The notes under the pieces were generated by a model. The model had not been told where the DNA came from. It saw nothing but the letters and a program-made list of their open reading frames with translations, and did not search any database. From an uncultured Rhizobiaceae group bacterium (GTDB taxonomy: Bacteria > Pseudomonadota > Alphaproteobacteria > Rhizobiales > Rhizobiaceae): DNA of 64,000 nucleotides. Location of the stretch: the NCBI GenBank assembly GCA_937930845.1, contig CALHBJ010000004.1:62001-126000 (forward strand), written 5' to 3'. The translations under genes were made by a program, and so were the position numbers. Below are positions 1-64,000 of this stretch, one piece after another (the first letter of the stretch is position 1; each line of letters opens with the position of its first letter).

Positions 1-230
1 TCCCATTCAGTCATTTTGCCCAATGCGCCGATCATGGACAGATTCATCATGGAACGGGTTTTGGCGTCGATCACATCGTCACCCCATCCAAAGCCCCAGC
101 ACCAGGCGGTCATGGCCTCCTGGAATGGTCGTGTGAGCGCGTCGGCGGATGCAAGGTTCTTCTCCACATACTCCGCCCCCAGCGTGGTTTTGCGTTGTTC
201 AAGGCCCGTTTCAAAAAGCTTGTCGTCCAT
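1..230 (-). CDS. Carboxymuconolactone decarboxylase family protein (N-terminal part, truncated by window edge)
   Basis: Reverse-strand reading from ATG at 230: MDDKLFETGLEQRKTTLGAEYVEKNLASADALTRPFQEAMTAWCWGFGWGDDVIDAKTRSMMNLSMIGALGKMTEW; CMD-like W-G-x-x-(L/I)D-x-KTRS motif. Confidence 0.75.
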   Translation of the reverse strand, partial: MDDKLFETGLEQRKTTLGAEYVEKNLASADALTRPFQEAMTAWCWGFGWGDDVIDAKTRSMMNLSMIGALGKMTEW

Positions 231-411
231 GTCTGTTTCTCCCGTGTTTTGAAAGAGCGTGGCTTAGAGTGACAGGGAACTCAATCGAACATTGCCAACG
301 GATAGCGCATCATCTGGGGAAAGAATTTTGCAGAAGGGAAAAGCTGTTAGCTGCACCTGAATTCGCGCTAGGTTATCGCCAGATCTATTTTGTCACAGCG
401 GGAATTTGCAC

Positions 412-777
412 ATGCCACTCAAACGCATGGTCATGGAGTTGGGAATGGGAACTGATCTTCAAGGCGAAGATTATACCAAGGCCGCGTGCCGGGCTCTGCA
501 CAATGCGCTGCGTCAAAACTCGCTCACTGTGGCGGATGCCTTTGGGGTTTCGCGGGATGAAATGGTGGTGGAGATCGTGATTGGTGTTCAACATCCTGAC
601 CGTGTCGACACGCAAATGGTTGCCGATGTCTTGCCCTATGGCAGCCGCACGGTGCGTGTGGAGCAGGGCGGCATGGACACGCCCAAGGAAAATGGGGGCA
701 CCACCGTTATGGCAAATGCTGCCGTTCTTGTTTTTCTTGACCTGCCAGAGGGAACCCATGGGGAGGCGGCCACATGA
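412..777 (+). CDS. Lin0512 family protein (first of tandem pair)
   Basis: MPLKRMVMELGMGTDLQGEDYTKAACRALHNAL...; ATG at 412 preferred over TTG 406; stop overlaps next start (ATGA). Confidence 0.8.
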   Translation: MPLKRMVMELGMGTDLQGEDYTKAACRALHNALRQNSLTVADAFGVSRDEMVVEIVIGVQHPDRVDTQMVADVLPYGSRTVRVEQGGMDTPKENGGTTVMANAAVLVFLDLPEGTHGEAAT

Positions 778-1130
778 GCGCGCCTAAGCCTCCACTGAAA
801 CGCATCATATTGGAAATGGGTACGGGCAATGACCTCTATGGCGAAGACTATACGAAAGCGGCAAAACGCGCTGTGCAGGACGCGATACACCATTCATCCA
901 TCATCCTGTTCACAAGCCTGGGTATCGATCCGCAGACCATGCAGATTGAACTGAATATCGCAGCACAAAAGCCACAAGAGGTTGATCTGGAAGAGGTCGC
1001 CCGTGAATTGCCTTACGGTCAGGTATTTCCAAAAGCCGTTTTTGGTGGGCTGGACATCCATGATGAAGACAATGACCGCACCAGCGTCATTGTGAATGCC
1101 GGCATTATTGTGCGTTTGCCGCTGGGATGA
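774..1130 (+). CDS. Lin0512 family protein (second of tandem pair)
   Basis: MSAPKPPLKRIILEMGTGNDLYGEDYTKAAKRAVQDAIHHSS...; clear paralog of the preceding gene. Confidence 0.8.
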   Translation: MSAPKPPLKRIILEMGTGNDLYGEDYTKAAKRAVQDAIHHSSIILFTSLGIDPQTMQIELNIAAQKPQEVDLEEVARELPYGQVFPKAVFGGLDIHDEDNDRTSVIVNAGIIVRLPLG

Positions 1131-1168
1131 TTATTGGGGGGGAGTGGATTGAAGCGCCAAATGGGGTG

Positions 1169-2536
1169 TTAGCGCCCGGAGGGAGTGCGCAGTCCGAACC
1201 AGCGGTCGACTGTTTTCTCGTAATGCTCTTTCGGCTCATAGCGGGCGACCTTCAGGCGAAGGCGTTTCGCATCCAGGCGACCTACTGACGACAAAAGACC
1301 GTAACCGGCAACGATGCGGTTGCGTTTGGCCTGAACAAGCGCCAACTGGGCATTGAGCAGTGTGCTTTGCGTTTGCAGAACATCAAGCTGGGTGCGCTGC
1401 CCCACATTGCGTTCTTCGGTCACGCCTTCAACGGCAATGCGTGCGGCCCGTACCTGGGCCTGATTGGAACGGATATTGGCACGGGCGGTCACCAGCGTAG
1501 TCCAGGATGCAACAATGTCGTTGCGAACCTGGTCGCGAACCTGATCAACTTCAATGCGGCGCTGGCCCAGAATTTCCTTGTTCTGACGCACGGTCGCGCT
1601 GGCGCCTCCACCCTGATAGAGCGGCACAGACAGATTAAGCGTGGCGGCGGCGGACGCGCTGTCATTGCCCTGAACGCCATTGTTGAAGTCCCGGTTGGCC
1701 GAACCGCGCAAGGATAGTGTTGGCAGAAATTCGCCCTCTGCGGTTTTCACATTGAACGCTGCCAAATCGACAATATGTTGGGTCATGCGAATGGCCGGGT
1801 GTTCAACGGCACCAATGGAAATGGCCTGTTCCAATGAATGGGGATAAAGCCGCAGGACGGGCCTTGGTGAATTTAGTTTTCCCGGGTTCTTGCCGATGAT
1901 CTGGCGATAGACGGCGCGCGCGGCCTGGAGATTGGCATTGGCGGTGGCCAGTTCGGCCTGGGCGAGCGCCAACTGGCCTTCACTTTGGGCCAGATCGGTG
2001 CGCGTTCCTTCGCCCACTTCCAAGCGGGCACGTGAAGAGCGCACCTGCTCTTGCAGGAAACTTAGATTCTGTTTGCGGATGGCTAGGATTTCCTGGGCCA
2101 AGATAACGTCTGAATAGGCGGTTGAAGCATTGAACAAAACGTCCTGTTCAACCTTGCGCAAGGTTTCGCGGCTGGCCAGCACATTGGCTTCGGCCGCTTT
2201 TACCGAGTTGATGGTTCGAAAACCACGAAACAGATTTTGATCGACCGTGATACCAAAACCAAAGGGCGTGAACGTCTCTGCTGATGTGCCCAGGGCCGTA
2301 TTTGAAACGGAGCGATTGACCCCGGCATTTGCAGATAAAAAGACCTGGGGACGGAACGGGGTTTTTGACAGGGCAACGCCTTCGTCGACAGATCTCGTCT
2401 GGGCGCGCTGGATGTTGAGGCTGGGATTGGCTTTGTAGGCAGTGGCCAGTGCTTCACTGATTGATTCCGCGTGTGACGGGCTCACGGCAGTTGCTGCGAT
2501 CAAAGTCGCTGCGCAGAAATACCAACGCAATTGCAT
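1169..2536 (-). CDS. TolC family outer membrane efflux protein
   Basis: 455 aa, signal peptide, repeated coiled-coil Q/A/R-rich helices, VDQNLFRGFRTINSVKAAEANVLASRETLRKVEQDVLFNASTAY typical of TolC. Confidence 0.9.
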   Translation of the reverse strand: MQLRWYFCAATLIAATAVSPSHAESISEALATAYKANPSLNIQRAQTRSVDEGVALSKTPFRPQVFLSANAGVNRSVSNTALGTSAETFTPFGFGITVDQNLFRGFRTINSVKAAEANVLASRETLRKVEQDVLFNASTAYSDVILAQEILAIRKQNLSFLQEQVRSSRARLEVGEGTRTDLAQSEGQLALAQAELATANANLQAARAVYRQIIGKNPGKLNSPRPVLRLYPHSLEQAISIGAVEHPAIRMTQHIVDLAAFNVKTAEGEFLPTLSLRGSANRDFNNGVQGNDSASAAATLNLSVPLYQGGGASATVRQNKEILGQRRIEVDQVRDQVRNDIVASWTTLVTARANIRSNQAQVRAARIAVEGVTEERNVGQRTQLDVLQTQSTLLNAQLALVQAKRNRIVAGYGLLSSVGRLDAKRLRLKVARYEPKEHYEKTVDRWFGLRTPSGR

Positions 2537-2771
2537 GCCAACTCAACTCCAGTTTCACCACGTCCCGGGATGCAGGCCGTATTTGGCGAATACGCAACTC
2601 ATTTCAGGTGTTGCGTTCAAACCAACGGGCCGAAGGGACGATAGTCCATGGGCCAGTGACTTGAAAGCGTATGTGTTGATAATATCCCCACCTGAACATT
2701 ACAAATTGTCGTGGTTTGAGGTTTCAAAACCAATAACGTGGGCAATTTTTACCAACGGAAAAGGATGACCA

Positions 2772-3566
2772 TTGGAACAGGCAGCGGCCTTCCGGCAAGA
2801 AGTTGGCGAACTTGCCCGCATTCTAAAGCCTCTTGATGACACCGATTGGCAACGGGAAACTCAGTTTAAGTGTTGGAAAATAAACGATATTCTGGTTCAT
2901 CTTCACTTTTGGAATGAGATGGCCGATCTGGCTCTTGTGGCACCGTCAAAATTTGAGGCTCGCGCAGAAGATGCCGTCAGGGCTGTGGCGTCGCGCGGAC
3001 TTCGGGAATATGAAAATCTGGCTATTTTGTCGCGTGGGCGCAGATTGTTTGAAACCTGGTACGAATTTGCCAATGAAATGGCTGACCGGTGGGAATCGCT
3101 TGACCCTAAATTGCGTGTGAAATGGGTGGGGCCCGACATGTCGGTGCGCTCCTCCATGACCGCACGGCAAATGGAAACTTGGGCCCATGGTCATGAAGTG
3201 TTTGATGTGTTGGGCAAGACCCGCAGTGAAAGCGACCGTATCCGCAATATTGTCATGTTGGGTATCAACACGTTTGCATGGTCTTTCCATGTGCAGGGCC
3301 ATGAAGTTCCGGTCCACATTCCTCAATTGAAACTCAAGGCCCCATCGGGTGAGGAATGGACATTTGGCGAAGAAGGGCATGGCCAGATCACCGGCAGTGC
3401 GGTTGGGTTTGCGCAAATCGTGACACAGACCCGCAATGTGAATGATACCGATATCGTTACACGCGGTGATGTGGCACGTATGTGGATGGAAACCGCACAA
3501 TGTTTTGCCGGTCCAGCGGAAGCGCCACCGGCTGCTGGCACCAGATATATTGGAGACCCCAATTGA
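2772..3566 (+). CDS. TIGR03084-like / maleylpyruvate isomerase N-terminal (DinB-like) family protein
   Basis: KCWKINDILVHLHFWNEMADLAL..., METWAHGHEVFDVLG: DinB-like metal-binding His pattern. Confidence 0.7.
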   Translation: MEQAAAFRQEVGELARILKPLDDTDWQRETQFKCWKINDILVHLHFWNEMADLALVAPSKFEARAEDAVRAVASRGLREYENLAILSRGRRLFETWYEFANEMADRWESLDPKLRVKWVGPDMSVRSSMTARQMETWAHGHEVFDVLGKTRSESDRIRNIVMLGINTFAWSFHVQGHEVPVHIPQLKLKAPSGEEWTFGEEGHGQITGSAVGFAQIVTQTRNVNDTDIVTRGDVARMWMETAQCFAGPAEAPPAAGTRYIGDPN

Positions 3567-4075
3567 GCATCCCAAATCTGCCCAAAATACAGGCCGAGCC
3601 GCTCACCCATGGTGCGTTCGCGCCCTATGGGGAGGTAATTGAAAAACCCGGCGCGGAGCAGATTACCATCAACCAGGGCATGTGCATTCGCCACCACGGA
3701 CTGGCCACAGCGGACGTGACGGGAGAGGGAGGCGAAGTCATCATCAACATATTTTCGGGCCAGCCCTATCAAACCCCGCTGGTGGTTGGTCTGGTTGAGC
3801 GCCATCCTTTGGGGTCACAGGCCTTTTATCCGCTTGGCGATGGGGATTGGCTGGTGATTGTGTGTGACGATGATGTGGGCGTTCCTGTGCGACCGAGAGC
3901 CTTTCTGGCAACCGGCGATCAGGGTGTGAATTTGAAGCGAAATCAATGGCATGGTGTGCTGACACCGCTGAATTCAGTATCTGATTTTCTGGTTGTTGAT
4001 CGTGGTGGGCCTGGCAATAATCTTGAGGAATTTGAATTCCCTAAAGACACTGGCTTTATCGTCACGCTGGACTGA
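3563..4075 (+). CDS. allA: Ureidoglycolate lyase
   Basis: TTG start at 3563 overlapping previous stop (TTGA); PLTHGAFAPYGEVIEKPG..., ERHPLGSQAFYPLGDGDWLVIV, NLKRNQWHGVLTPL, DFLVVDRGGPGNNLEE motifs. Confidence 0.85.
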   Translation: MSIPNLPKIQAEPLTHGAFAPYGEVIEKPGAEQITINQGMCIRHHGLATADVTGEGGEVIINIFSGQPYQTPLVVGLVERHPLGSQAFYPLGDGDWLVIVCDDDVGVPVRPRAFLATGDQGVNLKRNQWHGVLTPLNSVSDFLVVDRGGPGNNLEEFEFPKDTGFIVTLD

Positions 4076-4093
4076 CCGGGCAGCGCGTGTCGG

Positions 4094-4912
4094 CTACAAC
4101 GCCATGTGTCGATTGACATCCTTGTAGAGCAAATAGCGAAATGGCTCAGGCCCGGCAGCGTAACAGGCCTGGGGACAAAAAGCGCGTAACCACATGAAGT
4201 CTCCGGCTTCTACCTCAATCCAGTCCTGGTTGAGTTTGTAGACAGCTTTGCCCTGTATCACCGTTATTCCATGTTCCATCACATGGGTTTCTTCAAAAGG
4301 AATAACGCCGCCGGGTTGAAATGTAACGATGTTGAGATGCATGTCGTGGCGCACATCGTCGGGATCGACGAAACGGGACGTGGCCCAAACGCCGTTGGTG
4401 TCCGGCATGTGGGTGGGTTCCACATCCTTGTCATGGGTGAAGAATGCCTGCGGCACATCAATGCCTTCCACTTCCTCATAGGCCTTGCGAATCCAGTAGA
4501 AACGGCAAACGTCTTCGCTTGTATTGATTGCGCTCCAGATTGTGGCGGGCGGTATGAACGCATATCCGCCTGGTGTCATTTTATTGGCTTCGCCATCCAT
4601 GGTGATTGTGATTTCACCTTCCACAATGAACAGGATCGCTTCTGCCTCAAGGCTGGGTTCGGGTTGGTTGCTGCCACCGCCGGGACCGACTTCCATCAGG
4701 TATTGTGAAAAAGATTCGGCAAAGCCGGACAGGGGGCGGGCGAGGGTCCAAACCCGGGTGTCGCGCCAATGGGGTAGGCGGCTGGTGACAATGTCGCGTT
4801 GAACCGTGCGCGGTATAAACGCATAGGCCTCGGTGAATATGCTGCGGTTGGGCATCAACTCGGTTTGGGCTGGATGGCCGCCCGTTGAGGCGGTGTAAGT
4901 GCGGTGGGACAT
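4094..4912 (-). CDS. allE: (S)-ureidoglycine aminohydrolase, bicupin (AllE/YlbA-like)
   Basis: 272 aa bicupin; PGGGSNQPEPSLEAEAILFIVEGEITI, EETHVMEHGITVIQGKAVYKLNQDWIEVEAGDFMWLRAFCPQACYA. Confidence 0.85.
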   Translation of the reverse strand: MSHRTYTASTGGHPAQTELMPNRSIFTEAYAFIPRTVQRDIVTSRLPHWRDTRVWTLARPLSGFAESFSQYLMEVGPGGGSNQPEPSLEAEAILFIVEGEITITMDGEANKMTPGGYAFIPPATIWSAINTSEDVCRFYWIRKAYEEVEGIDVPQAFFTHDKDVEPTHMPDTNGVWATSRFVDPDDVRHDMHLNIVTFQPGGVIPFEETHVMEHGITVIQGKAVYKLNQDWIEVEAGDFMWLRAFCPQACYAAGPEPFRYLLYKDVNRHMAL

Positions 4913-4988
4913 TGGGAGGACTTTCGATGTTAGGACAGCAGATCTTTCAACCGCAAATGGGCAATCCGATCGACCTGTAAACAGGCAG

Positions 4989-5019
4989 ATTGAAATTCTT
5001 CTTCGCTTGATATTTCAAT
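4989..5019. promoter_or_regulatory. Candidate operator: 8-bp perfect inverted repeat ATTGAAAT-N15-ATTTCAAT
   Basis: Read directly in the allE/uraH divergent intergenic region. Confidence 0.45.
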
Positions 5020-5300
5020 ATGTTGTTGGAAAGCGTCAAGAATTTGATTCTTATTGAAACGCTACACCGCGATAGTGAAGAGATATCCGAATTTCCCGGT
5101 GTAACAGGTGTTGGGCTGAGTTGGCCCATAGCCATGTATATTCCGGGGGTAAGGCAGATTTCCAGGCGCTGGCGGTTGCTCGTCATGGGTGTTCAGTTTC
5201 AGATGCGCCTAATCTGTTTACAAAGCAGGGGCGCAGATGTGTGCCACTAGGCCAAGGGTCAAGGGTCAAGGACTGAGGGGCAAGAAAAGGAGAGGCAGGA

Positions 5301-5669
5301 ATGTCACAAGGTTATCTCACAACCCACGTATTGGACACGGCCCGTGGTGTGCCAGCCGCGAATATCGCGATTGCCCTTTACCGGGTGAGCGGCAATTCAC
5401 ATAAAAAGATTGCAGACGCTGTCACCAATGATGACGGGCGCACCGACAGCCCAATCCTGCCGCAGGATAAATTTAAACCCGGTACTTACGAACTGATCTT
5501 TTTTGCAGGTGACTATCTGCGCAGCACGGGGCTCGTGGACAATGAAGGCGGTGCACCGCTTTTTCTGGATCAGATCCCGATCCGGTTTGGCATTGATGAT
5601 GCCGATGCCCATTACCATGTGCCACTGCTGCTATCGCCGTTTGGCTATTCAACCTATCGCGGCAGCTAG
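5301..5669 (+). CDS. uraH: 5-hydroxyisourate hydrolase
   Basis: [24 protein letters not shown] ... [18 protein letters not shown]-type C-terminus (here [18 protein letters not shown]). Confidence 0.95.
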
Positions 5670-5689
5670 GAGCAGGAGCCTCGCCTGGC

Positions 5690-6274
5690 TCAGCTCCACT
5701 TGATCGAACAACCAATGCTTGGCTTTTGGTCGCGGGGGCCGTTGCCGGTTTTGCCAATCAGGCGCATGGCATCAACCAGTTCGCGGGTTCTTTGGGTTGC
5801 ATCTCCCATGGCAGCATCGTCGAGGCGTCCGCGATATTGCAGTTCGCCGGCGGCGTTGAGGCCGAAAAAATCCGGTGTGCAAACCGCATTATAGGCTTTG
5901 CCCACGCTTTGATCCTCGTCGACGAGATAGGGGAAGGGAAAGTCGTGTTGCCGGGCAAACTGTTTCATGTTGGCCGGGCTGTCGGCCTCAACATAGGTGT
6001 AGTCGTTGGACATGATGGCCAGCACACCAAATCCGTCCTGCATGAGTTCGCGCGTGTCGGATGCCAGCCGATCTGCAATCGCTTTAACGTAAGGACAGTG
6101 GTTGCAAATAAATGCGATGAGCAGTCCGTTGGGACCGATGTGATCGCCCATGGAATAGTCCAGCCCATCAGCATCCTTGAGGCTGAAATTGGGGGCTTTC
6201 CAGCCAAAGTCGCAAAGGGGAGTATCGAGCAGCATATTCTCACATCCTCGTATCTTGGAGCTTTTTAAACCCAA
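5690..6274 (-). CDS. Thioredoxin-fold / AhpC-TSA family protein
   Basis: DFGWKAPNFSLKDADGLDYSM...LIAFICNHCPYVKAIADRLA; NHCPYVK signature. Confidence 0.85.
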   Translation of the reverse strand: MGLKSSKIRGCENMLLDTPLCDFGWKAPNFSLKDADGLDYSMGDHIGPNGLLIAFICNHCPYVKAIADRLASDTRELMQDGFGVLAIMSNDYTYVEADSPANMKQFARQHDFPFPYLVDEDQSVGKAYNAVCTPDFFGLNAAGELQYRGRLDDAAMGDATQRTRELVDAMRLIGKTGNGPRDQKPSIGCSIKWS

Positions 6275-6473
6275 ACCAAACGTGTCTGTTCCGGTTCATT
6301 CTGAATTCCATTTAGGGATACATTGCGCCAATTCCCATGCTCATGTCACGCACAACGGGTCGAGCTTGGTCCGGTTTCATGGGCGAATGGGATTCCTGAC
6401 CCGATCGTGTCTGGATAAACCGGGTGTGGCTGGCTAAGGTTTTGGTTCTCGCAACCGCAGGTATTTATGCATC

Positions 6474-7604
6474 ATGGCTTCGTCGACCTCATCTGTAGAT
6501 CCGCATGGTTTGATGGAATTTTCCGTCGTGTTCACCGACCGTTCCCTCAACCATATGTCCCAGAGCTTTCAACAGGTGATGCGCGATATCTATGCCACGC
6601 TCAACGAAGTGTACCACGCAAGCGCGGCTGTTGTTGTGCCGGGCGGGGGAACCTACGGCATGGAAGCGGTGGCCCGGCAATTTGCCACGGGTGAGAAAGT
6701 GCTGGTGGTGCGCAATGGCTTCTTTTCTTATCGGTGGAGCCAGATATTCGATGCGGGCAATATCCCCTCTGAAGCCATCGTCTTGAAAGCCCGCGAACAG
6801 GGCAATACAAAACCGGCTCCTTTTGCGCCGCATCCCATTGAAGATGTGATCAAAAAAATTGAAGAAGAAAAACCCGGCGTTGTATTTGCACCCCATGTGG
6901 AAACCTCCGCAGGGATCATTTTGCCCGATGACTATATCACTGCCATGGCCGATGCCGCGCACCGTGTCGGCGCGTTGTTTGTGCTTGATTGCATCGCTTC
7001 CGGCACCGTTTGGGTTGATATGGAAGCGACTGGTGTAGATGTGTTGATCAGCGCGCCACAAAAGGGCTGGAGCGCTTCTCCTTCCGCTGGACTGGTGATG
7101 CTCAGCGAGGCTGCTGTTGCGCGATTGGAAACCACAAAGAGCACAAGCTTTGCGGTGGATCTGGCGAAGTGGCACCAGATCATGCAGGCCTATATCAATG
7201 GGGGGCACGCCTATCACGGCACCATGCCCACGGATGCGCTGACCGGGTTCCGGGATACCATGCTGGAAACAAAAGAATATGGCTTCGATAAAGTGTGCGA
7301 GGAACAATGGGAACTCGGCCGCCGGGTCCGCGCCCTGTTAGCCTCAAAAGGATATAAAAGCGTGGCCGCGCCAGGGTTTGAAGCGCCCGGCGTGGTGGTT
7401 AGCTATACCGATGATCCCGACATTCAAAACGGTAAGAAATTCGCCGCCGAAGGTATGCAAATTGCTGCCGGTGTGCCGCTGATGTGTGATGAGCCTGCCG
7501 ATTTCAGAACTTTCCGCATTGGTTTGTTTGGATTGGACAAATTGCACAATGTGGACGGCACGATCGAAAAGCTTGAGGCGGTGTTGAACCGGGTGGAACA
7601 GTAG
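6474..7604 (+). CDS. Class V aminotransferase (alanine/serine/ureidoglycine-glyoxylate transaminase-like)
   Basis: PGGGTYGMEAVARQF, LFVLDCIASGTVWVDMEATGVDVLISAPQKGWSASPSAGLVML (PLP Lys in QKGW). Confidence 0.85.
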   Translation: MASSTSSVDPHGLMEFSVVFTDRSLNHMSQSFQQVMRDIYATLNEVYHASAAVVVPGGGTYGMEAVARQFATGEKVLVVRNGFFSYRWSQIFDAGNIPSEAIVLKAREQGNTKPAPFAPHPIEDVIKKIEEEKPGVVFAPHVETSAGIILPDDYITAMADAAHRVGALFVLDCIASGTVWVDMEATGVDVLISAPQKGWSASPSAGLVMLSEAAVARLETTKSTSFAVDLAKWHQIMQAYINGGHAYHGTMPTDALTGFRDTMLETKEYGFDKVCEEQWELGRRVRALLASKGYKSVAAPGFEAPGVVVSYTDDPDIQNGKKFAAEGMQIAAGVPLMCDEPADFRTFRIGLFGLDKLHNVDGTIEKLEAVLNRVEQ

Positions 7605-7653
7605 ACTGCCAAGGCTTGAAACAGGCGCGTTGATCGAACTGGGATAGGGTGAC

Positions 7654-8259
7654 TTAGAAATTGAGTTGCGGAAAGCGGTCGATGTAAATTCGAAACCAGG
7701 GCGTGTAGTGGGATGGGTTTTTGCCCATGTCCTCACGAATTTCCGCAGCACTTGCCCAACGGGTTTCGCAAACTTCGTTAGGGTTGGGGCGAATGGCGAT
7801 TTGGGATTTGTCCACCTGTGCGCAAAACATGTGAACGCGCTCTCGCTCCCACATTCCATTGCCCACATCGGCTGAATATTCGACAATCAACTTGTGTTCC
7901 ACCGGCACGGCAAGCCCAAGCTCTTCATCCAAACGGCGCGTCACGGCCGCCTCAATGTCTTCGCCAAAATGGGGGTGGGTGCAACAGGTGTTCGCCCATT
8001 GCCCGCCGCAATGATATTTTGAAAGCGCCCGCCGTTGAATCAGCAGCTTGTCCTTGTCAAAAATAAATGCCGACAGAGCAAGGTGGTGAACGCCCTCAAT
8101 ATGGGCGGTAATTTTTTCAATCGGGTACAGGGTGCCGTCTGCGGCGATGGCCGGAATCATAATTGCAGGGTCGGTCAAAGGTGGAGATGTTGCCTGGGCT
8201 GCGGCCATGGAACCTTCCCCGTTCGTTCCCGGCACCGGGCACAAAATGTCATCCAGCAT
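7654..8259 (-). CDS. idi: Isopentenyl-diphosphate Delta-isomerase, type 1 (NUDIX)
   Basis: LLIQRRALSKYHCGGQWANTCCTHPHFGEDIEAAVTRRLDEELGL; ATG at 8259 just after the hemA stop is preferred. Confidence 0.9.
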   Translation of the reverse strand: MLDDILCPVPGTNGEGSMAAAQATSPPLTDPAIMIPAIAADGTLYPIEKITAHIEGVHHLALSAFIFDKDKLLIQRRALSKYHCGGQWANTCCTHPHFGEDIEAAVTRRLDEELGLAVPVEHKLIVEYSADVGNGMWERERVHMFCAQVDKSQIAIRPNPNEVCETRWASAAEIREDMGKNPSHYTPWFRIYIDRFPQLNF

Positions 8260-8264
8260 GGAAT

Positions 8265-9479
8265 TTAGGCAACAGCGCGGGCGAGCGCGCATTGTGACCA
8301 TAGTTCCGACAAGGCAGAAACCAGATGATCAATCTCCGCCTCATTGTGCAGTGGAGATGGGGTGATGCGAAGCCGCTCCGTCCCTTCCGGCACGGTGGGG
8401 TAGTTTATGGGCTGAACGTAAATATTGTAATTGTTCAGCAGCAGATCGGAGATGAATTTACACTTTTTAGCGTCACCCACCAGAACCGGCACGATGTGGC
8501 TTTCATTTCTCATGTGGGGCACGCCAAGGGCGTCCAGCTTATCGCGCAGCAGGCGCACATTGCGGCGCTGGCGCTGGCGTTCAAAATCGCTCTGCTTGAG
8601 ATATTTTACCGATGCCGCCGCGCCCGCCGCCAATGCGGGGGGCAGGGCGGTTGAGAATATGAAGCCGGAGGCAAAGGAACGCACAAAGTCGATCAGATTT
8701 CTGGAGCCGGTAATATAGCCGCCCATGACGCCATAGGCTTTGCCGAGGGTTCCTTGAATCACCGTGAGACGGTCCATCAAGCCTTCCCGCTCGGCAATAC
8801 CACCGCCGCGAGGACCGTACAGGCCAACGGCATGGACTTCGTCGAGATAGGTCATCGCGCCATACTGCTCGGCCACATCGCAGATTTCGGCAATGGGCGC
8901 GATATCGCCATCCATTGAATAGACGGATTCAAATGCAACGATTTTGGGCGCTTCTGGGTCGGCATCAGCCAGCTTGCGGGCCAAGTCTTCCACATTATTG
9001 TGCTTCCAGATCGACTTGGGTGCGCGGCTGTGGCGAATGCCCTCGATCATGGATGCGTGGTTGTCGGCATCGGACAGAATCATCGCATTGGGCATGCGGG
9101 CGGCCAGTGTGCCCAGCGCGGCCCAGTTTGCCACATAACCAGAGGTCATCAGCAGGGCCGCTTCCTTATGGTGCAGATCTGCAAGCTCCTGCTCCAGCAT
9201 CACGTGGTAATGGTTTGTCCCCGAAATGTTGCGTGTTCCGCCGGCTCCGGCGCCGCATTTTTCAAGCGCTTCATGCATTGCTGCAAGGGTGTCGGGGTGC
9301 TGGCCCATGCCAAGATAATCGTTGGAGCACCATACAGTGACTTCTTCTGTGCCATTTTCGGTGTGGCGCGTGGCGCGTGGGAAGGAACCGCGATGGCGTT
9401 CCAGATCCGCAAATACGCGATAATTGCCAGCTTCACGAAGTCCTTCGAGTTCCTGTTTAAAAAAGTCTTCGAAGTGCAT
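8265..9479 (-). CDS. hemA: 5-aminolevulinate synthase
   Basis: [57 protein letters not shown]; start [11 protein letters not shown] at 9479. Confidence 0.97.
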
Positions 9480-10025
9480 TGTGACGCTCCAGTATACTCT
9501 TGCCCGCACTGGCGGGATATTCACTCCTCGGCAATTCACACCGCGTGTACCAGCTGTCAGGAATATCGACCGCCGCAAATGTGCGCTGTGTGAAACCGCA
9601 AACACCATAAACGCTTGCTTCATAACAGCCAAGCCAACAAGTGTGACCATTTAACCTTTCTGGGGGATCGAACGCGATTGTGATGAGGTTTTGAGTGTTT
9701 GAGATCTATGGAACACGTCAAAACGCGCTGAAAATCGTCTCCATTCCTGTCAAACTGTGGATTTGTCGTTGATTTTGTTGAAAATTGACATGGGTTGGGG
9801 ATCTCAATTTTACCCACGAAAATTTGACCAGTGAAATTAGTCCAACTTGTGTCATAAAATGACCGCATGGCTCTTGGATGAGAGCTCTCAACCACCCATT
9901 AAGTTGTTTTGGTGCAAGTGTATTTGTCACCTGCGCTTCTATAATTTAAACAGGTGGGCAAGCTCGCTGGAAACGCTATTGGGGAAGCCTCGATTGCATT
10001 CAATAAATGGGAATGGAGAATAAAT

Positions 10026-10463
10026 ATGTCCAACACGAAATCACTTTTGAAAGGTGTTGCCGCACTGGGATTTTTGGCGGCACTGACAAGCACATCCTAC
10101 GCTGAAGGTTTTGCTGCCGGGGATGTTGCGGTAGGTGAAAAAGTGTTCAAGAAGTGCATCGCCTGCCATGCGGTTGGTGAAGGCGCGAAAAACAAGGTCG
10201 GCCCCATTTTGACAAATGTTGTGGGCAGTGCCGCCGGCAGTGTGGAAGGCTACAAATACGGCAAAAGCCTGGCTGTTGCAGGTGAGGCCGGACTGGTTTG
10301 GAGCGAAGAGGAAATCTTTGCTTACCTTAAAAACCCGAAGAAATATCTGCGCGCCAAGCTGGACGACAAGAAAGCCAAGAGCAAAATGTCCTTCCGGCTC
10401 AAAAAAGATAAAGACCGCAATAATGTTATTGCCTATCTGAAATCATTGGGCACATCCAATTAA
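10026..10463 (+). CDS. c-type cytochrome (class I, cytochrome c2/c550-like), exported
   Basis: Signal peptide ending ...TSTSYAEG; GEKVFKKCIACHAVGEGAKNKVGP heme motif CIACH; distal KSKMSFRL. Confidence 0.92.
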   Translation: MSNTKSLLKGVAALGFLAALTSTSYAEGFAAGDVAVGEKVFKKCIACHAVGEGAKNKVGPILTNVVGSAAGSVEGYKYGKSLAVAGEAGLVWSEEEIFAYLKNPKKYLRAKLDDKKAKSKMSFRLKKDKDRNNVIAYLKSLGTSN

Positions 10464-10524
10464 CCTGTTGAAAGGCATGTGCGAAGCGCTGCCTCAATAG
10501 GCTGTATTGACAGTTGATCGAACG

Positions 10525-10558
10525 AAAGGGCTGGCGCGAGAGCGCTGGCCCTTTTTTG
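10525..10558 (+). terminator. Rho-independent terminator after cytochrome c gene
   Basis: AAAGGGCTGGCGCGAGAGCGCTGGCCCTTTTTT hairpin plus T-tract. Confidence 0.8.
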
Positions 10559-10737
10559 TATATGTGGCCTTTCGTAACCTATTGGATTGCCAAGAACACG
10601 TGCGCATATCAGTCGCAGATGAGGTCATCGATGTCCGAAATGTCATTGCACAGGCGGACAAAAGCCATTAGTGACAAAGAACCGGACAGGGTTCCCGGGT
10701 GTGTGATGGCCAACGGCACCGGATCGTATCGATTGTT

Positions 10738-10751
10738 GACTTGATCAAGTC
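10738..10751. promoter_or_regulatory. Perfect 14-bp palindrome GACTTGATCAAGTC upstream of the formate dehydrogenase operon
   Basis: Read directly, about 110 bp 5' of the ATG at 10863. Confidence 0.4.
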
Positions 10752-10862
10752 GCATTCAAGACAGTCATCACTTCATTTCATATCAAATATACAGGTGCCG
10801 GATTTGTGCTGCAAAAACTGCGGTATGGTGGGCGCGAACTGTAAGCCTTTTCGGGAGCCAAC

Positions 10863-12551
10863 ATGCTTGATACTTCGAGAGCCGGAGGAGGGCGCAAACG
10901 CAATTCGTCCAAGCCAAAAGGCCGGCAACTGGATGATTTGGCCCTGGCCGACGTGCGCTCGCTCATGGAAGGGCGCAGCCGCAGCCGCGACCTGCTCATC
11001 GAAAATCTGCATCTCATTCAGGACGCTTTTGGCTGTCTGCAGGCCAGGCATATTCGTGCATTGGCTGAAGAGATGCGCCTGTCTCAGGTTGAGATATACG
11101 AAGTCGCTTCATTTTACGATCATTTCGATGTGGTCAAGGAAGGCGAAGCTGTACCAGCGCCATTGACCATTCGTGTGTGCGATTCCGTCTCTTGCATGAT
11201 GGCGGGTGCGGAAAGTTTGATCGCCGGGCTGGAAAATGGCGTTGATGCGTCGCAAGTGCGCATCATGCGGGCTCCCTGCATGGGGGGGTGCGATGTGGCC
11301 CCAGCCGCGCGTATTGGTGATCGCGAAGTCGGCCATGCCAGCGTGGACGCGCTTTTGGCCCTGGCTGCAAGCGGCGAAACCGATGCTCTGCAACCGACCT
11401 ATGATGATCTGGAAGCCTATCGCGCCAAGGGCGGATATCAGGTTTGGGAGCAAGTGAAAAACGGCTCACTGACCAGTGATGCCATCATCGAGCGCCTGTC
11501 GGATGCCGGGTTGCGCGGACTGGGCGGAGCCGGGTTTCCCACAGGCAAGAAATGGAGCTTTGTGCGCGCCTATGAAGGCCCGCGCCTGATGACGATTAAC
11601 GGCGATGAAGGCGAGCCGGGCACGTTCAAAGACAGATATTTTCTCGAACGCAATCCCCATGCGATGTTTGAGGGTGCTTTGATTGGCGCGTACGTGGTGG
11701 AAGCCGAACGTTGCTATGTCTACATGCGCGACGAATATCCTGCGGTGCTGGCGATTCTGCGCAAGGAAATTGCGGCACTTGAAGCGGCTGGGGTTGTGGA
11801 GGCCGGATTTTTCGAACTGAGACGCGGGGCAGGTGCTTATATTTGCGGCGAAGAATCCGCCATGATTGAAAGCATTGAGGGAAAACGCGGCCTGCCGCGC
11901 CATCGCCCGCCTTACATTGCCGAAGTTGGCGTATTTGGCCGCCCCACGCTGAACAATAATGTGGAAACCCTCTACTGGGTGCCAACCATTTTGGAAAAAG
12001 GCGCCGACTGGTTTGCAGCTCAGGGGAAACCGGGCCATCCCGGCATGCGGTCCTGGTCGGTCTCAGGTCGGGTGAAGAAGCCCGGTGTGGTGATTGCGCC
12101 TGCGGGCGTGACAATCCGCGAACTGATTGAAGACCATTGTGGCGGCATGGACGATGGCCACACGTTTAAAGCCTATCTGCCGGGTGGCGCGTCCGGCGGC
12201 ATTTTGCCGGCCAGTGAAGATTCGGTTCCCTTGGATTTTGGCGGACGCCTTGCCGAACTTGGCAGTTTTGTCGGTTCACACGCCATTGTCGTTTTTTCTG
12301 ATCACGACAACATCAAAGACGTGGCGCTTAATCTGGTGGATTTCTTCACCCATGAATCCTGTGGCCAATGCACCCCGTGCCGGGGGGGCACGGAAAAGCT
12401 GGGCAAACTGTTGCGCAGTGAGGAAAAGCTTGACGAAGATACGATCCGAGACCTTGAGCAGGTGATGCGTGACGCTTCCATTTGTGGTCTTGGACAGGCC
12501 GCACCGAACCCCGTGAACCATTTGCTGATCCATTTCAGGGAAGATTTGTAA
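10863..12551 (+). CDS. NAD-dependent formate dehydrogenase beta subunit, NuoE-NuoF fusion
   Basis: N-terminal NuoE-like (CDSVSCMMAG...APCMGGCDVAP), then NuoF FMN/NAD site (RGLGGAGFPTGKKW, NGDEGEPGTFKDR) and 4Fe-4S ESCGQCTPCRGGT; resembles Methylorubrum Fdh1B-type fusion. Confidence 0.93.
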   Translation: MLDTSRAGGGRKRNSSKPKGRQLDDLALADVRSLMEGRSRSRDLLIENLHLIQDAFGCLQARHIRALAEEMRLSQVEIYEVASFYDHFDVVKEGEAVPAPLTIRVCDSVSCMMAGAESLIAGLENGVDASQVRIMRAPCMGGCDVAPAARIGDREVGHASVDALLALAASGETDALQPTYDDLEAYRAKGGYQVWEQVKNGSLTSDAIIERLSDAGLRGLGGAGFPTGKKWSFVRAYEGPRLMTINGDEGEPGTFKDRYFLERNPHAMFEGALIGAYVVEAERCYVYMRDEYPAVLAILRKEIAALEAAGVVEAGFFELRRGAGAYICGEESAMIESIEGKRGLPRHRPPYIAEVGVFGRPTLNNNVETLYWVPTILEKGADWFAAQGKPGHPGMRSWSVSGRVKKPGVVIAPAGVTIRELIEDHCGGMDDGHTFKAYLPGGASGGILPASEDSVPLDFGGRLAELGSFVGSHAIVVFSDHDNIKDVALNLVDFFTHESCGQCTPCRGGTEKLGKLLRSEEKLDEDTIRDLEQVMRDASICGLGQAAPNPVNHLLIHFREDL

Positions 12552-12991
12552 TGGGCAAACGGATTGCAATTTTGGTTGCCGTACTTGGCGCAGTGACGGG
12601 CGGTGTTAATGGGCAAACATTGTCTGCACCGCCGGTTGGTGCAGGTGCCAGTTGCATGAATACGATTGCCTTTATGTTTGCCGGCATCAGCGCGCTCAAA
12701 CATTGTCGCATTGACAGTGCGAAAGCCGAGATGGTGCTGTTTAAATATTTCGATACGCCTAAATGCAAATTGCCCGATGGGGCAGGCCTGGACAAAGCCC
12801 AGGTACGCGCGCGTTTTTCCACCGCCCTTGGCAATTTGACCTTCGAACTGGCAGACGAGCAATTTGCCAAGGGAGACAATTATCTGGGCGGAACGAAAGA
12901 ACAATTCTGCACCAATATGAAAACGCTGCCGGATTCCTATCAATCCTCGTTTGAGAAGTTCACAGCTTCCAAAGATGAGCCGAAGGAATAG
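12551..12991 (+). CDS. Hypothetical exported Cys-containing protein
   Basis: MGKRIAILVAVLGAVTGGVNGQT signal peptide; start overlaps the fdh beta stop (TAATG). Confidence 0.75.
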   Translation: MGKRIAILVAVLGAVTGGVNGQTLSAPPVGAGASCMNTIAFMFAGISALKHCRIDSAKAEMVLFKYFDTPKCKLPDGAGLDKAQVRARFSTALGNLTFELADEQFAKGDNYLGGTKEQFCTNMKTLPDSYQSSFEKFTASKDEPKE

Positions 12992-12996
12992 TCACT

Positions 12997-13281
12997 ATGG
13001 CAGACTTGGCAACACCCACCACTCAAGTCGACAACGATACCTGCATTGTAACGCGCTGGGATTTTAAACCGGGCGAAGAGACCGGTGTTCACATTCATGG
13101 CCATGACTACTGCGTGGTTCCCTTGCTGGACGGCGTGTTGAAAATCGTTGATCCGGACGGGAATGAAAGTCTGGGTGAGATGAAAGCCGGGGTTAGTTAT
13201 TTCAGACCCAAGGGTGTCCACCACAATGTGATCAATGCCAATGATTTTGACTATGCTTTTGTGGAGATCGAATTCAAATGA
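12997..13281 (+). CDS. Small cupin-domain protein
   Basis: FKPGEETGVHIHGHDYCVVPLLDGVLKIVD...KAGVSYFRPKGVHHNVINAND. Confidence 0.85.
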   Translation: MADLATPTTQVDNDTCIVTRWDFKPGEETGVHIHGHDYCVVPLLDGVLKIVDPDGNESLGEMKAGVSYFRPKGVHHNVINANDFDYAFVEIEFK

Positions 13282-13937
13282 GCATGATCAGCGAACATTT
13301 GCCGTATTTGCTGGCGGGCTATTTTGCCTTTTGTCTGGGGCTTGTAAGTCCGGGGCCAAATATTCTTGCCATTGTCGGTACATCAATGGGCGTCTCGCGG
13401 CGGGCAGGGGTTGCGCTGGCTTGCGGTGTATCCACCGGTAGCATTGCTTGGGCAACCATGGCTGTGCTGGGCGTGACAGCGTTGATGGCAGCCTATGCGC
13501 CCGTTGCATTGGGGTTGAAAGTGCTTGGTGGCGGTTACCTCATCTATTTGGGCGTTCGCTATGTTAAGGCCGCCCGCGCGGGCAGTCCTGTGGCTGCCGG
13601 GACCGGAGTTCAGGAAGCCAGCCTGACGAAATATTATTTGCGGGGTCTAACGGTACAGATGACCAACCCAAAGGCGATCCTGTCATGGGTGGCCATGATT
13701 TCCATCGTATCGCGCCCTGATGCCCCCTTGTGGGTGAGCGCTGTTTATATCGCAGGCTGTTCCGTTCTGGCGTTTGCCGGACACATAGCCTGGGCTGTCA
13801 CCTTTTCCACCCGTTCGGTTGTTTCATTTTATGACCGGTTCAAGCGGGTGATCAATTCCATACTTGGCACATTGTTCGGCGCTCTTGGTGTCGGCCTTAT
13901 TGCCAGTGCCTTTAAATCGGGAAGCAAAGTCACATGA
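13278..13937 (+). CDS. LysE family translocator
   Basis: GLVSPGPNILAIVGTSMGVSRRAGVALACGVSTGSIAWA; LTVQMTNPKAILSWVAMIS. Confidence 0.9.
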   Translation: MSMISEHLPYLLAGYFAFCLGLVSPGPNILAIVGTSMGVSRRAGVALACGVSTGSIAWATMAVLGVTALMAAYAPVALGLKVLGGGYLIYLGVRYVKAARAGSPVAAGTGVQEASLTKYYLRGLTVQMTNPKAILSWVAMISIVSRPDAPLWVSAVYIAGCSVLAFAGHIAWAVTFSTRSVVSFYDRFKRVINSILGTLFGALGVGLIASAFKSGSKVT

Positions 13938-16744
13938 CAAAGTCGGTTGAATTTACCCTCGATGGTCGCTCCGTCACGGCTGCGGCTGATGAAACTATCT
14001 GGCAGGTTGCCAAACGGGAAGGCACGCGCATTCCCCATCTTTGCTATCTCGATAAACCCGGTTATCGCAGCGATGGGAATTGCCGCGCCTGCATGGTCGA
14101 GATTGAAGGTGAGCGGGTTCTGGCGGCTTCCTGTCAACGCAAGGTCAGTGACGGACTTGTGGTGAAAACGGATACGGAACGGGCCGATAAATCCCGCAGG
14201 ATGGTGTTTGAATTGCTCGCATCAGACATGCGCGAGCAGGGTGAAACTCCGGACAATCAGTCGGTGTTTTGGGACTGGGCCGGCGGCATGGGCATTGCCG
14301 GCAGCGACCGGTTGCCCTCCAAGTTTGAAGGGCATGTGGAACAAGCCAGTGATACGACGCCGGGCATTCACGATGTTACCAACCCGGCCATCGCGGTCAA
14401 TCTGGATGCCTGCATCGCCTGCAACCTTTGTGTGCGCGCCTGCCGGGAAGTGCAGGTCAATGACGTATTGGGCATGGCAGAACGCGGCCACCATGCGATT
14501 CCCGTCTTTGATATTCACGACCCCATGGGCTTTTCCACATGTGTGACCTGTGGCGAGTGCGTTCAGGTGTGCCCCACCGGTGCCTTGTTTGAAAAAACGC
14601 TCATGGATGCCGGTGCGACACATCGCGTGGTTCAGGACTTCGACAAGGTGACAGACTCGGTTTGCCCGTTTTGCGGCGTGGGGTGCCAGACTGAGGTTTA
14701 TACCAAAGACGATAAGATTGTGCTGATTGATGGCAAGGATGGCCCCGCCAACAATAACCGCCTGTGTGTCAAAGGCCGTTTCGGCTATGATTATGCCATG
14801 TCGAAGCAGCGGCTGACCAAGCCTTTGATCCGCCGCGATGATGCACCCAAAAATGCCGACATCGATATGCGTTTCATGGAAGTCTCAGACATCTTCCGGG
14901 AAGCCACATGGGAGGAGGCGATGGCTTTGGCGGCCAAGGGGCTAACGGATATTCGCGACGAGAAGGGCGGTTCTGCGCTTGCCGGATTTGGATCAGCCAA
15001 AGGCTCCAACGAGGAGGCCTATCTGTTCCAAAAGCTGATCCGTCAGGGGTTTGGCACTAATAATGTGGATCATTGTACCCGGCTTTGCCATGCCTCTTCG
15101 GTCTCAGCCTTGCTGGAAGGTGTGGGGTCGGGCGCAGTGTCGGCACCTTTCACCGACGCCATGAAAGCGGAATGTGTCATTGTTATTGGTGCACGGCCAA
15201 CCACCAACCATCCGGTGGCGGCGACTTATTTCAAGCAGGCGGCGAAACTTGGCACCAAGATCATTGTCATGGACCCGCGCGGCCAGGATTTGATGCGTCA
15301 TGCGGAATATTCCCTGCGGTTCAAACCCGGCACTGATGTCGCCATGTTGAACGCGCTGTTGCACACCATCATCGAAGAGGATCTGTATGACGCTCAATAT
15401 ATCCAGGCTAATGCTTCCGGCTTCGAAGCCCTGAAAGAAAAGGTCAAAGATTTCTCGCCGGAAAACATGGCTGACGTGTGCGGCATCGATGCCGAAACAT
15501 TGCGGGCCGTTGCCCGGACCTATGCCACCAGCGAACGGTCGATGATTTTCTGGGGCATGGGCGTTTCTCAGCATACCCATGGCACCGACAATTCGCGCTG
15601 TCTGATTGCGCTGGCGCTAATCACGGGCCATGTGGGTCGTGAGGGCACGGGCCTGCATCCGCTGCGCGGCCAAAACAACGTTCAGGGCGCGTCTGATGCG
15701 GGGCTGATCCCGATGTTCTTCCCAGATTATCGCAGTGTTGAAAGCGGTGACATTCGCGGACAGATGGAAGATTTCTGGGGCCGCACGCTTGATCCCGTCA
15801 AAGGGCTTACCGTGGTTGAAATCGTCGATGCAATCCACGAAGGCACGATCAACGGTATGTATATCATGGGTGAAAATCCTGCGATGTCCGACCCGGATCA
15901 ACTGCATGCGCGGGCGGCACTGGCCAAGTTGGACCACCTGGTTGTGCAGGATATTTTCCTCACCGAAACCGCCTGGCATGCGGATGTGGTTTTGCCCGCT
16001 TCCGCCCATGCGGAGAAACTTGGAACCTATTCCAACACCAACCGTCAGGTGCAGATTGGGCGCCCGGCCTTGCCGGTTCCCGGTGACGCGCGCTTGGACT
16101 GGGAGATTATTGCTGAACTTGCCAATCGTTGCGGGTTGAACTGGAACTACCGTGATGTGCCGGAAGTTTATGAGGAAATGCGGCAGGTGATGAGTTCGCT
16201 CAATTTCATGCCCTGGGAAAGGTTGGAGGCCGATGGCGCGGTGACCTATCCAGTGCCCGAAGAAGGCGCACCGGGCAGTGCGGTTGTGTTCACTGATGGT
16301 TTCCCCACTGAAGATGGTCGCGGGCGGATTGTGCCGGCAGACCTGCGGGCACCAGATGAAGTGCCGGATGAAGATTATCCCATGGTGCTGACCACAGGGC
16401 GGCTTCTGGAACACTGGCACACGGGCGCTATGACCCGGCGTGCGGATGTGTTGGATACGATTGAGCCGGAAGGTTTTGCGGCCATGAACCCGCGCGAAAT
16501 TGAACGCCAGGGCTTGGGTGTTGGTGACATGATTGAAGTGGCGACCCGCCGGGGCACAATTCAGGCCTTATTGCGCGCTGACCGGGAAGTGGCAGACGGA
16601 ATGGTGTTCATTCCGTTCTGTTTCAATGAAGCGCCCGCGAACCGCCTGACCAACCCCATGCTGGACCCCTATGGGAAAATTCCCGAATTCAAGTTTTGTG
16701 CAGCGCGGGTTTCTCCCCTGGCGGTGACGGAGGCGGCTGAATAA
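13934..16744 (+). CDS. NAD-dependent formate dehydrogenase alpha subunit (Mo/W-bis-MGD, Cys-type)
   Basis: N-terminal 2Fe-2S domain, CIACNLCVRAC, CVTCGECVQVCPTGAL, CPFCGVGCQ, active site DHCTRLCHASS (Cys rather than Sec), 936 aa. Confidence 0.95.
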   Translation: MTKSVEFTLDGRSVTAAADETIWQVAKREGTRIPHLCYLDKPGYRSDGNCRACMVEIEGERVLAASCQRKVSDGLVVKTDTERADKSRRMVFELLASDMREQGETPDNQSVFWDWAGGMGIAGSDRLPSKFEGHVEQASDTTPGIHDVTNPAIAVNLDACIACNLCVRACREVQVNDVLGMAERGHHAIPVFDIHDPMGFSTCVTCGECVQVCPTGALFEKTLMDAGATHRVVQDFDKVTDSVCPFCGVGCQTEVYTKDDKIVLIDGKDGPANNNRLCVKGRFGYDYAMSKQRLTKPLIRRDDAPKNADIDMRFMEVSDIFREATWEEAMALAAKGLTDIRDEKGGSALAGFGSAKGSNEEAYLFQKLIRQGFGTNNVDHCTRLCHASSVSALLEGVGSGAVSAPFTDAMKAECVIVIGARPTTNHPVAATYFKQAAKLGTKIIVMDPRGQDLMRHAEYSLRFKPGTDVAMLNALLHTIIEEDLYDAQYIQANASGFEALKEKVKDFSPENMADVCGIDAETLRAVARTYATSERSMIFWGMGVSQHTHGTDNSRCLIALALITGHVGREGTGLHPLRGQNNVQGASDAGLIPMFFPDYRSVESGDIRGQMEDFWGRTLDPVKGLTVVEIVDAIHEGTINGMYIMGENPAMSDPDQLHARAALAKLDHLVVQDIFLTETAWHADVVLPASAHAEKLGTYSNTNRQVQIGRPALPVPGDARLDWEIIAELANRCGLNWNYRDVPEVYEEMRQVMSSLNFMPWERLEADGAVTYPVPEEGAPGSAVVFTDGFPTEDGRGRIVPADLRAPDEVPDEDYPMVLTTGRLLEHWHTGAMTRRADVLDTIEPEGFAAMNPREIERQGLGVGDMIEVATRRGTIQALLRADREVADGMVFIPFCFNEAPANRLTNPMLDPYGKIPEFKFCAARVSPLAVTEAAE

Positions 16745-16884
16745 AAACGGCGATATTCATATTTACATGTCCAGCCTGGTGCCGGGCCTGAATTCAAATT
16801 TTCAGCCAACAACATTGTTGGCCGATGAACCCTTACAAGATCAACCATTGCAGCGGCTTGCCGCAAAAAAATTAGGAGCCGGAT

Positions 16885-18561
16885 ATGGCGTTTAAGACAG
16901 ATATTGAAATTGCGCGCGAAGCGAGCAAGCGCCCCATACAGGAAATTGGGGCGAAGCTTGGAATTGGTGAGAAGGACCTTGTACCCTATGGCCATGACAA
17001 GGCTAAAATATCTGCCGAATTCATCAAAGCCCAGGAGGGCAAGAAGGACGGTAAGCTGATCCTGGTGACGGCAATTAACCCCACACCTGCCGGTGAAGGC
17101 AAGACGACAACAACCGTGGGCCTGGGCGATGGCCTCAATGCGATTGGCAAGAATGCGGCGGTTTGTATTCGTGAAGCGTCACTTGGCCCGTGTTTTGGCA
17201 TGAAGGGTGGGGCCGCTGGGGGCGGTTACGCTCAGGTTGTTCCCATGGAAGAAATGAACCTGCATTTTACCGGTGATTTTCATGCGATCACCTCGGCCCA
17301 CAATCTATTGTCGGCAATGATCGATAACCACATTTATTGGGGCAATGCGCTGGAGATCGATCAGCGCCGCGTGGTGTGGAAGCGCGTGATGGACATGAAC
17401 GACCGGGCCTTGCGTGACATCGTGACATCGCTTGGGGGCGTGCCCAACGGGTTCCCGCGCCAGGCTGGTTTCGATATTACGGTGGCCTCGGAAGTGATGG
17501 CGATCCTGTGTCTGGCCAATGATTTGGTAGATTTGCAGGAACGGCTGGGCAATATCATTGTGGCCTATACTCGTGGGCGCAAGGCAATCACTTGCCGGGA
17601 TATCAAGGCCGATGGGGCGATGACTGTGTTGCTGAAAGACGCCATGCAGCCCAACCTCGTTCAGACGCTTGAGAACAATCCTGCCTTTGTCCATGGCGGT
17701 CCGTTTGCCAATATTGCCCATGGGTGTAATTCGGTTGTGGCCACGAAGACGGCTTTGAAGCTGGCGGATTATGTGGTGACGGAAGCCGGGTTTGGTGCAG
17801 ACCTCGGCGCTGAGAAATTCATGAACATCAAGTGCCGCAAGGCCGGTCTTGCCCCCTCGGCGATCGTGATTGTTGCGACCATCAGAGCCATGAAGATGAA
17901 TGGTGGCGTGCTGAAACAGGATCTGGGTGAAGAGAATGTGGAAGCGGTCAATGCCGGTTGCGCCAATCTTGGTCGTCACATTGAAAATGTGAAGAGCTTC
18001 GGTGTGCCTGCAGTGGTTGCAATCAACCATTTCCACGGCGATACGGAAGCAGAAATTGCGGCCTGTAAGGCCTATGTGGAAAGCCTTGGGTCGGAGGCCA
18101 TCCTGTGCAAGCACTGGGCTGATGGTTCCAAGGGTACCAAAGAACTTGCAACGCGCATTGCGGAAATCGCCGACAGCGACATGGCGCAGTTCCAGACCCT
18201 GTATCCCGATGATATGAGCCTGATGGAGAAAATCGAAACGGTTGCCAAGCGCATTTACCGGGCCGATGAAGTGTTGGCGGACAAGAAAATCCGCGACCAG
18301 CTCAAACAGTGGGAAGATGATGGTTTTGGCCACCTGCCGGTGTGCATGGCCAAGACGCAATATTCGTTCTCCACCGACCCGAACCTGCGCGGTGCGCCCA
18401 CGGGCCATTCGGTGCCGGTGCGCGAAGTGCGCCTGTCGGCAGGTGCTGGATTTATCGTCGTCGTGTGCGGCGAGATCATGACAATGCCCGGCCTCCCGCG
18501 CGTCCCATCATCAGAAAGCATTATGCTCAATGATGAAGGCCTCATCGAAGGTTTGTTTTAA
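16885..18561 (+). CDS. fhs: Formate--tetrahydrofolate ligase
   Basis: [44 protein letters not shown]; 558 aa. Confidence 0.97.
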
Positions 18562-18619
18562 GACTGCCATTGCACCGGTTCCGCATGATACAAGCGCTCG
18601 TGCGGAGCCGGACACACGA

Positions 18620-19810
18620 TCAGGGATAGAGTGCCGTGACATCGTAGCCGTATATCCAATCCTGCGAAGCATGAATGGCATGGGGTATGATTTTACCCGC
18701 AGCCCACATGGGGCCATAGGTCGCCAGCCGGGACAGGGCACCTGATTTATGGAACGTGTTCATGCGTTTTCGGGCTGCTGCCTGAATTTTGGTAACCCGC
18801 GATAGGCGGGCATTTTCATATTCAATCATAGCGTGTTGCACTGAACTGCCGGTATCGAGGTGGTGGGCCAGCACCCAGGCATCCTCAATTGCCATGGCAG
18901 CACCCTGCGCCACGAATGGCAACATGGGATGGCAGGCATCGCCGAGCAAAGTGACCGGGCCATCGCTCCAATGGGATAAAGGCGCACGATCAAACAGCGC
19001 CCATTTGTAGAATTGCGCGCCGTTTTTCAACACGTTCGTGATGGTTGGGTGCCAGCCGTTAAAATCGGTAAGGGCTTCTTCCTTGCTGCCCTGATTGGTC
19101 CAGTGTTCCGTGTCAGGTTGTGCCTGTTCAACCACTCCTACCAAATTGATCAACCCGCCATCTCCAAGCCTGTAAGTTACCACATGCTTGCCCGGACCCA
19201 CCCAGACGCAGGCAGTGGGGGGCGGTAAATTATCACCAAGAAGACTGGCATTAACGGTCAGCCGCCAGGCGACATTTCCCGTGAATCGCGGAGCGCTGGG
19301 CCCCAGCATCTGTTCGCGCAGGATTGAGTGAATGCCGTCGGCACCGATAATGGCGTCAGCCTCGATTGGGTCATCACCTTCAAGGACCAGGCTTGGCCGG
19401 TCGCCGGTGAGGGAATAGGCGGCCACCTTGGTGCCTAGCTTTGTTGAACCGGGCGCATATTCTTCGAAGGCAGATTTCAATATGTCGATCAATTCAGACC
19501 GATGAATGTTGAGGTAGGGCGCGCGCCAACGATTGTCGGAACCTTGTTCCAGCTGTGCCTTAAATATAGTGGTGCCGAAATGCCCATCGCGCATTTCCAA
19601 GGCCTGGGGCGCAAAGCCTTTTGCCTTGAGGGCGTCTTCCAGCCCCAGTTTTCGCAACACCCGCATGGCGTTGGGGCTGAGTTGAATTCCGGCGCCGACT
19701 TCTGAAATCTGGCTGGCCTGTTCGCACACGATGATTGAATGGCCGCGCTGCGCCAAACACAACGCAGCGGTGAGTCCGCCAATTCCGCCACCTGCGATTG
19801 CTACCTTCAT
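18620..19810 (-). CDS. FAD-dependent aromatic-ring hydroxylase-like monooxygenase
   Basis: MKVAIAGGGIGGLTAALCLAQRGHSIIVCEQ; PVTLLGDACHPMLPFVAQGAAMAIEDAWVLA. Confidence 0.88.
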   Translation of the reverse strand: MKVAIAGGGIGGLTAALCLAQRGHSIIVCEQASQISEVGAGIQLSPNAMRVLRKLGLEDALKAKGFAPQALEMRDGHFGTTIFKAQLEQGSDNRWRAPYLNIHRSELIDILKSAFEEYAPGSTKLGTKVAAYSLTGDRPSLVLEGDDPIEADAIIGADGIHSILREQMLGPSAPRFTGNVAWRLTVNASLLGDNLPPPTACVWVGPGKHVVTYRLGDGGLINLVGVVEQAQPDTEHWTNQGSKEEALTDFNGWHPTITNVLKNGAQFYKWALFDRAPLSHWSDGPVTLLGDACHPMLPFVAQGAAMAIEDAWVLAHHLDTGSSVQHAMIEYENARLSRVTKIQAAARKRMNTFHKSGALSRLATYGPMWAAGKIIPHAIHASQDWIYGYDVTALYP

Positions 19811-19902
19811 GTGGGTTGTTGTTCCAGTTTGTGTCGTCGTCACGTTATTTCATTGGACAGGTGTTTAGTGGAAATTTGTTGAACATGCGCGACAATCATA
19901 AA

Positions 19903-19936
19903 AAATGCCCGCGCGACAAAATCGGGCGGGCATCTT
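19903..19936 (-). terminator. Rho-independent terminator downstream of proV-like gene
   Basis: Inverted repeat ATGCCCGC...GCGGGCAT flanked by T-rich tract on the minus strand. Confidence 0.75.
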
Positions 19937-19958
19937 TATTGTGTCACTGTCAGCACCA

Positions 19959-21014
19959 TCAGGTGTAGGCGCTGGAACCTTCCGATCTGCCCTGTGTGCG
20001 GGCCATCGCCTTGACGCAATCTTCCATTGAAAGACCACCGACCTTTTTGCCGTCACGCACGACAATGGCTTCCTTGATCTTGGATGAAACCAGCACTTGC
20101 ATGGCTTCTTCCAACACCGTTGAGGCCTCCAGTTCCGGGCCCTTGGCAGGTGGCTTGGCATGCATGACCGAGCCAACTTCAAGAACGCGCCCCCGGTTGA
20201 TGTCCTTGATGAAGTCCGACACGTAATCGTCAGCCGGATCAAGAACGATTTGTTGCGGACTGCCTTCCTGAACCATCGATCCATCGCGCAAAATGGCAAT
20301 ATTGTCGCCAATGCGCAGGGCTTCATCGAGATCATGGGTGATGAAGATGATGGTTTTGTGCAGCTCTTCCTGAAGATCAAGCATGACATTTTGCATGTCT
20401 GTTCGGATGAGCGGATCGAGGGCAGAAAATGCCTCGTCCATCAGCAGGATTTCTGCATCGGTGGCGAGCGCGCGGGCAAGGCCCACACGCTGTTGCATGC
20501 CGCCTGAGAGCTGGGCGGGATAGTGATTTTCAAATCCCGACAGGCCAACCCGATCAATCCATTTCTGGCTTCGGCTCATGGCCTCTGAGGTTGGAATGTT
20601 CTGGATTGTCAGCCCATAGGCCGCGTTCTCCGCCACTGTGCGGTGCGGCAAAAGTGCGAACTTCTGAAACACCATGGACGCCTTTTTGCGGCGGAATTCA
20701 CGCAGGTCATTATCGTTCATGGACAGCACATCTTCGCCATCCACAATCATCTCGCCAGCAGTTGGCTCGATGAGGCGGTTGATATGGCGGATCAGTGTGG
20801 ACTTGCCCGATCCGGACAATCCCATAATGACCTGCACCTTGCGGGCAGGGATATCCAGATTGATGTCTTTCAAACCCAGCACATGGCCGTGTTTTTCCAA
20901 CAATTCCGGTTTGCCCATGCCGCCCTGTACTTTTTCGACCATGGCCTTGGGGTTTGACCCAAAGATTTTGTAGAGGTTCTTGATCTGAACCTTCATTTGT
21001 TCATCAGACACCAT
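19959..21014 (-). CDS. proV: ProV-type quaternary amine ABC transporter ATP-binding protein
   Basis: KIFGSNPKAMVEKVQGGM, VIMGLSGSGKSTLIRHINRLIEPTAG, LSGGMQQRVGLARALATDAEILLMDEAFSALDPLIR; C-terminal CBS-like segment. Confidence 0.93.
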   Translation of the reverse strand: MVSDEQMKVQIKNLYKIFGSNPKAMVEKVQGGMGKPELLEKHGHVLGLKDINLDIPARKVQVIMGLSGSGKSTLIRHINRLIEPTAGEMIVDGEDVLSMNDNDLREFRRKKASMVFQKFALLPHRTVAENAAYGLTIQNIPTSEAMSRSQKWIDRVGLSGFENHYPAQLSGGMQQRVGLARALATDAEILLMDEAFSALDPLIRTDMQNVMLDLQEELHKTIIFITHDLDEALRIGDNIAILRDGSMVQEGSPQQIVLDPADDYVSDFIKDINRGRVLEVGSVMHAKPPAKGPELEASTVLEEAMQVLVSSKIKEAIVVRDGKKVGGLSMEDCVKAMARTQGRSEGSSAYT

Positions 21015-21894
21015 GGCCTCCTTCGCGGTGCTTTTGCAGCCGCTTGCCGTATGCTTGGGATACGCGGTCAAAAATGATCGCCAGGGCAACGATGGCCATG
21101 CCATTGAAAACGCCCAATGCGAGATACTGGTTGTTCACCGCACGCAGCACCGGAGTGCCAAGGCCAGAACCGCCGATCAGGGCGGCAATAACCACCATGG
21201 CCAAAGCCATCATGATTGTCTGGTTGACGCCTGCAAAAATGTTGGGAAGTGCCAATGGAATTTGAACCCCAAAGAGCCTTTGCCGGTAACTGGCGCCAAA
21301 TGAATCGGCAGCCTCCAACACGTCCGCTTGTACCAGGCGAATGCCCAGATTGGTCAAACGCACAATGGGCGGGATGGCGTAGATCATCACAGCAATCAAT
21401 GCCGGTGCCTTGCCAATGCCGAGCAGCATGACCACCGGAATGAGATACACAAAACTTGGAATTGTCTGCATGATGTCGAGAATAGGGGTGATGACCGCTT
21501 GAATCCGGTCAGACCTGGCCATGGCGACACCAACGGGGATGCCAATGGCAATACACAACACGGTGGCAACAGAGACCATCGCAGTGGTGACCATTGTGTC
21601 TTCCCACATGTCGAAATAACCGATCAGCAGGAACGCGATTGCGGTTCCCACAACCATTTTCCAACTGCGCGAGCCGAGCCACGCCAGGCCACAAAAAATC
21701 AAGATCATGATTGGCCATGGTGTTGCCAGCAATATTTTCTGGAACCACAGCAGAAAGTCTTTCAGCGGATCGAATAAGGCTTCGATAAGCTCGCCGTTTT
21801 CGCGTGTGAAGTCGCGGAATGTGCTGTCGATCGCTTTTTTAAGGTCTCGAAGGCTTTCGCGCTCCATCACCGGAAACTCGGTGAAAAATGACAT
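21004..21894 (-). CDS. proW: ProW-type ABC transporter permease
   Basis: ATVLCIAIGIPVGVAMARSDRIQAVITPILDIMQTIPSFVYLIPVVMLLGIGKAPALIAVMIYAIPPIVRLTNLGIR. Confidence 0.93.
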   Translation of the reverse strand: MSFFTEFPVMERESLRDLKKAIDSTFRDFTRENGELIEALFDPLKDFLLWFQKILLATPWPIMILIFCGLAWLGSRSWKMVVGTAIAFLLIGYFDMWEDTMVTTAMVSVATVLCIAIGIPVGVAMARSDRIQAVITPILDIMQTIPSFVYLIPVVMLLGIGKAPALIAVMIYAIPPIVRLTNLGIRLVQADVLEAADSFGASYRQRLFGVQIPLALPNIFAGVNQTIMMALAMVVIAALIGGSGLGTPVLRAVNNQYLALGVFNGMAIVALAIIFDRVSQAYGKRLQKHREGGHGV

Positions 21895-21933
21895 TGGTAT
21901 CTCCCCAAACACTCAGTTTTAGCTGATTTATAA

Positions 21934-21969
21934 AAAAGCCCGCCGACATTCAAATGCCGACGGGCTTCT
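21934..21969 (-). terminator. Intercistronic hairpin between proX- and proW-like genes (attenuator/terminator)
   Basis: Minus strand: AAGCCCGTCGGCATTTGAATGTCGGCGGGCTTTTTTATA. Confidence 0.75.
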
Positions 21970-21993
21970 GTTTATTCTACCCTAAAGGCGATC

Positions 21994-23025
21994 CTACAGA
22001 GCGGCTTTCACTTTTGAAGCCACATCTTCGGAGACCCATTTTGTCCAAACATCTTCGTGCTTTTTCAGGAACTCAATGGTGGCATCCTCACCGGATGCCT
22101 GCTCTTCGCCCATATATACCAGCATGGCATTCATGACGGCGCCTGGGAAAACACGCTTGGAAAGATACTCAGAAGCTTTCGAGCCTTTTTCCGCGAAGGA
22201 CTTGGTGATGACCGTGTTCACTTCGGATTCGGTGTACGCGCTTGGCTTTGGATCGGCACATTCCTGCTCCGGCTTCACAATGCAGCCGTCCCAGTTTTCT
22301 GTACCAGCCCAAGGGGTTTCCCACTTGAGAAGCTTAAGGTTGTATTTGCCGATCAGAGCGGTAGGCGACCAGTAGTAGCCGAACCAGAACTTATCACGCT
22401 CTGCTGCTTTTGCGATTGAACCGTCAAGACCGGCTGCGGAGCCTGGGTCTACAAGGCGCCAGCCTTTTTCTTCCATTTTGAAAGCGCGGAACAAAGATGC
22501 ATTTGACAACTGGCAACCCCAACCGGCAGGGCAGCCAACAAATGCGCCCTTGGAGGAATCTTCAGCGTCTGGGAACAGGTCTGGACGTGCCAGAACTTTT
22601 TCAACGGAATCCAGCTCAGGATGTGCCTTTGCAAATGCAGGTGTGACCCACCAGCCTTCGCCCAGGTCGGTAATTGGTCCTTTAACAAGAACCTCCATGC
22701 GGCCTTCGCCGATTGCCTTGTCGAGCGGGTCGCGAACTGCGTTCACCCAAAGCTCACCGGCAACCTCAGGGCTGCCTTTTTCGTTCATCGCAGCAAAGAT
22801 CTGTGTTGTTCCGCCCTGGATCAGCTCGACATTGCAGTCATAGCCTTTTTCCAGAATGAACTTGTCAACATTGGCCATCAACTCGCCGGAGGCCCAGTTG
22901 AATTCTGCCATTTTCACATCGCCGCATTTTGCATGGCCATCGGCCAGCGCGGTTGTTGTGAATGTTACGTTTGAAGCGGCCAGGATCGCAGACGTTGCTG
23001 CAAGGCCCATCAAAAACTTCTTCAT
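21994..23025 (-). CDS. proX: ProX-type substrate-binding protein of quaternary amine/betaine transporter
   Basis: Signal peptide; AEFNWASGELMANVDKFILEKGYDCNVELIQGGTTQIFAAMNEKGSPEVAGELW; KFWFGYYWSPTALIGKYNLKLL. Confidence 0.88.
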   Translation of the reverse strand: MKKFLMGLAATSAILAASNVTFTTTALADGHAKCGDVKMAEFNWASGELMANVDKFILEKGYDCNVELIQGGTTQIFAAMNEKGSPEVAGELWVNAVRDPLDKAIGEGRMEVLVKGPITDLGEGWWVTPAFAKAHPELDSVEKVLARPDLFPDAEDSSKGAFVGCPAGWGCQLSNASLFRAFKMEEKGWRLVDPGSAAGLDGSIAKAAERDKFWFGYYWSPTALIGKYNLKLLKWETPWAGTENWDGCIVKPEQECADPKPSAYTESEVNTVITKSFAEKGSKASEYLSKRVFPGAVMNAMLVYMGEEQASGEDATIEFLKKHEDVWTKWVSEDVASKVKAAL

Positions 23026-23192
23026 ACTTTATTCTCCCGTGTGTGAAGTCGTTAGTTGCAGGTGGAGTACAGCAAGAAACTGCGTGTGCCCCTGTTTCCT
23101 GTACGAAAGGCTAGGGGGACAAAAACGACATGTCGAGCGCCAGAGGCCAAAAGGTGGCACATTATGGCATCAAATAGTGCATGTATTCCAAT

Positions 23193-23233
23193 AATTCGAA
23201 AAAAATGAATTGTGAGTGCGATAAATTCGAATT
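23193..23233. promoter_or_regulatory. TTCGAA-containing palindromes (AATTCGAA; AATTCGAATT)
   Basis: Read directly between proX (start 23025) and the LysR stop (23266); shares AATTCGAAAA with 24121-24130. Confidence 0.45.
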
Positions 23234-23265
23234 GCTGGGGAAGATAAATACGGTCGGGAGTCCGG

Positions 23266-24105
23266 TTATTCGTTGAACAGCCGCTGGGCCAAATCAATCA
23301 GCCAGGGCCAGGATGCCTCACGGGTCTCATTTATAAGCAGATAAGCCGGGCGTGTGAACGTGGGAGCTTCTTCAACACGGAATAGATTTCCCCTGGGCAC
23401 GTGCCACTCTGCCAGCGCTTCAGGCAAATATGCCGATCCGCCATTGTCAAACAGATAGTCCAGGCCCCAACGGGCGCTCGACAGACTGTGCTTGGCAATG
23501 CCTGCATCAAAATAGGTGGCGGCATGGCTGCGCCCGAAATTGCTGCCAGCGTCTATATAAATATAGTCCGGGTCGAACCGGGAAGGGCTGTCTGGCTTTG
23601 TGGAATATAAGGAAAGCTTTTCCAGCCCCAGAGTATGAACAGCAATGTTGTCGAGGGTGTTGGCGTGATAGCTCAGTGCCGCGTCGATCAATCCGCTGGC
23701 CAGCCATTCATCGGTTTGAGCCGCATCACCAGACTTGACCGACAAGGCGGTTTTTGGATGTTCAAATTTAACCGCTGAGGTCAGTCGCCGACCAAGGATT
23801 GGCCACAAATCGTCGTCGCAGCCCATATTGCAGACCGCATCCACGCCATCCGGCAAAGAAGTCTCCAGCATGGCTTGTCGCCACATGTCACTCATGGCTG
23901 CGGCATAGCGGTGGAATTTCACGCCGGAAGCGGTCAGCACCACGCCTGACTTCTGGCGGTGCAAAAGGGTTTGGCCAATATCGTCCTCAAGGCCCTTGAG
24001 CCGTGCGGTGATGGTGGACTGGGTAACATTGAGCACTTTTGACGCCCGTATCAGTGAGCCGGTCTCCACAATTGTCAAAAAGGTTTTGATTTGGGTGAGG
24101 CTCAT
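23266..24105 (-). CDS. LysR family transcriptional regulator
   Basis: SLTQIKTFLTIVETGSLIRASKVLNVTQSTITARLKGLEDDIGQTLLHR HTH. Confidence 0.92.
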   Translation of the reverse strand: MSLTQIKTFLTIVETGSLIRASKVLNVTQSTITARLKGLEDDIGQTLLHRQKSGVVLTASGVKFHRYAAAMSDMWRQAMLETSLPDGVDAVCNMGCDDDLWPILGRRLTSAVKFEHPKTALSVKSGDAAQTDEWLASGLIDAALSYHANTLDNIAVHTLGLEKLSLYSTKPDSPSRFDPDYIYIDAGSNFGRSHAATYFDAGIAKHSLSSARWGLDYLFDNGGSAYLPEALAEWHVPRGNLFRVEEAPTFTRPAYLLINETREASWPWLIDLAQRLFNE

Positions 24106-24121
24106 TGACCGGTCCTAGCGA

Positions 24122-24138
24122 ATTCGAAAATTTCGAAT
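24122..24138. promoter_or_regulatory. Perfect 17-bp palindrome ATTCGAAAATTTCGAAT in LysR/ALDH divergent region
   Basis: Read directly. Confidence 0.55.
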
Positions 24139-24245
24139 AATTCATACGATTATATTAAGTTTACAACATTGTGTAGCGCTGACAACATGCACCTTCTGTC
24201 GGTTCAGACGGGCTGGAGAGACAGGCTGGTCTGGGAGGAGTTCAG

Positions 24246-25727
24246 GTGCAGGAAATCCAAAATTATCAGATGCTGATCGATGGTCAGTGGTGCGATGCTT
24301 CTGATGGCGCGGTGTTTGACAGTTTTAACCCGGCCACGGGGGAAACCTGGTCGTGTGTGCCGCAGGCCAGTGCGGAAGATGTGGACCGGGCCGTGCGCGC
24401 CGCAGACAGGGCAGGGCGCGTTGGCCCCTGGGCACAGATGACGCCGACCCAAAGGGGGCAGTGTTTGCGCCGTCTTGGGGATTTGCTGGCTGACAACTCT
24501 GAAAGGCTGGGGGAGATCGAATGCCGTGACACGGGCAAGATGTTCAAGGAAACCCGCTGGCAGGCTAAATATATCGCTGAGTTCTTCCATTTTTATGCCG
24601 GATGCGCCGACAAGGTGAGCGGGGAGACTCTGCCAATTGATAAGCCAGATCTGTTTGTTTTCACCGACCGTGAGCCGCTGGGTGTCATCGCGGCCATTGT
24701 TCCCTGGAATTCCCAATTGTTCCTCAGTGCCGTGAAAATTGGACCGGCACTGGCGGCTGGAAACACGATGGTGATGAAGGCATCTGAACATGCTTCGGCC
24801 GCCATGTTGGAATTTGGCAAGCTCATTGCAAAGGCTGGCATTCCCGATGGGGTGGTGAATATTGTCACCGGCTATGGGGAGCCCTGTGGCAAGGCGTTGA
24901 CTACCCATCCGCTGGTGGCGCGCATTTCCTTTACGGGCGGGCCGCAATCTGCCCAGCACATCATACGAAATTCCGCTGAAAATTTTGCTGAGGTTTCATT
25001 GGAACTCGGTGGCAAATCGCCCTTTATCGTATTTGAGGATGCGAATCTGGAAAGCGCCGTAAATGCCTCTATTGCCGGCATATTTGGTGCCAGCGGACAA
25101 AGCTGTGTCGCCGGATCACGGCTTTATTTGCACCATGATATTGCCGATGAATTTTTGCAGCGCATGGTGTCGATTGCCAAGAATATTCGTATTGGCGATC
25201 CCATGGCAGAAGAGACGGAAATGGGGCCCTTGTGCACGCGCGGGCAGTTGGACCTGGTCAAAAGTGAAGTCGCCCATGCGGTTGAACAGGGGGCCACAAT
25301 ATTGTGCGGTGGCAAAGAGCCGGACGGTCTGGACGGGCTGTATTTCGAGCCAACGATTGTGGATTGCCCCCGGCAGGATCTGAAAATCGTTGATACCGAA
25401 CTGTTTGGACCGGTGCTCAGCGTGGTGCGCTTCGGGGATGAGGCGGAAGCGATTGAACTGGCCAATGACACCAAACATGGACTGGCTGCCGGTATCTTTA
25501 CCCAAAACAGTGCGCGGTCCTTGCGGGTGGCGAAAGCGGTGCGCGCGGGAATCGTTTGGGTCAACACTTACCGTGTGATTTCGCCCATTGCCGAATTTGG
25601 CGGCACTAAAACATCCGGCTACGGGCGCGAGAGCGGGTTCCAGGCGATCTATGATTATACACGCCCCAAAACGGTGTGGATGAACATGTCTGACGCGCCG
25701 ATGGCCAATCCGTTTCAAATGCGATGA
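24246..25727 (+). CDS. Aldehyde dehydrogenase family protein
   Basis: IVPWNSQLFLSAVKIGPALAAGNTMVMKASEHA; VSLELGGKSPFIVFEDA; FGASGQSCVAGSRL catalytic Cys. Confidence 0.93.
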   Translation: MQEIQNYQMLIDGQWCDASDGAVFDSFNPATGETWSCVPQASAEDVDRAVRAADRAGRVGPWAQMTPTQRGQCLRRLGDLLADNSERLGEIECRDTGKMFKETRWQAKYIAEFFHFYAGCADKVSGETLPIDKPDLFVFTDREPLGVIAAIVPWNSQLFLSAVKIGPALAAGNTMVMKASEHASAAMLEFGKLIAKAGIPDGVVNIVTGYGEPCGKALTTHPLVARISFTGGPQSAQHIIRNSAENFAEVSLELGGKSPFIVFEDANLESAVNASIAGIFGASGQSCVAGSRLYLHHDIADEFLQRMVSIAKNIRIGDPMAEETEMGPLCTRGQLDLVKSEVAHAVEQGATILCGGKEPDGLDGLYFEPTIVDCPRQDLKIVDTELFGPVLSVVRFGDEAEAIELANDTKHGLAAGIFTQNSARSLRVAKAVRAGIVWVNTYRVISPIAEFGGTKTSGYGRESGFQAIYDYTRPKTVWMNMSDAPMANPFQMR

Positions 25728-25749
25728 CGGGAAACAACGGGGGCAAGCA

Positions 25750-26784
25750 ATGAAATTTCATCTGGCAATTAATCTGGAGCGTACCAGCCCTGACACGCCC
25801 ATGCAGCAAGTGCGCGACCACACGCTTGATATGGTGCAGATGGCAGATCGGGCTGGCTTTGAGGTGGCGTGGGCCGCCGAGCACCATGCCATTGAAATGA
25901 CCATTGCGCCCAATCCGTTTCAGATTTTGACCTGGTGGGGCTGTAACACAGACAATATTCGCCTTGGGTGTGGCGTGGCAAATGCCTCTTACTGGCATCC
26001 CATTAATCTGGCCGGGGAGGCCGCGTTGCTGGATGTCATCTCCGGGGGGCGGCTGGAATTTGGATTGGGCTCAGGCGCTTACCAACGCGAATTCGACCGG
26101 ATGAAGCCTGGGCTGCTGCAATCGGATTCCTGGCAATATATGCAGGAATCCCTACCGCTGGTGCGCAAGCTTTGGGCGGGGGATGTGGCACACGAAGGCC
26201 AATTCTGGCAGTTCCCCAAAGCCACGTCTTGCCCAAAACCTATGCAGGAAGACGTGCCGTTTTGGGTGGCAGCACGCTCGCCCATCACGTTCGACTATGC
26301 CGTGGCAAACGGATGTAACGTCATGTGCTGGCCGCTCACCAAACCGTTCAGCGAAGCGCAAAATTACAAGAAATTATTGGACGAGGCGATTGCCAAGGCA
26401 GGCGGGCAGCACAGGCCGCGCATGGCCATGATGCGCCACACAAGTCTGTATGAAAACGACAATGACCGACAGGCGGCGCTAAAGGCGGTGCGGCACAATC
26501 TTAGTCAGTTCGGCAATTTGATGATGAAGGCCGGGGATGTTGTGGAAGGTTTTCCCGATGCCGTTCCGCTTGAAAAGCTGGAAGGCAATGTGTTTGTCGA
26601 TCCGGCCATGCTGGAAGAAAATCTGGTGTTTGGATCGCCCGACCGGGTGGTTGAAAAACTCAAAGCCTATGAGGCGCTGGGTGTGGATGCGTTCATCTAT
26701 TACGCTTCCATGGGGGTGGGGCAGGAACAGCAAAAGCGTTCCCTTGATTTGTTCATTCGCGAAGTGATGCCGGCATTCGGCTGA
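25750..26784 (+). CDS. LLM class flavin-dependent oxidoreductase
   Basis: MKFHLAINLERTSPDTPMQQVRDHTLDMVQMADRAGFEVAWAAEHHAIEM; LGCGVANASYWHPINLAGEAALLDVISGGRLEFGLGSGAYQREFD. Confidence 0.92.
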   Translation: MKFHLAINLERTSPDTPMQQVRDHTLDMVQMADRAGFEVAWAAEHHAIEMTIAPNPFQILTWWGCNTDNIRLGCGVANASYWHPINLAGEAALLDVISGGRLEFGLGSGAYQREFDRMKPGLLQSDSWQYMQESLPLVRKLWAGDVAHEGQFWQFPKATSCPKPMQEDVPFWVAARSPITFDYAVANGCNVMCWPLTKPFSEAQNYKKLLDEAIAKAGGQHRPRMAMMRHTSLYENDNDRQAALKAVRHNLSQFGNLMMKAGDVVEGFPDAVPLEKLEGNVFVDPAMLEENLVFGSPDRVVEKLKAYEALGVDAFIYYASMGVGQEQQKRSLDLFIREVMPAFG

Positions 26785-26794
26785 AGGAGACAGC

Positions 26795-27391
26795 ATGGCT
26801 GTAGAAATTAGACGTACACTTTTACACGTTCAGACCACCCATGTGGAAGGCGGTAAGTCTGTGGATGTGCCCACAAAACTGGTGGCGTCACTGGCGATTA
26901 TCAAGAACCCGTGGAGTGGCCGTGGCTTTGTGGAAAACCTGCGCCCGGAAATTCGTGAGACCGGCCCGGTGGTCGGTAAGCTGCTGACAGATATGATTCT
27001 CGATGTGACCGGCGACGCGCTGGAAGGTTATGGCAAAGCTTCAGTTGTTGGCATGGGTGGCGAAATCGAGCACGCCCAGGCGATGACCCATACATTGTGG
27101 TTCGGCAATCAGTACCGGGACGCGGTGAATGCGAAAAGCTATCTGGCGTTCACCAACACACGTGGTGCGGCCGGATGTGCGCTCATGATTCCATTGATGG
27201 ACAAGGATGATGGGGGCAGGCGATCCCACTACCAGACCATCCATTTGTCCGTGCCCGATGCACCGGCGGACGATGAAATCATCATTGCGTTGGGCGCTTC
27301 GGTTGGCGGGCATCCCCATCACCGCATTGGCAATCGATATGAGGATCTGGCCGAGATGGGGCGCGATGTGGACAATCCGGCAGGGGTCTGA
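26795..27391 (+). CDS. Amino acid synthesis (AA_synth, PF06684-like) family protein
   Basis: ASLAIIKNPWSGRGFVENLRPEIRE...GKASVVGMGGEIEHAQAMTHTLWFGNQYRDAV. Confidence 0.8.
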   Translation: MAVEIRRTLLHVQTTHVEGGKSVDVPTKLVASLAIIKNPWSGRGFVENLRPEIRETGPVVGKLLTDMILDVTGDALEGYGKASVVGMGGEIEHAQAMTHTLWFGNQYRDAVNAKSYLAFTNTRGAAGCALMIPLMDKDDGGRRSHYQTIHLSVPDAPADDEIIIALGASVGGHPHHRIGNRYEDLAEMGRDVDNPAGV

Positions 27392-27393
27392 CC

Positions 27394-28200
27394 ATGGTCA
27401 GTTTTGCGGCCAATGGAACGGCATATGAATGGTTTGGGCCGCAAGACGCGCCAGTTGTGGTGCTGATCCATGGCCTTGGCCTAACCCGCCACACATTTGA
27501 GGCGATGATCCCTGCGTTGGCCAAGAACCATCGTGTCTTAAGCTATGATCTTTTGGGACATGGGGAGAGCGCATCGCTGGGTGGACAGGCAAGCCTGACG
27601 CGCTTTAGTGAGCAGTTGCACGATCTTGTCCATGAGTTTGATATAGACCACGCGGCACTGATTGGGTTCTCGCTCGGTGGGATGATCAACCGCCGGTTCG
27701 CCATGGACTATCCCAATCATGTATCGGCGCTGGTGGTGCTGAATTCGCCCCATGAACGGGGAGCCGAGGCGCAGGCTGCGGTGGAGGCACGGGCGGCGGA
27801 TACGCAGGCAGGGGGACCGTCTGCCAATCTCGATGTCACCATTGCGCGGTGGTTTACGCCTGAATTCATCAAATCCAGCCCAAAGGTGATTGAACGCATC
27901 CGTTCGTGGGTCAGCGCCAATGAGCCGTCAGACTATGCCGCGTGTCGCATGGTGTTGGCATCGGGAGTGACCGAACTCATTCACCCGCATCCACCAATTG
28001 CCCATCCCACACTCGTGCTCACCTGCGAAAATGATACGGGCAGCACACCCTCCATGAGCCGTGGGATTGCTTCGGAAATCGCGGGCGCTGAGGTGCATGT
28101 TGTCGCGCATTTGCAGCATTTGGGGCTGGTGGAGCAGCCTGATCTTTTCGTGGTGCCTGTGATTGAATTTCTCAGCGCCCATATCCCGGCGGCCACCTGA
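27394..28200 (+). CDS. Alpha/beta hydrolase
   Basis: VVVLIHGLGLTRHTFEAMIPALAKNHRVLSYDLLGHGES; LIGFSLGGMINRRFAM (GFSLGG nucleophile elbow). Confidence 0.9.
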   Translation: MVSFAANGTAYEWFGPQDAPVVVLIHGLGLTRHTFEAMIPALAKNHRVLSYDLLGHGESASLGGQASLTRFSEQLHDLVHEFDIDHAALIGFSLGGMINRRFAMDYPNHVSALVVLNSPHERGAEAQAAVEARAADTQAGGPSANLDVTIARWFTPEFIKSSPKVIERIRSWVSANEPSDYAACRMVLASGVTELIHPHPPIAHPTLVLTCENDTGSTPSMSRGIASEIAGAEVHVVAHLQHLGLVEQPDLFVVPVIEFLSAHIPAAT

Positions 28201-28228
28201 TGGACGTTGTCATTCCAAAGGAAAATTC

Positions 28229-29917
28229 ATGAAAACCCTGTCTGGCGGTCAGGCCGTTGTTGAGGCTCTTAAGGTCGAGGAAACGAAATTCGTTTTTGGG
28301 TTGATTGGCTCTGCGACTATGGAAATATTTGATGGGCTATATGATGCGCCCGAAATCAAATTTATCGGCGTGCATGATGAGCGTACCGGCACCCATATGG
28401 CGGACGGATATGCCCGCGCAAGCGGCCAGCCCGGTGTCGTGCTGGCAGGCCAGAACGGGCCCGGCACGACCAATCTGGTGACAGGTCTGGCGCAAGCCAA
28501 GGCTGCGTTTTCGCCGGTGGTTTCCCTGTCCGGGGCCTTGTCCAGTGGCCATGTTTACCGGGATGCTTTTCAGGAAGTTGACCAACAGGCGCTGTTTCAA
28601 CCAATCACCAAGAAAACCTGGACCGCCACCAGTTGTGACCGGGTGCCGGAAATGGTGCGCGAAGCGTTCCGGGTTGCCACCAGTCCACGACAGGGGCCGG
28701 TGCAATTGAACCTGCCGCGTGATGTTTTATCCGCACAGGCCGACTTTGCCGATTTGCAGCACCCAAATGCCTATCGCCCCTGTTCGAAACCGGCGGCAGC
28801 ATCCAGTGATATTGATCGTGCAGCCGGATTGCTGAAAGGGGCGGCCCGGCCGGTGATCATTGCCGGTGGGGGGATCAAGAACACCGGGGGTGCCGCCCAG
28901 GCCCTTGCGCTGGCAGAAGAACTGAACTGCCCGATTGCCACGTCACCTGGCCATGGGGATGCGTTGCCATTTGGCCATCCACTCAACGCCGGACAAATGG
29001 GGCCGCGGGGCAATCCCGTAGCTTCCAGGCTGGTGAAGGAGGCGGATGTTATATTGGCGCTTGGGACGCGCCTTGGTTTCAATTCCACATTCTATTCCTA
29101 TGACAATATCAATCGCGATGCGGCTATCATTCAGGTGGAATTAGAGCCCACCGCGCTGGGCCGGTATTTCCCCATTGAGATTGGCATCTGGGCGGATGCC
29201 CCCACTGTGGCCGAGCAATTGACGCAAGCCCTGTGTCGCCTCGAACTGGACCAGAAGGTGAAACAATGGACCGCCATTTTTCAACAGGACCGGGCCGCCT
29301 ATCTGGCGAAACGGGACGGGGATGCAGATGTTCATTCCAATCCGATCCAGCCTTCCGGCCTGTTCAAAACATTGCGTGATGTCCTGCCACAGGATGCAGC
29401 CATCACGATGGATGCTGGCACTTTGTGCCTGCAGGCTACGGACGCACTGAATTACGCGCAGCCTAAGAGCTTGTTTACCCCACTGGATTTCGGCCTCGTG
29501 GGATTTTCCTTTGCCTGCGGACTTGGTGTGAAACTGGCAATGCCGGAACGGCCCGTGATCAGCCTGATGGGCGATGGTGGGTTTGGCATGACGGTGTCTG
29601 AATTGTCGACCGCTGTGGATCACGGCATCAATACGGTAACACTGGTGATGAACAATAAGTGCTGGGGAGCTGAGAAGGCCTATCAGCGCGATTTCTTTGG
29701 CGAACGCTATATCGGGGCCGATGTTTCCAGTCCGCCATTTGACAAGCTGGCGGAACTTTATGGCGCTGCGGGGTTTCGCGCGGAAACCAATGCGCAAGTC
29801 CGCGAAGCGGTTGAGGCAGCACTGGTTTGTGGAAAGCCCGCAGTCGTGGACATCGCGGTTGACCCGTCCGCGCTGTATTCATTTCGCCGGGACAGTTTCA
29901 AACATCGCGGTGGATGA
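28229..29917 (+). CDS. Thiamine pyrophosphate-dependent enzyme (acetolactate synthase-like superfamily)
   Basis: FGLIGSATMEIFDGL..IGVHDERTGTHMADGYARASGQPGVVLAGQNGPGTTNLVTG; ThDP motif MGDGGFGMTVSELSTAVDHGINTVTLVMNN. Confidence 0.9.
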   Translation: MKTLSGGQAVVEALKVEETKFVFGLIGSATMEIFDGLYDAPEIKFIGVHDERTGTHMADGYARASGQPGVVLAGQNGPGTTNLVTGLAQAKAAFSPVVSLSGALSSGHVYRDAFQEVDQQALFQPITKKTWTATSCDRVPEMVREAFRVATSPRQGPVQLNLPRDVLSAQADFADLQHPNAYRPCSKPAAASSDIDRAAGLLKGAARPVIIAGGGIKNTGGAAQALALAEELNCPIATSPGHGDALPFGHPLNAGQMGPRGNPVASRLVKEADVILALGTRLGFNSTFYSYDNINRDAAIIQVELEPTALGRYFPIEIGIWADAPTVAEQLTQALCRLELDQKVKQWTAIFQQDRAAYLAKRDGDADVHSNPIQPSGLFKTLRDVLPQDAAITMDAGTLCLQATDALNYAQPKSLFTPLDFGLVGFSFACGLGVKLAMPERPVISLMGDGGFGMTVSELSTAVDHGINTVTLVMNNKCWGAEKAYQRDFFGERYIGADVSSPPFDKLAELYGAAGFRAETNAQVREAVEAALVCGKPAVVDIAVDPSALYSFRRDSFKHRGG

Positions 29918-29936
29918 CGGCTCGGCGCAAACGCGC

Positions 29937-32108
29937 CTATAAGTCGAGGATGAGCTTTTTGGTTTTTGAACGTGAGCAGCAAACGGTAATTTGGGCATTG
30001 GATGCTTTTTCAATGTCTGTTTGCACCAGATCACGGTGGTCGGGCATGCCTTCGATGACATTGGTCAGGCAGGTTCCGCACACACCAGATTGGCATGATA
30101 CCTGAACATGAATGCCATTTTCGGCCAGTTTTTCAGCAATGGTTTCACCGGGATGGACGTCAATTGTCTTACCGGATTTTTGCGTAATCACGGAAAACGG
30201 CGCGCCGTCGGTGTTCACTTCCGCACCAAAGCGTTCCAGGTGCACACAGCTTGTGTTCCATCCGTTGTTTTGTGCTGCTGTTGTGATGAAATCCATGAAC
30301 CCATTGGGGCCACATGCATATAGATGCCGCTTTGGTGCGGCTGTCGCCAAGACGCCGTTGATGTCTAATTGCTGGTTCTTGTCGCCGCTGCTGACATGAA
30401 ACTGTACTTTTTCGCCGAAGCTTAAAAGCTCGTCCTGGAAGGCCAGCCGATCTGCGGTGCGAACACAATAATGCAATTCCCAGGCCACGCCTTGTGCCTG
30501 CAGCGCATAAGCTATGCTCAGCATGGGCGTGATGCCAATGCCGCCGGCGAACAGAATTGTATGATCCGCGTCTGGTTGCATTGGAAAGTTGTTGCGCGGA
30601 TGCCCAATGCGGATGTTGCTGCCCTCACGAAATTGGGTGTGGATGGCGGTTGAACCACCCCGCGATTTGGGATCCAGCAAAACGCCCAGCCTGTATCTGG
30701 TGCGGTCAGCAGGATCGCCCGTGAGGGAATATTGGCGGATGAGGCCGGACTTCACGTAAACATCCACATGGGCACCAGCATCATAGGCGGGCAGGGCGCT
30801 ACCATCGGCACCGACCAGTTCTAACCCGATTGTATTGGTGGCCACATTCGTGCGCCGCTGTACGGTCACATCCAGCCAGGGGCTTTTTTCAACGGGCAGC
30901 GCGTCCGCTGTCACGGGCATATCTGTGAGGGGCAGTTCTGCCAAATGCACTTTGACCGGCATGGTGGCGTAGGCGCGTATTGTATTATTCATCGCGATTG
31001 TGGGCTCAGCTAAAAGCTCAAACCGCTCGACACGACGGCGCAGGGCTTCGAGCAGCAGAATGATTTCACGGCGGGCCAAATGCATGCCCATGCACATATG
31101 GACACCCTGCCCAAAGCCCAGATGATCGTGAACGTCGCGCGTCACATTATAGCGATCAGGATCCTTGTATTTTCGCGGGTCACGATTGGCGGATGCATAC
31201 ATCACGATCACCCGTTTTCCCGCGGGGATTGTATGACCTGCAATTATGCTGTCTTCGATCGCATAGCGGGTGAACGCCCGAATAGGTGTGCCCAGGCGCA
31301 CGGCTTCCTCAACCGCATTGGGTATCAGGCAGGGGTCATTGCGGATCAAATCCCACTGGTCGGGATGGTCTGCAAAAAACTTGATAATCTGCCCGGTGGT
31401 GGAAATTGTGGTGTCGAGGGACGGGTTGATATAATCGCGCATGAGTTGGGCGCAGGTTTCATAGGACAAGCCGCGCTCTGCACCGACTTCGAATATGCGC
31501 TTGGCCCATCCGCCTGGTTTGAGTTTTTCCGGGCGACCATATTCCAATAGAAAGTTGCGCAGGTCTTTGAGGTCTTCAAAAGCCTGTGTCGTGCGCTCGT
31601 TTTCCGTGCCAAACAGATTGAACGTGGCAGAAGCCCATTTCAGCATTTGGGCGGAATCAACCGGAAGGCCGACCAGTTCCGCAACGATGGTGACCGGAAG
31701 GTATTGGGCAAAATCTGATATGGCGTCGAACTCACCCCGCTCGCACAGGGCGTCGATCAAGCCATTTGCGGAAGCGGCCAACAGGGGCTCTATTTCCTTT
31801 AACGCGCCAGGCAGCAATGGTTCGGAGGTGACAGCGCGGGTACGATCATGTTCGGGCGGGTCCGAATTGAGGGTCGAGCCGACCAAAATGTCGTTCACTT
31901 TTGGAATTGGCGACACACCATGGGAACTCACAAACCGGAGTGGCTGGCGCAGAACTTCGCTGACTTCATTATAGCGGGGCAGGGCGTAGAGGTCGTTTCG
32001 TGGCAAGTAAACGACCGGCCCGGTCTCGCGCATTCGTTCATAAACCGTGTGGGGATCGAGGATGACTTCATCGGCGTAGAAGTCGATGTCCAGTGAGGGA
32101 ATGGTCAT
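29937..32108 (-). CDS. Self-sufficient cytochrome P450 fused to phthalate-dioxygenase-reductase-like FMN/2Fe-2S module (CYP116B-like)
   Basis: EEAVRLG (ExxR), heme motif FGQGVHMCMG; then flavin/NAD reductase (RQYSLTGDPAD, ILFAGGIGITPMLSIA) and C-terminal 2Fe-2S CQSGVCGTC...C. Confidence 0.95.
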   Translation of the reverse strand: MTIPSLDIDFYADEVILDPHTVYERMRETGPVVYLPRNDLYALPRYNEVSEVLRQPLRFVSSHGVSPIPKVNDILVGSTLNSDPPEHDRTRAVTSEPLLPGALKEIEPLLAASANGLIDALCERGEFDAISDFAQYLPVTIVAELVGLPVDSAQMLKWASATFNLFGTENERTTQAFEDLKDLRNFLLEYGRPEKLKPGGWAKRIFEVGAERGLSYETCAQLMRDYINPSLDTTISTTGQIIKFFADHPDQWDLIRNDPCLIPNAVEEAVRLGTPIRAFTRYAIEDSIIAGHTIPAGKRVIVMYASANRDPRKYKDPDRYNVTRDVHDHLGFGQGVHMCMGMHLARREIILLLEALRRRVERFELLAEPTIAMNNTIRAYATMPVKVHLAELPLTDMPVTADALPVEKSPWLDVTVQRRTNVATNTIGLELVGADGSALPAYDAGAHVDVYVKSGLIRQYSLTGDPADRTRYRLGVLLDPKSRGGSTAIHTQFREGSNIRIGHPRNNFPMQPDADHTILFAGGIGITPMLSIAYALQAQGVAWELHYCVRTADRLAFQDELLSFGEKVQFHVSSGDKNQQLDINGVLATAAPKRHLYACGPNGFMDFITTAAQNNGWNTSCVHLERFGAEVNTDGAPFSVITQKSGKTIDVHPGETIAEKLAENGIHVQVSCQSGVCGTCLTNVIEGMPDHRDLVQTDIEKASNAQITVCCSRSKTKKLILDL

Positions 32109-32917
32109 GCGGTTGCCTGTGATGCGGGTAAACAAATTGCATCCAATCCCAAGGCATCGGCCATGTTGAACGCACCCATGCCGCCATCAATGGCGATGTC
32201 GGTTCCTTTGATCCAATGGGAGGCGGGGGACAAAAGGAATGCGGCAACTTCCGCGACTTCCCTGGGATTGCCCGGGCGGCCTGCGCGTTCCACATTTCTT
32301 GCCATTGCGGCACCGAACACGCGCTGGAAATCTTCAAGAATGGCGGTGGCAATGCCGCCGGGACTTAAGGAATTGATGCGAAGCCCGCGTTGCACCATCG
32401 CTTCGGCTTCTGCCACTGTCCACAGGATGACGGCTTCCTTGGTCAGATTGTAACAGCGGGTGGCGTCGATCTGTTCTTGCGCAACAAAACTGGCCAGTTG
32501 ATCGGGCCTGGACAGGGCTGCCAGCCGCTTGACCTGTTCAAGCCCATCGCGCCAGCCGTGACCGGCCCGGCTGGCCATATTGACGATTGAGCCGCCCTTG
32601 CGCAGGTGGGGCAGCATCGCGTTTGTAAAGGCACGGGTGCCCAGGAAATTGACCTGAAGAATGGCTTCTTCCAGCCCCTCTCGTGGTGGCAGTCCCGCAT
32701 TGTTGCAAAGTCCGTCGAGCGGCTCATCAATTGCTGCTGCAGCGGTTAATATGCTGGTCGGGTCATTGAGGTCCAGGGCGATGAACTGATCAATATTCTT
32801 GGTGGTTTCGCGAATGTCGAAGCCAATCACCCGATGCCCCTGCTCGTGCAAGGCTTCTGCCAGTTCAGCACCAATGCCGCTGGCAACACCGGTTATCGCA
32901 TAAGTCATCTGGCCCAT
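32105..32917 (-). CDS. SDR family oxidoreductase (coniferyl-alcohol dehydrogenase-like)
   Basis: YAITGVASGIGAELAEALHEQGHRVIGFD; CNNAGLPP; CYNLTKEAVILW; overlaps the P450 start. Confidence 0.85.
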   Translation of the reverse strand: MGQMTYAITGVASGIGAELAEALHEQGHRVIGFDIRETTKNIDQFIALDLNDPTSILTAAAAIDEPLDGLCNNAGLPPREGLEEAILQVNFLGTRAFTNAMLPHLRKGGSIVNMASRAGHGWRDGLEQVKRLAALSRPDQLASFVAQEQIDATRCYNLTKEAVILWTVAEAEAMVQRGLRINSLSPGGIATAILEDFQRVFGAAMARNVERAGRPGNPREVAEVAAFLLSPASHWIKGTDIAIDGGMGAFNMADALGLDAICLPASQATA

Positions 32918-33133
32918 AGATCAGTCTCCAAGATTGCAAGGCCCAATGGGCATCCCGGCGTGATTATGGACAGGTTTGAAACGAGCCTCCACCTATAAGT
33001 TATTCTAGCTGCGGGGCGGGAGCATCTCATCTTGGATGTGGGCGCTTCCGTGATCGTCAGTCGAGCGCTGGCACCTGGCATAAAGCGGTGTTGATATGAT
33101 GGGGTAAGCTGAGTTTTTGCTATGTACAAAAAT

Positions 33134-33164
33134 GTGGATAGCCGGAAATGGTCCGGCTATCCAC
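33134..33164 (-). terminator. Rho-independent terminator of the NCS1 permease gene
   Basis: Perfect 13-bp stem GTGGATAGCCGGA/TCCGGCTATCCAC followed by ATTTTTGTA on minus strand. Confidence 0.8.
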
Positions 33165-33184
33165 GATGTTGGATTGTTCAGCGA

Positions 33185-34606
33185 TTAAGCTGCTTTGCAG
33201 CGGAAGTGATAGATCACACCGCCCAGTACGGCACCGATAATCCATGCATAACCGGCAAGGTTGCCAAGCAATGGCACCCAGACCGTGGCAATGGAGAACA
33301 CCGCAGCAATTGCAAAGGCAATCAGTGCGTTGTCGTGCCAACCATTGCCGTAGTGATACTCGCCCCCGTCCATGTTGTAGAGGTCCGCGACGTTCAGGTT
33401 CTGCTTGCGCACAATGTAGTAATCGACGACCAGAATACCAAACAGCGGGGCCATCATGGCACCAAGCGTGTTTACAAACGAGCCGATGCCGATCTGGCTA
33501 ATGACAGATACCCACAACCCGCCAATTACCAAAGCGAAAGCTGAGGTAATCAAGCCTGCTTTTCTGAAGCTGATCGTGGTGGGCGACAGGTTAGCGATGC
33601 CGTTCACAGCGGGAATGAAATTGGCAACGAGGTTGATGCCCATTGTGGCGGCGAGGAACGTCAGGGCAGCGATGATACTTAGAATAACGCTGTCTGCTTT
33701 CTCGACTATCTCGGTTGGATTGATGATGGATTCGCCGTAGACCACGGCTGCGCCCGCTGTGGTTAGAAGAGCCAGGGCGGAGAACAAAATCATGTTAAAC
33801 GGCAAGCCCCAGAAGTTGCCTTTGGTCATGGCAGACTTGTCTTTTGCATAGCGGGAAAAGTCGCTGAAGTTGATCATCACCGCGGCGAAATATGCGACCA
33901 TAGTTCCGAATATGGCAACGAAACCGGTAAACTCGGTGCCCCATGTACCTTCCGGATTGGCAAAAATTGTTTGTGCCGAGGACAGCAATTGACCGTCAGA
34001 TTTGACCCAAAGCACAACGAGCAGGGCGATCATCACAGCGTAAACGAAGGGGCCTGCGAAATTCAGGAATTTTTCAACCCATCCCATGCCTTGCCAGAAG
34101 ACAAAAATGTGGATTGCCCAAACGATCAGGAAAGAAATCCAGCCAACGGTTGTCAGCCCCATCATCTCTGCGCCACCGGATGCGCCTGTTACTGCGTTGA
34201 TGAGCAGCGCCAGCGCGGTTGAAGCGAAGTAAACCTGCACACCGTACCAAAACACAGCAACGATGGCCCTTAGAATGGCTGGCAATTTGGAACCCGCTGT
34301 GCCCATGCTGGCGCGCGCAAATACCGGGTAGGGGATGCCATATTTTTCACCAGCAGCGCCCGACATGTTGACCATGTACATCACGAACAGGCCTGACAGC
34401 ACCAGAGCGGCGAATGCCGTCCACCCGCTGACTCCGAATGAAATGAATAGGGAGGCGACCAATGTGTAGCCAAACAATGACTGAACGTCATTGGCCCAGA
34501 CATTGAAAATACCAAACCAGCCCCAGGACTTTTCTTCTCCTGTCACCGGCTTTAGCGCGTCATCGACACCCGTTATCTGGGTGCTGTTTGTTGTTGAGTT
34601 ATCCAT
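33185..34606 (-). CDS. NCS1 / cytosine permease-like nucleobase:cation symporter
   Basis: KSWGWFGIFNVWANDVQSLFGYTLVASLFISFG; GIPYPVFARASMGTAGSKLPAILRAIVAVFWYGVQ; start MDNSTTNS at 34606. Confidence 0.88.
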   Translation of the reverse strand: MDNSTTNSTQITGVDDALKPVTGEEKSWGWFGIFNVWANDVQSLFGYTLVASLFISFGVSGWTAFAALVLSGLFVMYMVNMSGAAGEKYGIPYPVFARASMGTAGSKLPAILRAIVAVFWYGVQVYFASTALALLINAVTGASGGAEMMGLTTVGWISFLIVWAIHIFVFWQGMGWVEKFLNFAGPFVYAVMIALLVVLWVKSDGQLLSSAQTIFANPEGTWGTEFTGFVAIFGTMVAYFAAVMINFSDFSRYAKDKSAMTKGNFWGLPFNMILFSALALLTTAGAAVVYGESIINPTEIVEKADSVILSIIAALTFLAATMGINLVANFIPAVNGIANLSPTTISFRKAGLITSAFALVIGGLWVSVISQIGIGSFVNTLGAMMAPLFGILVVDYYIVRKQNLNVADLYNMDGGEYHYGNGWHDNALIAFAIAAVFSIATVWVPLLGNLAGYAWIIGAVLGGVIYHFRCKAA

Positions 34607-34661
34607 AATTCCTTTTCCTCTTAGTTTGCCTCCCAAATGGGCGGCGACTGGGTGAAAGTCT

Positions 34662-35594
34662 TTAATCAAACAAACTTGAAACCGACTGCTCCAGGGCGGT
34701 TCGCCTGATGGCTTCTCCCAGCAGTTCGGCAATGGACAGGATGCGAATATTTTTTGCGCCTTCGACGGCGGAGGTCACAGCGATCGAATCTGTGATGACA
34801 AGTTCCGTCAGCTTGGACTTGCCAATGCGGTTGACGGCTTCTCCCGAGAGTACGCCATGGGTGATGTAGGCGGCGACGCTTGTTGCCCCCTGATCGAGCA
34901 GAGCTTCGGCGGCGTTGCACAAGGTGCCGCCGGAATCGATGATATCATCCACGAGGATGCAATCATGGCCCGTTACGTCTCCGATCACATTCATGACCTT
35001 GGATTCACCTGGCTTGTCCCGCCGCTTGTCGACGATGGCCAGGGGCGTGTTAACGCGGCTGGCCAATGCGCGGGCGCGCACAACCCCACCCACGTCAGGC
35101 GATACCACCATCAGGCTTTGGGTATTGTATCTGGCTTTGACATCCTTGCTCATCTCGGGAATGGCAAAGAGATTGTCGGTTGGAATGTCGAAAAAGCCCT
35201 GAATTTGAGTGGCATGGAGATCAAGGGTCAGCACCCGGTCCGCACCAGCTTCAACGATCAGATTTGCTACCAGTTTGGCAGAAATGGGGGTGCGCGGGCC
35301 TGGCTTTCTATCTTGTCTTGCATAGCCAAAATAGGGGAGAACGGCCGTTATGCGGCGCGCTGAAGACCGGCGCGCCGCATCAATCATGATGAGCATTTCC
35401 ATGAGATTGTCATTGGCCGGATAGGATGTGGACTGGAGAATGAAAACATCTTCCCCGCGCACATTTTCCTTCAGTTCAACGAAAATCTCCTGGTCAGCAA
35501 ACCGCCGCACATCGCAACTGCCCAGCTGCGTGTCCAGATAGTTTGCGATGTCGCGGCTCAGACCACTATTTGAATTGCCGGCAAAAAGCTTCAT
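34662..35594 (-). CDS. prs: Ribose-phosphate pyrophosphokinase
   Basis: [93 protein letters not shown]. Confidence 0.96.
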
Positions 35595-35632
35595 GTCATC
35601 CGCGCTATTTTCATGTTGTTGTCAGGCCGCCC

Positions 35633-36253
35633 CTAGACCGGAAAGGCCATCTGCGGCTTGTAGGTTTCAAAACTCTTGAGCGTTTGGGAATTGGCCTGCT
35701 TTTGCCATTCACTTCCCGGCACCACAGCCGTGACGCAATGATATTTCTCGCGATAGACCTTGGTGTTTTCATTATCTTCCATGACGATCGCTACCATTCC
35801 GGCGACTTGTCCGCTTTGTTGTTCCACGAGTTGAATTGCGCCGTGCATGGAGCCGCCCGTTTCCACCCATTGATCCACAAGAAGTACGCGGGTGTTGGGG
35901 GCAAAGGCGGGCTTACGCATTTCCATGTCCTGGGTGCGGCCCGAATAGTTTGTAAACGATGCGCTGTCCGTCTCGACACATAATTTGCCAGCTTTTCGGA
36001 TTGGCAAAAAGCCTTTGCCTATGCGCGTGGCAATGCCTGAGCCAAGCACAAAACCCATGGCATCAAGGCCAGCAACCACATCAATTGTGTTGGGGTCAAG
36101 ATCTGCACACAAATCATCAAGCAGATCGTGGAACGCGCGGCCATTGATGTAAATCGATGTGGGGTCGAGCCAGGCAAATTTATCGCCTTTGGTGTTGGGA
36201 GCCATGAGCGGGAGGTACCAACGATCATCTCTTGGGCCTTTGTTGTCGGTCAT
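35633..36253 (-). CDS. Phosphoribosyltransferase, adenine-PRTase-like
   Basis: DVVAGLDAMGFVLGSGIATRIGKGFLPIRKAGKLC; PRPP loop RVLLVDQWVETGGSMHGAIQL. Confidence 0.8.
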   Translation of the reverse strand: MTDNKGPRDDRWYLPLMAPNTKGDKFAWLDPTSIYINGRAFHDLLDDLCADLDPNTIDVVAGLDAMGFVLGSGIATRIGKGFLPIRKAGKLCVETDSASFTNYSGRTQDMEMRKPAFAPNTRVLLVDQWVETGGSMHGAIQLVEQQSGQVAGMVAIVMEDNENTKVYREKYHCVTAVVPGSEWQKQANSQTLKSFETYKPQMAFPV

Positions 36254-37014
36254 GTGTTGTCTCCTGTCTTGGTGAATTCCATCAACTTGGCCAAGCGGGC
36301 CGGATCGATGTTGTAAAAATCTTCTTTGATATTGATGCCCGTGGATACCAGCACACAATCGACATGGGGCAGGTAGTCGCTGACATTCTCAGGCGTTATT
36401 CCCGAAGCCAGCGCCAGAGGTGTTGTGCCACAGGCTTTGCGGAAGGTTGTGATCTTGTCCAAATCTGCCGAATGGCCAGTGGCGATGCCCGACGTTGTCA
36501 CAACATCCATCAGTCCACAGGCCAGGCGAGCGCTGGTGGCATGATCGGCGGGGTCCACATCGCGTTGTTTCTTGAATGCGGTGCCGCCAAAATATAGGCC
36601 ATCCCAGCCACATTGGCGCTTGATGGCTTGAATTTCGGTGGCTTCGTCCTGGGCATCTTCGCCACGCCGTTCATCGACACGGGCATCGTCGGCCCAATAA
36701 GCGTCCACACGAATGCCTTCCTTTTGCAGATCGGCCAGGATGGGAAAGGCCGTTTTGCCGGTTACCGCAAGGAAATTGACGCCGATCCACAGATCGGGAA
36801 ATTGTTGCCGCACATGGCGGATGATTGGCAAGAATTGCGGATAGTCAAAGTCATGGTTGATGAGGAAAATACCAGGGCAACCAGCATCCATTGCCAGCCC
36901 GGCATTCTTGGTGGCCTGATCATTATCAAGCACATGGATAACCGGCAGCACGACCAATCCCTGGCTTGAAAACACCTTTTGGAATTTCTCTCGATCCACG
37001 CAACGTCCTTCCAT
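36250..37014 (-). CDS. BtpA/SgcQ-like TIM-barrel protein
   Basis: LWIGVNFLAVTGKTAFPILADLQKEGIRVDAYWADDARVDE; TTPLALASGITPENVSDYLPHVDCVLVSTGINIKEDFYNIDPARLAKLMEF. Confidence 0.65.
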   Translation of the reverse strand: MEGRCVDREKFQKVFSSQGLVVLPVIHVLDNDQATKNAGLAMDAGCPGIFLINHDFDYPQFLPIIRHVRQQFPDLWIGVNFLAVTGKTAFPILADLQKEGIRVDAYWADDARVDERRGEDAQDEATEIQAIKRQCGWDGLYFGGTAFKKQRDVDPADHATSARLACGLMDVVTTSGIATGHSADLDKITTFRKACGTTPLALASGITPENVSDYLPHVDCVLVSTGINIKEDFYNIDPARLAKLMEFTKTGDNT

Positions 37015-37050
37015 TTTTGTTGAAGCTAGGCCACGTCAGTTGCATTTGGG

Positions 37051-37081
37051 AAATTTATTGTTTTAATTCTTCTATAAATTT
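37051..37081. promoter_or_regulatory. Candidate LysR operator: AAATTTAT-N15-ATAAATTT
   Basis: Perfect 8-bp inverted repeat directly upstream of the LysR ATG and in the divergent region with the BtpA-like gene. Confidence 0.5.
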
Positions 37082-37096
37082 TGATGGAGGTGCCCC

Positions 37097-38005
37097 ATGG
37101 CCATTAACTTGCCCACAGATTTGCTGCGCAGCTTCATCACTGTAGCTGATCTGGGCGGATATACGCGGGCTGGCGAGGTGCTTAATCGCAGTCAGCCGGC
37201 CATCAGCCTGCAGATGAGGCGGCTGGAAGAACTGGTGGATGCCCAGCTGATCACCCATGACGGGCGGCAGCTGAACCTCACCGAAGCTGGCGAGATACTC
37301 AGTGCTTATGCGCGCCAGATATTGCATCTCAATGATGATGCGATTGCCCATTTTCGACCCACGGACATTTCCGGCACGATTAGAATCGGTTTGCCCACAG
37401 ATTATGCCGTTTCGTATCTTCAGGATGCAGTTGCCCATTTCGCGTTGGAAAATCCGGACCGGAATCTGGAGATATGCTGTGATCTGTCCGCCAATCTGCT
37501 CAATAGCCTGCACGGCAATCAGATTGATCTGGTTGTTGCTTTGGTTGCCGAGGACAAAAAGCAATATCTGGTTCATGCCTGGGAAGAACGCCCCGTTTGG
37601 GTGGTCGGCAAGAACTCGAAGGCCGACAAGGAAGTTCCCCTGCCGCTCGTTGGCCATTTTGAAAATTGTGAATATCGAAAGCGCATGACCGCTGCCTTGA
37701 AAAGCCAGGACAGGCAATGGCGTCACGCCTATACCAGCCCGGACATCTCCGGCGTTCAGGACGCGGTTGAGATTGGACTGGGCCTAACCGCACTGACCAG
37801 GGCAACGCTTACAAACGATATGCGGGTGTTGGATGAAGCCGATGGTTTCCCCGAACTGGAAAAAATCAGAATTGGATTGTTCTATAAATTACCAAGAATG
37901 CCGGAAGCCGGGCGGGAAATCGCCAACCATTTGATTGATAATATTGACCGGGCGACCAATGTGCATTTCACGCGCTCGATGCATCCCCAGATGATTGGGT
38001 CATAA
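37097..38005 (+). CDS. LysR family transcriptional regulator
   Basis: LPTDLLRSFITVADLGGYTRAGEVLNRSQPAISLQMRRLEELVDAQLI. Confidence 0.93.
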   Translation: MAINLPTDLLRSFITVADLGGYTRAGEVLNRSQPAISLQMRRLEELVDAQLITHDGRQLNLTEAGEILSAYARQILHLNDDAIAHFRPTDISGTIRIGLPTDYAVSYLQDAVAHFALENPDRNLEICCDLSANLLNSLHGNQIDLVVALVAEDKKQYLVHAWEERPVWVVGKNSKADKEVPLPLVGHFENCEYRKRMTAALKSQDRQWRHAYTSPDISGVQDAVEIGLGLTALTRATLTNDMRVLDEADGFPELEKIRIGLFYKLPRMPEAGREIANHLIDNIDRATNVHFTRSMHPQMIGS

Positions 38006-38039
38006 ATTTCTTTGATGATTGTATCAAAAGGATAAATTT
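38002..38039. promoter_or_regulatory. Candidate operator: two ATAAATTT direct repeats flanking TTTGAT-N6-ATCAAA
   Basis: Read directly upstream of the PotD-like gene; same half-site as 37051-37081. Confidence 0.45.
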
Positions 38040-38167
38040 TAATAATATCGCAAACTGACGTTAGACTTTTGTCTGTTGGGGATCATCGGTCCGATAATAA
38101 ATTCTAAATTGTGGTGCAGACCGATGCCAATGTGGAAGTATTGAAACGGGAGCTAAGGAAAAAGACC

Positions 38168-39301
38168 ATGACATTTAAGGCTACAGATATCTTGAAGCCC
38201 ACACGCCGCGAGATTTTGAAGATTTCGGGTGCAGCGGCATTGAGCGCACCGTTCGTGAGCCGGGCCTGGGCTCAGGTGACTGAAATCAATATGTTGGCTT
38301 GGTATGGCCATGGCGAAGCTGACATTGTGGGGGAGTATGAGGCGGCCAATAATGTGAAATTCAAGCCCAAATATTATGCCGGTGGCGACAATATGCTGGC
38401 CTTGATTGCCCAGTCACCTCCCGGCACATATGACCTTATTCTTTCCGATGGCGAATTTGTGCAGCAGCTGAACGCGGCTGGCTATATCGAAGAAATGAAT
38501 GCGGCGGACTATCCCTTTGATGACATGCTGCATTCGGACTTTGAGAAATTCCCGGGCCATTGGAAAGACGACAAGCTCTATTCCATGATCCTGCGCGGCG
38601 GTCATCTGGGCGTTTCCTACAACAAGAATTCTGTGTCTGCAGAAGAAGCCGCCAGCTATAAATGTTTTTGGAAACCGGAGTTGAAGGGCAAGGTTGGCCA
38701 TTTCGACTGGCACTTGCCCAGCCTTGGAATGATGAGTCTTTACAACGGGAACGCGGCGTCGCTTTTCGATGTGGATGAAGCGGCCTGGACCAAGTTGAAA
38801 GAAACTACCCTGTCGCTGCGGCCGCAGGTTGGCGGCTTCTTCGATTATGGCGGCACCTTCAACTCACTGAAAAACGGTGAGATGCAGGCCATGTGTGGCA
38901 TTGGTGACTGGATCACAGGTGTTCTGGAACGGGATGGTGCGCCGGTTGCGTCCGTAATTCCAAAAGAAGGTGGCATTCAGTTTACGGAGAGCTATTCCAT
39001 CGGCAAGGGATCTGAAAAAGCCGACGAGGTGACAAAATTCATCCAGTACATGATGTCTGCGGACGGCCAAGTGAAGTCAGCCCAGATGAAAGCCTATCCT
39101 GGATTCTGTGTGACCAAAGCCGGGCGCGCGAAACTGCAGGAAGTAGACCCCAAAGAAGCTGCGCGTTCAGGACAGGTTGAGGGCAATTCAAATGACCCCA
39201 TCGCCCTGATCAATGAAGGCCGTATTCATTATCGCGACATTCCTAAGCAGCAATCGCTTGAGGACTGGAACGACTTCTGGTCGGAATACAAGAACGCCTA
39301 A
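38168..39301 (+). CDS. Extracellular solute-binding protein, PotD-like, Tat-type signal
   Basis: MTFKATDILKPTRREILKISGAAALSAPFVSRAWA; ARQxYAGGDNMLALIAQSPPGTYDLILSDGEFVQQLNAAG; ATG at 38168 preferred over 38111. Confidence 0.88.
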   Translation: MTFKATDILKPTRREILKISGAAALSAPFVSRAWAQVTEINMLAWYGHGEADIVGEYEAANNVKFKPKYYAGGDNMLALIAQSPPGTYDLILSDGEFVQQLNAAGYIEEMNAADYPFDDMLHSDFEKFPGHWKDDKLYSMILRGGHLGVSYNKNSVSAEEAASYKCFWKPELKGKVGHFDWHLPSLGMMSLYNGNAASLFDVDEAAWTKLKETTLSLRPQVGGFFDYGGTFNSLKNGEMQAMCGIGDWITGVLERDGAPVASVIPKEGGIQFTESYSIGKGSEKADEVTKFIQYMMSADGQVKSAQMKAYPGFCVTKAGRAKLQEVDPKEAARSGQVEGNSNDPIALINEGRIHYRDIPKQQSLEDWNDFWSEYKNA

Positions 39302-39333
39302 GCGTCAAAATGGCATAAGGGGAGGCGGCGTGG

Positions 39334-40269
39334 TTGCGCCAGCCTCCCCGATACCTGACCTTTCGGGTCTATCAAGGAGTGGACTTGTCGCAGCTCAATC
39401 CCGTCCAGAACGCTTCGCCAACTGAACGTCGCATGGACATATTTGCCTTGACGTGGCGTCTGCCAATCATCGTTTGGCAGATATTGTTTTTTGTCGGGCC
39501 GCTCTTGTTCATGGTCGCCATGTCGTTCTTCCTGGTGAAGAATTACGTGATGCAGGAGACCTTTGTTTTCGACAATTGGTCGAAAATGTTCTCCAGAGGG
39601 TATTTCCGCGACAGCTATTTTCTAACCCTGTTCCTGGCAACGCTGTCCACCATCGTGGCCTCGCTTGTGGCGTTTCCAGCATCCTTTGCGCTTGCTTTCA
39701 AAGTGTCGGAATCCACACGGCGCTGGGCCTTGTTCCTGCTCATTATTCCGTTTTTCACCAGCTATCTGGTGCGGATTTTTGCCTGGTATGTCATCCTGGC
39801 TGAATCAGGGGCGATCAATGCGGTGTTGTCCACAATTGGCCTTAGGCCTTACACAATGCTGAACACCAAATTCGGCACGATTGTTGGCTACATGACCCTG
39901 ACATTGCCGTTGGTGGTTGTTTTGCAGACGTTTTCGCTTGCCAATGTTGACCGCAATCTGGTGCAGGCGGCCCACAATCTGGGGTGTTCGCCATGGCGCA
40001 CGGTTTACACCGTTATCATTCCCCTGGCGAAAACCGGTCTGATCGTTGCTGCGCTGTTTTGTTTCATATTGTCTTTTGGTGACTTTGTGAGCCCCTATTA
40101 TCTGGGCGGGTCGAAACCGCCGACCTTGCCGATATTGATCATCGATACCACAAAATCCGGCCAACAATGGCCGCGGGCGGCGGTGATTGCCGTGGTTATG
40201 ATGGCGACATTGATCACCATAGCCTTTGCGGCCATTACGCTGGCTTATCGTAAGCGGGCAAGCCGATGA
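39334..40269 (+). CDS. ABC transporter permease, PotB-like
   Basis: YFRDSYFLTLFLATLSTIVASLVAFPASFALAFKV; QAAHNLGCSPWRTVYTVIIPLAKTGLIVA (EAA loop); ATG at 39433 is also plausible. Confidence 0.87.
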   Translation: MRQPPRYLTFRVYQGVDLSQLNPVQNASPTERRMDIFALTWRLPIIVWQILFFVGPLLFMVAMSFFLVKNYVMQETFVFDNWSKMFSRGYFRDSYFLTLFLATLSTIVASLVAFPASFALAFKVSESTRRWALFLLIIPFFTSYLVRIFAWYVILAESGAINAVLSTIGLRPYTMLNTKFGTIVGYMTLTLPLVVVLQTFSLANVDRNLVQAAHNLGCSPWRTVYTVIIPLAKTGLIVAALFCFILSFGDFVSPYYLGGSKPPTLPILIIDTTKSGQQWPRAAVIAVVMMATLITIAFAAITLAYRKRASR

Positions 40270-41063
40270 GATCTTCAAGCTTTCTCAGTGGAATATTGCG
40301 CGGCTATACGGTGTTGATGTTTGCCTTTGTCTTTGCGCCAATTGCATTTAGCGTGATCTTCTCGTTCAACTCCGCGCGCTTCCCAACCATCCCGTTGGAA
40401 TCCTTTACCCTGCATTGGTATCAAACGATCTGGGCTGACCCCGATGTTTGGGAGGCGTTGCGAAACAGTGTGATTGTTTCCCTGTGCACATCGGTCTTGG
40501 CAACGGCGCTTGGGTTCGCCACGGCCTATACCGATTATCGATATAATTTCCGGTTCAAGAGTGCTTATCTGGCACTGGTTCTGTTGCCCCCCACGATTCC
40601 GCTGATCATCATGGCGCTGGCGATGTTGGCTTGGTTTTCCAAGATTGGCGCGTCCGGCGAATTGTGGTCGATCATCATTGCCCACACCGTTCTGGCGGCC
40701 CCGTTTGCGATGGCGATTACCCGCTTGCGGCTGAACCAGATGGACAAGGATCTGGAATCTGCGGCCTGGAATTTGGGCGCCAGTGAATGGCGCGCCATGC
40801 GCGAAGTCATCATTCCGTTTTGCAAACCCGCGCTTATTTCAGCGGCGTTTTTGACTGCAGCGGTCTCGTTCGATGAATTTGCAATCGCCTGGTTTGTTTC
40901 AGGATTGAACAAGACCGTTCCCGTGCTCATCCTGGAAATTGTTCAGGGCAATATCGACCCGCAGGTGAACGCCATCGGCACGCTGGTGTTTATGGTTTCG
41001 ATCACCCTTGTTGTGGCCGCACAGGTATTTTTCTCACTTCGTCAAAGCAAGAGCAGCACATGA
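40266..41063 (+). CDS. ABC transporter permease, PotC-like
   Basis: AALRNSVIVSLCTSVLATALG context; SAAWNLGASEWRAMREVIIPFCKPALISAAFLTAAVSFDEFAIAWFVSG. Confidence 0.9.
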   Translation: MRSSSFLSGILRGYTVLMFAFVFAPIAFSVIFSFNSARFPTIPLESFTLHWYQTIWADPDVWEALRNSVIVSLCTSVLATALGFATAYTDYRYNFRFKSAYLALVLLPPTIPLIIMALAMLAWFSKIGASGELWSIIIAHTVLAAPFAMAITRLRLNQMDKDLESAAWNLGASEWRAMREVIIPFCKPALISAAFLTAAVSFDEFAIAWFVSGLNKTVPVLILEIVQGNIDPQVNAIGTLVFMVSITLVVAAQVFFSLRQSKSST

Positions 41064-42166
41064 GTACCCCCCTCGTTTCAATGGAAAATGTTGACAAGAA
41101 CTTTGGCACTTTCACAGCGGTTCGGAACCTGAATCTGACAATCGACAAAGGTGAGTTTGTCGCGATTATGGGAACATCGGGTTGTGGCAAAACCACAACA
41201 TTGCGGATGTTGGCTGGTCTGGAACAACCGTCGGCGGGGACAATTCGCATCGCCGGCAAACTGATGAATGATGTGCGCCCCCATGAACGTGACACGCCAA
41301 TGGTGTGGCAATCATTGGCTTTGTTCCCTTTTCTCAATGCGCGCGAGAATGTGGAATTTGGTCTGAAAATGCGAAACCAGCCAGCTGATTTGCGGCGCAA
41401 GAAAGCGCTTGATTGGCTGGACCGTCTGGGCGTGGCCGAATTTGCCGAACGCAATGTGGAAACTTTGTCGGGTGGTCAAAAGCAGCGGGTGGCACTGGCC
41501 CGGTCTCTGGTCACGGAACCGCAACTCTTATTGCTCGACGAGCCGCTTTCGGCGCTCGATGCGCATCTGGTGATCAGAATGCAGTCTGTGCTCACCAAAT
41601 TGCAGCGCGAACTGGGTATCACATTTGTCTATGTGACCCATTCCCAGTCGGAGGCATTTGCCATGGCCGACCGGGTCATCATCATGTCGAATGGAGAAAT
41701 TGCTCAAACCGGTTTGCCGCGGGATATTTACCGAGAGCCGGCAAACCGTTTCGTGGCTGAATTCGTTGGCCGCAACAATATTATCAGCGGTGACGTGCGC
41801 AAAGTTACGGGCAAGAAAATTGAGATTGTTTCGCCAACGGGCACCTTCAAACTCAATGCCGGTGGCGGAACCAGTGCCGGGGTTGTGCCAGCGGTGGGGG
41901 AGTCCGTTGCATTTGTGATCGCGGCTGACCTGGTGGAAATTACCCGCACCCGACCCAAAGCCGACAATGTGGTTGAATGCAGTTTGATTTCCGAAGAGTT
42001 TATCGGGGCCATGGTCACGCTGTTTTTGGAAACGGAAGATGGCACCGAGTTCAAAGTGCAGTTGCAGGAAAGGGAATTGGCCACCCTGGACCACAATGGC
42101 GGCGGCTCGTTCTATCTTGGTTGGCAGGCGGCAAGTGCGCACCTGTTGCCAAATGAGGCGGTGTGA
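41060..42166 (+). CDS. ABC transporter ATP-binding protein, PotA-like
   Basis: IMGTSGCGKTTTLRMLAGLEQPSAGTI; VETLSGGQKQRVALARSLVTEPQLLLLDEPLSALDAHL; C-terminal TOBE-like domain. Confidence 0.94.
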   Translation: MSTPLVSMENVDKNFGTFTAVRNLNLTIDKGEFVAIMGTSGCGKTTTLRMLAGLEQPSAGTIRIAGKLMNDVRPHERDTPMVWQSLALFPFLNARENVEFGLKMRNQPADLRRKKALDWLDRLGVAEFAERNVETLSGGQKQRVALARSLVTEPQLLLLDEPLSALDAHLVIRMQSVLTKLQRELGITFVYVTHSQSEAFAMADRVIIMSNGEIAQTGLPRDIYREPANRFVAEFVGRNNIISGDVRKVTGKKIEIVSPTGTFKLNAGGGTSAGVVPAVGESVAFVIAADLVEITRTRPKADNVVECSLISEEFIGAMVTLFLETEDGTEFKVQLQERELATLDHNGGGSFYLGWQAASAHLLPNEAV

Positions 42167-43047
42167 TGATCCTTAACCCAATTCCCTGGCCAAATGGTGC
42201 AAAATGCGCTTGCGCAATCACCTTTGATATGGATGCGGATAGTTTGATCCATGTATCGCGTCCCAATGATGGCCATCAACGGTTATATCCCATTTCCATG
42301 GGGCGATATGGCCCCACGGTCGCTGTTCCGCGCATCCTGGAAACCTATCGGCGGCTGGGGTTGAAGCAGTCCTTCTTTATTCCCGGCTGGTGCCTTGAAA
42401 ATTATCCCGATGCGGTTGAAGCGATTCTCAAGGGCGGCCATGAAATTGGCCATCACGGCTGGATTCATGAAGACCCCATTGTCACAGCTGGTGGACAGCG
42501 CGAGCCGTTCGAAAAAGCACTGCGTGCCCATGAGAAAATCTGCGGGCGGCGGCCAAAAGGGTATCGGGCGCCGGTCTACAACGTTACGCCCGAAGTCGTC
42601 GATCTGCTGATCGAGCATGGCTTCGATTATGACAGTTCCCTGATGGCGGACGATATTCCCTACCGGATGAAAACGGATGCGGGCGTGCTCTATGAAATGC
42701 CGGTGCATTGGGGAACCGATGACTGGCCGCCTTTCGCCCATTATGACGAAATTGGGTATATGATGCCCGTGCGTTCCCCAAGTGCGGGGCTGGCCGGATT
42801 CTGGGAGGAATTTGAAGCGCAATATGAAGCGGGCGGATTTTTCATGCTGATTGTCCATCCGTTTCTGACCGGACGGTTGGCGCGTTGGCGGCTGGTGGAA
42901 CAATGGTTGGAAAACATTCTCAACAGCCATGATGTCTGGTTTGCACCACTTGAAGAGATTTGCGACCATGTGAAATCCGTTGAACAGGCGGGCACTGCAA
43001 AAATTCGAACCGAAAATCTCCCCTATTATGACATCCCGCAGAAATGA
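42163..43047 (+). CDS. NodB/polysaccharide-deacetylase-fold hydrolase (PuuE/PgdA/cyclic-imidase-like)
   Basis: ACAITFDMDADSLIHV; GGHEIGHHGWIHEDP; GYRAPVYNVTPEVVDLLIEHGFDYDSSLMADDIPYRM. Confidence 0.85.
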   Translation: MMILNPIPWPNGAKCACAITFDMDADSLIHVSRPNDGHQRLYPISMGRYGPTVAVPRILETYRRLGLKQSFFIPGWCLENYPDAVEAILKGGHEIGHHGWIHEDPIVTAGGQREPFEKALRAHEKICGRRPKGYRAPVYNVTPEVVDLLIEHGFDYDSSLMADDIPYRMKTDAGVLYEMPVHWGTDDWPPFAHYDEIGYMMPVRSPSAGLAGFWEEFEAQYEAGGFFMLIVHPFLTGRLARWRLVEQWLENILNSHDVWFAPLEEICDHVKSVEQAGTAKIRTENLPYYDIPQK

Positions 43048-43064
43048 GATGCTGAGGAAAACCC

Positions 43065-43514
43065 ATGCTGGACGACGTTGACCGTAAGTATCTCGATCTT
43101 GCCTACGCGGAAGCAAAGGCAGGGTTTGACGAGGGGGGGTGCCCGATTGGCAGCGTGTTGGCCCGTGGCAGCGCGTTAATCGCCCAGGGGAGAAACCAGC
43201 GCGTGCAGGGGGGTGACCCCATCGCCCATGGTGAAATGGATTGCCTGCGCAAGGCGGGGCGTCAAAAATCCTATCGCGGTATGACGCTCTATACATCCTT
43301 GTCGCCGTGCATGATGTGTTCTGGCACAATTGTGCAATTCGGCATTCAGCGGGTTGTTGTGGGGGAGAACATCAATTTTGGCGGCAATGAAGAATTTCTG
43401 CGTGAACGCGGCGTTGAGGTTATCGTTGTGAATGACAATAATTGCATCGCGCTTATGAAGCGTTTCATTGAAGAGAAGCCGCAATTGTGGGCCGAAGATA
43501 TTGCCGAGGAATAG
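43065..43514 (+). CDS. Nucleobase deaminase resembling yeast-type cytosine deaminase
   Basis: DEGGCPIGSVLARG, HGEMDCLRKAGR (HxE), LYTSLSPCMMCSGTIVQFGIQRVVVGENINF (PCxxC), C-terminus RFIEEKPQLWAEDIAEE. Confidence 0.85.
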   Translation: MLDDVDRKYLDLAYAEAKAGFDEGGCPIGSVLARGSALIAQGRNQRVQGGDPIAHGEMDCLRKAGRQKSYRGMTLYTSLSPCMMCSGTIVQFGIQRVVVGENINFGGNEEFLRERGVEVIVVNDNNCIALMKRFIEEKPQLWAEDIAEE

Positions 43515-43562
43515 TCGAGATCGATAAGGCGCGGCGCGCGCGGTTTTCGTTGAAAGTGCAGC

Positions 43563-44255
43563 ATGGATAAACCTCACTACGAGCCTGCCATTCCCGATGG
43601 GACCAATGGAACTGCCACCCAGGCCATTTCTGCCGATGGTCATAGCGAATTAGGCAAGCGCTACATGATTCCCGCACGACAGGGGCGTGCGGTGCGGCTT
43701 CAAAAAGGCCAAAGGCTGCGCATCATCAATCCTAGGGGCAATCAGGTTTGCGATTTCTTTGCCCTTGTCGAAAATACGCCGTTTGAATTTCTGTCGATGG
43801 AACATTGCCGCACCGCGCTTGGCCGCATCTATGTGCGATCAGGCGATGTGCTTGTGACCAACCGCCGACGACCGCTTATTGAAATTGTCGAAGACACGTC
43901 GCCAGGCGTCCATGATATCCTCATCGCCTGTTGTGATCAGCCCAGATACGAGCAACTGGGTGCTAAGGGGTATCACGACAATTGCGCGGATAATTTCAGG
44001 ATGAGCCTTTCTGCCATCGGCGCACCAATTGCCCATGTGCCAAGCCCATTCAACATCTGGATGAACATTCCTGTATCTCCAGAAGGAGACTATGCGTGGG
44101 AACCTCCGGTCTCAACTCCTGGCGATCACATCGTCTTAAAGGCGCATCAGGATTGCATTGCAGTCATGTGCGCCTGTCCGCAGGACATGACGCCAGTGAA
44201 TGGCAAGGATGCGGTGCCGAGCGAACTTGAATTTCAAGTGGACGCGGCTCCTTAA
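43563..44255 (+). CDS. DUF1989 / urea carboxylase-associated family protein
   Basis: IPARQGRAVRLQKGQRLRIINPRGNQVCDFFAL; SGDVLVTNRRRPLIEIVEDTSPGVHDILIACCD; YHDNCADNF. Confidence 0.85.
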   Translation: MDKPHYEPAIPDGTNGTATQAISADGHSELGKRYMIPARQGRAVRLQKGQRLRIINPRGNQVCDFFALVENTPFEFLSMEHCRTALGRIYVRSGDVLVTNRRRPLIEIVEDTSPGVHDILIACCDQPRYEQLGAKGYHDNCADNFRMSLSAIGAPIAHVPSPFNIWMNIPVSPEGDYAWEPPVSTPGDHIVLKAHQDCIAVMCACPQDMTPVNGKDAVPSELEFQVDAAP

Positions 44256-44485
44256 GGTAAGCGTGTGTGCCAGCCGGTGATCGTTGGCACTTATTGGTCG
44301 CACAGCAAATGCCGCTGCCTTTGCAAGGCATATTGATTGGTGAATGAAGCAACAAGGTCGTGGCTTTTCACCGCTGCGCTGACTTGCTATGAGCGCCGGG
44401 CAGACCGTTGCCCTGGGGTCGCCACGTTGACCAATATGAGGCATCCCACGGCAAGCGCATCAAAATGCAATGAACCGGAATTGAA

Positions 44486-45535
44486 ATGAAGCAAGGTATT
44501 GTCTATCGGCCGCAAGGTTTTGACATGGAGCAAAAAAACGATGTTTTTGATGCTCCGCGTTTTGCCGTTGCACCGATGATGGATTGGACGGATCGCCATT
44601 GTCGGTATTTTCACCGGCTGATGACCCGTCACGCCTTGCTGTATACCGAGATGGTGGTTGCCGATGCGTTGTTGCATGGGGATGTGCCGCGGCATTTGGC
44701 CTTTGATGCGCTGGAACATCCACTTGCCCTGCAATTGGGTGGATCGGAGCCGACGAAGCTGGCGCAAGCTGTTCAGATTGCAGCGGACTGGGGATATGAC
44801 GAGATTAACCTCAATGTGGGCTGTCCGTCTGACCGGGTTCAGTCCGGCACATTTGGGGCTTGCCTGATGCGTGAGCCTGACCTGGTGGCGCGTTGCGTTG
44901 AGGCCATGAAAGCGGTCAGCGATGTGCCGGTTACGGTGAAATGCCGAATTGGCGTTGATGAGCAGGACGAGGAAGTCGCGCTCGATATTCTTGCCGACAG
45001 GGTTTTCGATGCTGGTTGCGATGCGCTTTGGGTGCATGCCCGCAAAGCCTGGTTGCAAGGCCTGTCACCAAAACAAAATCGCGACGTCCCGCCTTTGAAT
45101 TACGATCGCGTATTTAGGTTGAAAGCACGATTTGGCGACCGGTTTATCGGTCTCAATGGAGGGCTTGCCGATCTGGTTGAGGCCAAGGCGCATCTTGGAA
45201 AAGTGGATGGCATCATGCTGGGGCGCGAGGCCTATCAAAACTGTGCAATATTGTTGGATGTGGATCGGCTGATTTATGCCGATGCCCGTGCGCCCAACGG
45301 GTTTTCAGAAATCTGCGCAGCGATGATGGACTACACGGCCAGGCACATTGCCGGCGGGGGCAGGGTGCACCACGTGACCCGGCACATGATCAGCCTGTTT
45401 CATGGCCTGCCGGGCGCGCGTCGCTATCGGCAAATTTTAACCGTGGAAGCCAGCCAGCCCGATGCAACAGAGGAAGTCATTGCCCGCGCGTTTGAAGCCG
45501 TTGACCGGCAGGCGCTGAAGCCAACGGCGGCATGA
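44486..45535 (+). CDS. dusA: tRNA-dihydrouridine(20/20a) synthase
   Basis: FAVAPMMDWTDRHCRYFHRLMTRHALLYTEMVVADALLHG; INLNVGCPSDRVQSGTFGACLM. Confidence 0.95.
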   Translation: MKQGIVYRPQGFDMEQKNDVFDAPRFAVAPMMDWTDRHCRYFHRLMTRHALLYTEMVVADALLHGDVPRHLAFDALEHPLALQLGGSEPTKLAQAVQIAADWGYDEINLNVGCPSDRVQSGTFGACLMREPDLVARCVEAMKAVSDVPVTVKCRIGVDEQDEEVALDILADRVFDAGCDALWVHARKAWLQGLSPKQNRDVPPLNYDRVFRLKARFGDRFIGLNGGLADLVEAKAHLGKVDGIMLGREAYQNCAILLDVDRLIYADARAPNGFSEICAAMMDYTARHIAGGGRVHHVTRHMISLFHGLPGARRYRQILTVEASQPDATEEVIARAFEAVDRQALKPTAA

Positions 45536-45726
45536 TGCATCGTTAACCCTGTTTCGAAATTAATTCCCCGATTTACTGTTAACGCTTGATTAACCACCAA
45601 GGCATTTGGCACGCTGTTGCTTGACGAAAGACAGCGAGCGTGTCGGGGTTATCATCTGATCCACCGGCTCATTGTCACCTGTGAAGCTCGTGTTGGCGGC
45701 ATTTGCCGCTGCGAAAAGGTGATATC

Positions 45727-46386
45727 ATGCGAGATATATTTTTGAACTGGAAACGTGCCGCGGTTGCCATTGGCTGCGCGGTGGTTTTGGCATTTTCTTT
45801 CCATGGCAGTGTCCAGGATGCCCAGGCCCGGGACGGGCAGCGCGGATATAAGTCCAGTGGTGGCCACAAGGCTGGCCGTGGAAACAGATCTGGCAGGAAT
45901 TACAGGTCCGGCAAGGGCTTTCGCAATTCCGGTTCTGGCAATCGCCAATACAGCCGGAAATATAAGTCTTATCGCGGAACCAGCGGGCGCAGTTTTCGCA
46001 GGCACGGCCATTACGGGTTGAGCACGCGCTCACGCTATAATTCATTTGCGCGCCAATCGGGTCAGTTTCAGGGCCCAAATGACAATGCGGAGCTGATTGA
46101 TGCCATCCGGGGTAGTGGGGGCAATACCGTGGGCAACATCAACGCTTATGAGGGCGAAGACCTGTCTTCTTCGGGACTGCGCGAACAGGCTTCAATTGGT
46201 GTCATTCGTGCACCGGCCAAAATTTTGAGTGTGTCGAATGATCTGAAGGTTTTGGGCGAAAAAAGAGCGGCCCGCCGGGAAGCGCTTTTTGATGAGGCTA
46301 CAGATCTTCCAAACATTCGCTTCTATCGCCCCAATGAGGCCTATGACCGGCGCTTTCCAAGCGTGGTTTATTTGCGCAGCCGCTGA
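45727..46386 (+). CDS. Hypothetical secreted basic Gly/Ser/Arg-rich protein
   Basis: MRDIFLNWKRAAVAIGCAVVLAFSFHGSVQDAQARDG signal peptide; GGHKAGRGNRSGRNYRSGKGFRNSGSGNRQYSRKYKSYRGTSGRSFRRHG. Confidence 0.7.
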   Translation: MRDIFLNWKRAAVAIGCAVVLAFSFHGSVQDAQARDGQRGYKSSGGHKAGRGNRSGRNYRSGKGFRNSGSGNRQYSRKYKSYRGTSGRSFRRHGHYGLSTRSRYNSFARQSGQFQGPNDNAELIDAIRGSGGNTVGNINAYEGEDLSSSGLREQASIGVIRAPAKILSVSNDLKVLGEKRAARREALFDEATDLPNIRFYRPNEAYDRRFPSVVYLRSR

Positions 46387-47279
46387 GCTGTTGCGCAAAT
46401 ATGCAGGGATAGCACGGCGGCATTGGACACGTTGAGCGATTTGATCTGTCCAGGCATGTCCAGTCGCACCAGATGGCTGCAGGTTTCGCGGGTTTTCTGA
46501 CGCAGCCCCCGGCCTTCTGCGCCCAGAACCAGCGTCAGTTGGGAAACATCTGCATCGCCCAGTGTCGCCGCCATATCCTGCGGTCCTTCGCTGTCCAGAC
46601 CCATTGTCAAAAAGCCAAACGAGTTCAGTTCTTCCAGCGCTTTTGACAGATTGCGCACTTCGATCAGACGGATCATATCCAGCGCACCGGAGGCCGATTT
46701 TGCCAAAGCTCCGGTTTCGGCGGCCGAATTTCGATGGGTGGTGATGACGGCATCAACATTCATCGCCACGGCTGAGCGCAAAATCGCGCCCACATTGTGC
46801 GGGTCGGTCACCTGATCGAGCACCAGGATAAGTTTGCCATGGGCGAGATGAAACAATTCTGATGCGTCAAGATTGTCCAGTGGGGCGCATTCCAGCACCA
46901 CGCCCTGATGCACCGCGTCGCGGCCCACCAGCGGATCCAGGCTGCTGGCTTCGACAAGGTCGACCGATACGCCAGAATTGCTGACTGCTTCGCCCAGTCT
47001 TTGCAGGGCATTTTCCGTTGCCAGAAGCCGCATCTTGCGCCTTTTAGTGTTTTCCAGCGCCGCGCGCACGGCGTGTAATCCATATAGATAAAGTGTGTCG
47101 GTTGCAGATTTGTCCGGCCTTGAGCGGCGGTTAGGGCGATTGCGGTTTTCCACCTTGCCCTGGTGTTGACCCGAAGACGGGCCCGAATGGGCCGCCGCGT
47201 GTGGTTTTTGGGGCCGTCCATCGCCGGACTGGCGGGGGCGCTGGGGCGTGTTTTTGGGACGTTTGGAATCGCGTTTCAT
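46368..47279 (-). CDS. rlmB: 23S rRNA (guanosine-2'-O-)-methyltransferase RlmB (SpoU family)
   Basis: LYGLHAVRAALENTKRRKMRLLATENA; LVLDQVTDPHNVGAILRSAVAM; LVLGAEGRGLRQKTRETCSHLVRLDMPGQIKSLNVSNAAVL. Confidence 0.93.
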   Translation of the reverse strand: MKRDSKRPKNTPQRPRQSGDGRPQKPHAAAHSGPSSGQHQGKVENRNRPNRRSRPDKSATDTLYLYGLHAVRAALENTKRRKMRLLATENALQRLGEAVSNSGVSVDLVEASSLDPLVGRDAVHQGVVLECAPLDNLDASELFHLAHGKLILVLDQVTDPHNVGAILRSAVAMNVDAVITTHRNSAAETGALAKSASGALDMIRLIEVRNLSKALEELNSFGFLTMGLDSEGPQDMAATLGDADVSQLTLVLGAEGRGLRQKTRETCSHLVRLDMPGQIKSLNVSNAAVLSLHICATAQRLRK

Positions 47280-47419
47280 TTGGCCACCTGGATCAATGCG
47301 CGAGTGGCGTATCACATTTACTGGCATAAACGGCAAAAAATACACCAAACTTCAGCTTTGATGGTGCTGTATTGGTTGACACTCTCCAAGCGCTTTTGCA
47401 TAAGGCGATCTGCTGGCTT

Positions 47420-47504
47420 GGAGGAGTGTCCGAGTGGTTAAAGGAGACGGACTGTAAATCCGTTCGCTTAGCGTACGCTGGTTCGAATCCAGCCTCCTCC
47501 ACCA
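47420..47504 (+). tRNA. tRNA-Tyr (anticodon GTA), long variable arm, CCA encoded
   Basis: GGAGGAG...CTCCTCC acceptor stem, GACTGTAAATCC anticodon loop, GGTTCGAATCC T-arm. Confidence 0.95.
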
Positions 47505-47545
47505 GCCAGCCTTTTTGGTGTATGGTTACAAGTGCACCAACGGAC

Positions 47546-47619
47546 GCGGGTATAGCTCAATGGTAGAGCAGTAGCCTTCCAAGCTAAATATGCGGGTTCG
47601 ATTCCCGCTACCCGCTCCA
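47546..47619 (+). tRNA. tRNA-Gly (anticodon TCC), CCA encoded
   Basis: GCGGGTA...TACCCGC acceptor stem, CCTTCCAAGC anticodon arm, GGGTTCGATTCCC T-arm. Confidence 0.95.
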
Positions 47620-47642
47620 AAATCCCGCTACCTGCTCCAAAA
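47603..47642 (+). repeat. Tandem 20-bp repeat duplicating the tRNA-Gly 3' end (one mismatch)
   Basis: TCCCGCTACCCGCTCCAAAA followed directly by TCCCGCTACCTGCTCCAAAA. Confidence 0.95.
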
Positions 47643-47911
47643 TATTGTCGCTCAAACGGTGCCGGCGGTATTTGAACTGGTGCGTCTGTAATCGTCACAT
47701 GCTCCATTTAGTCAACGCGATTGACACAGGGAAGGGCACTGCCTATACACCCTTCGCGCGTCGGGTTCCGGCGCGTTTTACGTATCCCGTGAACCATCAT
47801 CGCAAAGCGTGCGCGTATGGTTCTGTCATTCGGCTTAGTGCTGGAAAAGGAGGGTGCGTTTTCTCCAGACTGGTGGATGGTCCGCCGGTCGTCTCTTGTT
47901 GAGGAAATGCT

Positions 47912-48529
47912 ATGAGCAAGCGCTTTAGTGCAAAATACAAAATCGACCGCCGTATGGGCGAAAACATCTGGGGTCGTCCGAAGTCTCCTGTCAACCGTCG
48001 TGAATATGGCCCCGGCCAGCACGGACAGGGCCGCAAAGGCAAATTGTCGGATTTCGGCATTCAGCTGCGCGCCAAGCAGAAGCTGAAAGGCTATTACGGC
48101 AATATCTCGGAAAAACAGTTCCGCAAGATTTTTGACGAAGCCAACCGGATGAAGGGCGATACGTCTGAAAACCTGATTGGTCTCCTGGAGCGCCGTCTTG
48201 ATGCGGTGATCTACCGGGCTAAATTTGTGCCAACCGTGTTTGCTGCACGTCAGTTCATCAACCACGGCCACATTCTGGTCAATGGCAGCCGGGTGAACAT
48301 TGCTTCCTATCGCTGCAAGCCAGGCGATGTGGTCGAGATTCGTGAAAAGTCCAAGCAGTTGGCGATTGTTCTGGAAGCGGTTCAGCTGGCTGAACGCGAT
48401 GTGCCGGAATATGTCTCTGCCGACCACAACAAGATGACCGCTTCTTTGGTTTCTGTTCCGGCTTTCGGCGATGTGCCTTATCCCGTTGTCATGGAACCAA
48501 ACCTGACGGTGGAATTCTATTCACGCTAA
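47912..48529 (+). CDS. rpsD: 30S ribosomal protein S4
   Basis: [70 protein letters not shown]. Confidence 0.98.
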
Positions 48530-48554
48530 ACCGCAATTGGTTTGCTGATTTTTC

Positions 48555-48588
48555 AAGAGGGCTGCTCCATCGGGCGGCCCTTTTTGCT
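48555..48588 (+). terminator. Rho-independent terminator after rpsD
   Basis: AGAGGGCTGCTCCATCGGGCGGCCCTTTTTG. Confidence 0.75.
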
Positions 48589-48641
48589 ATTTGGTGCTAT
48601 GTTGGCGCGATTGCGAGAAACACAAATATGCAGGAGTTGAT

Positions 48642-49520
48642 ATGCAGATGAGGGAAGATGCAGCGGATGCTCCCGTTGAACTTGATGCGTGCCATCCCAT
48701 GTTTCGCGATGCGCCTGTGGGGGTGGAATTCAACAAGTTGCGCAAACGGCTGTTGCGGCAAATGCGTGAGGCGCTGGATACATTTGGCATGGTGGTGCCC
48801 CATCGGGGCGGAAAACGCCCCAAATGGCTTGTCGGTCTCTCTGGGAGCAAGGATTCCTATGGTTTGATTGCTTTACTGCTTGATCTGCAATGGCGTGGGC
48901 TGTTGCCGGTGGACTTACTGGCTTGCAATCTGGATCAGGGGCAGCCCAATTTCCCCAAACACATTTTACCCCAATGGCTGGACCAAAACGGCATCGCCCA
49001 CCGCATTGAATATCGTGACACCTATTCCATTGTGACGGACAAGGTGGCGGAAAACGCGACTTATTGCGCGCTGTGTTCGCGGTTGCGGCGTGGACATCTG
49101 TACCGGATTGCCCGTGAAGAGGGCTGCGATGCGCTGGTGCTGGGTCATCACCGCGAAGACATTCTGGAGACGTTTTTTCTGAACCTTTTCCACGGTGGCA
49201 AACTGGCGACCATGCCGCCAAAACTGGTCAATGATGCCGGTGATCTGATGGTTTTACGCCCGCTGGCATTTTGTGCCGAGGGGGATCTGGCCAAGTTCGC
49301 CGAACACATGGCGTTCCCGATTATCCCTTGCGACCTTTGCGGCTCACAAGACGGGCTTCAGCGCAATTTGATGAAGCAAATGATATCAGACATTGAGCAA
49401 CGCATGCCGGGCCGCAAGGAAACGATGATCCGTGCCATGGGGCACATAAATCCCAGCCACATGCTGGACACCGGCCTGTTTGATTTTGCGTCGCTGGCCC
49501 CGAATTCAAAGACTGATTAG
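48642..49520 (+). CDS. ttcA: TtcA-like tRNA 2-thiocytidine synthetase (PP-loop ATPase)
   Basis: [27 protein letters not shown]-loop; [54 protein letters not shown]. Confidence 0.93.
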
Positions 49521-50228
49521 TCAGGCGTTGCCGGTTTCCTCGCGCAGGGGATCAACAGCACGCCACACGAAATTCATCAGTGGCAAAACGTCTTTGCCAA
49601 ACTTGACCACCGCATCCACAAGCTTGGGTGAGTTCGCCAATTCCTGGGGAATGGGCCGCTGTACGATGAACATTTTGAGCTTCAACAGGCGTTGTAATTC
49701 GGTATCTTCCTCGGCTTTAAAGGCGTTGGGCAATCGTGTCAGTGTGTGTTCGGTGCTAAATTCCAGCCCTGCTTTTTTCAGATCACCTTCGATCTTGAGA
49801 AAATCTGCTTTGCGCGCGACGATCTGTTCGCGCAGCGCCTTCAATTGGGGGGCAGGGGGAAACCACAGGCCCGATGCCAGGAAACATTCTTCCGGCTCGA
49901 AATGCATGTAAATGCCACCGGCATCCTTCTTGGTGCCGTCACGGGATAATACGGCGCTGACATTGGATTTATAGGGATTTTTGTCCTTGGAGAAGCGCAC
50001 GTCACGGTAGATGCGAAAGGGAGATGTCTTGCGATTGCCCCTAAAAGGCAGGTCTGCCGCCTGACAGGCTTCCCCTGCAGCTTCGGCCAGATCACCCAGC
50101 GGTTCCTTTAGCTGGCTTTCATAAAGCGCTTTGTTTTCCTGAAACCATTCCCGGTTTGCATGGAATTTCAATGCCTTGAGAAAGGGGAAGGCCTGTTCGC
50201 CAAAGCCACTGAATGTGTGTTCCGTCAT
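49521..50228 (-). CDS. DUF2461 / TIGR02453 family protein
   Basis: FPFLKALKFHANREWFQENKALYE; RIYRDVRFSKDKNPYKSNVSAVLSRDG; GIYMHFEPEECFLASGLWFP. Confidence 0.9.
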   Translation of the reverse strand: MTEHTFSGFGEQAFPFLKALKFHANREWFQENKALYESQLKEPLGDLAEAAGEACQAADLPFRGNRKTSPFRIYRDVRFSKDKNPYKSNVSAVLSRDGTKKDAGGIYMHFEPEECFLASGLWFPPAPQLKALREQIVARKADFLKIEGDLKKAGLEFSTEHTLTRLPNAFKAEEDTELQRLLKLKMFIVQRPIPQELANSPKLVDAVVKFGKDVLPLMNFVWRAVDPLREETGNA

Positions 50229-50234
50229 GAGATT

Positions 50235-51488
50235 TCACCGATACTCTTCGCCAACACCAAACAGTTTGCCGGATTCTGCAAGCAGGACAAACCCCAGTGA
50301 GATGAAACCGCAGATAATGTAGCCGCTCATGAGAGGAATGATTGTGCCATCGAACATTTGCCCAATTGCGGCCCCGACCACACCGGCTATGCCCATTTGA
50401 AGAAAACCGAACACGGCGGATGCCATGCCAGCCTGCGCGCCCAGCGGTTCCATGGCGAGTGCGTTGAAATTGGTGCCAATGAAGCCAAAACAAAACAGCA
50501 TCATTGAAATACCAATCGTAAATACGAAGACGTTGACGCCTTCAAACGTCCAGGCGGCAGCGGCGAGCAGCGCGGCAATTGTGATGAACACCATCAAGGC
50601 GATATGGGACAGGCGGCTCATGCCCAGTCGCTGTACGAGGCGTGAATTGAGCAAAGATGCAAATGCGATGAATGCCGCTCCAAGGGAAAATGCAATGGGA
50701 AACCATGCGCCCGTGTCGTAAATGCCAAGGTAGATTTGTGGGGCGGAATTGATGAAGCCAAACAGACTGCCAAAGAATATGGCTGTCGCCAGCGCATAAC
50801 AAAGCGATGGTTTGTTGGAAATGACCGTACGAAAAGCGCCCGACACACCAATATATGTCAGAGGCTGGCGGTTTTCCTCTTGCAGGGTTTCGGGCAGGCG
50901 CAGGGCAACCCAGGCGAAAAGTGATAGACCAAACAATCCCATAAAGGCGAAAATGGCCTGCCATCCCACCAGATCGTTCAATATCTGCCCCAGGAGGGGA
51001 GCAATGAGGGGAACCAGCATGAACACCATCATGATGATGGACATAACCGACGCCATGTTGCGGCCGGAATAACAGTCCCGCACGGTGGCAATGGTGGCAA
51101 CCCGGCTGGAGGCCGCGCCGAACCCGGCCAGCCCACGGGCGATGAGCAGCATGGTGAAACCGGTGGCAAAAACCGTTGCGAAAGAGCCGAGCGCATAAAT
51201 CATCATGCCAAGCAACATCGAAAAGCGGCGGCCATAACGGTCGGACAGGGGGCCAAACAGGAGTTGACCTGCCGCATAGGGCACCACATAGGCGGTGATG
51301 ATCCATTGGGCCGAGTTGGGGTCGGCCATGCCCAGCGCCAGCCCGATGATCAACATGGCCGGCAAGACGATGTCAATCGCCAGTGCTGTGCTTGCCATCA
51401 TGGCACCACACAGGGAGACGAATTCCGTATAGGGAATTGGCGCGCCGGGATCTTTCTTGGGTGGCTGTGAGTCGGGCGATTGATGCAA
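50235..51488 (-). CDS. Bcr/CflA-type multidrug MFS transporter
   Basis: ALAIDIVLPAMLIIG...WIITAYVVPYAAGQLLFGPLSDRYGRRFSMLLGMMIYALGSF. Confidence 0.92.
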   Translation of the reverse strand: MHQSPDSQPPKKDPGAPIPYTEFVSLCGAMMASTALAIDIVLPAMLIIGLALGMADPNSAQWIITAYVVPYAAGQLLFGPLSDRYGRRFSMLLGMMIYALGSFATVFATGFTMLLIARGLAGFGAASSRVATIATVRDCYSGRNMASVMSIIMMVFMLVPLIAPLLGQILNDLVGWQAIFAFMGLFGLSLFAWVALRLPETLQEENRQPLTYIGVSGAFRTVISNKPSLCYALATAIFFGSLFGFINSAPQIYLGIYDTGAWFPIAFSLGAAFIAFASLLNSRLVQRLGMSRLSHIALMVFITIAALLAAAAWTFEGVNVFVFTIGISMMLFCFGFIGTNFNALAMEPLGAQAGMASAVFGFLQMGIAGVVGAAIGQMFDGTIIPLMSGYIICGFISLGFVLLAESGKLFGVGEEYR

Positions 51489-51507
51489 AAGAGAACTGCC
51501 TAAACGA

Positions 51508-51535
51508 AAAGCCCGCGGTCAGTGCCGCGGGCCTT
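51508..51535 (-). terminator. Hairpin terminator downstream of grxD
   Basis: GCCCGCGG...CCGCGGGC stem with T-rich tract on minus strand. Confidence 0.7.
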
Positions 51536-51561
51536 GATAAAATTGATATATTTTAAAATGA

Positions 51562-51900
51562 TCAGGCGGTGGCCTTTCCCTGCATGGGAACGCCCTGTTG
51601 TTCCAGCAGAGTCTTCAACTCCCCGGACTGGAACATCTCACGGGCAATATCACAGCCGCCAATGAATTCGCCTTTGACATAGACCTGCGGCACTGTAGGC
51701 CAGTTGGTATAGTCTTTTACGCCCTGGCGCAGATCATCATCTGCCAACACATTGACGCCTTTCCACTCCACACCAAGGTAATCCATGATCTGGGCAACCT
51801 GACCGGAAAATCCACATTGGGGAAATGCCGGGGTGCCCTTCATGAACACCAGCACATCGTTGGACTTCACTTCGTTTTCAATAAATTCATTCATGCTCAT
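51562..51900 (-). CDS. grxD: Monothiol glutaredoxin, Grx4 family
   Basis: VLVFMKGTPAFPQCGFSGQVAQIMDYLGVEWKGVNVLADDDLRQGVKDYTNWPTVPQVYVKGEFIGGCDIAREM (CGFS). Confidence 0.97.
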   Translation of the reverse strand: MSMNEFIENEVKSNDVLVFMKGTPAFPQCGFSGQVAQIMDYLGVEWKGVNVLADDDLRQGVKDYTNWPTVPQVYVKGEFIGGCDIAREMFQSGELKTLLEQQGVPMQGKATA

Positions 51901-51986
51901 TGAGCCTGCTCCTTACGCATCAGCGTGCACTCTCTGTTTGGTAATTTAAGTGGCGCGGCGGCCGATTACCAGTGCGACTTGGATAT

Positions 51987-52217
51987 TCAGTCTGATTTAT
52001 GGTCGTTGGGCGCTTTGCCAGACTTGCGCTCAACCATTTTGGGCCAGGCAGGCGTCATGGCGCTTTCGCCTTCCTGCACCACATCATAGTCCTGCGCGGG
52101 CTGCCACATGTAGCGGCCCTGCTTGGCGCGCGAACGGCCTGTGTAGATGTAAAACAGCATCCATGCCACCAGCAGGCCAAACAGGCCCAGCAAAATCAAT
52201 ATGGTGGTGTTGGACAT
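51987..52217 (-). CDS. Small hypothetical membrane protein
   Basis: One N-terminal TM helix (TILILLGLFGLLVAWMLFYIYTG) and polar tail; lies between bolA and grxD. Confidence 0.6.
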   Translation of the reverse strand: MSNTTILILLGLFGLLVAWMLFYIYTGRSRAKQGRYMWQPAQDYDVVQEGESAMTPAWPKMVERKSGKAPNDHKSD

Positions 52218-52232
52218 GGTGTGGGCCGCTGC

Positions 52233-52466
52233 CTATTGTGGCGCGCTGGTTTGCAGGGCCAGCGCATGGAGTTCGCCACCCATTTTGCCCTTCAGCGCCG
52301 CGTAGACAATCTGGTGCTGTTGCACACGGGACTTGCCGATAAATTCTGCTGAGATGATTTCAGCCGCATAGTGGTCACCATCGCCTGCCAGGTCACGAAT
52401 GGTGATCTTCGCATCGGGCAGTGCTTCGCGGATCATATTTTCGATTTCGCCAGCATCCATTGCCAT
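52233..52466 (-). CDS. BolA family protein
   Basis: IENMIREALPDAKITIRDLAGDGDHYAAEIISAEFIGKSRVQQHQIVYAALKGKMGGELHALALQT. Confidence 0.95.
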   Translation of the reverse strand: MAMDAGEIENMIREALPDAKITIRDLAGDGDHYAAEIISAEFIGKSRVQQHQIVYAALKGKMGGELHALALQTSAPQ

Positions 52467-52476
52467 ATTCGTATTC

Positions 52477-54705
52477 CTATTCTGCCGCTTCGGGAACGGA
52501 TTGTGGGTTCATGAAACTGGGGAACCAGCTTTCATGTGCAGCTTTCAATTCGCTGACTGGAATATCAACCAAATCATTTATCTTCAATGTTTCGCCCTGC
52601 ACGGTTCCAATACGCTCAAAGGAGACCCCGGAGCCTTCGGAATTTGCCGCAAACATGTTTGCCCACTCGTTGTCGACAGCCACAATATATCGTGCCTGAT
52701 CTTCACCGAACAAGGCGGCATGGGGGTAGGTGATGGCGATTTCACATTCGGCTCCCAGGCCAGAGGCCATGCACATTTCTGCAAGTGCAACGGCCAGACC
52801 GCCATCAGATATGTCATGGCAGGCGGAGGCGTAGCCGGACGTGATGGCTGCAAGAACGAATTCGCCGCGGGCCCTTTCCATCATCAGATCGACCGCAGGG
52901 GCGGGGCCGGTTTCTTCGCCCAGCACTTCCCGCTGGTAGATCGTCTGCGATAGATGGGTGCCTTCTGTGCCCACCAGGAACAGCACATCGCCTTCGTCGG
53001 CGGTGCCGATGCGGGCCATTTTCGACCAGTCATCCATCAGTCCAACCCCGGCGATGGTGGGGGTTGGCAAAATCGCTTCGCCATTGGTTTCATTATAGAG
53101 AGATACGTTGCCGGAGACGATTGGCATGTCGAGGGCCAGGCAGGCTTCGCCAATGCCACGGATGGCGGCAACCAGAGTGCCCATGATTTCAGGGCGTTCG
53201 GGATTGCCAAAATTCAGATTGTCGGTTGCGGCCAATGGTCTTGCCCCGGTCGCGACGATGTTGCGATAGCATTCGGCAACGGCCTGCTTGCCGCCTTCAT
53301 AGGGGTCGGCTTCCACATAGCGCGGGGTGACATCTGACGAGAACGCCAGTGCTTTTGTGTCATGGCCTTCCACCCGCACAACGCCAGCGTCACCGCCGGG
53401 CAATTGCAAACTGTTGCCCTGAATGAGTGTGTCATATTGTTCCCAGACCCAACGCCTGGACGACAAATCAGCGGAACCAACCAGCCGCAGGAGGGCGGCG
53501 TTGTAATCGTCCGGTGGGGCGAAAAGATGGGGTTCCTGGGGCGAATGGGTGCCCGGTTCCAGCCAGGGGCGGTCATATTCGGGGGCTTCGTCGCCCAGTT
53601 CCTTGATCGGCAGGTTGGCAACTTCTTCGCCCTGGTGGTGGACGCTGAACCGCAGATCGTCCGTGGTTTCACCGACAATGGCAAAATCCAGCCCCCATTT
53701 TGTGAAAATGGCTTTGGCTTCATCTTCTTTTTCGGGGCGCAGCACCATGAGCATGCGCTCCTGGCTCTCTGACAACATCATCTCATAGGCCGTCATTTGG
53801 TCTTCGCGGATGGGAACGCTGTCGAGATCAAGCCGGATGCCCAGGTCCCCCCGTGCCCCCATTTCCACCGCTGAACATGTCAGGCCCGCGGCCCCCATGT
53901 CCTGGATGGCAATCACTGCGCCGCTTTCCATCAGTTCCAGGCAGGCTTCCAGCAAGCATTTTTCTGTAAACGGGTCGCCGACCTGCACGGTGGGGCGTTT
54001 TTCGTCGATATTGTCGTCAAATTCTGCAGACGCCATGGTCGCACCGCCGACCCCGTCACGTCCGGTTTTAGCGCCCAGATAGACGACAGGAAGTCCAACA
54101 CCTTCGGCCTTGGAAACATATATTGCATCGCGTTTGGCAAGACCGGCGGCAAATGCATTGACCAGAATATTGCCATTATATCGCGGGTGAAATTCCACTT
54201 CGCCGCCAACGGTTGGTACACCAAAGGAATTCCCGTATCCGCCAACACCGGCCACCACACCGGACACCAGATGGCGTGTCTTGGGGTGATCGGGTTCTCC
54301 AAAGCGCAATGCGTTCATGGCAGCGATTGGTCGGGCACCCATGGTGAAGACATCGCGCAAAATACCGCCAACGCCCGTGGCCGCACCCTGATAGGGCTCA
54401 ATAAAAGACGGGTGGTTATGGCTTTCCATCTTGAACACCACCACATCGCCATCGCCGATATCGACCACACCGGCATTTTCACCGGGGCCGTAGACCACCT
54501 GAGGGCCTTCGGTCGGCAAAGTCTTTAGCCACTTCTTGGAGGATTTATAGGAACAATGCTCGTTCCACATGGCCGACCAGATGCCCAATTCGGTGAATGT
54601 GGGTTCCCGGCCTGTTAGTTCCAGAATGCGGTCATATTCCTCTTCATTGAGGCCGTGTTCTGCAATCAGTTCAGGGGTGATCGGTTGGGTGTTCTGTACG
54701 GTCAT
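52477..54705 (-). CDS. purL: Phosphoribosylformylglycinamidine synthase subunit PurL
   Basis: [53 protein letters not shown]; start [10 protein letters not shown] at 54705. Confidence 0.98.
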
Positions 54706-54712
54706 CTGTGTT

Positions 54713-55111
54713 CTAGCATTTGGTGCCGCCGCGGGCCCAGTCGCGCAGCTGATTGTTGAAGCGTGTGCCATCGGCATTTGCCAATAGCGGGCCGAAAGTT
54801 GTGAAATTGTTGCGCCCGCCAATGCGTTCGGCCTGGGCCACTAATTGAGGCAAACCGGTTGGTTTGTTGCGCGGCACAATCAGGATTCGTGGCTTGCCGG
54901 AAAATGAGTTCACCTCAGTTGCCAGCTTGAATTTGCGAAAGGCGGGATCATCTGCGGCGAACCAGCAGGCCTGGGCACGTTTTGCCACATGTACCATCAG
55001 GCTTTGGGGCGTGGCCAGCGCACGGGTGCGGGTGGTGATGTTGGCGTCCCCGGATTTGGTGCAGGCGGTTAGCACGAAAACGCATATCAGCAAGGCTGAA
55101 AATCGCATCAT
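54713..55111 (-). CDS. Hypothetical lipoprotein
   Basis: [21 protein letters not shown] lipobox; overlaps purQ stop (55108-55111). Confidence 0.75.
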
Positions 55112-55788
55112 GCCGCAGTGCTTTCCAACATATCCAGTGCGGCTTCGAACAACCGGCGTCCATCGGTGCCGCCGTGGGCGGCTTCGATCAGGTTTTCAGG
55201 ATGGGGCATCATGCCCAGGACATTGCCTTGTTTGTTGAAAACGCCGGCAATATCGTTGACCGAACCGTTTGGATTGGTGCCATTGGCATATCGAAAGGCA
55301 ACCTGATTGTTGCTTTCAATCTTTGCCAGTGTTTTTGGCGCAGCGAAATAATTGCCATCATGGTGGGCTACCGGACAGCGAATGATCTCGCCCTGGGTAT
55401 ATCCACAGGTGAACGGGTTTTGTGGATTTGCCACTTCCAACATGACTTCCCGGCAAACAAATGTCAGTCCGGCATTGCGCATCAGTGAACCCGGCAGCAG
55501 GCCTGCCTCGGTGAGAATTTGAAATCCGTTGCACACGCCAAGGACACGCACCCCCTGGGCCGCCGCTGTTGCCACGGCCCGCATAACGGGCGCACGCGCG
55601 GCAATGGCGCCGGAACGCAGGTAGTCGCCGTGGGAAAAGCCGCCGGGCAAGATGATGAGATCGCAGTTTGGCAGTTCAGTGTCGGTATGCCACACCTTGT
55701 GCGCCGGTTGACCGCTGATGGTTTCCAGTGCGGCGAACATATCCCGATCCCGGTTGGAGCCGGGAAATTGTACAATGGCTGCTTTCAC
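55108..55788 (-). CDS. purQ: Phosphoribosylformylglycinamidine synthase subunit PurQ
   Basis: [41 protein letters not shown]. Confidence 0.98.
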
Positions 55789-56042
55789 CCGTTCACCTCA
55801 ACGGCGTAATTTTCGATCACCGTATTGGCGAGCAGTTTTTCGCACATGTCTGATACAACTTCCTGCGCCGCCTTTTTTGAAGCTGCGTTGAGATTTACGT
55901 CAAACACTTTGCCTTGCCGAACGCTGCCCACACCGTCAAAACCCAACGAGCCAAGCGCGCCTTCGATGGCTTTGCCCTGGGGGTCGAGTACACCGTTTTT
56001 CAGCGTTACCGTTACTTTTACGTGGAATTTCTTATCAGCCAT
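55785..56042 (-). CDS. purS: Phosphoribosylformylglycinamidine synthase subunit PurS
   Basis: [40 protein letters not shown]. Confidence 0.97.
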
Positions 56043-56812
56043 CAGTCCGTTTTCACCAATACGGGGCCCTTGCCGCGCGCGGGCTCGTTTTCATTCATGA
56101 TCCCAAGGCGGCGGGCGACTTCGCGATAATTTTCCAACATGCCTCCCAGATCTTCGCGGAAGCGATCCTTGTCCATTTTTTCCTTGGTTTTTACGTCCCA
56201 TAGGCGGCAGGAATCGGGGGAAATTTCGTCGGCGACGATGATGCGCATCATGTCGTTTTCGAAGAACCGTCCACATTCGATCTTGAAGTCAACCAATTGT
56301 ATGCCGACACCCAGGAACAGACCCGAAAGGAAGTCGTTGATGCGGATGGCAAGCGCCATCATGTCATCGATTTCCGGCGGCGAGGCCCAGCCAAAGGCCG
56401 TGATGTGTTCTTCAGAGACGATGGGGTCGTTCAAAGCATCGTTTTTGTAATAAAATTCGATGATGGAGCGGGGCAGAACGGTTCCCTCTTCGACACCCAG
56501 CCGTTTGCTGAGTGACCCGGCAGCAATGTTGCGGACCACCAGCTCCAGCGGAATGATCTCCACTTCCTTGATCAATTGTTCACGCATGTTGATGCGTTTG
56601 ATGAAATGGGTGGGGATGCCGATGCGGTTGAGGTTTTCAAACACATATTCGCTGATGCGGTTGTTCAAAACACCTTTGCCATCAACGATCTCATGCTTTT
56701 TGGCGTTAAATGCTGTTGCATCATCCTTGAAGAACTGAACCAGTGTTCCAGGCTCAGGGCCTTCGTACAGAATCTTTGCCTTGCCCTCGTAGATTTTGCG
56801 CCGTCTGCTCAT
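56042..56812 (-). CDS. purC: Phosphoribosylaminoimidazole-succinocarboxamide synthase
   Basis: [52 protein letters not shown]. Confidence 0.97.
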
Positions 56813-57046
56813 AGGTTGGGCCTTTTGCGACCGGTGGCGGGCCACCTGGCCGAAATTAGAGTTAATCCAGATACGGTGTTCAATAGGGTAGGGCGGCGCT
56901 CAATACAATCATGTGTGCTGAAGTGTACCCGGTTGAGCACAGAAAACAGGACGTTGATTTGAGGCCCGGTGGAGACTACATCAGTTGTAAGCAGTCCGGC
57001 AATTCTGGCGGGCAACAGACCCCACAATCCCATGAGAGGAATTGGC

Positions 57047-57361
57047 ATGTCATCCATAGAAGATCGCGGCGACGCCTTCGAAAACAAATTTGCCCATGAC
57101 GCAGAGCTGAAATTCAAGGCTGAAGCACGCCGTAACAAATTGCTGGGTCTTTGGGCTGCAGGCGAAATGGGCAAGCCGGAAGCGGAAGCTTATGCAAAAG
57201 AAGTTGTTTTGGCTGATTTTGAAGAAGCGGGTGATGAAGACGTATTTCGCAAGATTCGGGGTGACTTTGATGCCAATGGCGTGTCCCATGGCGACGATGT
57301 CATCCGCGCCAAAATGTCTGAACTGATGGCGGTTGCTGCTGAAGAAATTTTGAAGGGATAA
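57047..57361 (+). CDS. DUF1476 / ATPase inhibitor zeta-subunit-like protein
   Basis: MSSIEDRGDAFENKFAHDAELKFKAEARRNKLLGLWAAGEMG. Confidence 0.93.
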   Translation: MSSIEDRGDAFENKFAHDAELKFKAEARRNKLLGLWAAGEMGKPEAEAYAKEVVLADFEEAGDEDVFRKIRGDFDANGVSHGDDVIRAKMSELMAVAAEEILKG

Positions 57362-57369
57362 TATACGCC

Positions 57370-58134
57370 ATGAACCGGTTGAAAAATTTATTGGCCGGTG
57401 ACGGCACGGTATTAACGGCCTGGACCAGCATTCAAGACACGCTGTATCATTCGGCCCTGACGGCAACCAATTTTGACGCTGTCACCCTGGATATGCAGCA
57501 TGGGATGCAAACGGAAGACAGCGTGATCCGGGGCATTGCAGCCATGGCACCTTCCGGCAAGCCGGTGATTGTGCGCATTCCGGTGGGCCGTTTTGATTTT
57601 GCCAGCCGCAGCCTCGATGCGGGTGCGAATGCGATTATCGCCCCCATGATCAACACATTGGATGATGCAAAACGACTGGTGGAATTCACCAAATATATTC
57701 CCCTGGGCAACCGTTCCTATGGGCCGACTCAGGCTGTGGGTGTGTTGAAGGCAGATCGTGATGAATATGTCTCAAATGCCAATGATGTGACGCGGGTTTT
57801 CGCCATGATTGAAACCCGTCAGGCGGTGGAGAACATGGAAGCGATTGTTGCGTTGGACGGTATTGACGGGGTGTTTTGTGGCCCGGCTGATCTTTCCATC
57901 TCGGTGCGCAATAACCCGCTGCCAGACCCTTATGGTGCGGACACGGTGGAAATTGTTCGCGACATGGCTCAGGCGGCACGTGCACATGACAAAACGGCGG
58001 CTGCATTTTGCAGCAGCGCCGAGCATGTGGAACTGGTGCATGAAATGGGATACCGCCTCATCTCGTTTGGCTTTGATTCAATGTATCTGGGCACGGGCGC
58101 TAACACACTGCTTAGTCAGCTCAGCTTTCGCTGA
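57370..58134 (+). CDS. HpcH/HpaI aldolase family protein
   Basis: FDAVTLDMQHGMQTEDSV; ANAIIAPMINTLDDAKRLVEFTKYIPLGNRSYGPT; FCGPADLSIS. Confidence 0.92.
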   Translation: MNRLKNLLAGDGTVLTAWTSIQDTLYHSALTATNFDAVTLDMQHGMQTEDSVIRGIAAMAPSGKPVIVRIPVGRFDFASRSLDAGANAIIAPMINTLDDAKRLVEFTKYIPLGNRSYGPTQAVGVLKADRDEYVSNANDVTRVFAMIETRQAVENMEAIVALDGIDGVFCGPADLSISVRNNPLPDPYGADTVEIVRDMAQAARAHDKTAAAFCSSAEHVELVHEMGYRLISFGFDSMYLGTGANTLLSQLSFR

Positions 58135-58136
58135 AT

Positions 58137-58703
58137 CTACGGGGCCAGCCGCTTCATAAATCCGGCGAATACCATAAGACCGTCGGGCCATGGCCCATGG
58201 CCGCTTTGCGCATTGATGTGGCCGCTCTCACGGGCGTCCACGAACAGTGAGCCCCAGGCATTGGCCATGTCGGCGGCGACATCCTGATTGCAAAAGAGGT
58301 CGTCCTGACTGGCAACCACCACCGATGGAAATGGCAGCGGGTCGCGCGGATAGGGCCCAAATGTCATGAGATGTTTGGGTTTGATCGCAGGATTTTCCAC
58401 ATCGGGTGGGGCCACCAGAAATGCGCCCCGGATGCGGTTTTTCACATCTGGAGCCAGCTTCTTCAGCCCCTGAACCACCACCTGACAGCCAAGGGAATGG
58501 GCTACCAGAACCGTTGGCTTGGTGGTTGCCGAAACGGTGTCACGGAAATTATCTGTCCATTCGTCCAAAACCGGCTTGTGCCAGTCTTCCTGGTGCACGC
58601 GCACAGCTGATGGAAATTTGGTTTCCCAACGGCTTTGCCAGTGATCGGGGCCGGAATTGGTATATCCGGGCACAATCACGATATCTGCTTGAGCAATTTT
58701 CAT
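58137..58703 (-). CDS. RBBP9/YdeN family alpha/beta hydrolase
   Basis: IVIVPGYTNSGPDHWQSRWETKFPSAVRVHQEDW; VLVAHSLGCQVV. Confidence 0.92.
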   Translation of the reverse strand: MKIAQADIVIVPGYTNSGPDHWQSRWETKFPSAVRVHQEDWHKPVLDEWTDNFRDTVSATTKPTVLVAHSLGCQVVVQGLKKLAPDVKNRIRGAFLVAPPDVENPAIKPKHLMTFGPYPRDPLPFPSVVVASQDDLFCNQDVAADMANAWGSLFVDARESGHINAQSGHGPWPDGLMVFAGFMKRLAP

Positions 58704-58771
58704 TCACCGCAAATGATGTGCAGTGCGGCTGATGTCAACACCCGCACCGCAACCATTATCGTTGAACAATC

Positions 58772-59017
58772 TTAGTCCGCAGGTGCCAGCGGTGCAGGGG
58801 CCCCCGGTGCGGGCTCAGTACCTTCCACAACGGAAGGTGCCACGCCGGTGTCGCGGGTTGCAGAACCGGTGAACATTGTGAATGCCAGGAACAAAAGCGA
58901 AATCGCCGCGATGACGATTAAAGCTGTGCCCAGACCACTGCCCTGGTTTGGCCGCTGGCTAAACGAACGGTTGTGATCGTTTGTAGCGTGATAGTTGGTG
59001 TGTCGTGTATCAGTCAT
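58772..59017 (-). CDS. Hypothetical single-pass membrane protein
   Basis: Start MTDTRHTNYH at 59017; TM GTALIVIAAISLLFLAFTMFTG; Pro/Ala-rich tail. Confidence 0.6.
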   Translation of the reverse strand: MTDTRHTNYHATNDHNRSFSQRPNQGSGLGTALIVIAAISLLFLAFTMFTGSATRDTGVAPSVVEGTEPAPGAPAPLAPAD

Positions 59018-59158
59018 CGTTACCTCCTTCCCAGCCTTGATGACAAGATGGAGGATGAATTGGGCAAAACCGCTAACCTGCTCATCACAAGTCATGAGCG
59101 TGTGTAATAACCGGGCGGTTTTGTTGATAAATTTTCCCCGCTGATTAGGCGTATTGGG

Positions 59159-60460
59159 CTATCCAAAAACGCGGGCGAAAATCGTGTCCACATGTTTGGT
59201 GTGGTATCCCAGATCAAATTTCTCGCGAATTTGTGCTTCAGAAAGTGCTGCGGTTACATCGGAGTCAGCCAGCAATTCGGTGAGGAAATCTTTGTTTTCT
59301 TCCCACACTTTCATGGCGTTGCGCTGGACCAGGCGGTAGCTGTCTTCCCGTGAGACACCGGCTTGTGTAAGCGCCAGCAGGACGCGCTGGGAATGCACGA
59401 GACCGCGAAATTTGTTGAGATTCTTGTCCATGTTTTTGGGATAAACCAGCAATTTTTCGATCACGCCGGTCAACCGCACCAGGGCGAAATCAAGTGTTAC
59501 CGTGGCGTCGGGGCCGATCATACGCTCCACCGATGAATGGGAAATATCGCGTTCATGCCACAGCGCCACATTTTCCATGGCTGGCATGGCATAACTGCGC
59601 ACCATGCGCGCAAGGCCGGTGAGATTTTCAGTGAGCACGGGATTGCGCTTGTGGGGCATGGCCGAAGAGCCTTTTTGGCCGGGCGAGAAATATTCTTCCA
59701 CTTCAAGGACTTCCGTGCGCTGAAGGTGGCGAATTTCTGTGGCCAATCGCTCAATGCTGGATGCGATAACGCCCAGCGTGGCAAAATACATGGCGTGACG
59801 GTCGCGGGGGATCACCTGGGTGGATACAGTTTCAGCGGCAAGGCCCATGGCGGTCGCCACATGTTCTTCAACCTGGGGATCGATATTTGCAAATGTGCCG
59901 ACAGCCCCGGAAATGGCGCAGGTCGCGATTTCTTCACGGGCATTGATAAGGCGGTTGCGGCAGCGCTCAAATTCCGCATAGGCCTGAGCCAGTTTCACAC
60001 CAAATGTTGTGGGTTCGGCATGGATGGCATGGGAGCGGCCAATTGTGATCGTGTCCTTGTGCTCATGGGCACGGGTTTTCAAGGCGGCAAGCAGCCTGTC
60101 CATGTCCTCCAGCAACAGATCGGTTGCCTTGACCAATTGAACATTAAAACAGGTGTCCAACACGTCAGATGATGTCATTCCCTGGTGCACAAAACGTGCG
60201 TCAGGGCCGACGATTTCTGCCAAATGGGTGAGAAACGCGATGACATCATGTTTGGTCTCACGTTCGATCTCGTCGATTCGTTCAACATCAAATTGTGCGG
60301 CATTTCCCTTTTCCCAAATCGTTGCCGCCGATTCCTTGGGAATAACGCCAAGTTCTGCAAGGGCATCACAGGCATGGGCCTCGATCTCAAACCAGATGCG
60401 GAATTTTGATTCCGGAGACCAGATTTGAGTCATTTCCGAACGGGAATAGCGCGGGATCAT
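59159..60460 (-). CDS. purB: Adenylosuccinate lyase
   Basis: MIPRYSRSEMTQIWSPESKFRIWFEIE; GSSAMPHKRNPVLTENLTGLARM. Confidence 0.98.
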   Translation of the reverse strand: MIPRYSRSEMTQIWSPESKFRIWFEIEAHACDALAELGVIPKESAATIWEKGNAAQFDVERIDEIERETKHDVIAFLTHLAEIVGPDARFVHQGMTSSDVLDTCFNVQLVKATDLLLEDMDRLLAALKTRAHEHKDTITIGRSHAIHAEPTTFGVKLAQAYAEFERCRNRLINAREEIATCAISGAVGTFANIDPQVEEHVATAMGLAAETVSTQVIPRDRHAMYFATLGVIASSIERLATEIRHLQRTEVLEVEEYFSPGQKGSSAMPHKRNPVLTENLTGLARMVRSYAMPAMENVALWHERDISHSSVERMIGPDATVTLDFALVRLTGVIEKLLVYPKNMDKNLNKFRGLVHSQRVLLALTQAGVSREDSYRLVQRNAMKVWEENKDFLTELLADSDVTAALSEAQIREKFDLGYHTKHVDTIFARVFG

Positions 60461-60521
60461 GGGACGACATTTCTAACAGGAGAAGATTTGCGTCGATGCT
60501 TATCACCGGCACCGTGTCGCT

Positions 60522-60995
60522 TCAACGCGCCTTGACGGGATACCCACGGCTAAGGAGAGCAGCAGTTACGACCAGCGCCACAACGCCCCAGGGCAAATAG
60601 AGGCGCAGACCCAGCGCCAGGAACAAATAGACCACCGCGCCAATGTCGAAAAATGTGGCCACGAGGTATTTTATCACGGAAGAACCAGCGTCGACATTCA
60701 ACAGCATGCTGCGGTGCTGAATGGAAAAAATAACGATTGTGGCGACTATTGTTGAAGCTGCCAGAATGATGAAGATCGCCGCAAACCGCTGGGTTGGTAT
60801 CAGGCGGCCAAACCGGCCGGTGATGAAGTGGCGGGTCCAGGTGCCGGCAAGCAATGCGCCAATGGCGCAGGGCAGCCAGGCTTGCAGAAATGCACCATCC
60901 AGATGCCAGCCGGATTGCCACAGGGAGACACCCGTACAAAGCGCCATGAGCGCTGACCAGATCAGACCGAACCAAACGCTTTTCATGTTTAACAT
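60522..60995 (-). CDS. Hypothetical multi-pass membrane protein
   Basis: 157 aa with several hydrophobic segments; overlaps rpe 3' end (60989). Confidence 0.65.
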   Translation of the reverse strand: MLNMKSVWFGLIWSALMALCTGVSLWQSGWHLDGAFLQAWLPCAIGALLAGTWTRHFITGRFGRLIPTQRFAAIFIILAASTIVATIVIFSIQHRSMLLNVDAGSSVIKYLVATFFDIGAVVYLFLALGLRLYLPWGVVALVVTAALLSRGYPVKAR

Positions 60996-61654
60996 GCAAC
61001 GGCGGCGCGGATCGCATCTATATTGGCGCGGTAGGCGGTTTGCCCTTCGCCCTTGTAGACCGCGGATCCGGCCACCAGCACATCGGCGCCTCTTGAGGTT
61101 ACCAGGGGTGCGGTATCTGGCGTGATGCCGCCATCAACCTCGATGAAAATATCCCGCTCACCGGCAAGCGCCCGGGCCTGCGCCACCTTGTCTGCGGCCT
61201 CGGCGATGTATTTTTGCCCGCCAAAGCCTGGATTTACACTCATGATGAGAATGAGATCGACCATGTCGATGAGATTTTCGAGCATGGAAACCGGGGTGCC
61301 TGGATTGATGGCTACGCCCGCTTTTTTGCCCAGTGCCCTGATCGCCTGCAATGAGCGGTGAATGTGGGGCCCGGCTTCCAGATGAACCGTGATCATGTCG
61401 CTGCCAGCCTTGGCGAAAGCTTCCAGATAAGGATCACATGGTGCGATCATCAAATGGGTGTCGAAAAACGCATCGGTCAACGGGCGCAGTTTCTCGATGA
61501 TCACCGGACCAAATGAAATATTGGGCACAAAATGGCCATCCATGACATCAAGATGCACCCAGTCAGCACCGGCCGCGATCACGTCTGTTACTTCCTCGCC
61601 AATTTTCGAGAAGTCGGCGGCAAGAATGGATGGGGCGATGAGGGTGGGTCTCAT
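60989..61654 (-). CDS. rpe: Ribulose-phosphate 3-epimerase
   Basis: IAPSILAADFSKIGEEV; DWVHLDVMDGHFVPNISFGP; MSVNPGFGGQKYI. Confidence 0.97.
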   Translation of the reverse strand: MRPTLIAPSILAADFSKIGEEVTDVIAAGADWVHLDVMDGHFVPNISFGPVIIEKLRPLTDAFFDTHLMIAPCDPYLEAFAKAGSDMITVHLEAGPHIHRSLQAIRALGKKAGVAINPGTPVSMLENLIDMVDLILIMSVNPGFGGQKYIAEAADKVAQARALAGERDIFIEVDGGITPDTAPLVTSRGADVLVAGSAVYKGEGQTAYRANIDAIRAAVAC

Positions 61655-61729
61655 GTATGTATCTCGATGTCGTTTTGCCGGGGCAATTTGTTAATCCGTT
61701 GTGGCCACCTACCATGCAATCGGGGGCAC

Positions 61730-62758
61730 TCAAACAGTTGCAAATGCTTTTGCCCAGGTGGGGAACAGATCATTTGGTGCTTCACTGGCGTGGAATATTG
61801 CCCGCGCGATGGCGCGGCTCATGGTGCTGGCTGCAGTCGCGGACATGTTGATGGAACCGTCGAGGGTCAGTGTTTCGCCGCTGCCTCCGGTGGCGAGGGC
61901 AAAAATCAGATCACCGTCCAATGGCGTGTGGGCGGGCCACAGGGCGCGGGCAAATCCGTCATGGGCGGCGATGGCCAGTCTCTTGGCCTCTGCTTTGGTG
62001 AGTACGGCATCGGTTGCAATAATACCGATTGTCGTGTTGGCACCGGCGCTTGATTGGTCACGAAATTTTATGCGCAATTGCCGTGCCTGGGCACACGGGG
62101 CAGGCGAGGGGCCAAGGCCACCAAACTCATTGTCGAACTCAAATGGAGCCGCCCAGAAATGAGCGTCTTCGCCCACGGTGGGAGCGCCAAGGGCATTGAC
62201 CGCCACGAGTGCTGCAATCGTGACGCCATTGTCGAGAACCGTCGAAGCGGTGCCGAGGCCGCCCTTTAAACCGGGCAGAGGGCCTCCGACCAGAGCGCCG
62301 GTTCCAGCACCTGTCGTGCCAAGATGGATCGTATCACGACTGGCATTGGTTGCAGCTTCCCTGCCAAGGTCGAAATAGGGAGATCGGTCATCCCAGTCTT
62401 TATTGCCGCCATTGATGAGATCGAACAGAATAGCACAGGGCACAATGGGAATGCGCTGATCGCCCACCTGAAAGCCACGCCCCTGATCGCGCAGAACAGA
62501 TTGCACGCCCGATGCGGCATCAAGCCCAAAGGCGGAACCGCCGGACAGGACAAGTGCATCCACCGACTGGACCGTGTTTTCCGGTTGCAAAAGGTCGCTT
62601 TCGCGGGTTCCCGGTGCCCCACCCATGACGTGCACGCTGGTCACATTTTCAACGTCGCTGATTAGTGCGGTGACCCCGGACTTCAACGTTTCGTTTTGTG
62701 CGTTGCCAACGCGCAGGCCAGCAATATCCAGGATCGAATTGGTTGCGCCCGGTTTCAT
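61730..62758 (-). CDS. P1 family peptidase (DmpA-like)
   Basis: MKPGATNSILDIAGLRVGNAQNETLKSGVTALI; SVDALVLSGGSAFGLDAASGV; VAVNALGAPT. Confidence 0.92.
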   Translation of the reverse strand: MKPGATNSILDIAGLRVGNAQNETLKSGVTALISDVENVTSVHVMGGAPGTRESDLLQPENTVQSVDALVLSGGSAFGLDAASGVQSVLRDQGRGFQVGDQRIPIVPCAILFDLINGGNKDWDDRSPYFDLGREAATNASRDTIHLGTTGAGTGALVGGPLPGLKGGLGTASTVLDNGVTIAALVAVNALGAPTVGEDAHFWAAPFEFDNEFGGLGPSPAPCAQARQLRIKFRDQSSAGANTTIGIIATDAVLTKAEAKRLAIAAHDGFARALWPAHTPLDGDLIFALATGGSGETLTLDGSINMSATAASTMSRAIARAIFHASEAPNDLFPTWAKAFATV

Positions 62759-62760
62759 GG

Positions 62761-63897
62761 TTAATTTCCTGAAACCGGGACAAGGCGCTCGCCGTCCCAT
62801 TGGAGAAGCTGGAAGGCTGTATAATCTGCACGCCCCTGGGTACCTTGGGCATTGGTTCCTGTGAAGTCGAGCTTGCCCAATACAGTCTCGACTTGTTCTA
62901 TGTCTTGCCCTGCCTGTTGGGCTTCTAGGGTAGCAATTGCCAACTGCACCATCGCATAGCCCTTCAATACGTTGGGGTCGGGTTCAATATCCATGGCTTT
63001 AAGCCGTTCGGCGAAGGCGGCTTTGCTTTGGGGAACCGCAGGAGCGATGGTCATCAACCCTTTGGGCAGAACGCTGGTGTCCTCCACATAGGGCAATAAT
63101 GCGCCCAATTCGCCCATGGCCAGGGGCCAATCAACGCCAATGCCGCGCATGCTGCTGGCGATTGTGGCAACATCATCGGCGGACGCGGCAACAAACAGGG
63201 CTTCCACGCCCGACCGTTGAAGGCGGCGTATCAAGCCCCTTTGGGTTGATTGCAGCGGGCGGAAATTAGCGATTGTCACCGGGCGCAAACCCACCTGTGC
63301 CCCCAGCAGCCTGACAGCGTCTGCCAGATTGCGGCCATAGACGCTGCCATCATCGACCACGGCAAATGCCTTGCCACGAAAGCGCGGGAAAATAGCGTCC
63401 ACCACCGCCTCAGCTTCCCCGGTTGAAGGGAGCGACACTTCGAAGATCGGCAGGTTTTCGACTGTGCGCAGGCGGTTGAGCAATTTGTTGCGCGTGTCCA
63501 GTGCAATCACGGGAACCGCATTTTTTTGACCATCGCCATTTTCGTTTAATTTACGCACCAGAATTTCCGCCACACGAAAACACAGCACGCCGGTGATGAT
63601 TTGCACATCGGCCAATTCGGTGGCGATTGCCGGCGCGTTATCGATGTCGCAGCCATCGTTGACGACCTTCAAATCAACGTCGGGGTGGGTGGATTTGTAA
63701 TCGGCGACGGCCAACGCGGCCCCGGTGACCATGCGGCTGGTCACAGGCTGGTAGCGTTTGATCAACGGCAGCGACATGCCGATTGTCTGGGCATAAGCCG
63801 TGTGGCTGCCCGGTGCCAACGGGCTGACGCACAGGGCAAAGATCGCTGCTATTACGGAATGTAAATTCAAGGGTTTGGACCAATTAGCACTCATCAT
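62761..63897 (-). CDS. ABC transporter substrate-binding protein, branched-chain amino acid (LivK-like) type
   Basis: Signal peptide ...SHTAYAQTIGMSLPLIKRYQPVTSRMVTGAALAVADYKS; periplasmic-binding type I pattern. Confidence 0.8.
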   Translation of the reverse strand: MMSANWSKPLNLHSVIAAIFALCVSPLAPGSHTAYAQTIGMSLPLIKRYQPVTSRMVTGAALAVADYKSTHPDVDLKVVNDGCDIDNAPAIATELADVQIITGVLCFRVAEILVRKLNENGDGQKNAVPVIALDTRNKLLNRLRTVENLPIFEVSLPSTGEAEAVVDAIFPRFRGKAFAVVDDGSVYGRNLADAVRLLGAQVGLRPVTIANFRPLQSTQRGLIRRLQRSGVEALFVAASADDVATIASSMRGIGVDWPLAMGELGALLPYVEDTSVLPKGLMTIAPAVPQSKAAFAERLKAMDIEPDPNVLKGYAMVQLAIATLEAQQAGQDIEQVETVLGKLDFTGTNAQGTQGRADYTAFQLLQWDGERLVPVSGN

Positions 63898-64000
63898 GGT
63901 CTTCTAAACCTGTTGGTGCTCTTTTGAAATACTCAGTATTGATGTGACTGGAAACCGGTAACGACCCTGCCTTCAATTCATTGCGACTGGGGGTGGTTGG

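Follow-up and report, generated by a model that had tools for sequence, protein, structure and literature searches.

The closest described counterpart of the genes presented here is the trigonelline degradation module TgnA-F of Acinetobacter baylyi, which is said to have been described by Perchat et al. in 2018. An AA_synth protein, an alpha/beta hydrolase, a flavin reductase, an LLM flavoprotein and an aldehyde dehydrogenase (ALDH) constitute what we take to be the gene set of this pathway. Trigonelline breakdown, in which the ring is opened and methylamine and formate are among the products, serves together with the roles of the Tgn genes as the model for the steps proposed below. TgnF is described as homologous to a DUF1185 protein (PMC7913881). 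For homarine, N-methylglutamate dehydrogenase (Mgd) takes part in catabolism (PMC13390433); for the homarine catabolism pathway, this source refers to Ferrer-Gonzalez et al. 2026 (Nat Microbiol 11:1531). R. pomeroyi DSS-3 is reported to draw homarine down fast (PMC12817926).

Here, we compare these systems with a locus in a window of 64,000 nucleotides (the whole stretch of DNA that was analysed) from an uncultured Rhizobiaceae bacterium. It probably carries a LysR-controlled catabolic operon that would open an N-methylpyridinium-type ring by means of an LLM ring-opening branch related to Tgn. The arguments are drawn from sequence, namely the conservation of the operon, its Tgn-type homology, its linkage to mgs/gmaS and betaine-transporter genes, and the absence of the neighboring P450 and SDR genes in relatives.

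Gene organization of the locus

A LysR-type regulator (23266-24105, minus strand; PF00126, 62 bits) is transcribed divergently from the ALDH gene, with 140 bp separating the two. The ALDH (24246-25727; PF00171, Pfam 538 bits), with a putative TgnC-like role, opens a run of five plus-strand genes. It is followed by an LLM flavin monooxygenase with a putative TgnB-like role (25750-26784; PF00296, 183 bits), a TgnF-like AA_synth/DUF1185 protein (26795-27391; PF06684, 199 bits), an alpha/beta hydrolase with a putative TgnD-like role (27394-28200; PF00561, 89 bits) and a ThDP-dependent enzyme with three TPP domains (TPP_enzyme N, M and C; 28229-29917). The gaps between consecutive genes, from ALDH to ThDP, measure 22, 10, 2 and 28 bp. 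The most likely start of the ThDP gene is ATG 28229 (562 aa), in preference to TTG 28163.

Convergent to this run, and only 19 bp beyond it, lies a fusion of a CYP199A-like P450 with a reductase half of the phthalate-dioxygenase-reductase type (29937-32108, minus strand). Its start is most likely ATG 32108, which overlaps the stop of an SDR gene (32105-32917, minus strand; PF13561) as ATGA. A hairpin search in the convergent gap scored no better than shuffled sequences (z 0.08), and an Rfam scan of the window returned two tRNAs and nothing else. All seven genes named in the sequence-only reading are thus present with the domains and strands given there, apart from the amended starts of the ThDP and P450 genes, and the ProXWV and LysR genes that it placed beside the cluster were both confirmed.

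The genes of a ProX-ProW-ProV betaine-type ABC transporter (19959-23025, minus strand; OpuAC, BPD_transp_1, ABC_tran and the ProV model) are followed after ProV, on the same strand, by an aromatic hydroxylase-like FAD_binding_3 monooxygenase gene (18620-19843; PF01494, 94 bits). In one relative (L093), a homologue with 44% identity to the latter is found some 2.5 kb downstream from the hydrolase gene; the gene is otherwise not conserved, and its tie to the pathway is uncertain. The plus strand upstream of the transporter encodes Complex1_51K and molybdopterin subunits of formate dehydrogenase, together with FTHFS (10863-18561).

Beyond the SDR gene, the minus strand carries a group comprising an NCS1 permease (33185-34732) and PRPP synthetase-like, phosphoribosyltransferase-like and BtpA-like genes (33185-37014 in all), with a terminator of 13 bp stem beside it at 33164-33134. 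The make-up of this group resembles that of a salvage unit for nucleobases or nucleosides. Further on, positions 38111-44255 encode an ABC transporter (SBP, two permeases and ATPase) along with a polysaccharide-deacetylase/PuuE-like gene and a DUF1989 gene.

Conservation of the operon and of its neighbors

An alignment search of the GTDB genome collection with the LLM yielded 501 relatives, and the best 80 loci of these 501 were retained. Most belong to marine Alpha- and Gammaproteobacteria. They stem mostly from marine Rhodobacterales and also from SAR116, Planktomarina, Hyphomicrobiales and Granulosicoccaceae; several come from metagenome-assembled genomes (MAGs) labelled Acidimicrobiales, where mis-binning of single contigs is possible. 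Neighborhoods were counted in the 58 of these 80 loci that extend at least 4 kb upstream and at least 4.5 kb downstream of the LLM gene. The hydrolase was present in 53, the ALDH in 49, AA_synth in 47, the divergent LysR in 46 and the ThDP gene in 41, and the full five-gene set together with the divergent LysR was kept in 31. A cultured isolate, Roseovarius litorisediminis CECT 8287 (L124), has the full set. A search among viral contigs found no relatives.

The P450-reductase fusion, on the other hand, was missing from all 58 loci and from 14 further genomes belonging to the genus, and the SDR gene turned up in a single one of the 58. Because joint conservation is confined to LysR and the five plus-strand genes, the seven-gene cluster falls into two units. 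LysR with ALDH, LLM, AA_synth, hydrolase and ThDP forms, on the comparison of these loci, a compact and widely conserved operon, and the same comparison marks SDR and P450 as a separate convergent accessory unit, an unrelated neighbor of the operon. The sequence-only reading had treated all seven genes as one catabolic cluster and had proposed neighborhood conservation as a check; the five plus-strand genes bore this out, and the P450 and SDR did not belong.

That all seven genes form one pathway is accordingly very improbable. Their adjacency, the short convergent gap and the overlap of the SDR and P450 genes would speak for it, as would the CYP199A-like domain, which suggests an aromatic carboxylate substrate. 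Against these stand the counts above and the observation that the closest full-length relative of the P450 fusion within the family (44% identical) does not adjoin any LLM operon. The P450 and SDR were therefore rejected as pathway members. The SDR itself scores above the cut-off for the coniferyl-alcohol dehydrogenase subfamily (262 bits, cut-off 242), and a plasmid search with it gave no match.

The pairing of LLM and alpha/beta hydrolase had also been likened to RutA and RutD. A pyrimidine or amide ring opening of the Rut type would, like our proposal, begin with a flavin-dependent enzyme that opens the ring and continue with hydrolysis, and an NCS1 permease gene lies nearby. However, the hydrolase reaches only 78 bits with the RutD model (cut-off 238), no RutA model appears among the LLM matches listed, RutB and RutE partners are missing from the cluster, and the NCS1 permease is found in none of the 58 loci. 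What survives of the comparison is the suggestion of an oxidative ring opening, with Rut as a more distant analogue; the Rut pathway was rejected on these model scores, and we regard it as scarcely credible.

Relationship to the trigonelline module

Clusters of AA_synth, hydrolase, flavin reductase, LLM and ALDH genes were found in Acinetobacter (L035), on pSymA of S. meliloti (L036), in Leisingera (L037) and in others. As Tgn reference we used the A. baumannii locus, which stands in for A. baylyi and is called Tgn from its gene content only. The ALDH of the window is 55-57% identical to the Tgn-type proteins of Acinetobacter and S. meliloti and 75% identical to that of an Aminobacter cluster; the corresponding values for the LLM are 37-38% and 63%. 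The LLM aligns with the Acinetobacter protein at 38% identity over 345 aa (E 4e-88) and lies in a separate clade of the tree. The AA_synth protein is closest to the Tgn type (66% in S. meliloti, 59% in Acinetobacter, 49% in the clade B described below), and the hydrolase is 25-28% identical to the Tgn type and 45% to clade B. Its Ser, Asp and His are invariant across the aligned branches, with S93-D214-H242 as the probable catalytic triad. The AlphaFold model of the LLM (pLDDT 76) is closest to bacterial luciferase and RslO1, with 3,6-diketocamphane monooxygenase (type II Baeyer-Villiger) ranking lower, as expected of a two-component flavin monooxygenase.

Since one operon unites homologues of the Tgn LLM, ALDH, AA_synth and hydrolase, the locus is, as judged from homology, a variant of a known module and not a wholly new combination. 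This does not support the earlier view that the combination matched no recognized pathway: ALDH, LLM, AA_synth and hydrolase, with a flavin reductase, are the Tgn set. Similarities would extend to a betaine-type substrate, as suggested by the transporter, and to methylamine and formate as expected products. Unlike the Tgn module, the operon has a divergent LysR instead of GntR and another gene order, lacks both an adjacent flavin reductase (TgnA) and an SSA dehydrogenase (TgnE), the gene of which is present in the Acinetobacter and S. meliloti clusters, and carries an extra ThDP gene that Tgn is without.

The LLM tree resolves into Tgn-proper, Tgn2, D, B and C branches, the LLM of the window belonging to C. 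Branch Tgn2 comprises SAR11-like genomes (a provisional label from genome size and a G+C content of about 30%), several relatives in the window's own genus, and Rhodobacteraceae. Its typical set consists of a divergent LysR with AA_synth, hydrolase, flavin reductase, LLM and ALDH, and the clusters of SAR11-like genomes are without the flavin reductase. In one of the latter (L174, 5337-7172), an ORF of 612 aa without a Pfam match directly precedes AA_synth. Branch D is found in Agrobacterium and Azospirillum, with ProXWV.

Branch B occurs in Aminobacter (L030), Parasedimentitalea (L031) and R. pomeroyi (L221). Its clusters share the ALDH-LLM pair, with AA_synth, hydrolase and flavin reductase nearby, and differ in having RidA, CoA transferase, ECH, HADH, BKACE and acyl-CoA enzymes in place of the ThDP gene, as well as a GlxA regulator. 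The Parasedimentitalea cluster includes a CoA transferase fused to a flavin reductase domain (7028-9151).

This sister clade raises the alternative that the substrate is an aliphatic quaternary amine or acyl-betaine of the carnitine or butyrobetaine type, degraded with no ring opening. The clade B LLMs are 61-67% identical to ours and lie amid carnitine-type CoA genes (ECH, HADH, BKACE, acyl-CoA dehydrogenase and CoA ligase) under the GlxA regulator, and a gene of the R. pomeroyi DSS-3 region is entered as carnitine catabolism (PMC10041152). The clade C operon, however, has none of these CoA genes, and its AA_synth protein stands nearer to the Tgn type than to clade B. Furthermore, carnitine routes are not known to need an LLM, a hydrolase or a flavin reductase. 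We therefore consider a carnitine-type substrate unlikely, and retain the opening of a ring as the preferred reading.

Flavin reductase and ThDP enzyme

About half of the loci have a flavin reductase gene (~200 aa) between LysR and ALDH, where the gap is then approximately 600-700 bp, versus approximately 100 bp in loci without it. The LysR-ALDH gap of the window contains no gene; four flavin reductase genes lie elsewhere in its genome.

The ThDP enzyme belongs, by its model matches, to the sulfoacetaldehyde acetyltransferase/acetolactate synthase superfamily. Its best NCBIfam subfamily is sulfoacetaldehyde acetyltransferase (Xsc), and scores with the Xsc models stay below cut-off (TIGR03457/PRK07525, 397 vs 676 and 412 vs 620 bits, the latter pair being that of the NCBIfam match). 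Its AlphaFold model (pLDDT 53) was unusable. Among the LLM branches, the ThDP gene is a marker of clade C, with one exception whose LLM lies near clade B (L057, genome G213).

A ThDP enzyme 45% identical to that of the window is encoded on the R. pomeroyi DSS-3 megaplasmid (L162, 1360-10680), with an MttB-like methyltransferase, a class III aminotransferase and two FAD oxidoreductases as partners. This cluster could be a methylated-amine route, such as one for taurobetaine.

Clues to the substrate

Ten of the 58 loci have a ProXWV-type transporter next to the operon; in one of them (L092), ProXWV lies downstream on the same strand. The transporter of the window is a probable importer. Its ProX groups with that of L092 and with that of a SAR11-like genome (L179, 178-9741), where ProXWV stands next to a Tgn2 cluster and is 40, 59 and 59% identical to the ProX, ProW and ProV of the window, respectively. 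The same SAR11-like locus also carries an Ldh_2-family gene, AA_synth, hydrolase, LLM and ALDH, and is a candidate for a homarine cluster ending in N-methylglutamate.

The enzymes encoded by mgsABC and gmaS convert methylamine to N-methylglutamate. In four of the 58 loci (L094, L125, L138 and L149), these genes lie with an XRE-cupin regulator downstream of the operon on the same strand, compared with 0.3 expected (binomial P = 0.0003, uncorrected for relatedness). As three of the four are Roseovarius and one is a Rhodobacteraceae, they do not amount to four independent events. In L125 (11903-16936), a TmaR-like XRE-cupin regulator and mgsABC-gmaS directly follow an operon without the ThDP gene. 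The genome of the window has mgsABC/gmaS-type genes elsewhere, beside probable trimethylamine monooxygenase (Tmm) and TMAO demethylase (Tdm) genes; Mgs, Tmm and Tdm were named by eye from sequence, and GmaS also by TIGR03105. FTHFS genes lie near the operon in the window and in two relatives (L057 and L096).

Taken together, the mgs/gmaS, ProXWV and FTHFS genes are in keeping with an N-methylated ring from which methylamine and formate are released. The guess of the sequence-only reading at a quaternary-amine substrate fits with the transporters near the operon and the adjoining mgsABC-gmaS genes.

Homarine is the leading single substrate, held tentatively and with a likelihood somewhat short of even. 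The homarine operon of Ferrer-Gonzalez et al. (2026) reportedly comprises five genes and a regulator and is said to be found in SAR11 and SAR116. A marine distribution is common to that pathway and to our operon, as is a tie to N-methylglutamate metabolism, to judge from the role of Mgd given in PMC13390433. The operon of the window may already have been described as the 2026 homarine pathway. The link of the operon to N-methylglutamate metabolism that mgsABC-gmaS provide here is suggestive and not homarine-specific. The reported make-up of the homarine operon would match Tgn2 no less well than clade C. As candidates for the homarine operon, Tgn2 and clade C rank equal. R. pomeroyi DSS-3 (genome G771, recognized by a 100% identical megaplasmid stretch of 19,653 bp) lacks a clade C LLM, its only related LLM being that of clade B, amid the carnitine-type genes. 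DSS-3 consumes homarine without clade C; clade C is therefore not needed for homarine use, and an outright equation of clade C with homarine by way of this strain failed.

These observations bear on a further alternative, in which the same chemistry acts on another N-alkylated heterocycle (N-methylnicotinamide, N-methylisonicotinate or an imidazolium betaine) and homarine and trigonelline are left to the Tgn2 and Tgn branches. Tgn2 sets in Rhodobacteraceae, and reductase-free ones in SAR11-like genomes, agree with it. So does the Ldh_2-family gene of the one Tgn2 cluster, which could reduce an N-methylimine to N-methylglutamate, and the presence of both B and C LLMs in one genome (G508) argues for different substrates of these two clades. 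Conversely, the grouping of the window's ProX with that of the SAR11-like Tgn2 cluster suggests the same ligand, and no genome examined (Rhodobacteraceae) combined a clade C with a Tgn-type LLM, although their number is too small for significance. We regard another heterocycle as possible, if on the unlikely side.

Discussion

According to the reading that we prefer, ProXWV would take up a substrate of the betaine type, for which an N-methylpyridinium carboxylate is most likely and homarine the leading candidate. A reductase encoded elsewhere would supply reduced FMN to the LLM monooxygenase, which, by analogy with trigonelline, would use FMNH2 and O2 to cleave the ring between C5 and C6, beside the nitrogen. 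The ring-opening product would be an N-formyl-N-methyl enamide aldehyde, which the ALDH would oxidize to the acid; hydrolase and AA_synth would then release formate and methylamine. If the substrate is homarine, 2-oxoglutarate would be left as the carbon product. The ThDP enzyme may process the 2-oxo acid or semialdehyde skeleton, its role being the least certain step. Finally, methylamine would enter N-methylglutamate via mgsABC/gmaS, and formate would pass to FTHFS and formate dehydrogenase. The substrate, the order of reactions and the role of the ThDP enzyme are inferred.

Several points weigh against this scheme: the LLM and the hydrolase share only 38% and 25-28% identity with the Tgn type, the expected product 2-oxoglutarate does not require a ThDP enzyme, and SAR11-like genomes carry the Tgn2 branch instead of clade C. 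A bolder version, in which clade C is an undescribed, marine-widespread, ThDP-dependent LLM branch for an N-alkylated heterocycle without known catabolism, ending in a ThDP carboligase, decarboxylase or phosphorolytic step foreign to the Tgn and homarine routes, is conceivable, with a probability that we place below even.

The comparison defines a family of parallel LLM and AA_synth modules (Tgn, Tgn2, B, C and D) and places the AA_synth/DUF1185 family, which is poorly understood, consistently in a catabolic setting. The operon is common to Roseovarius, Planktomarina, SAR116, Granulosicoccaceae and MAGs labelled marine Acidimicrobiales. If the proposed function is correct, this compact operon would track the turnover of an abundant N-methylated ring osmolyte, and would connect the metabolites of phytoplankton with the flux of methylamine, formate and one-carbon units.
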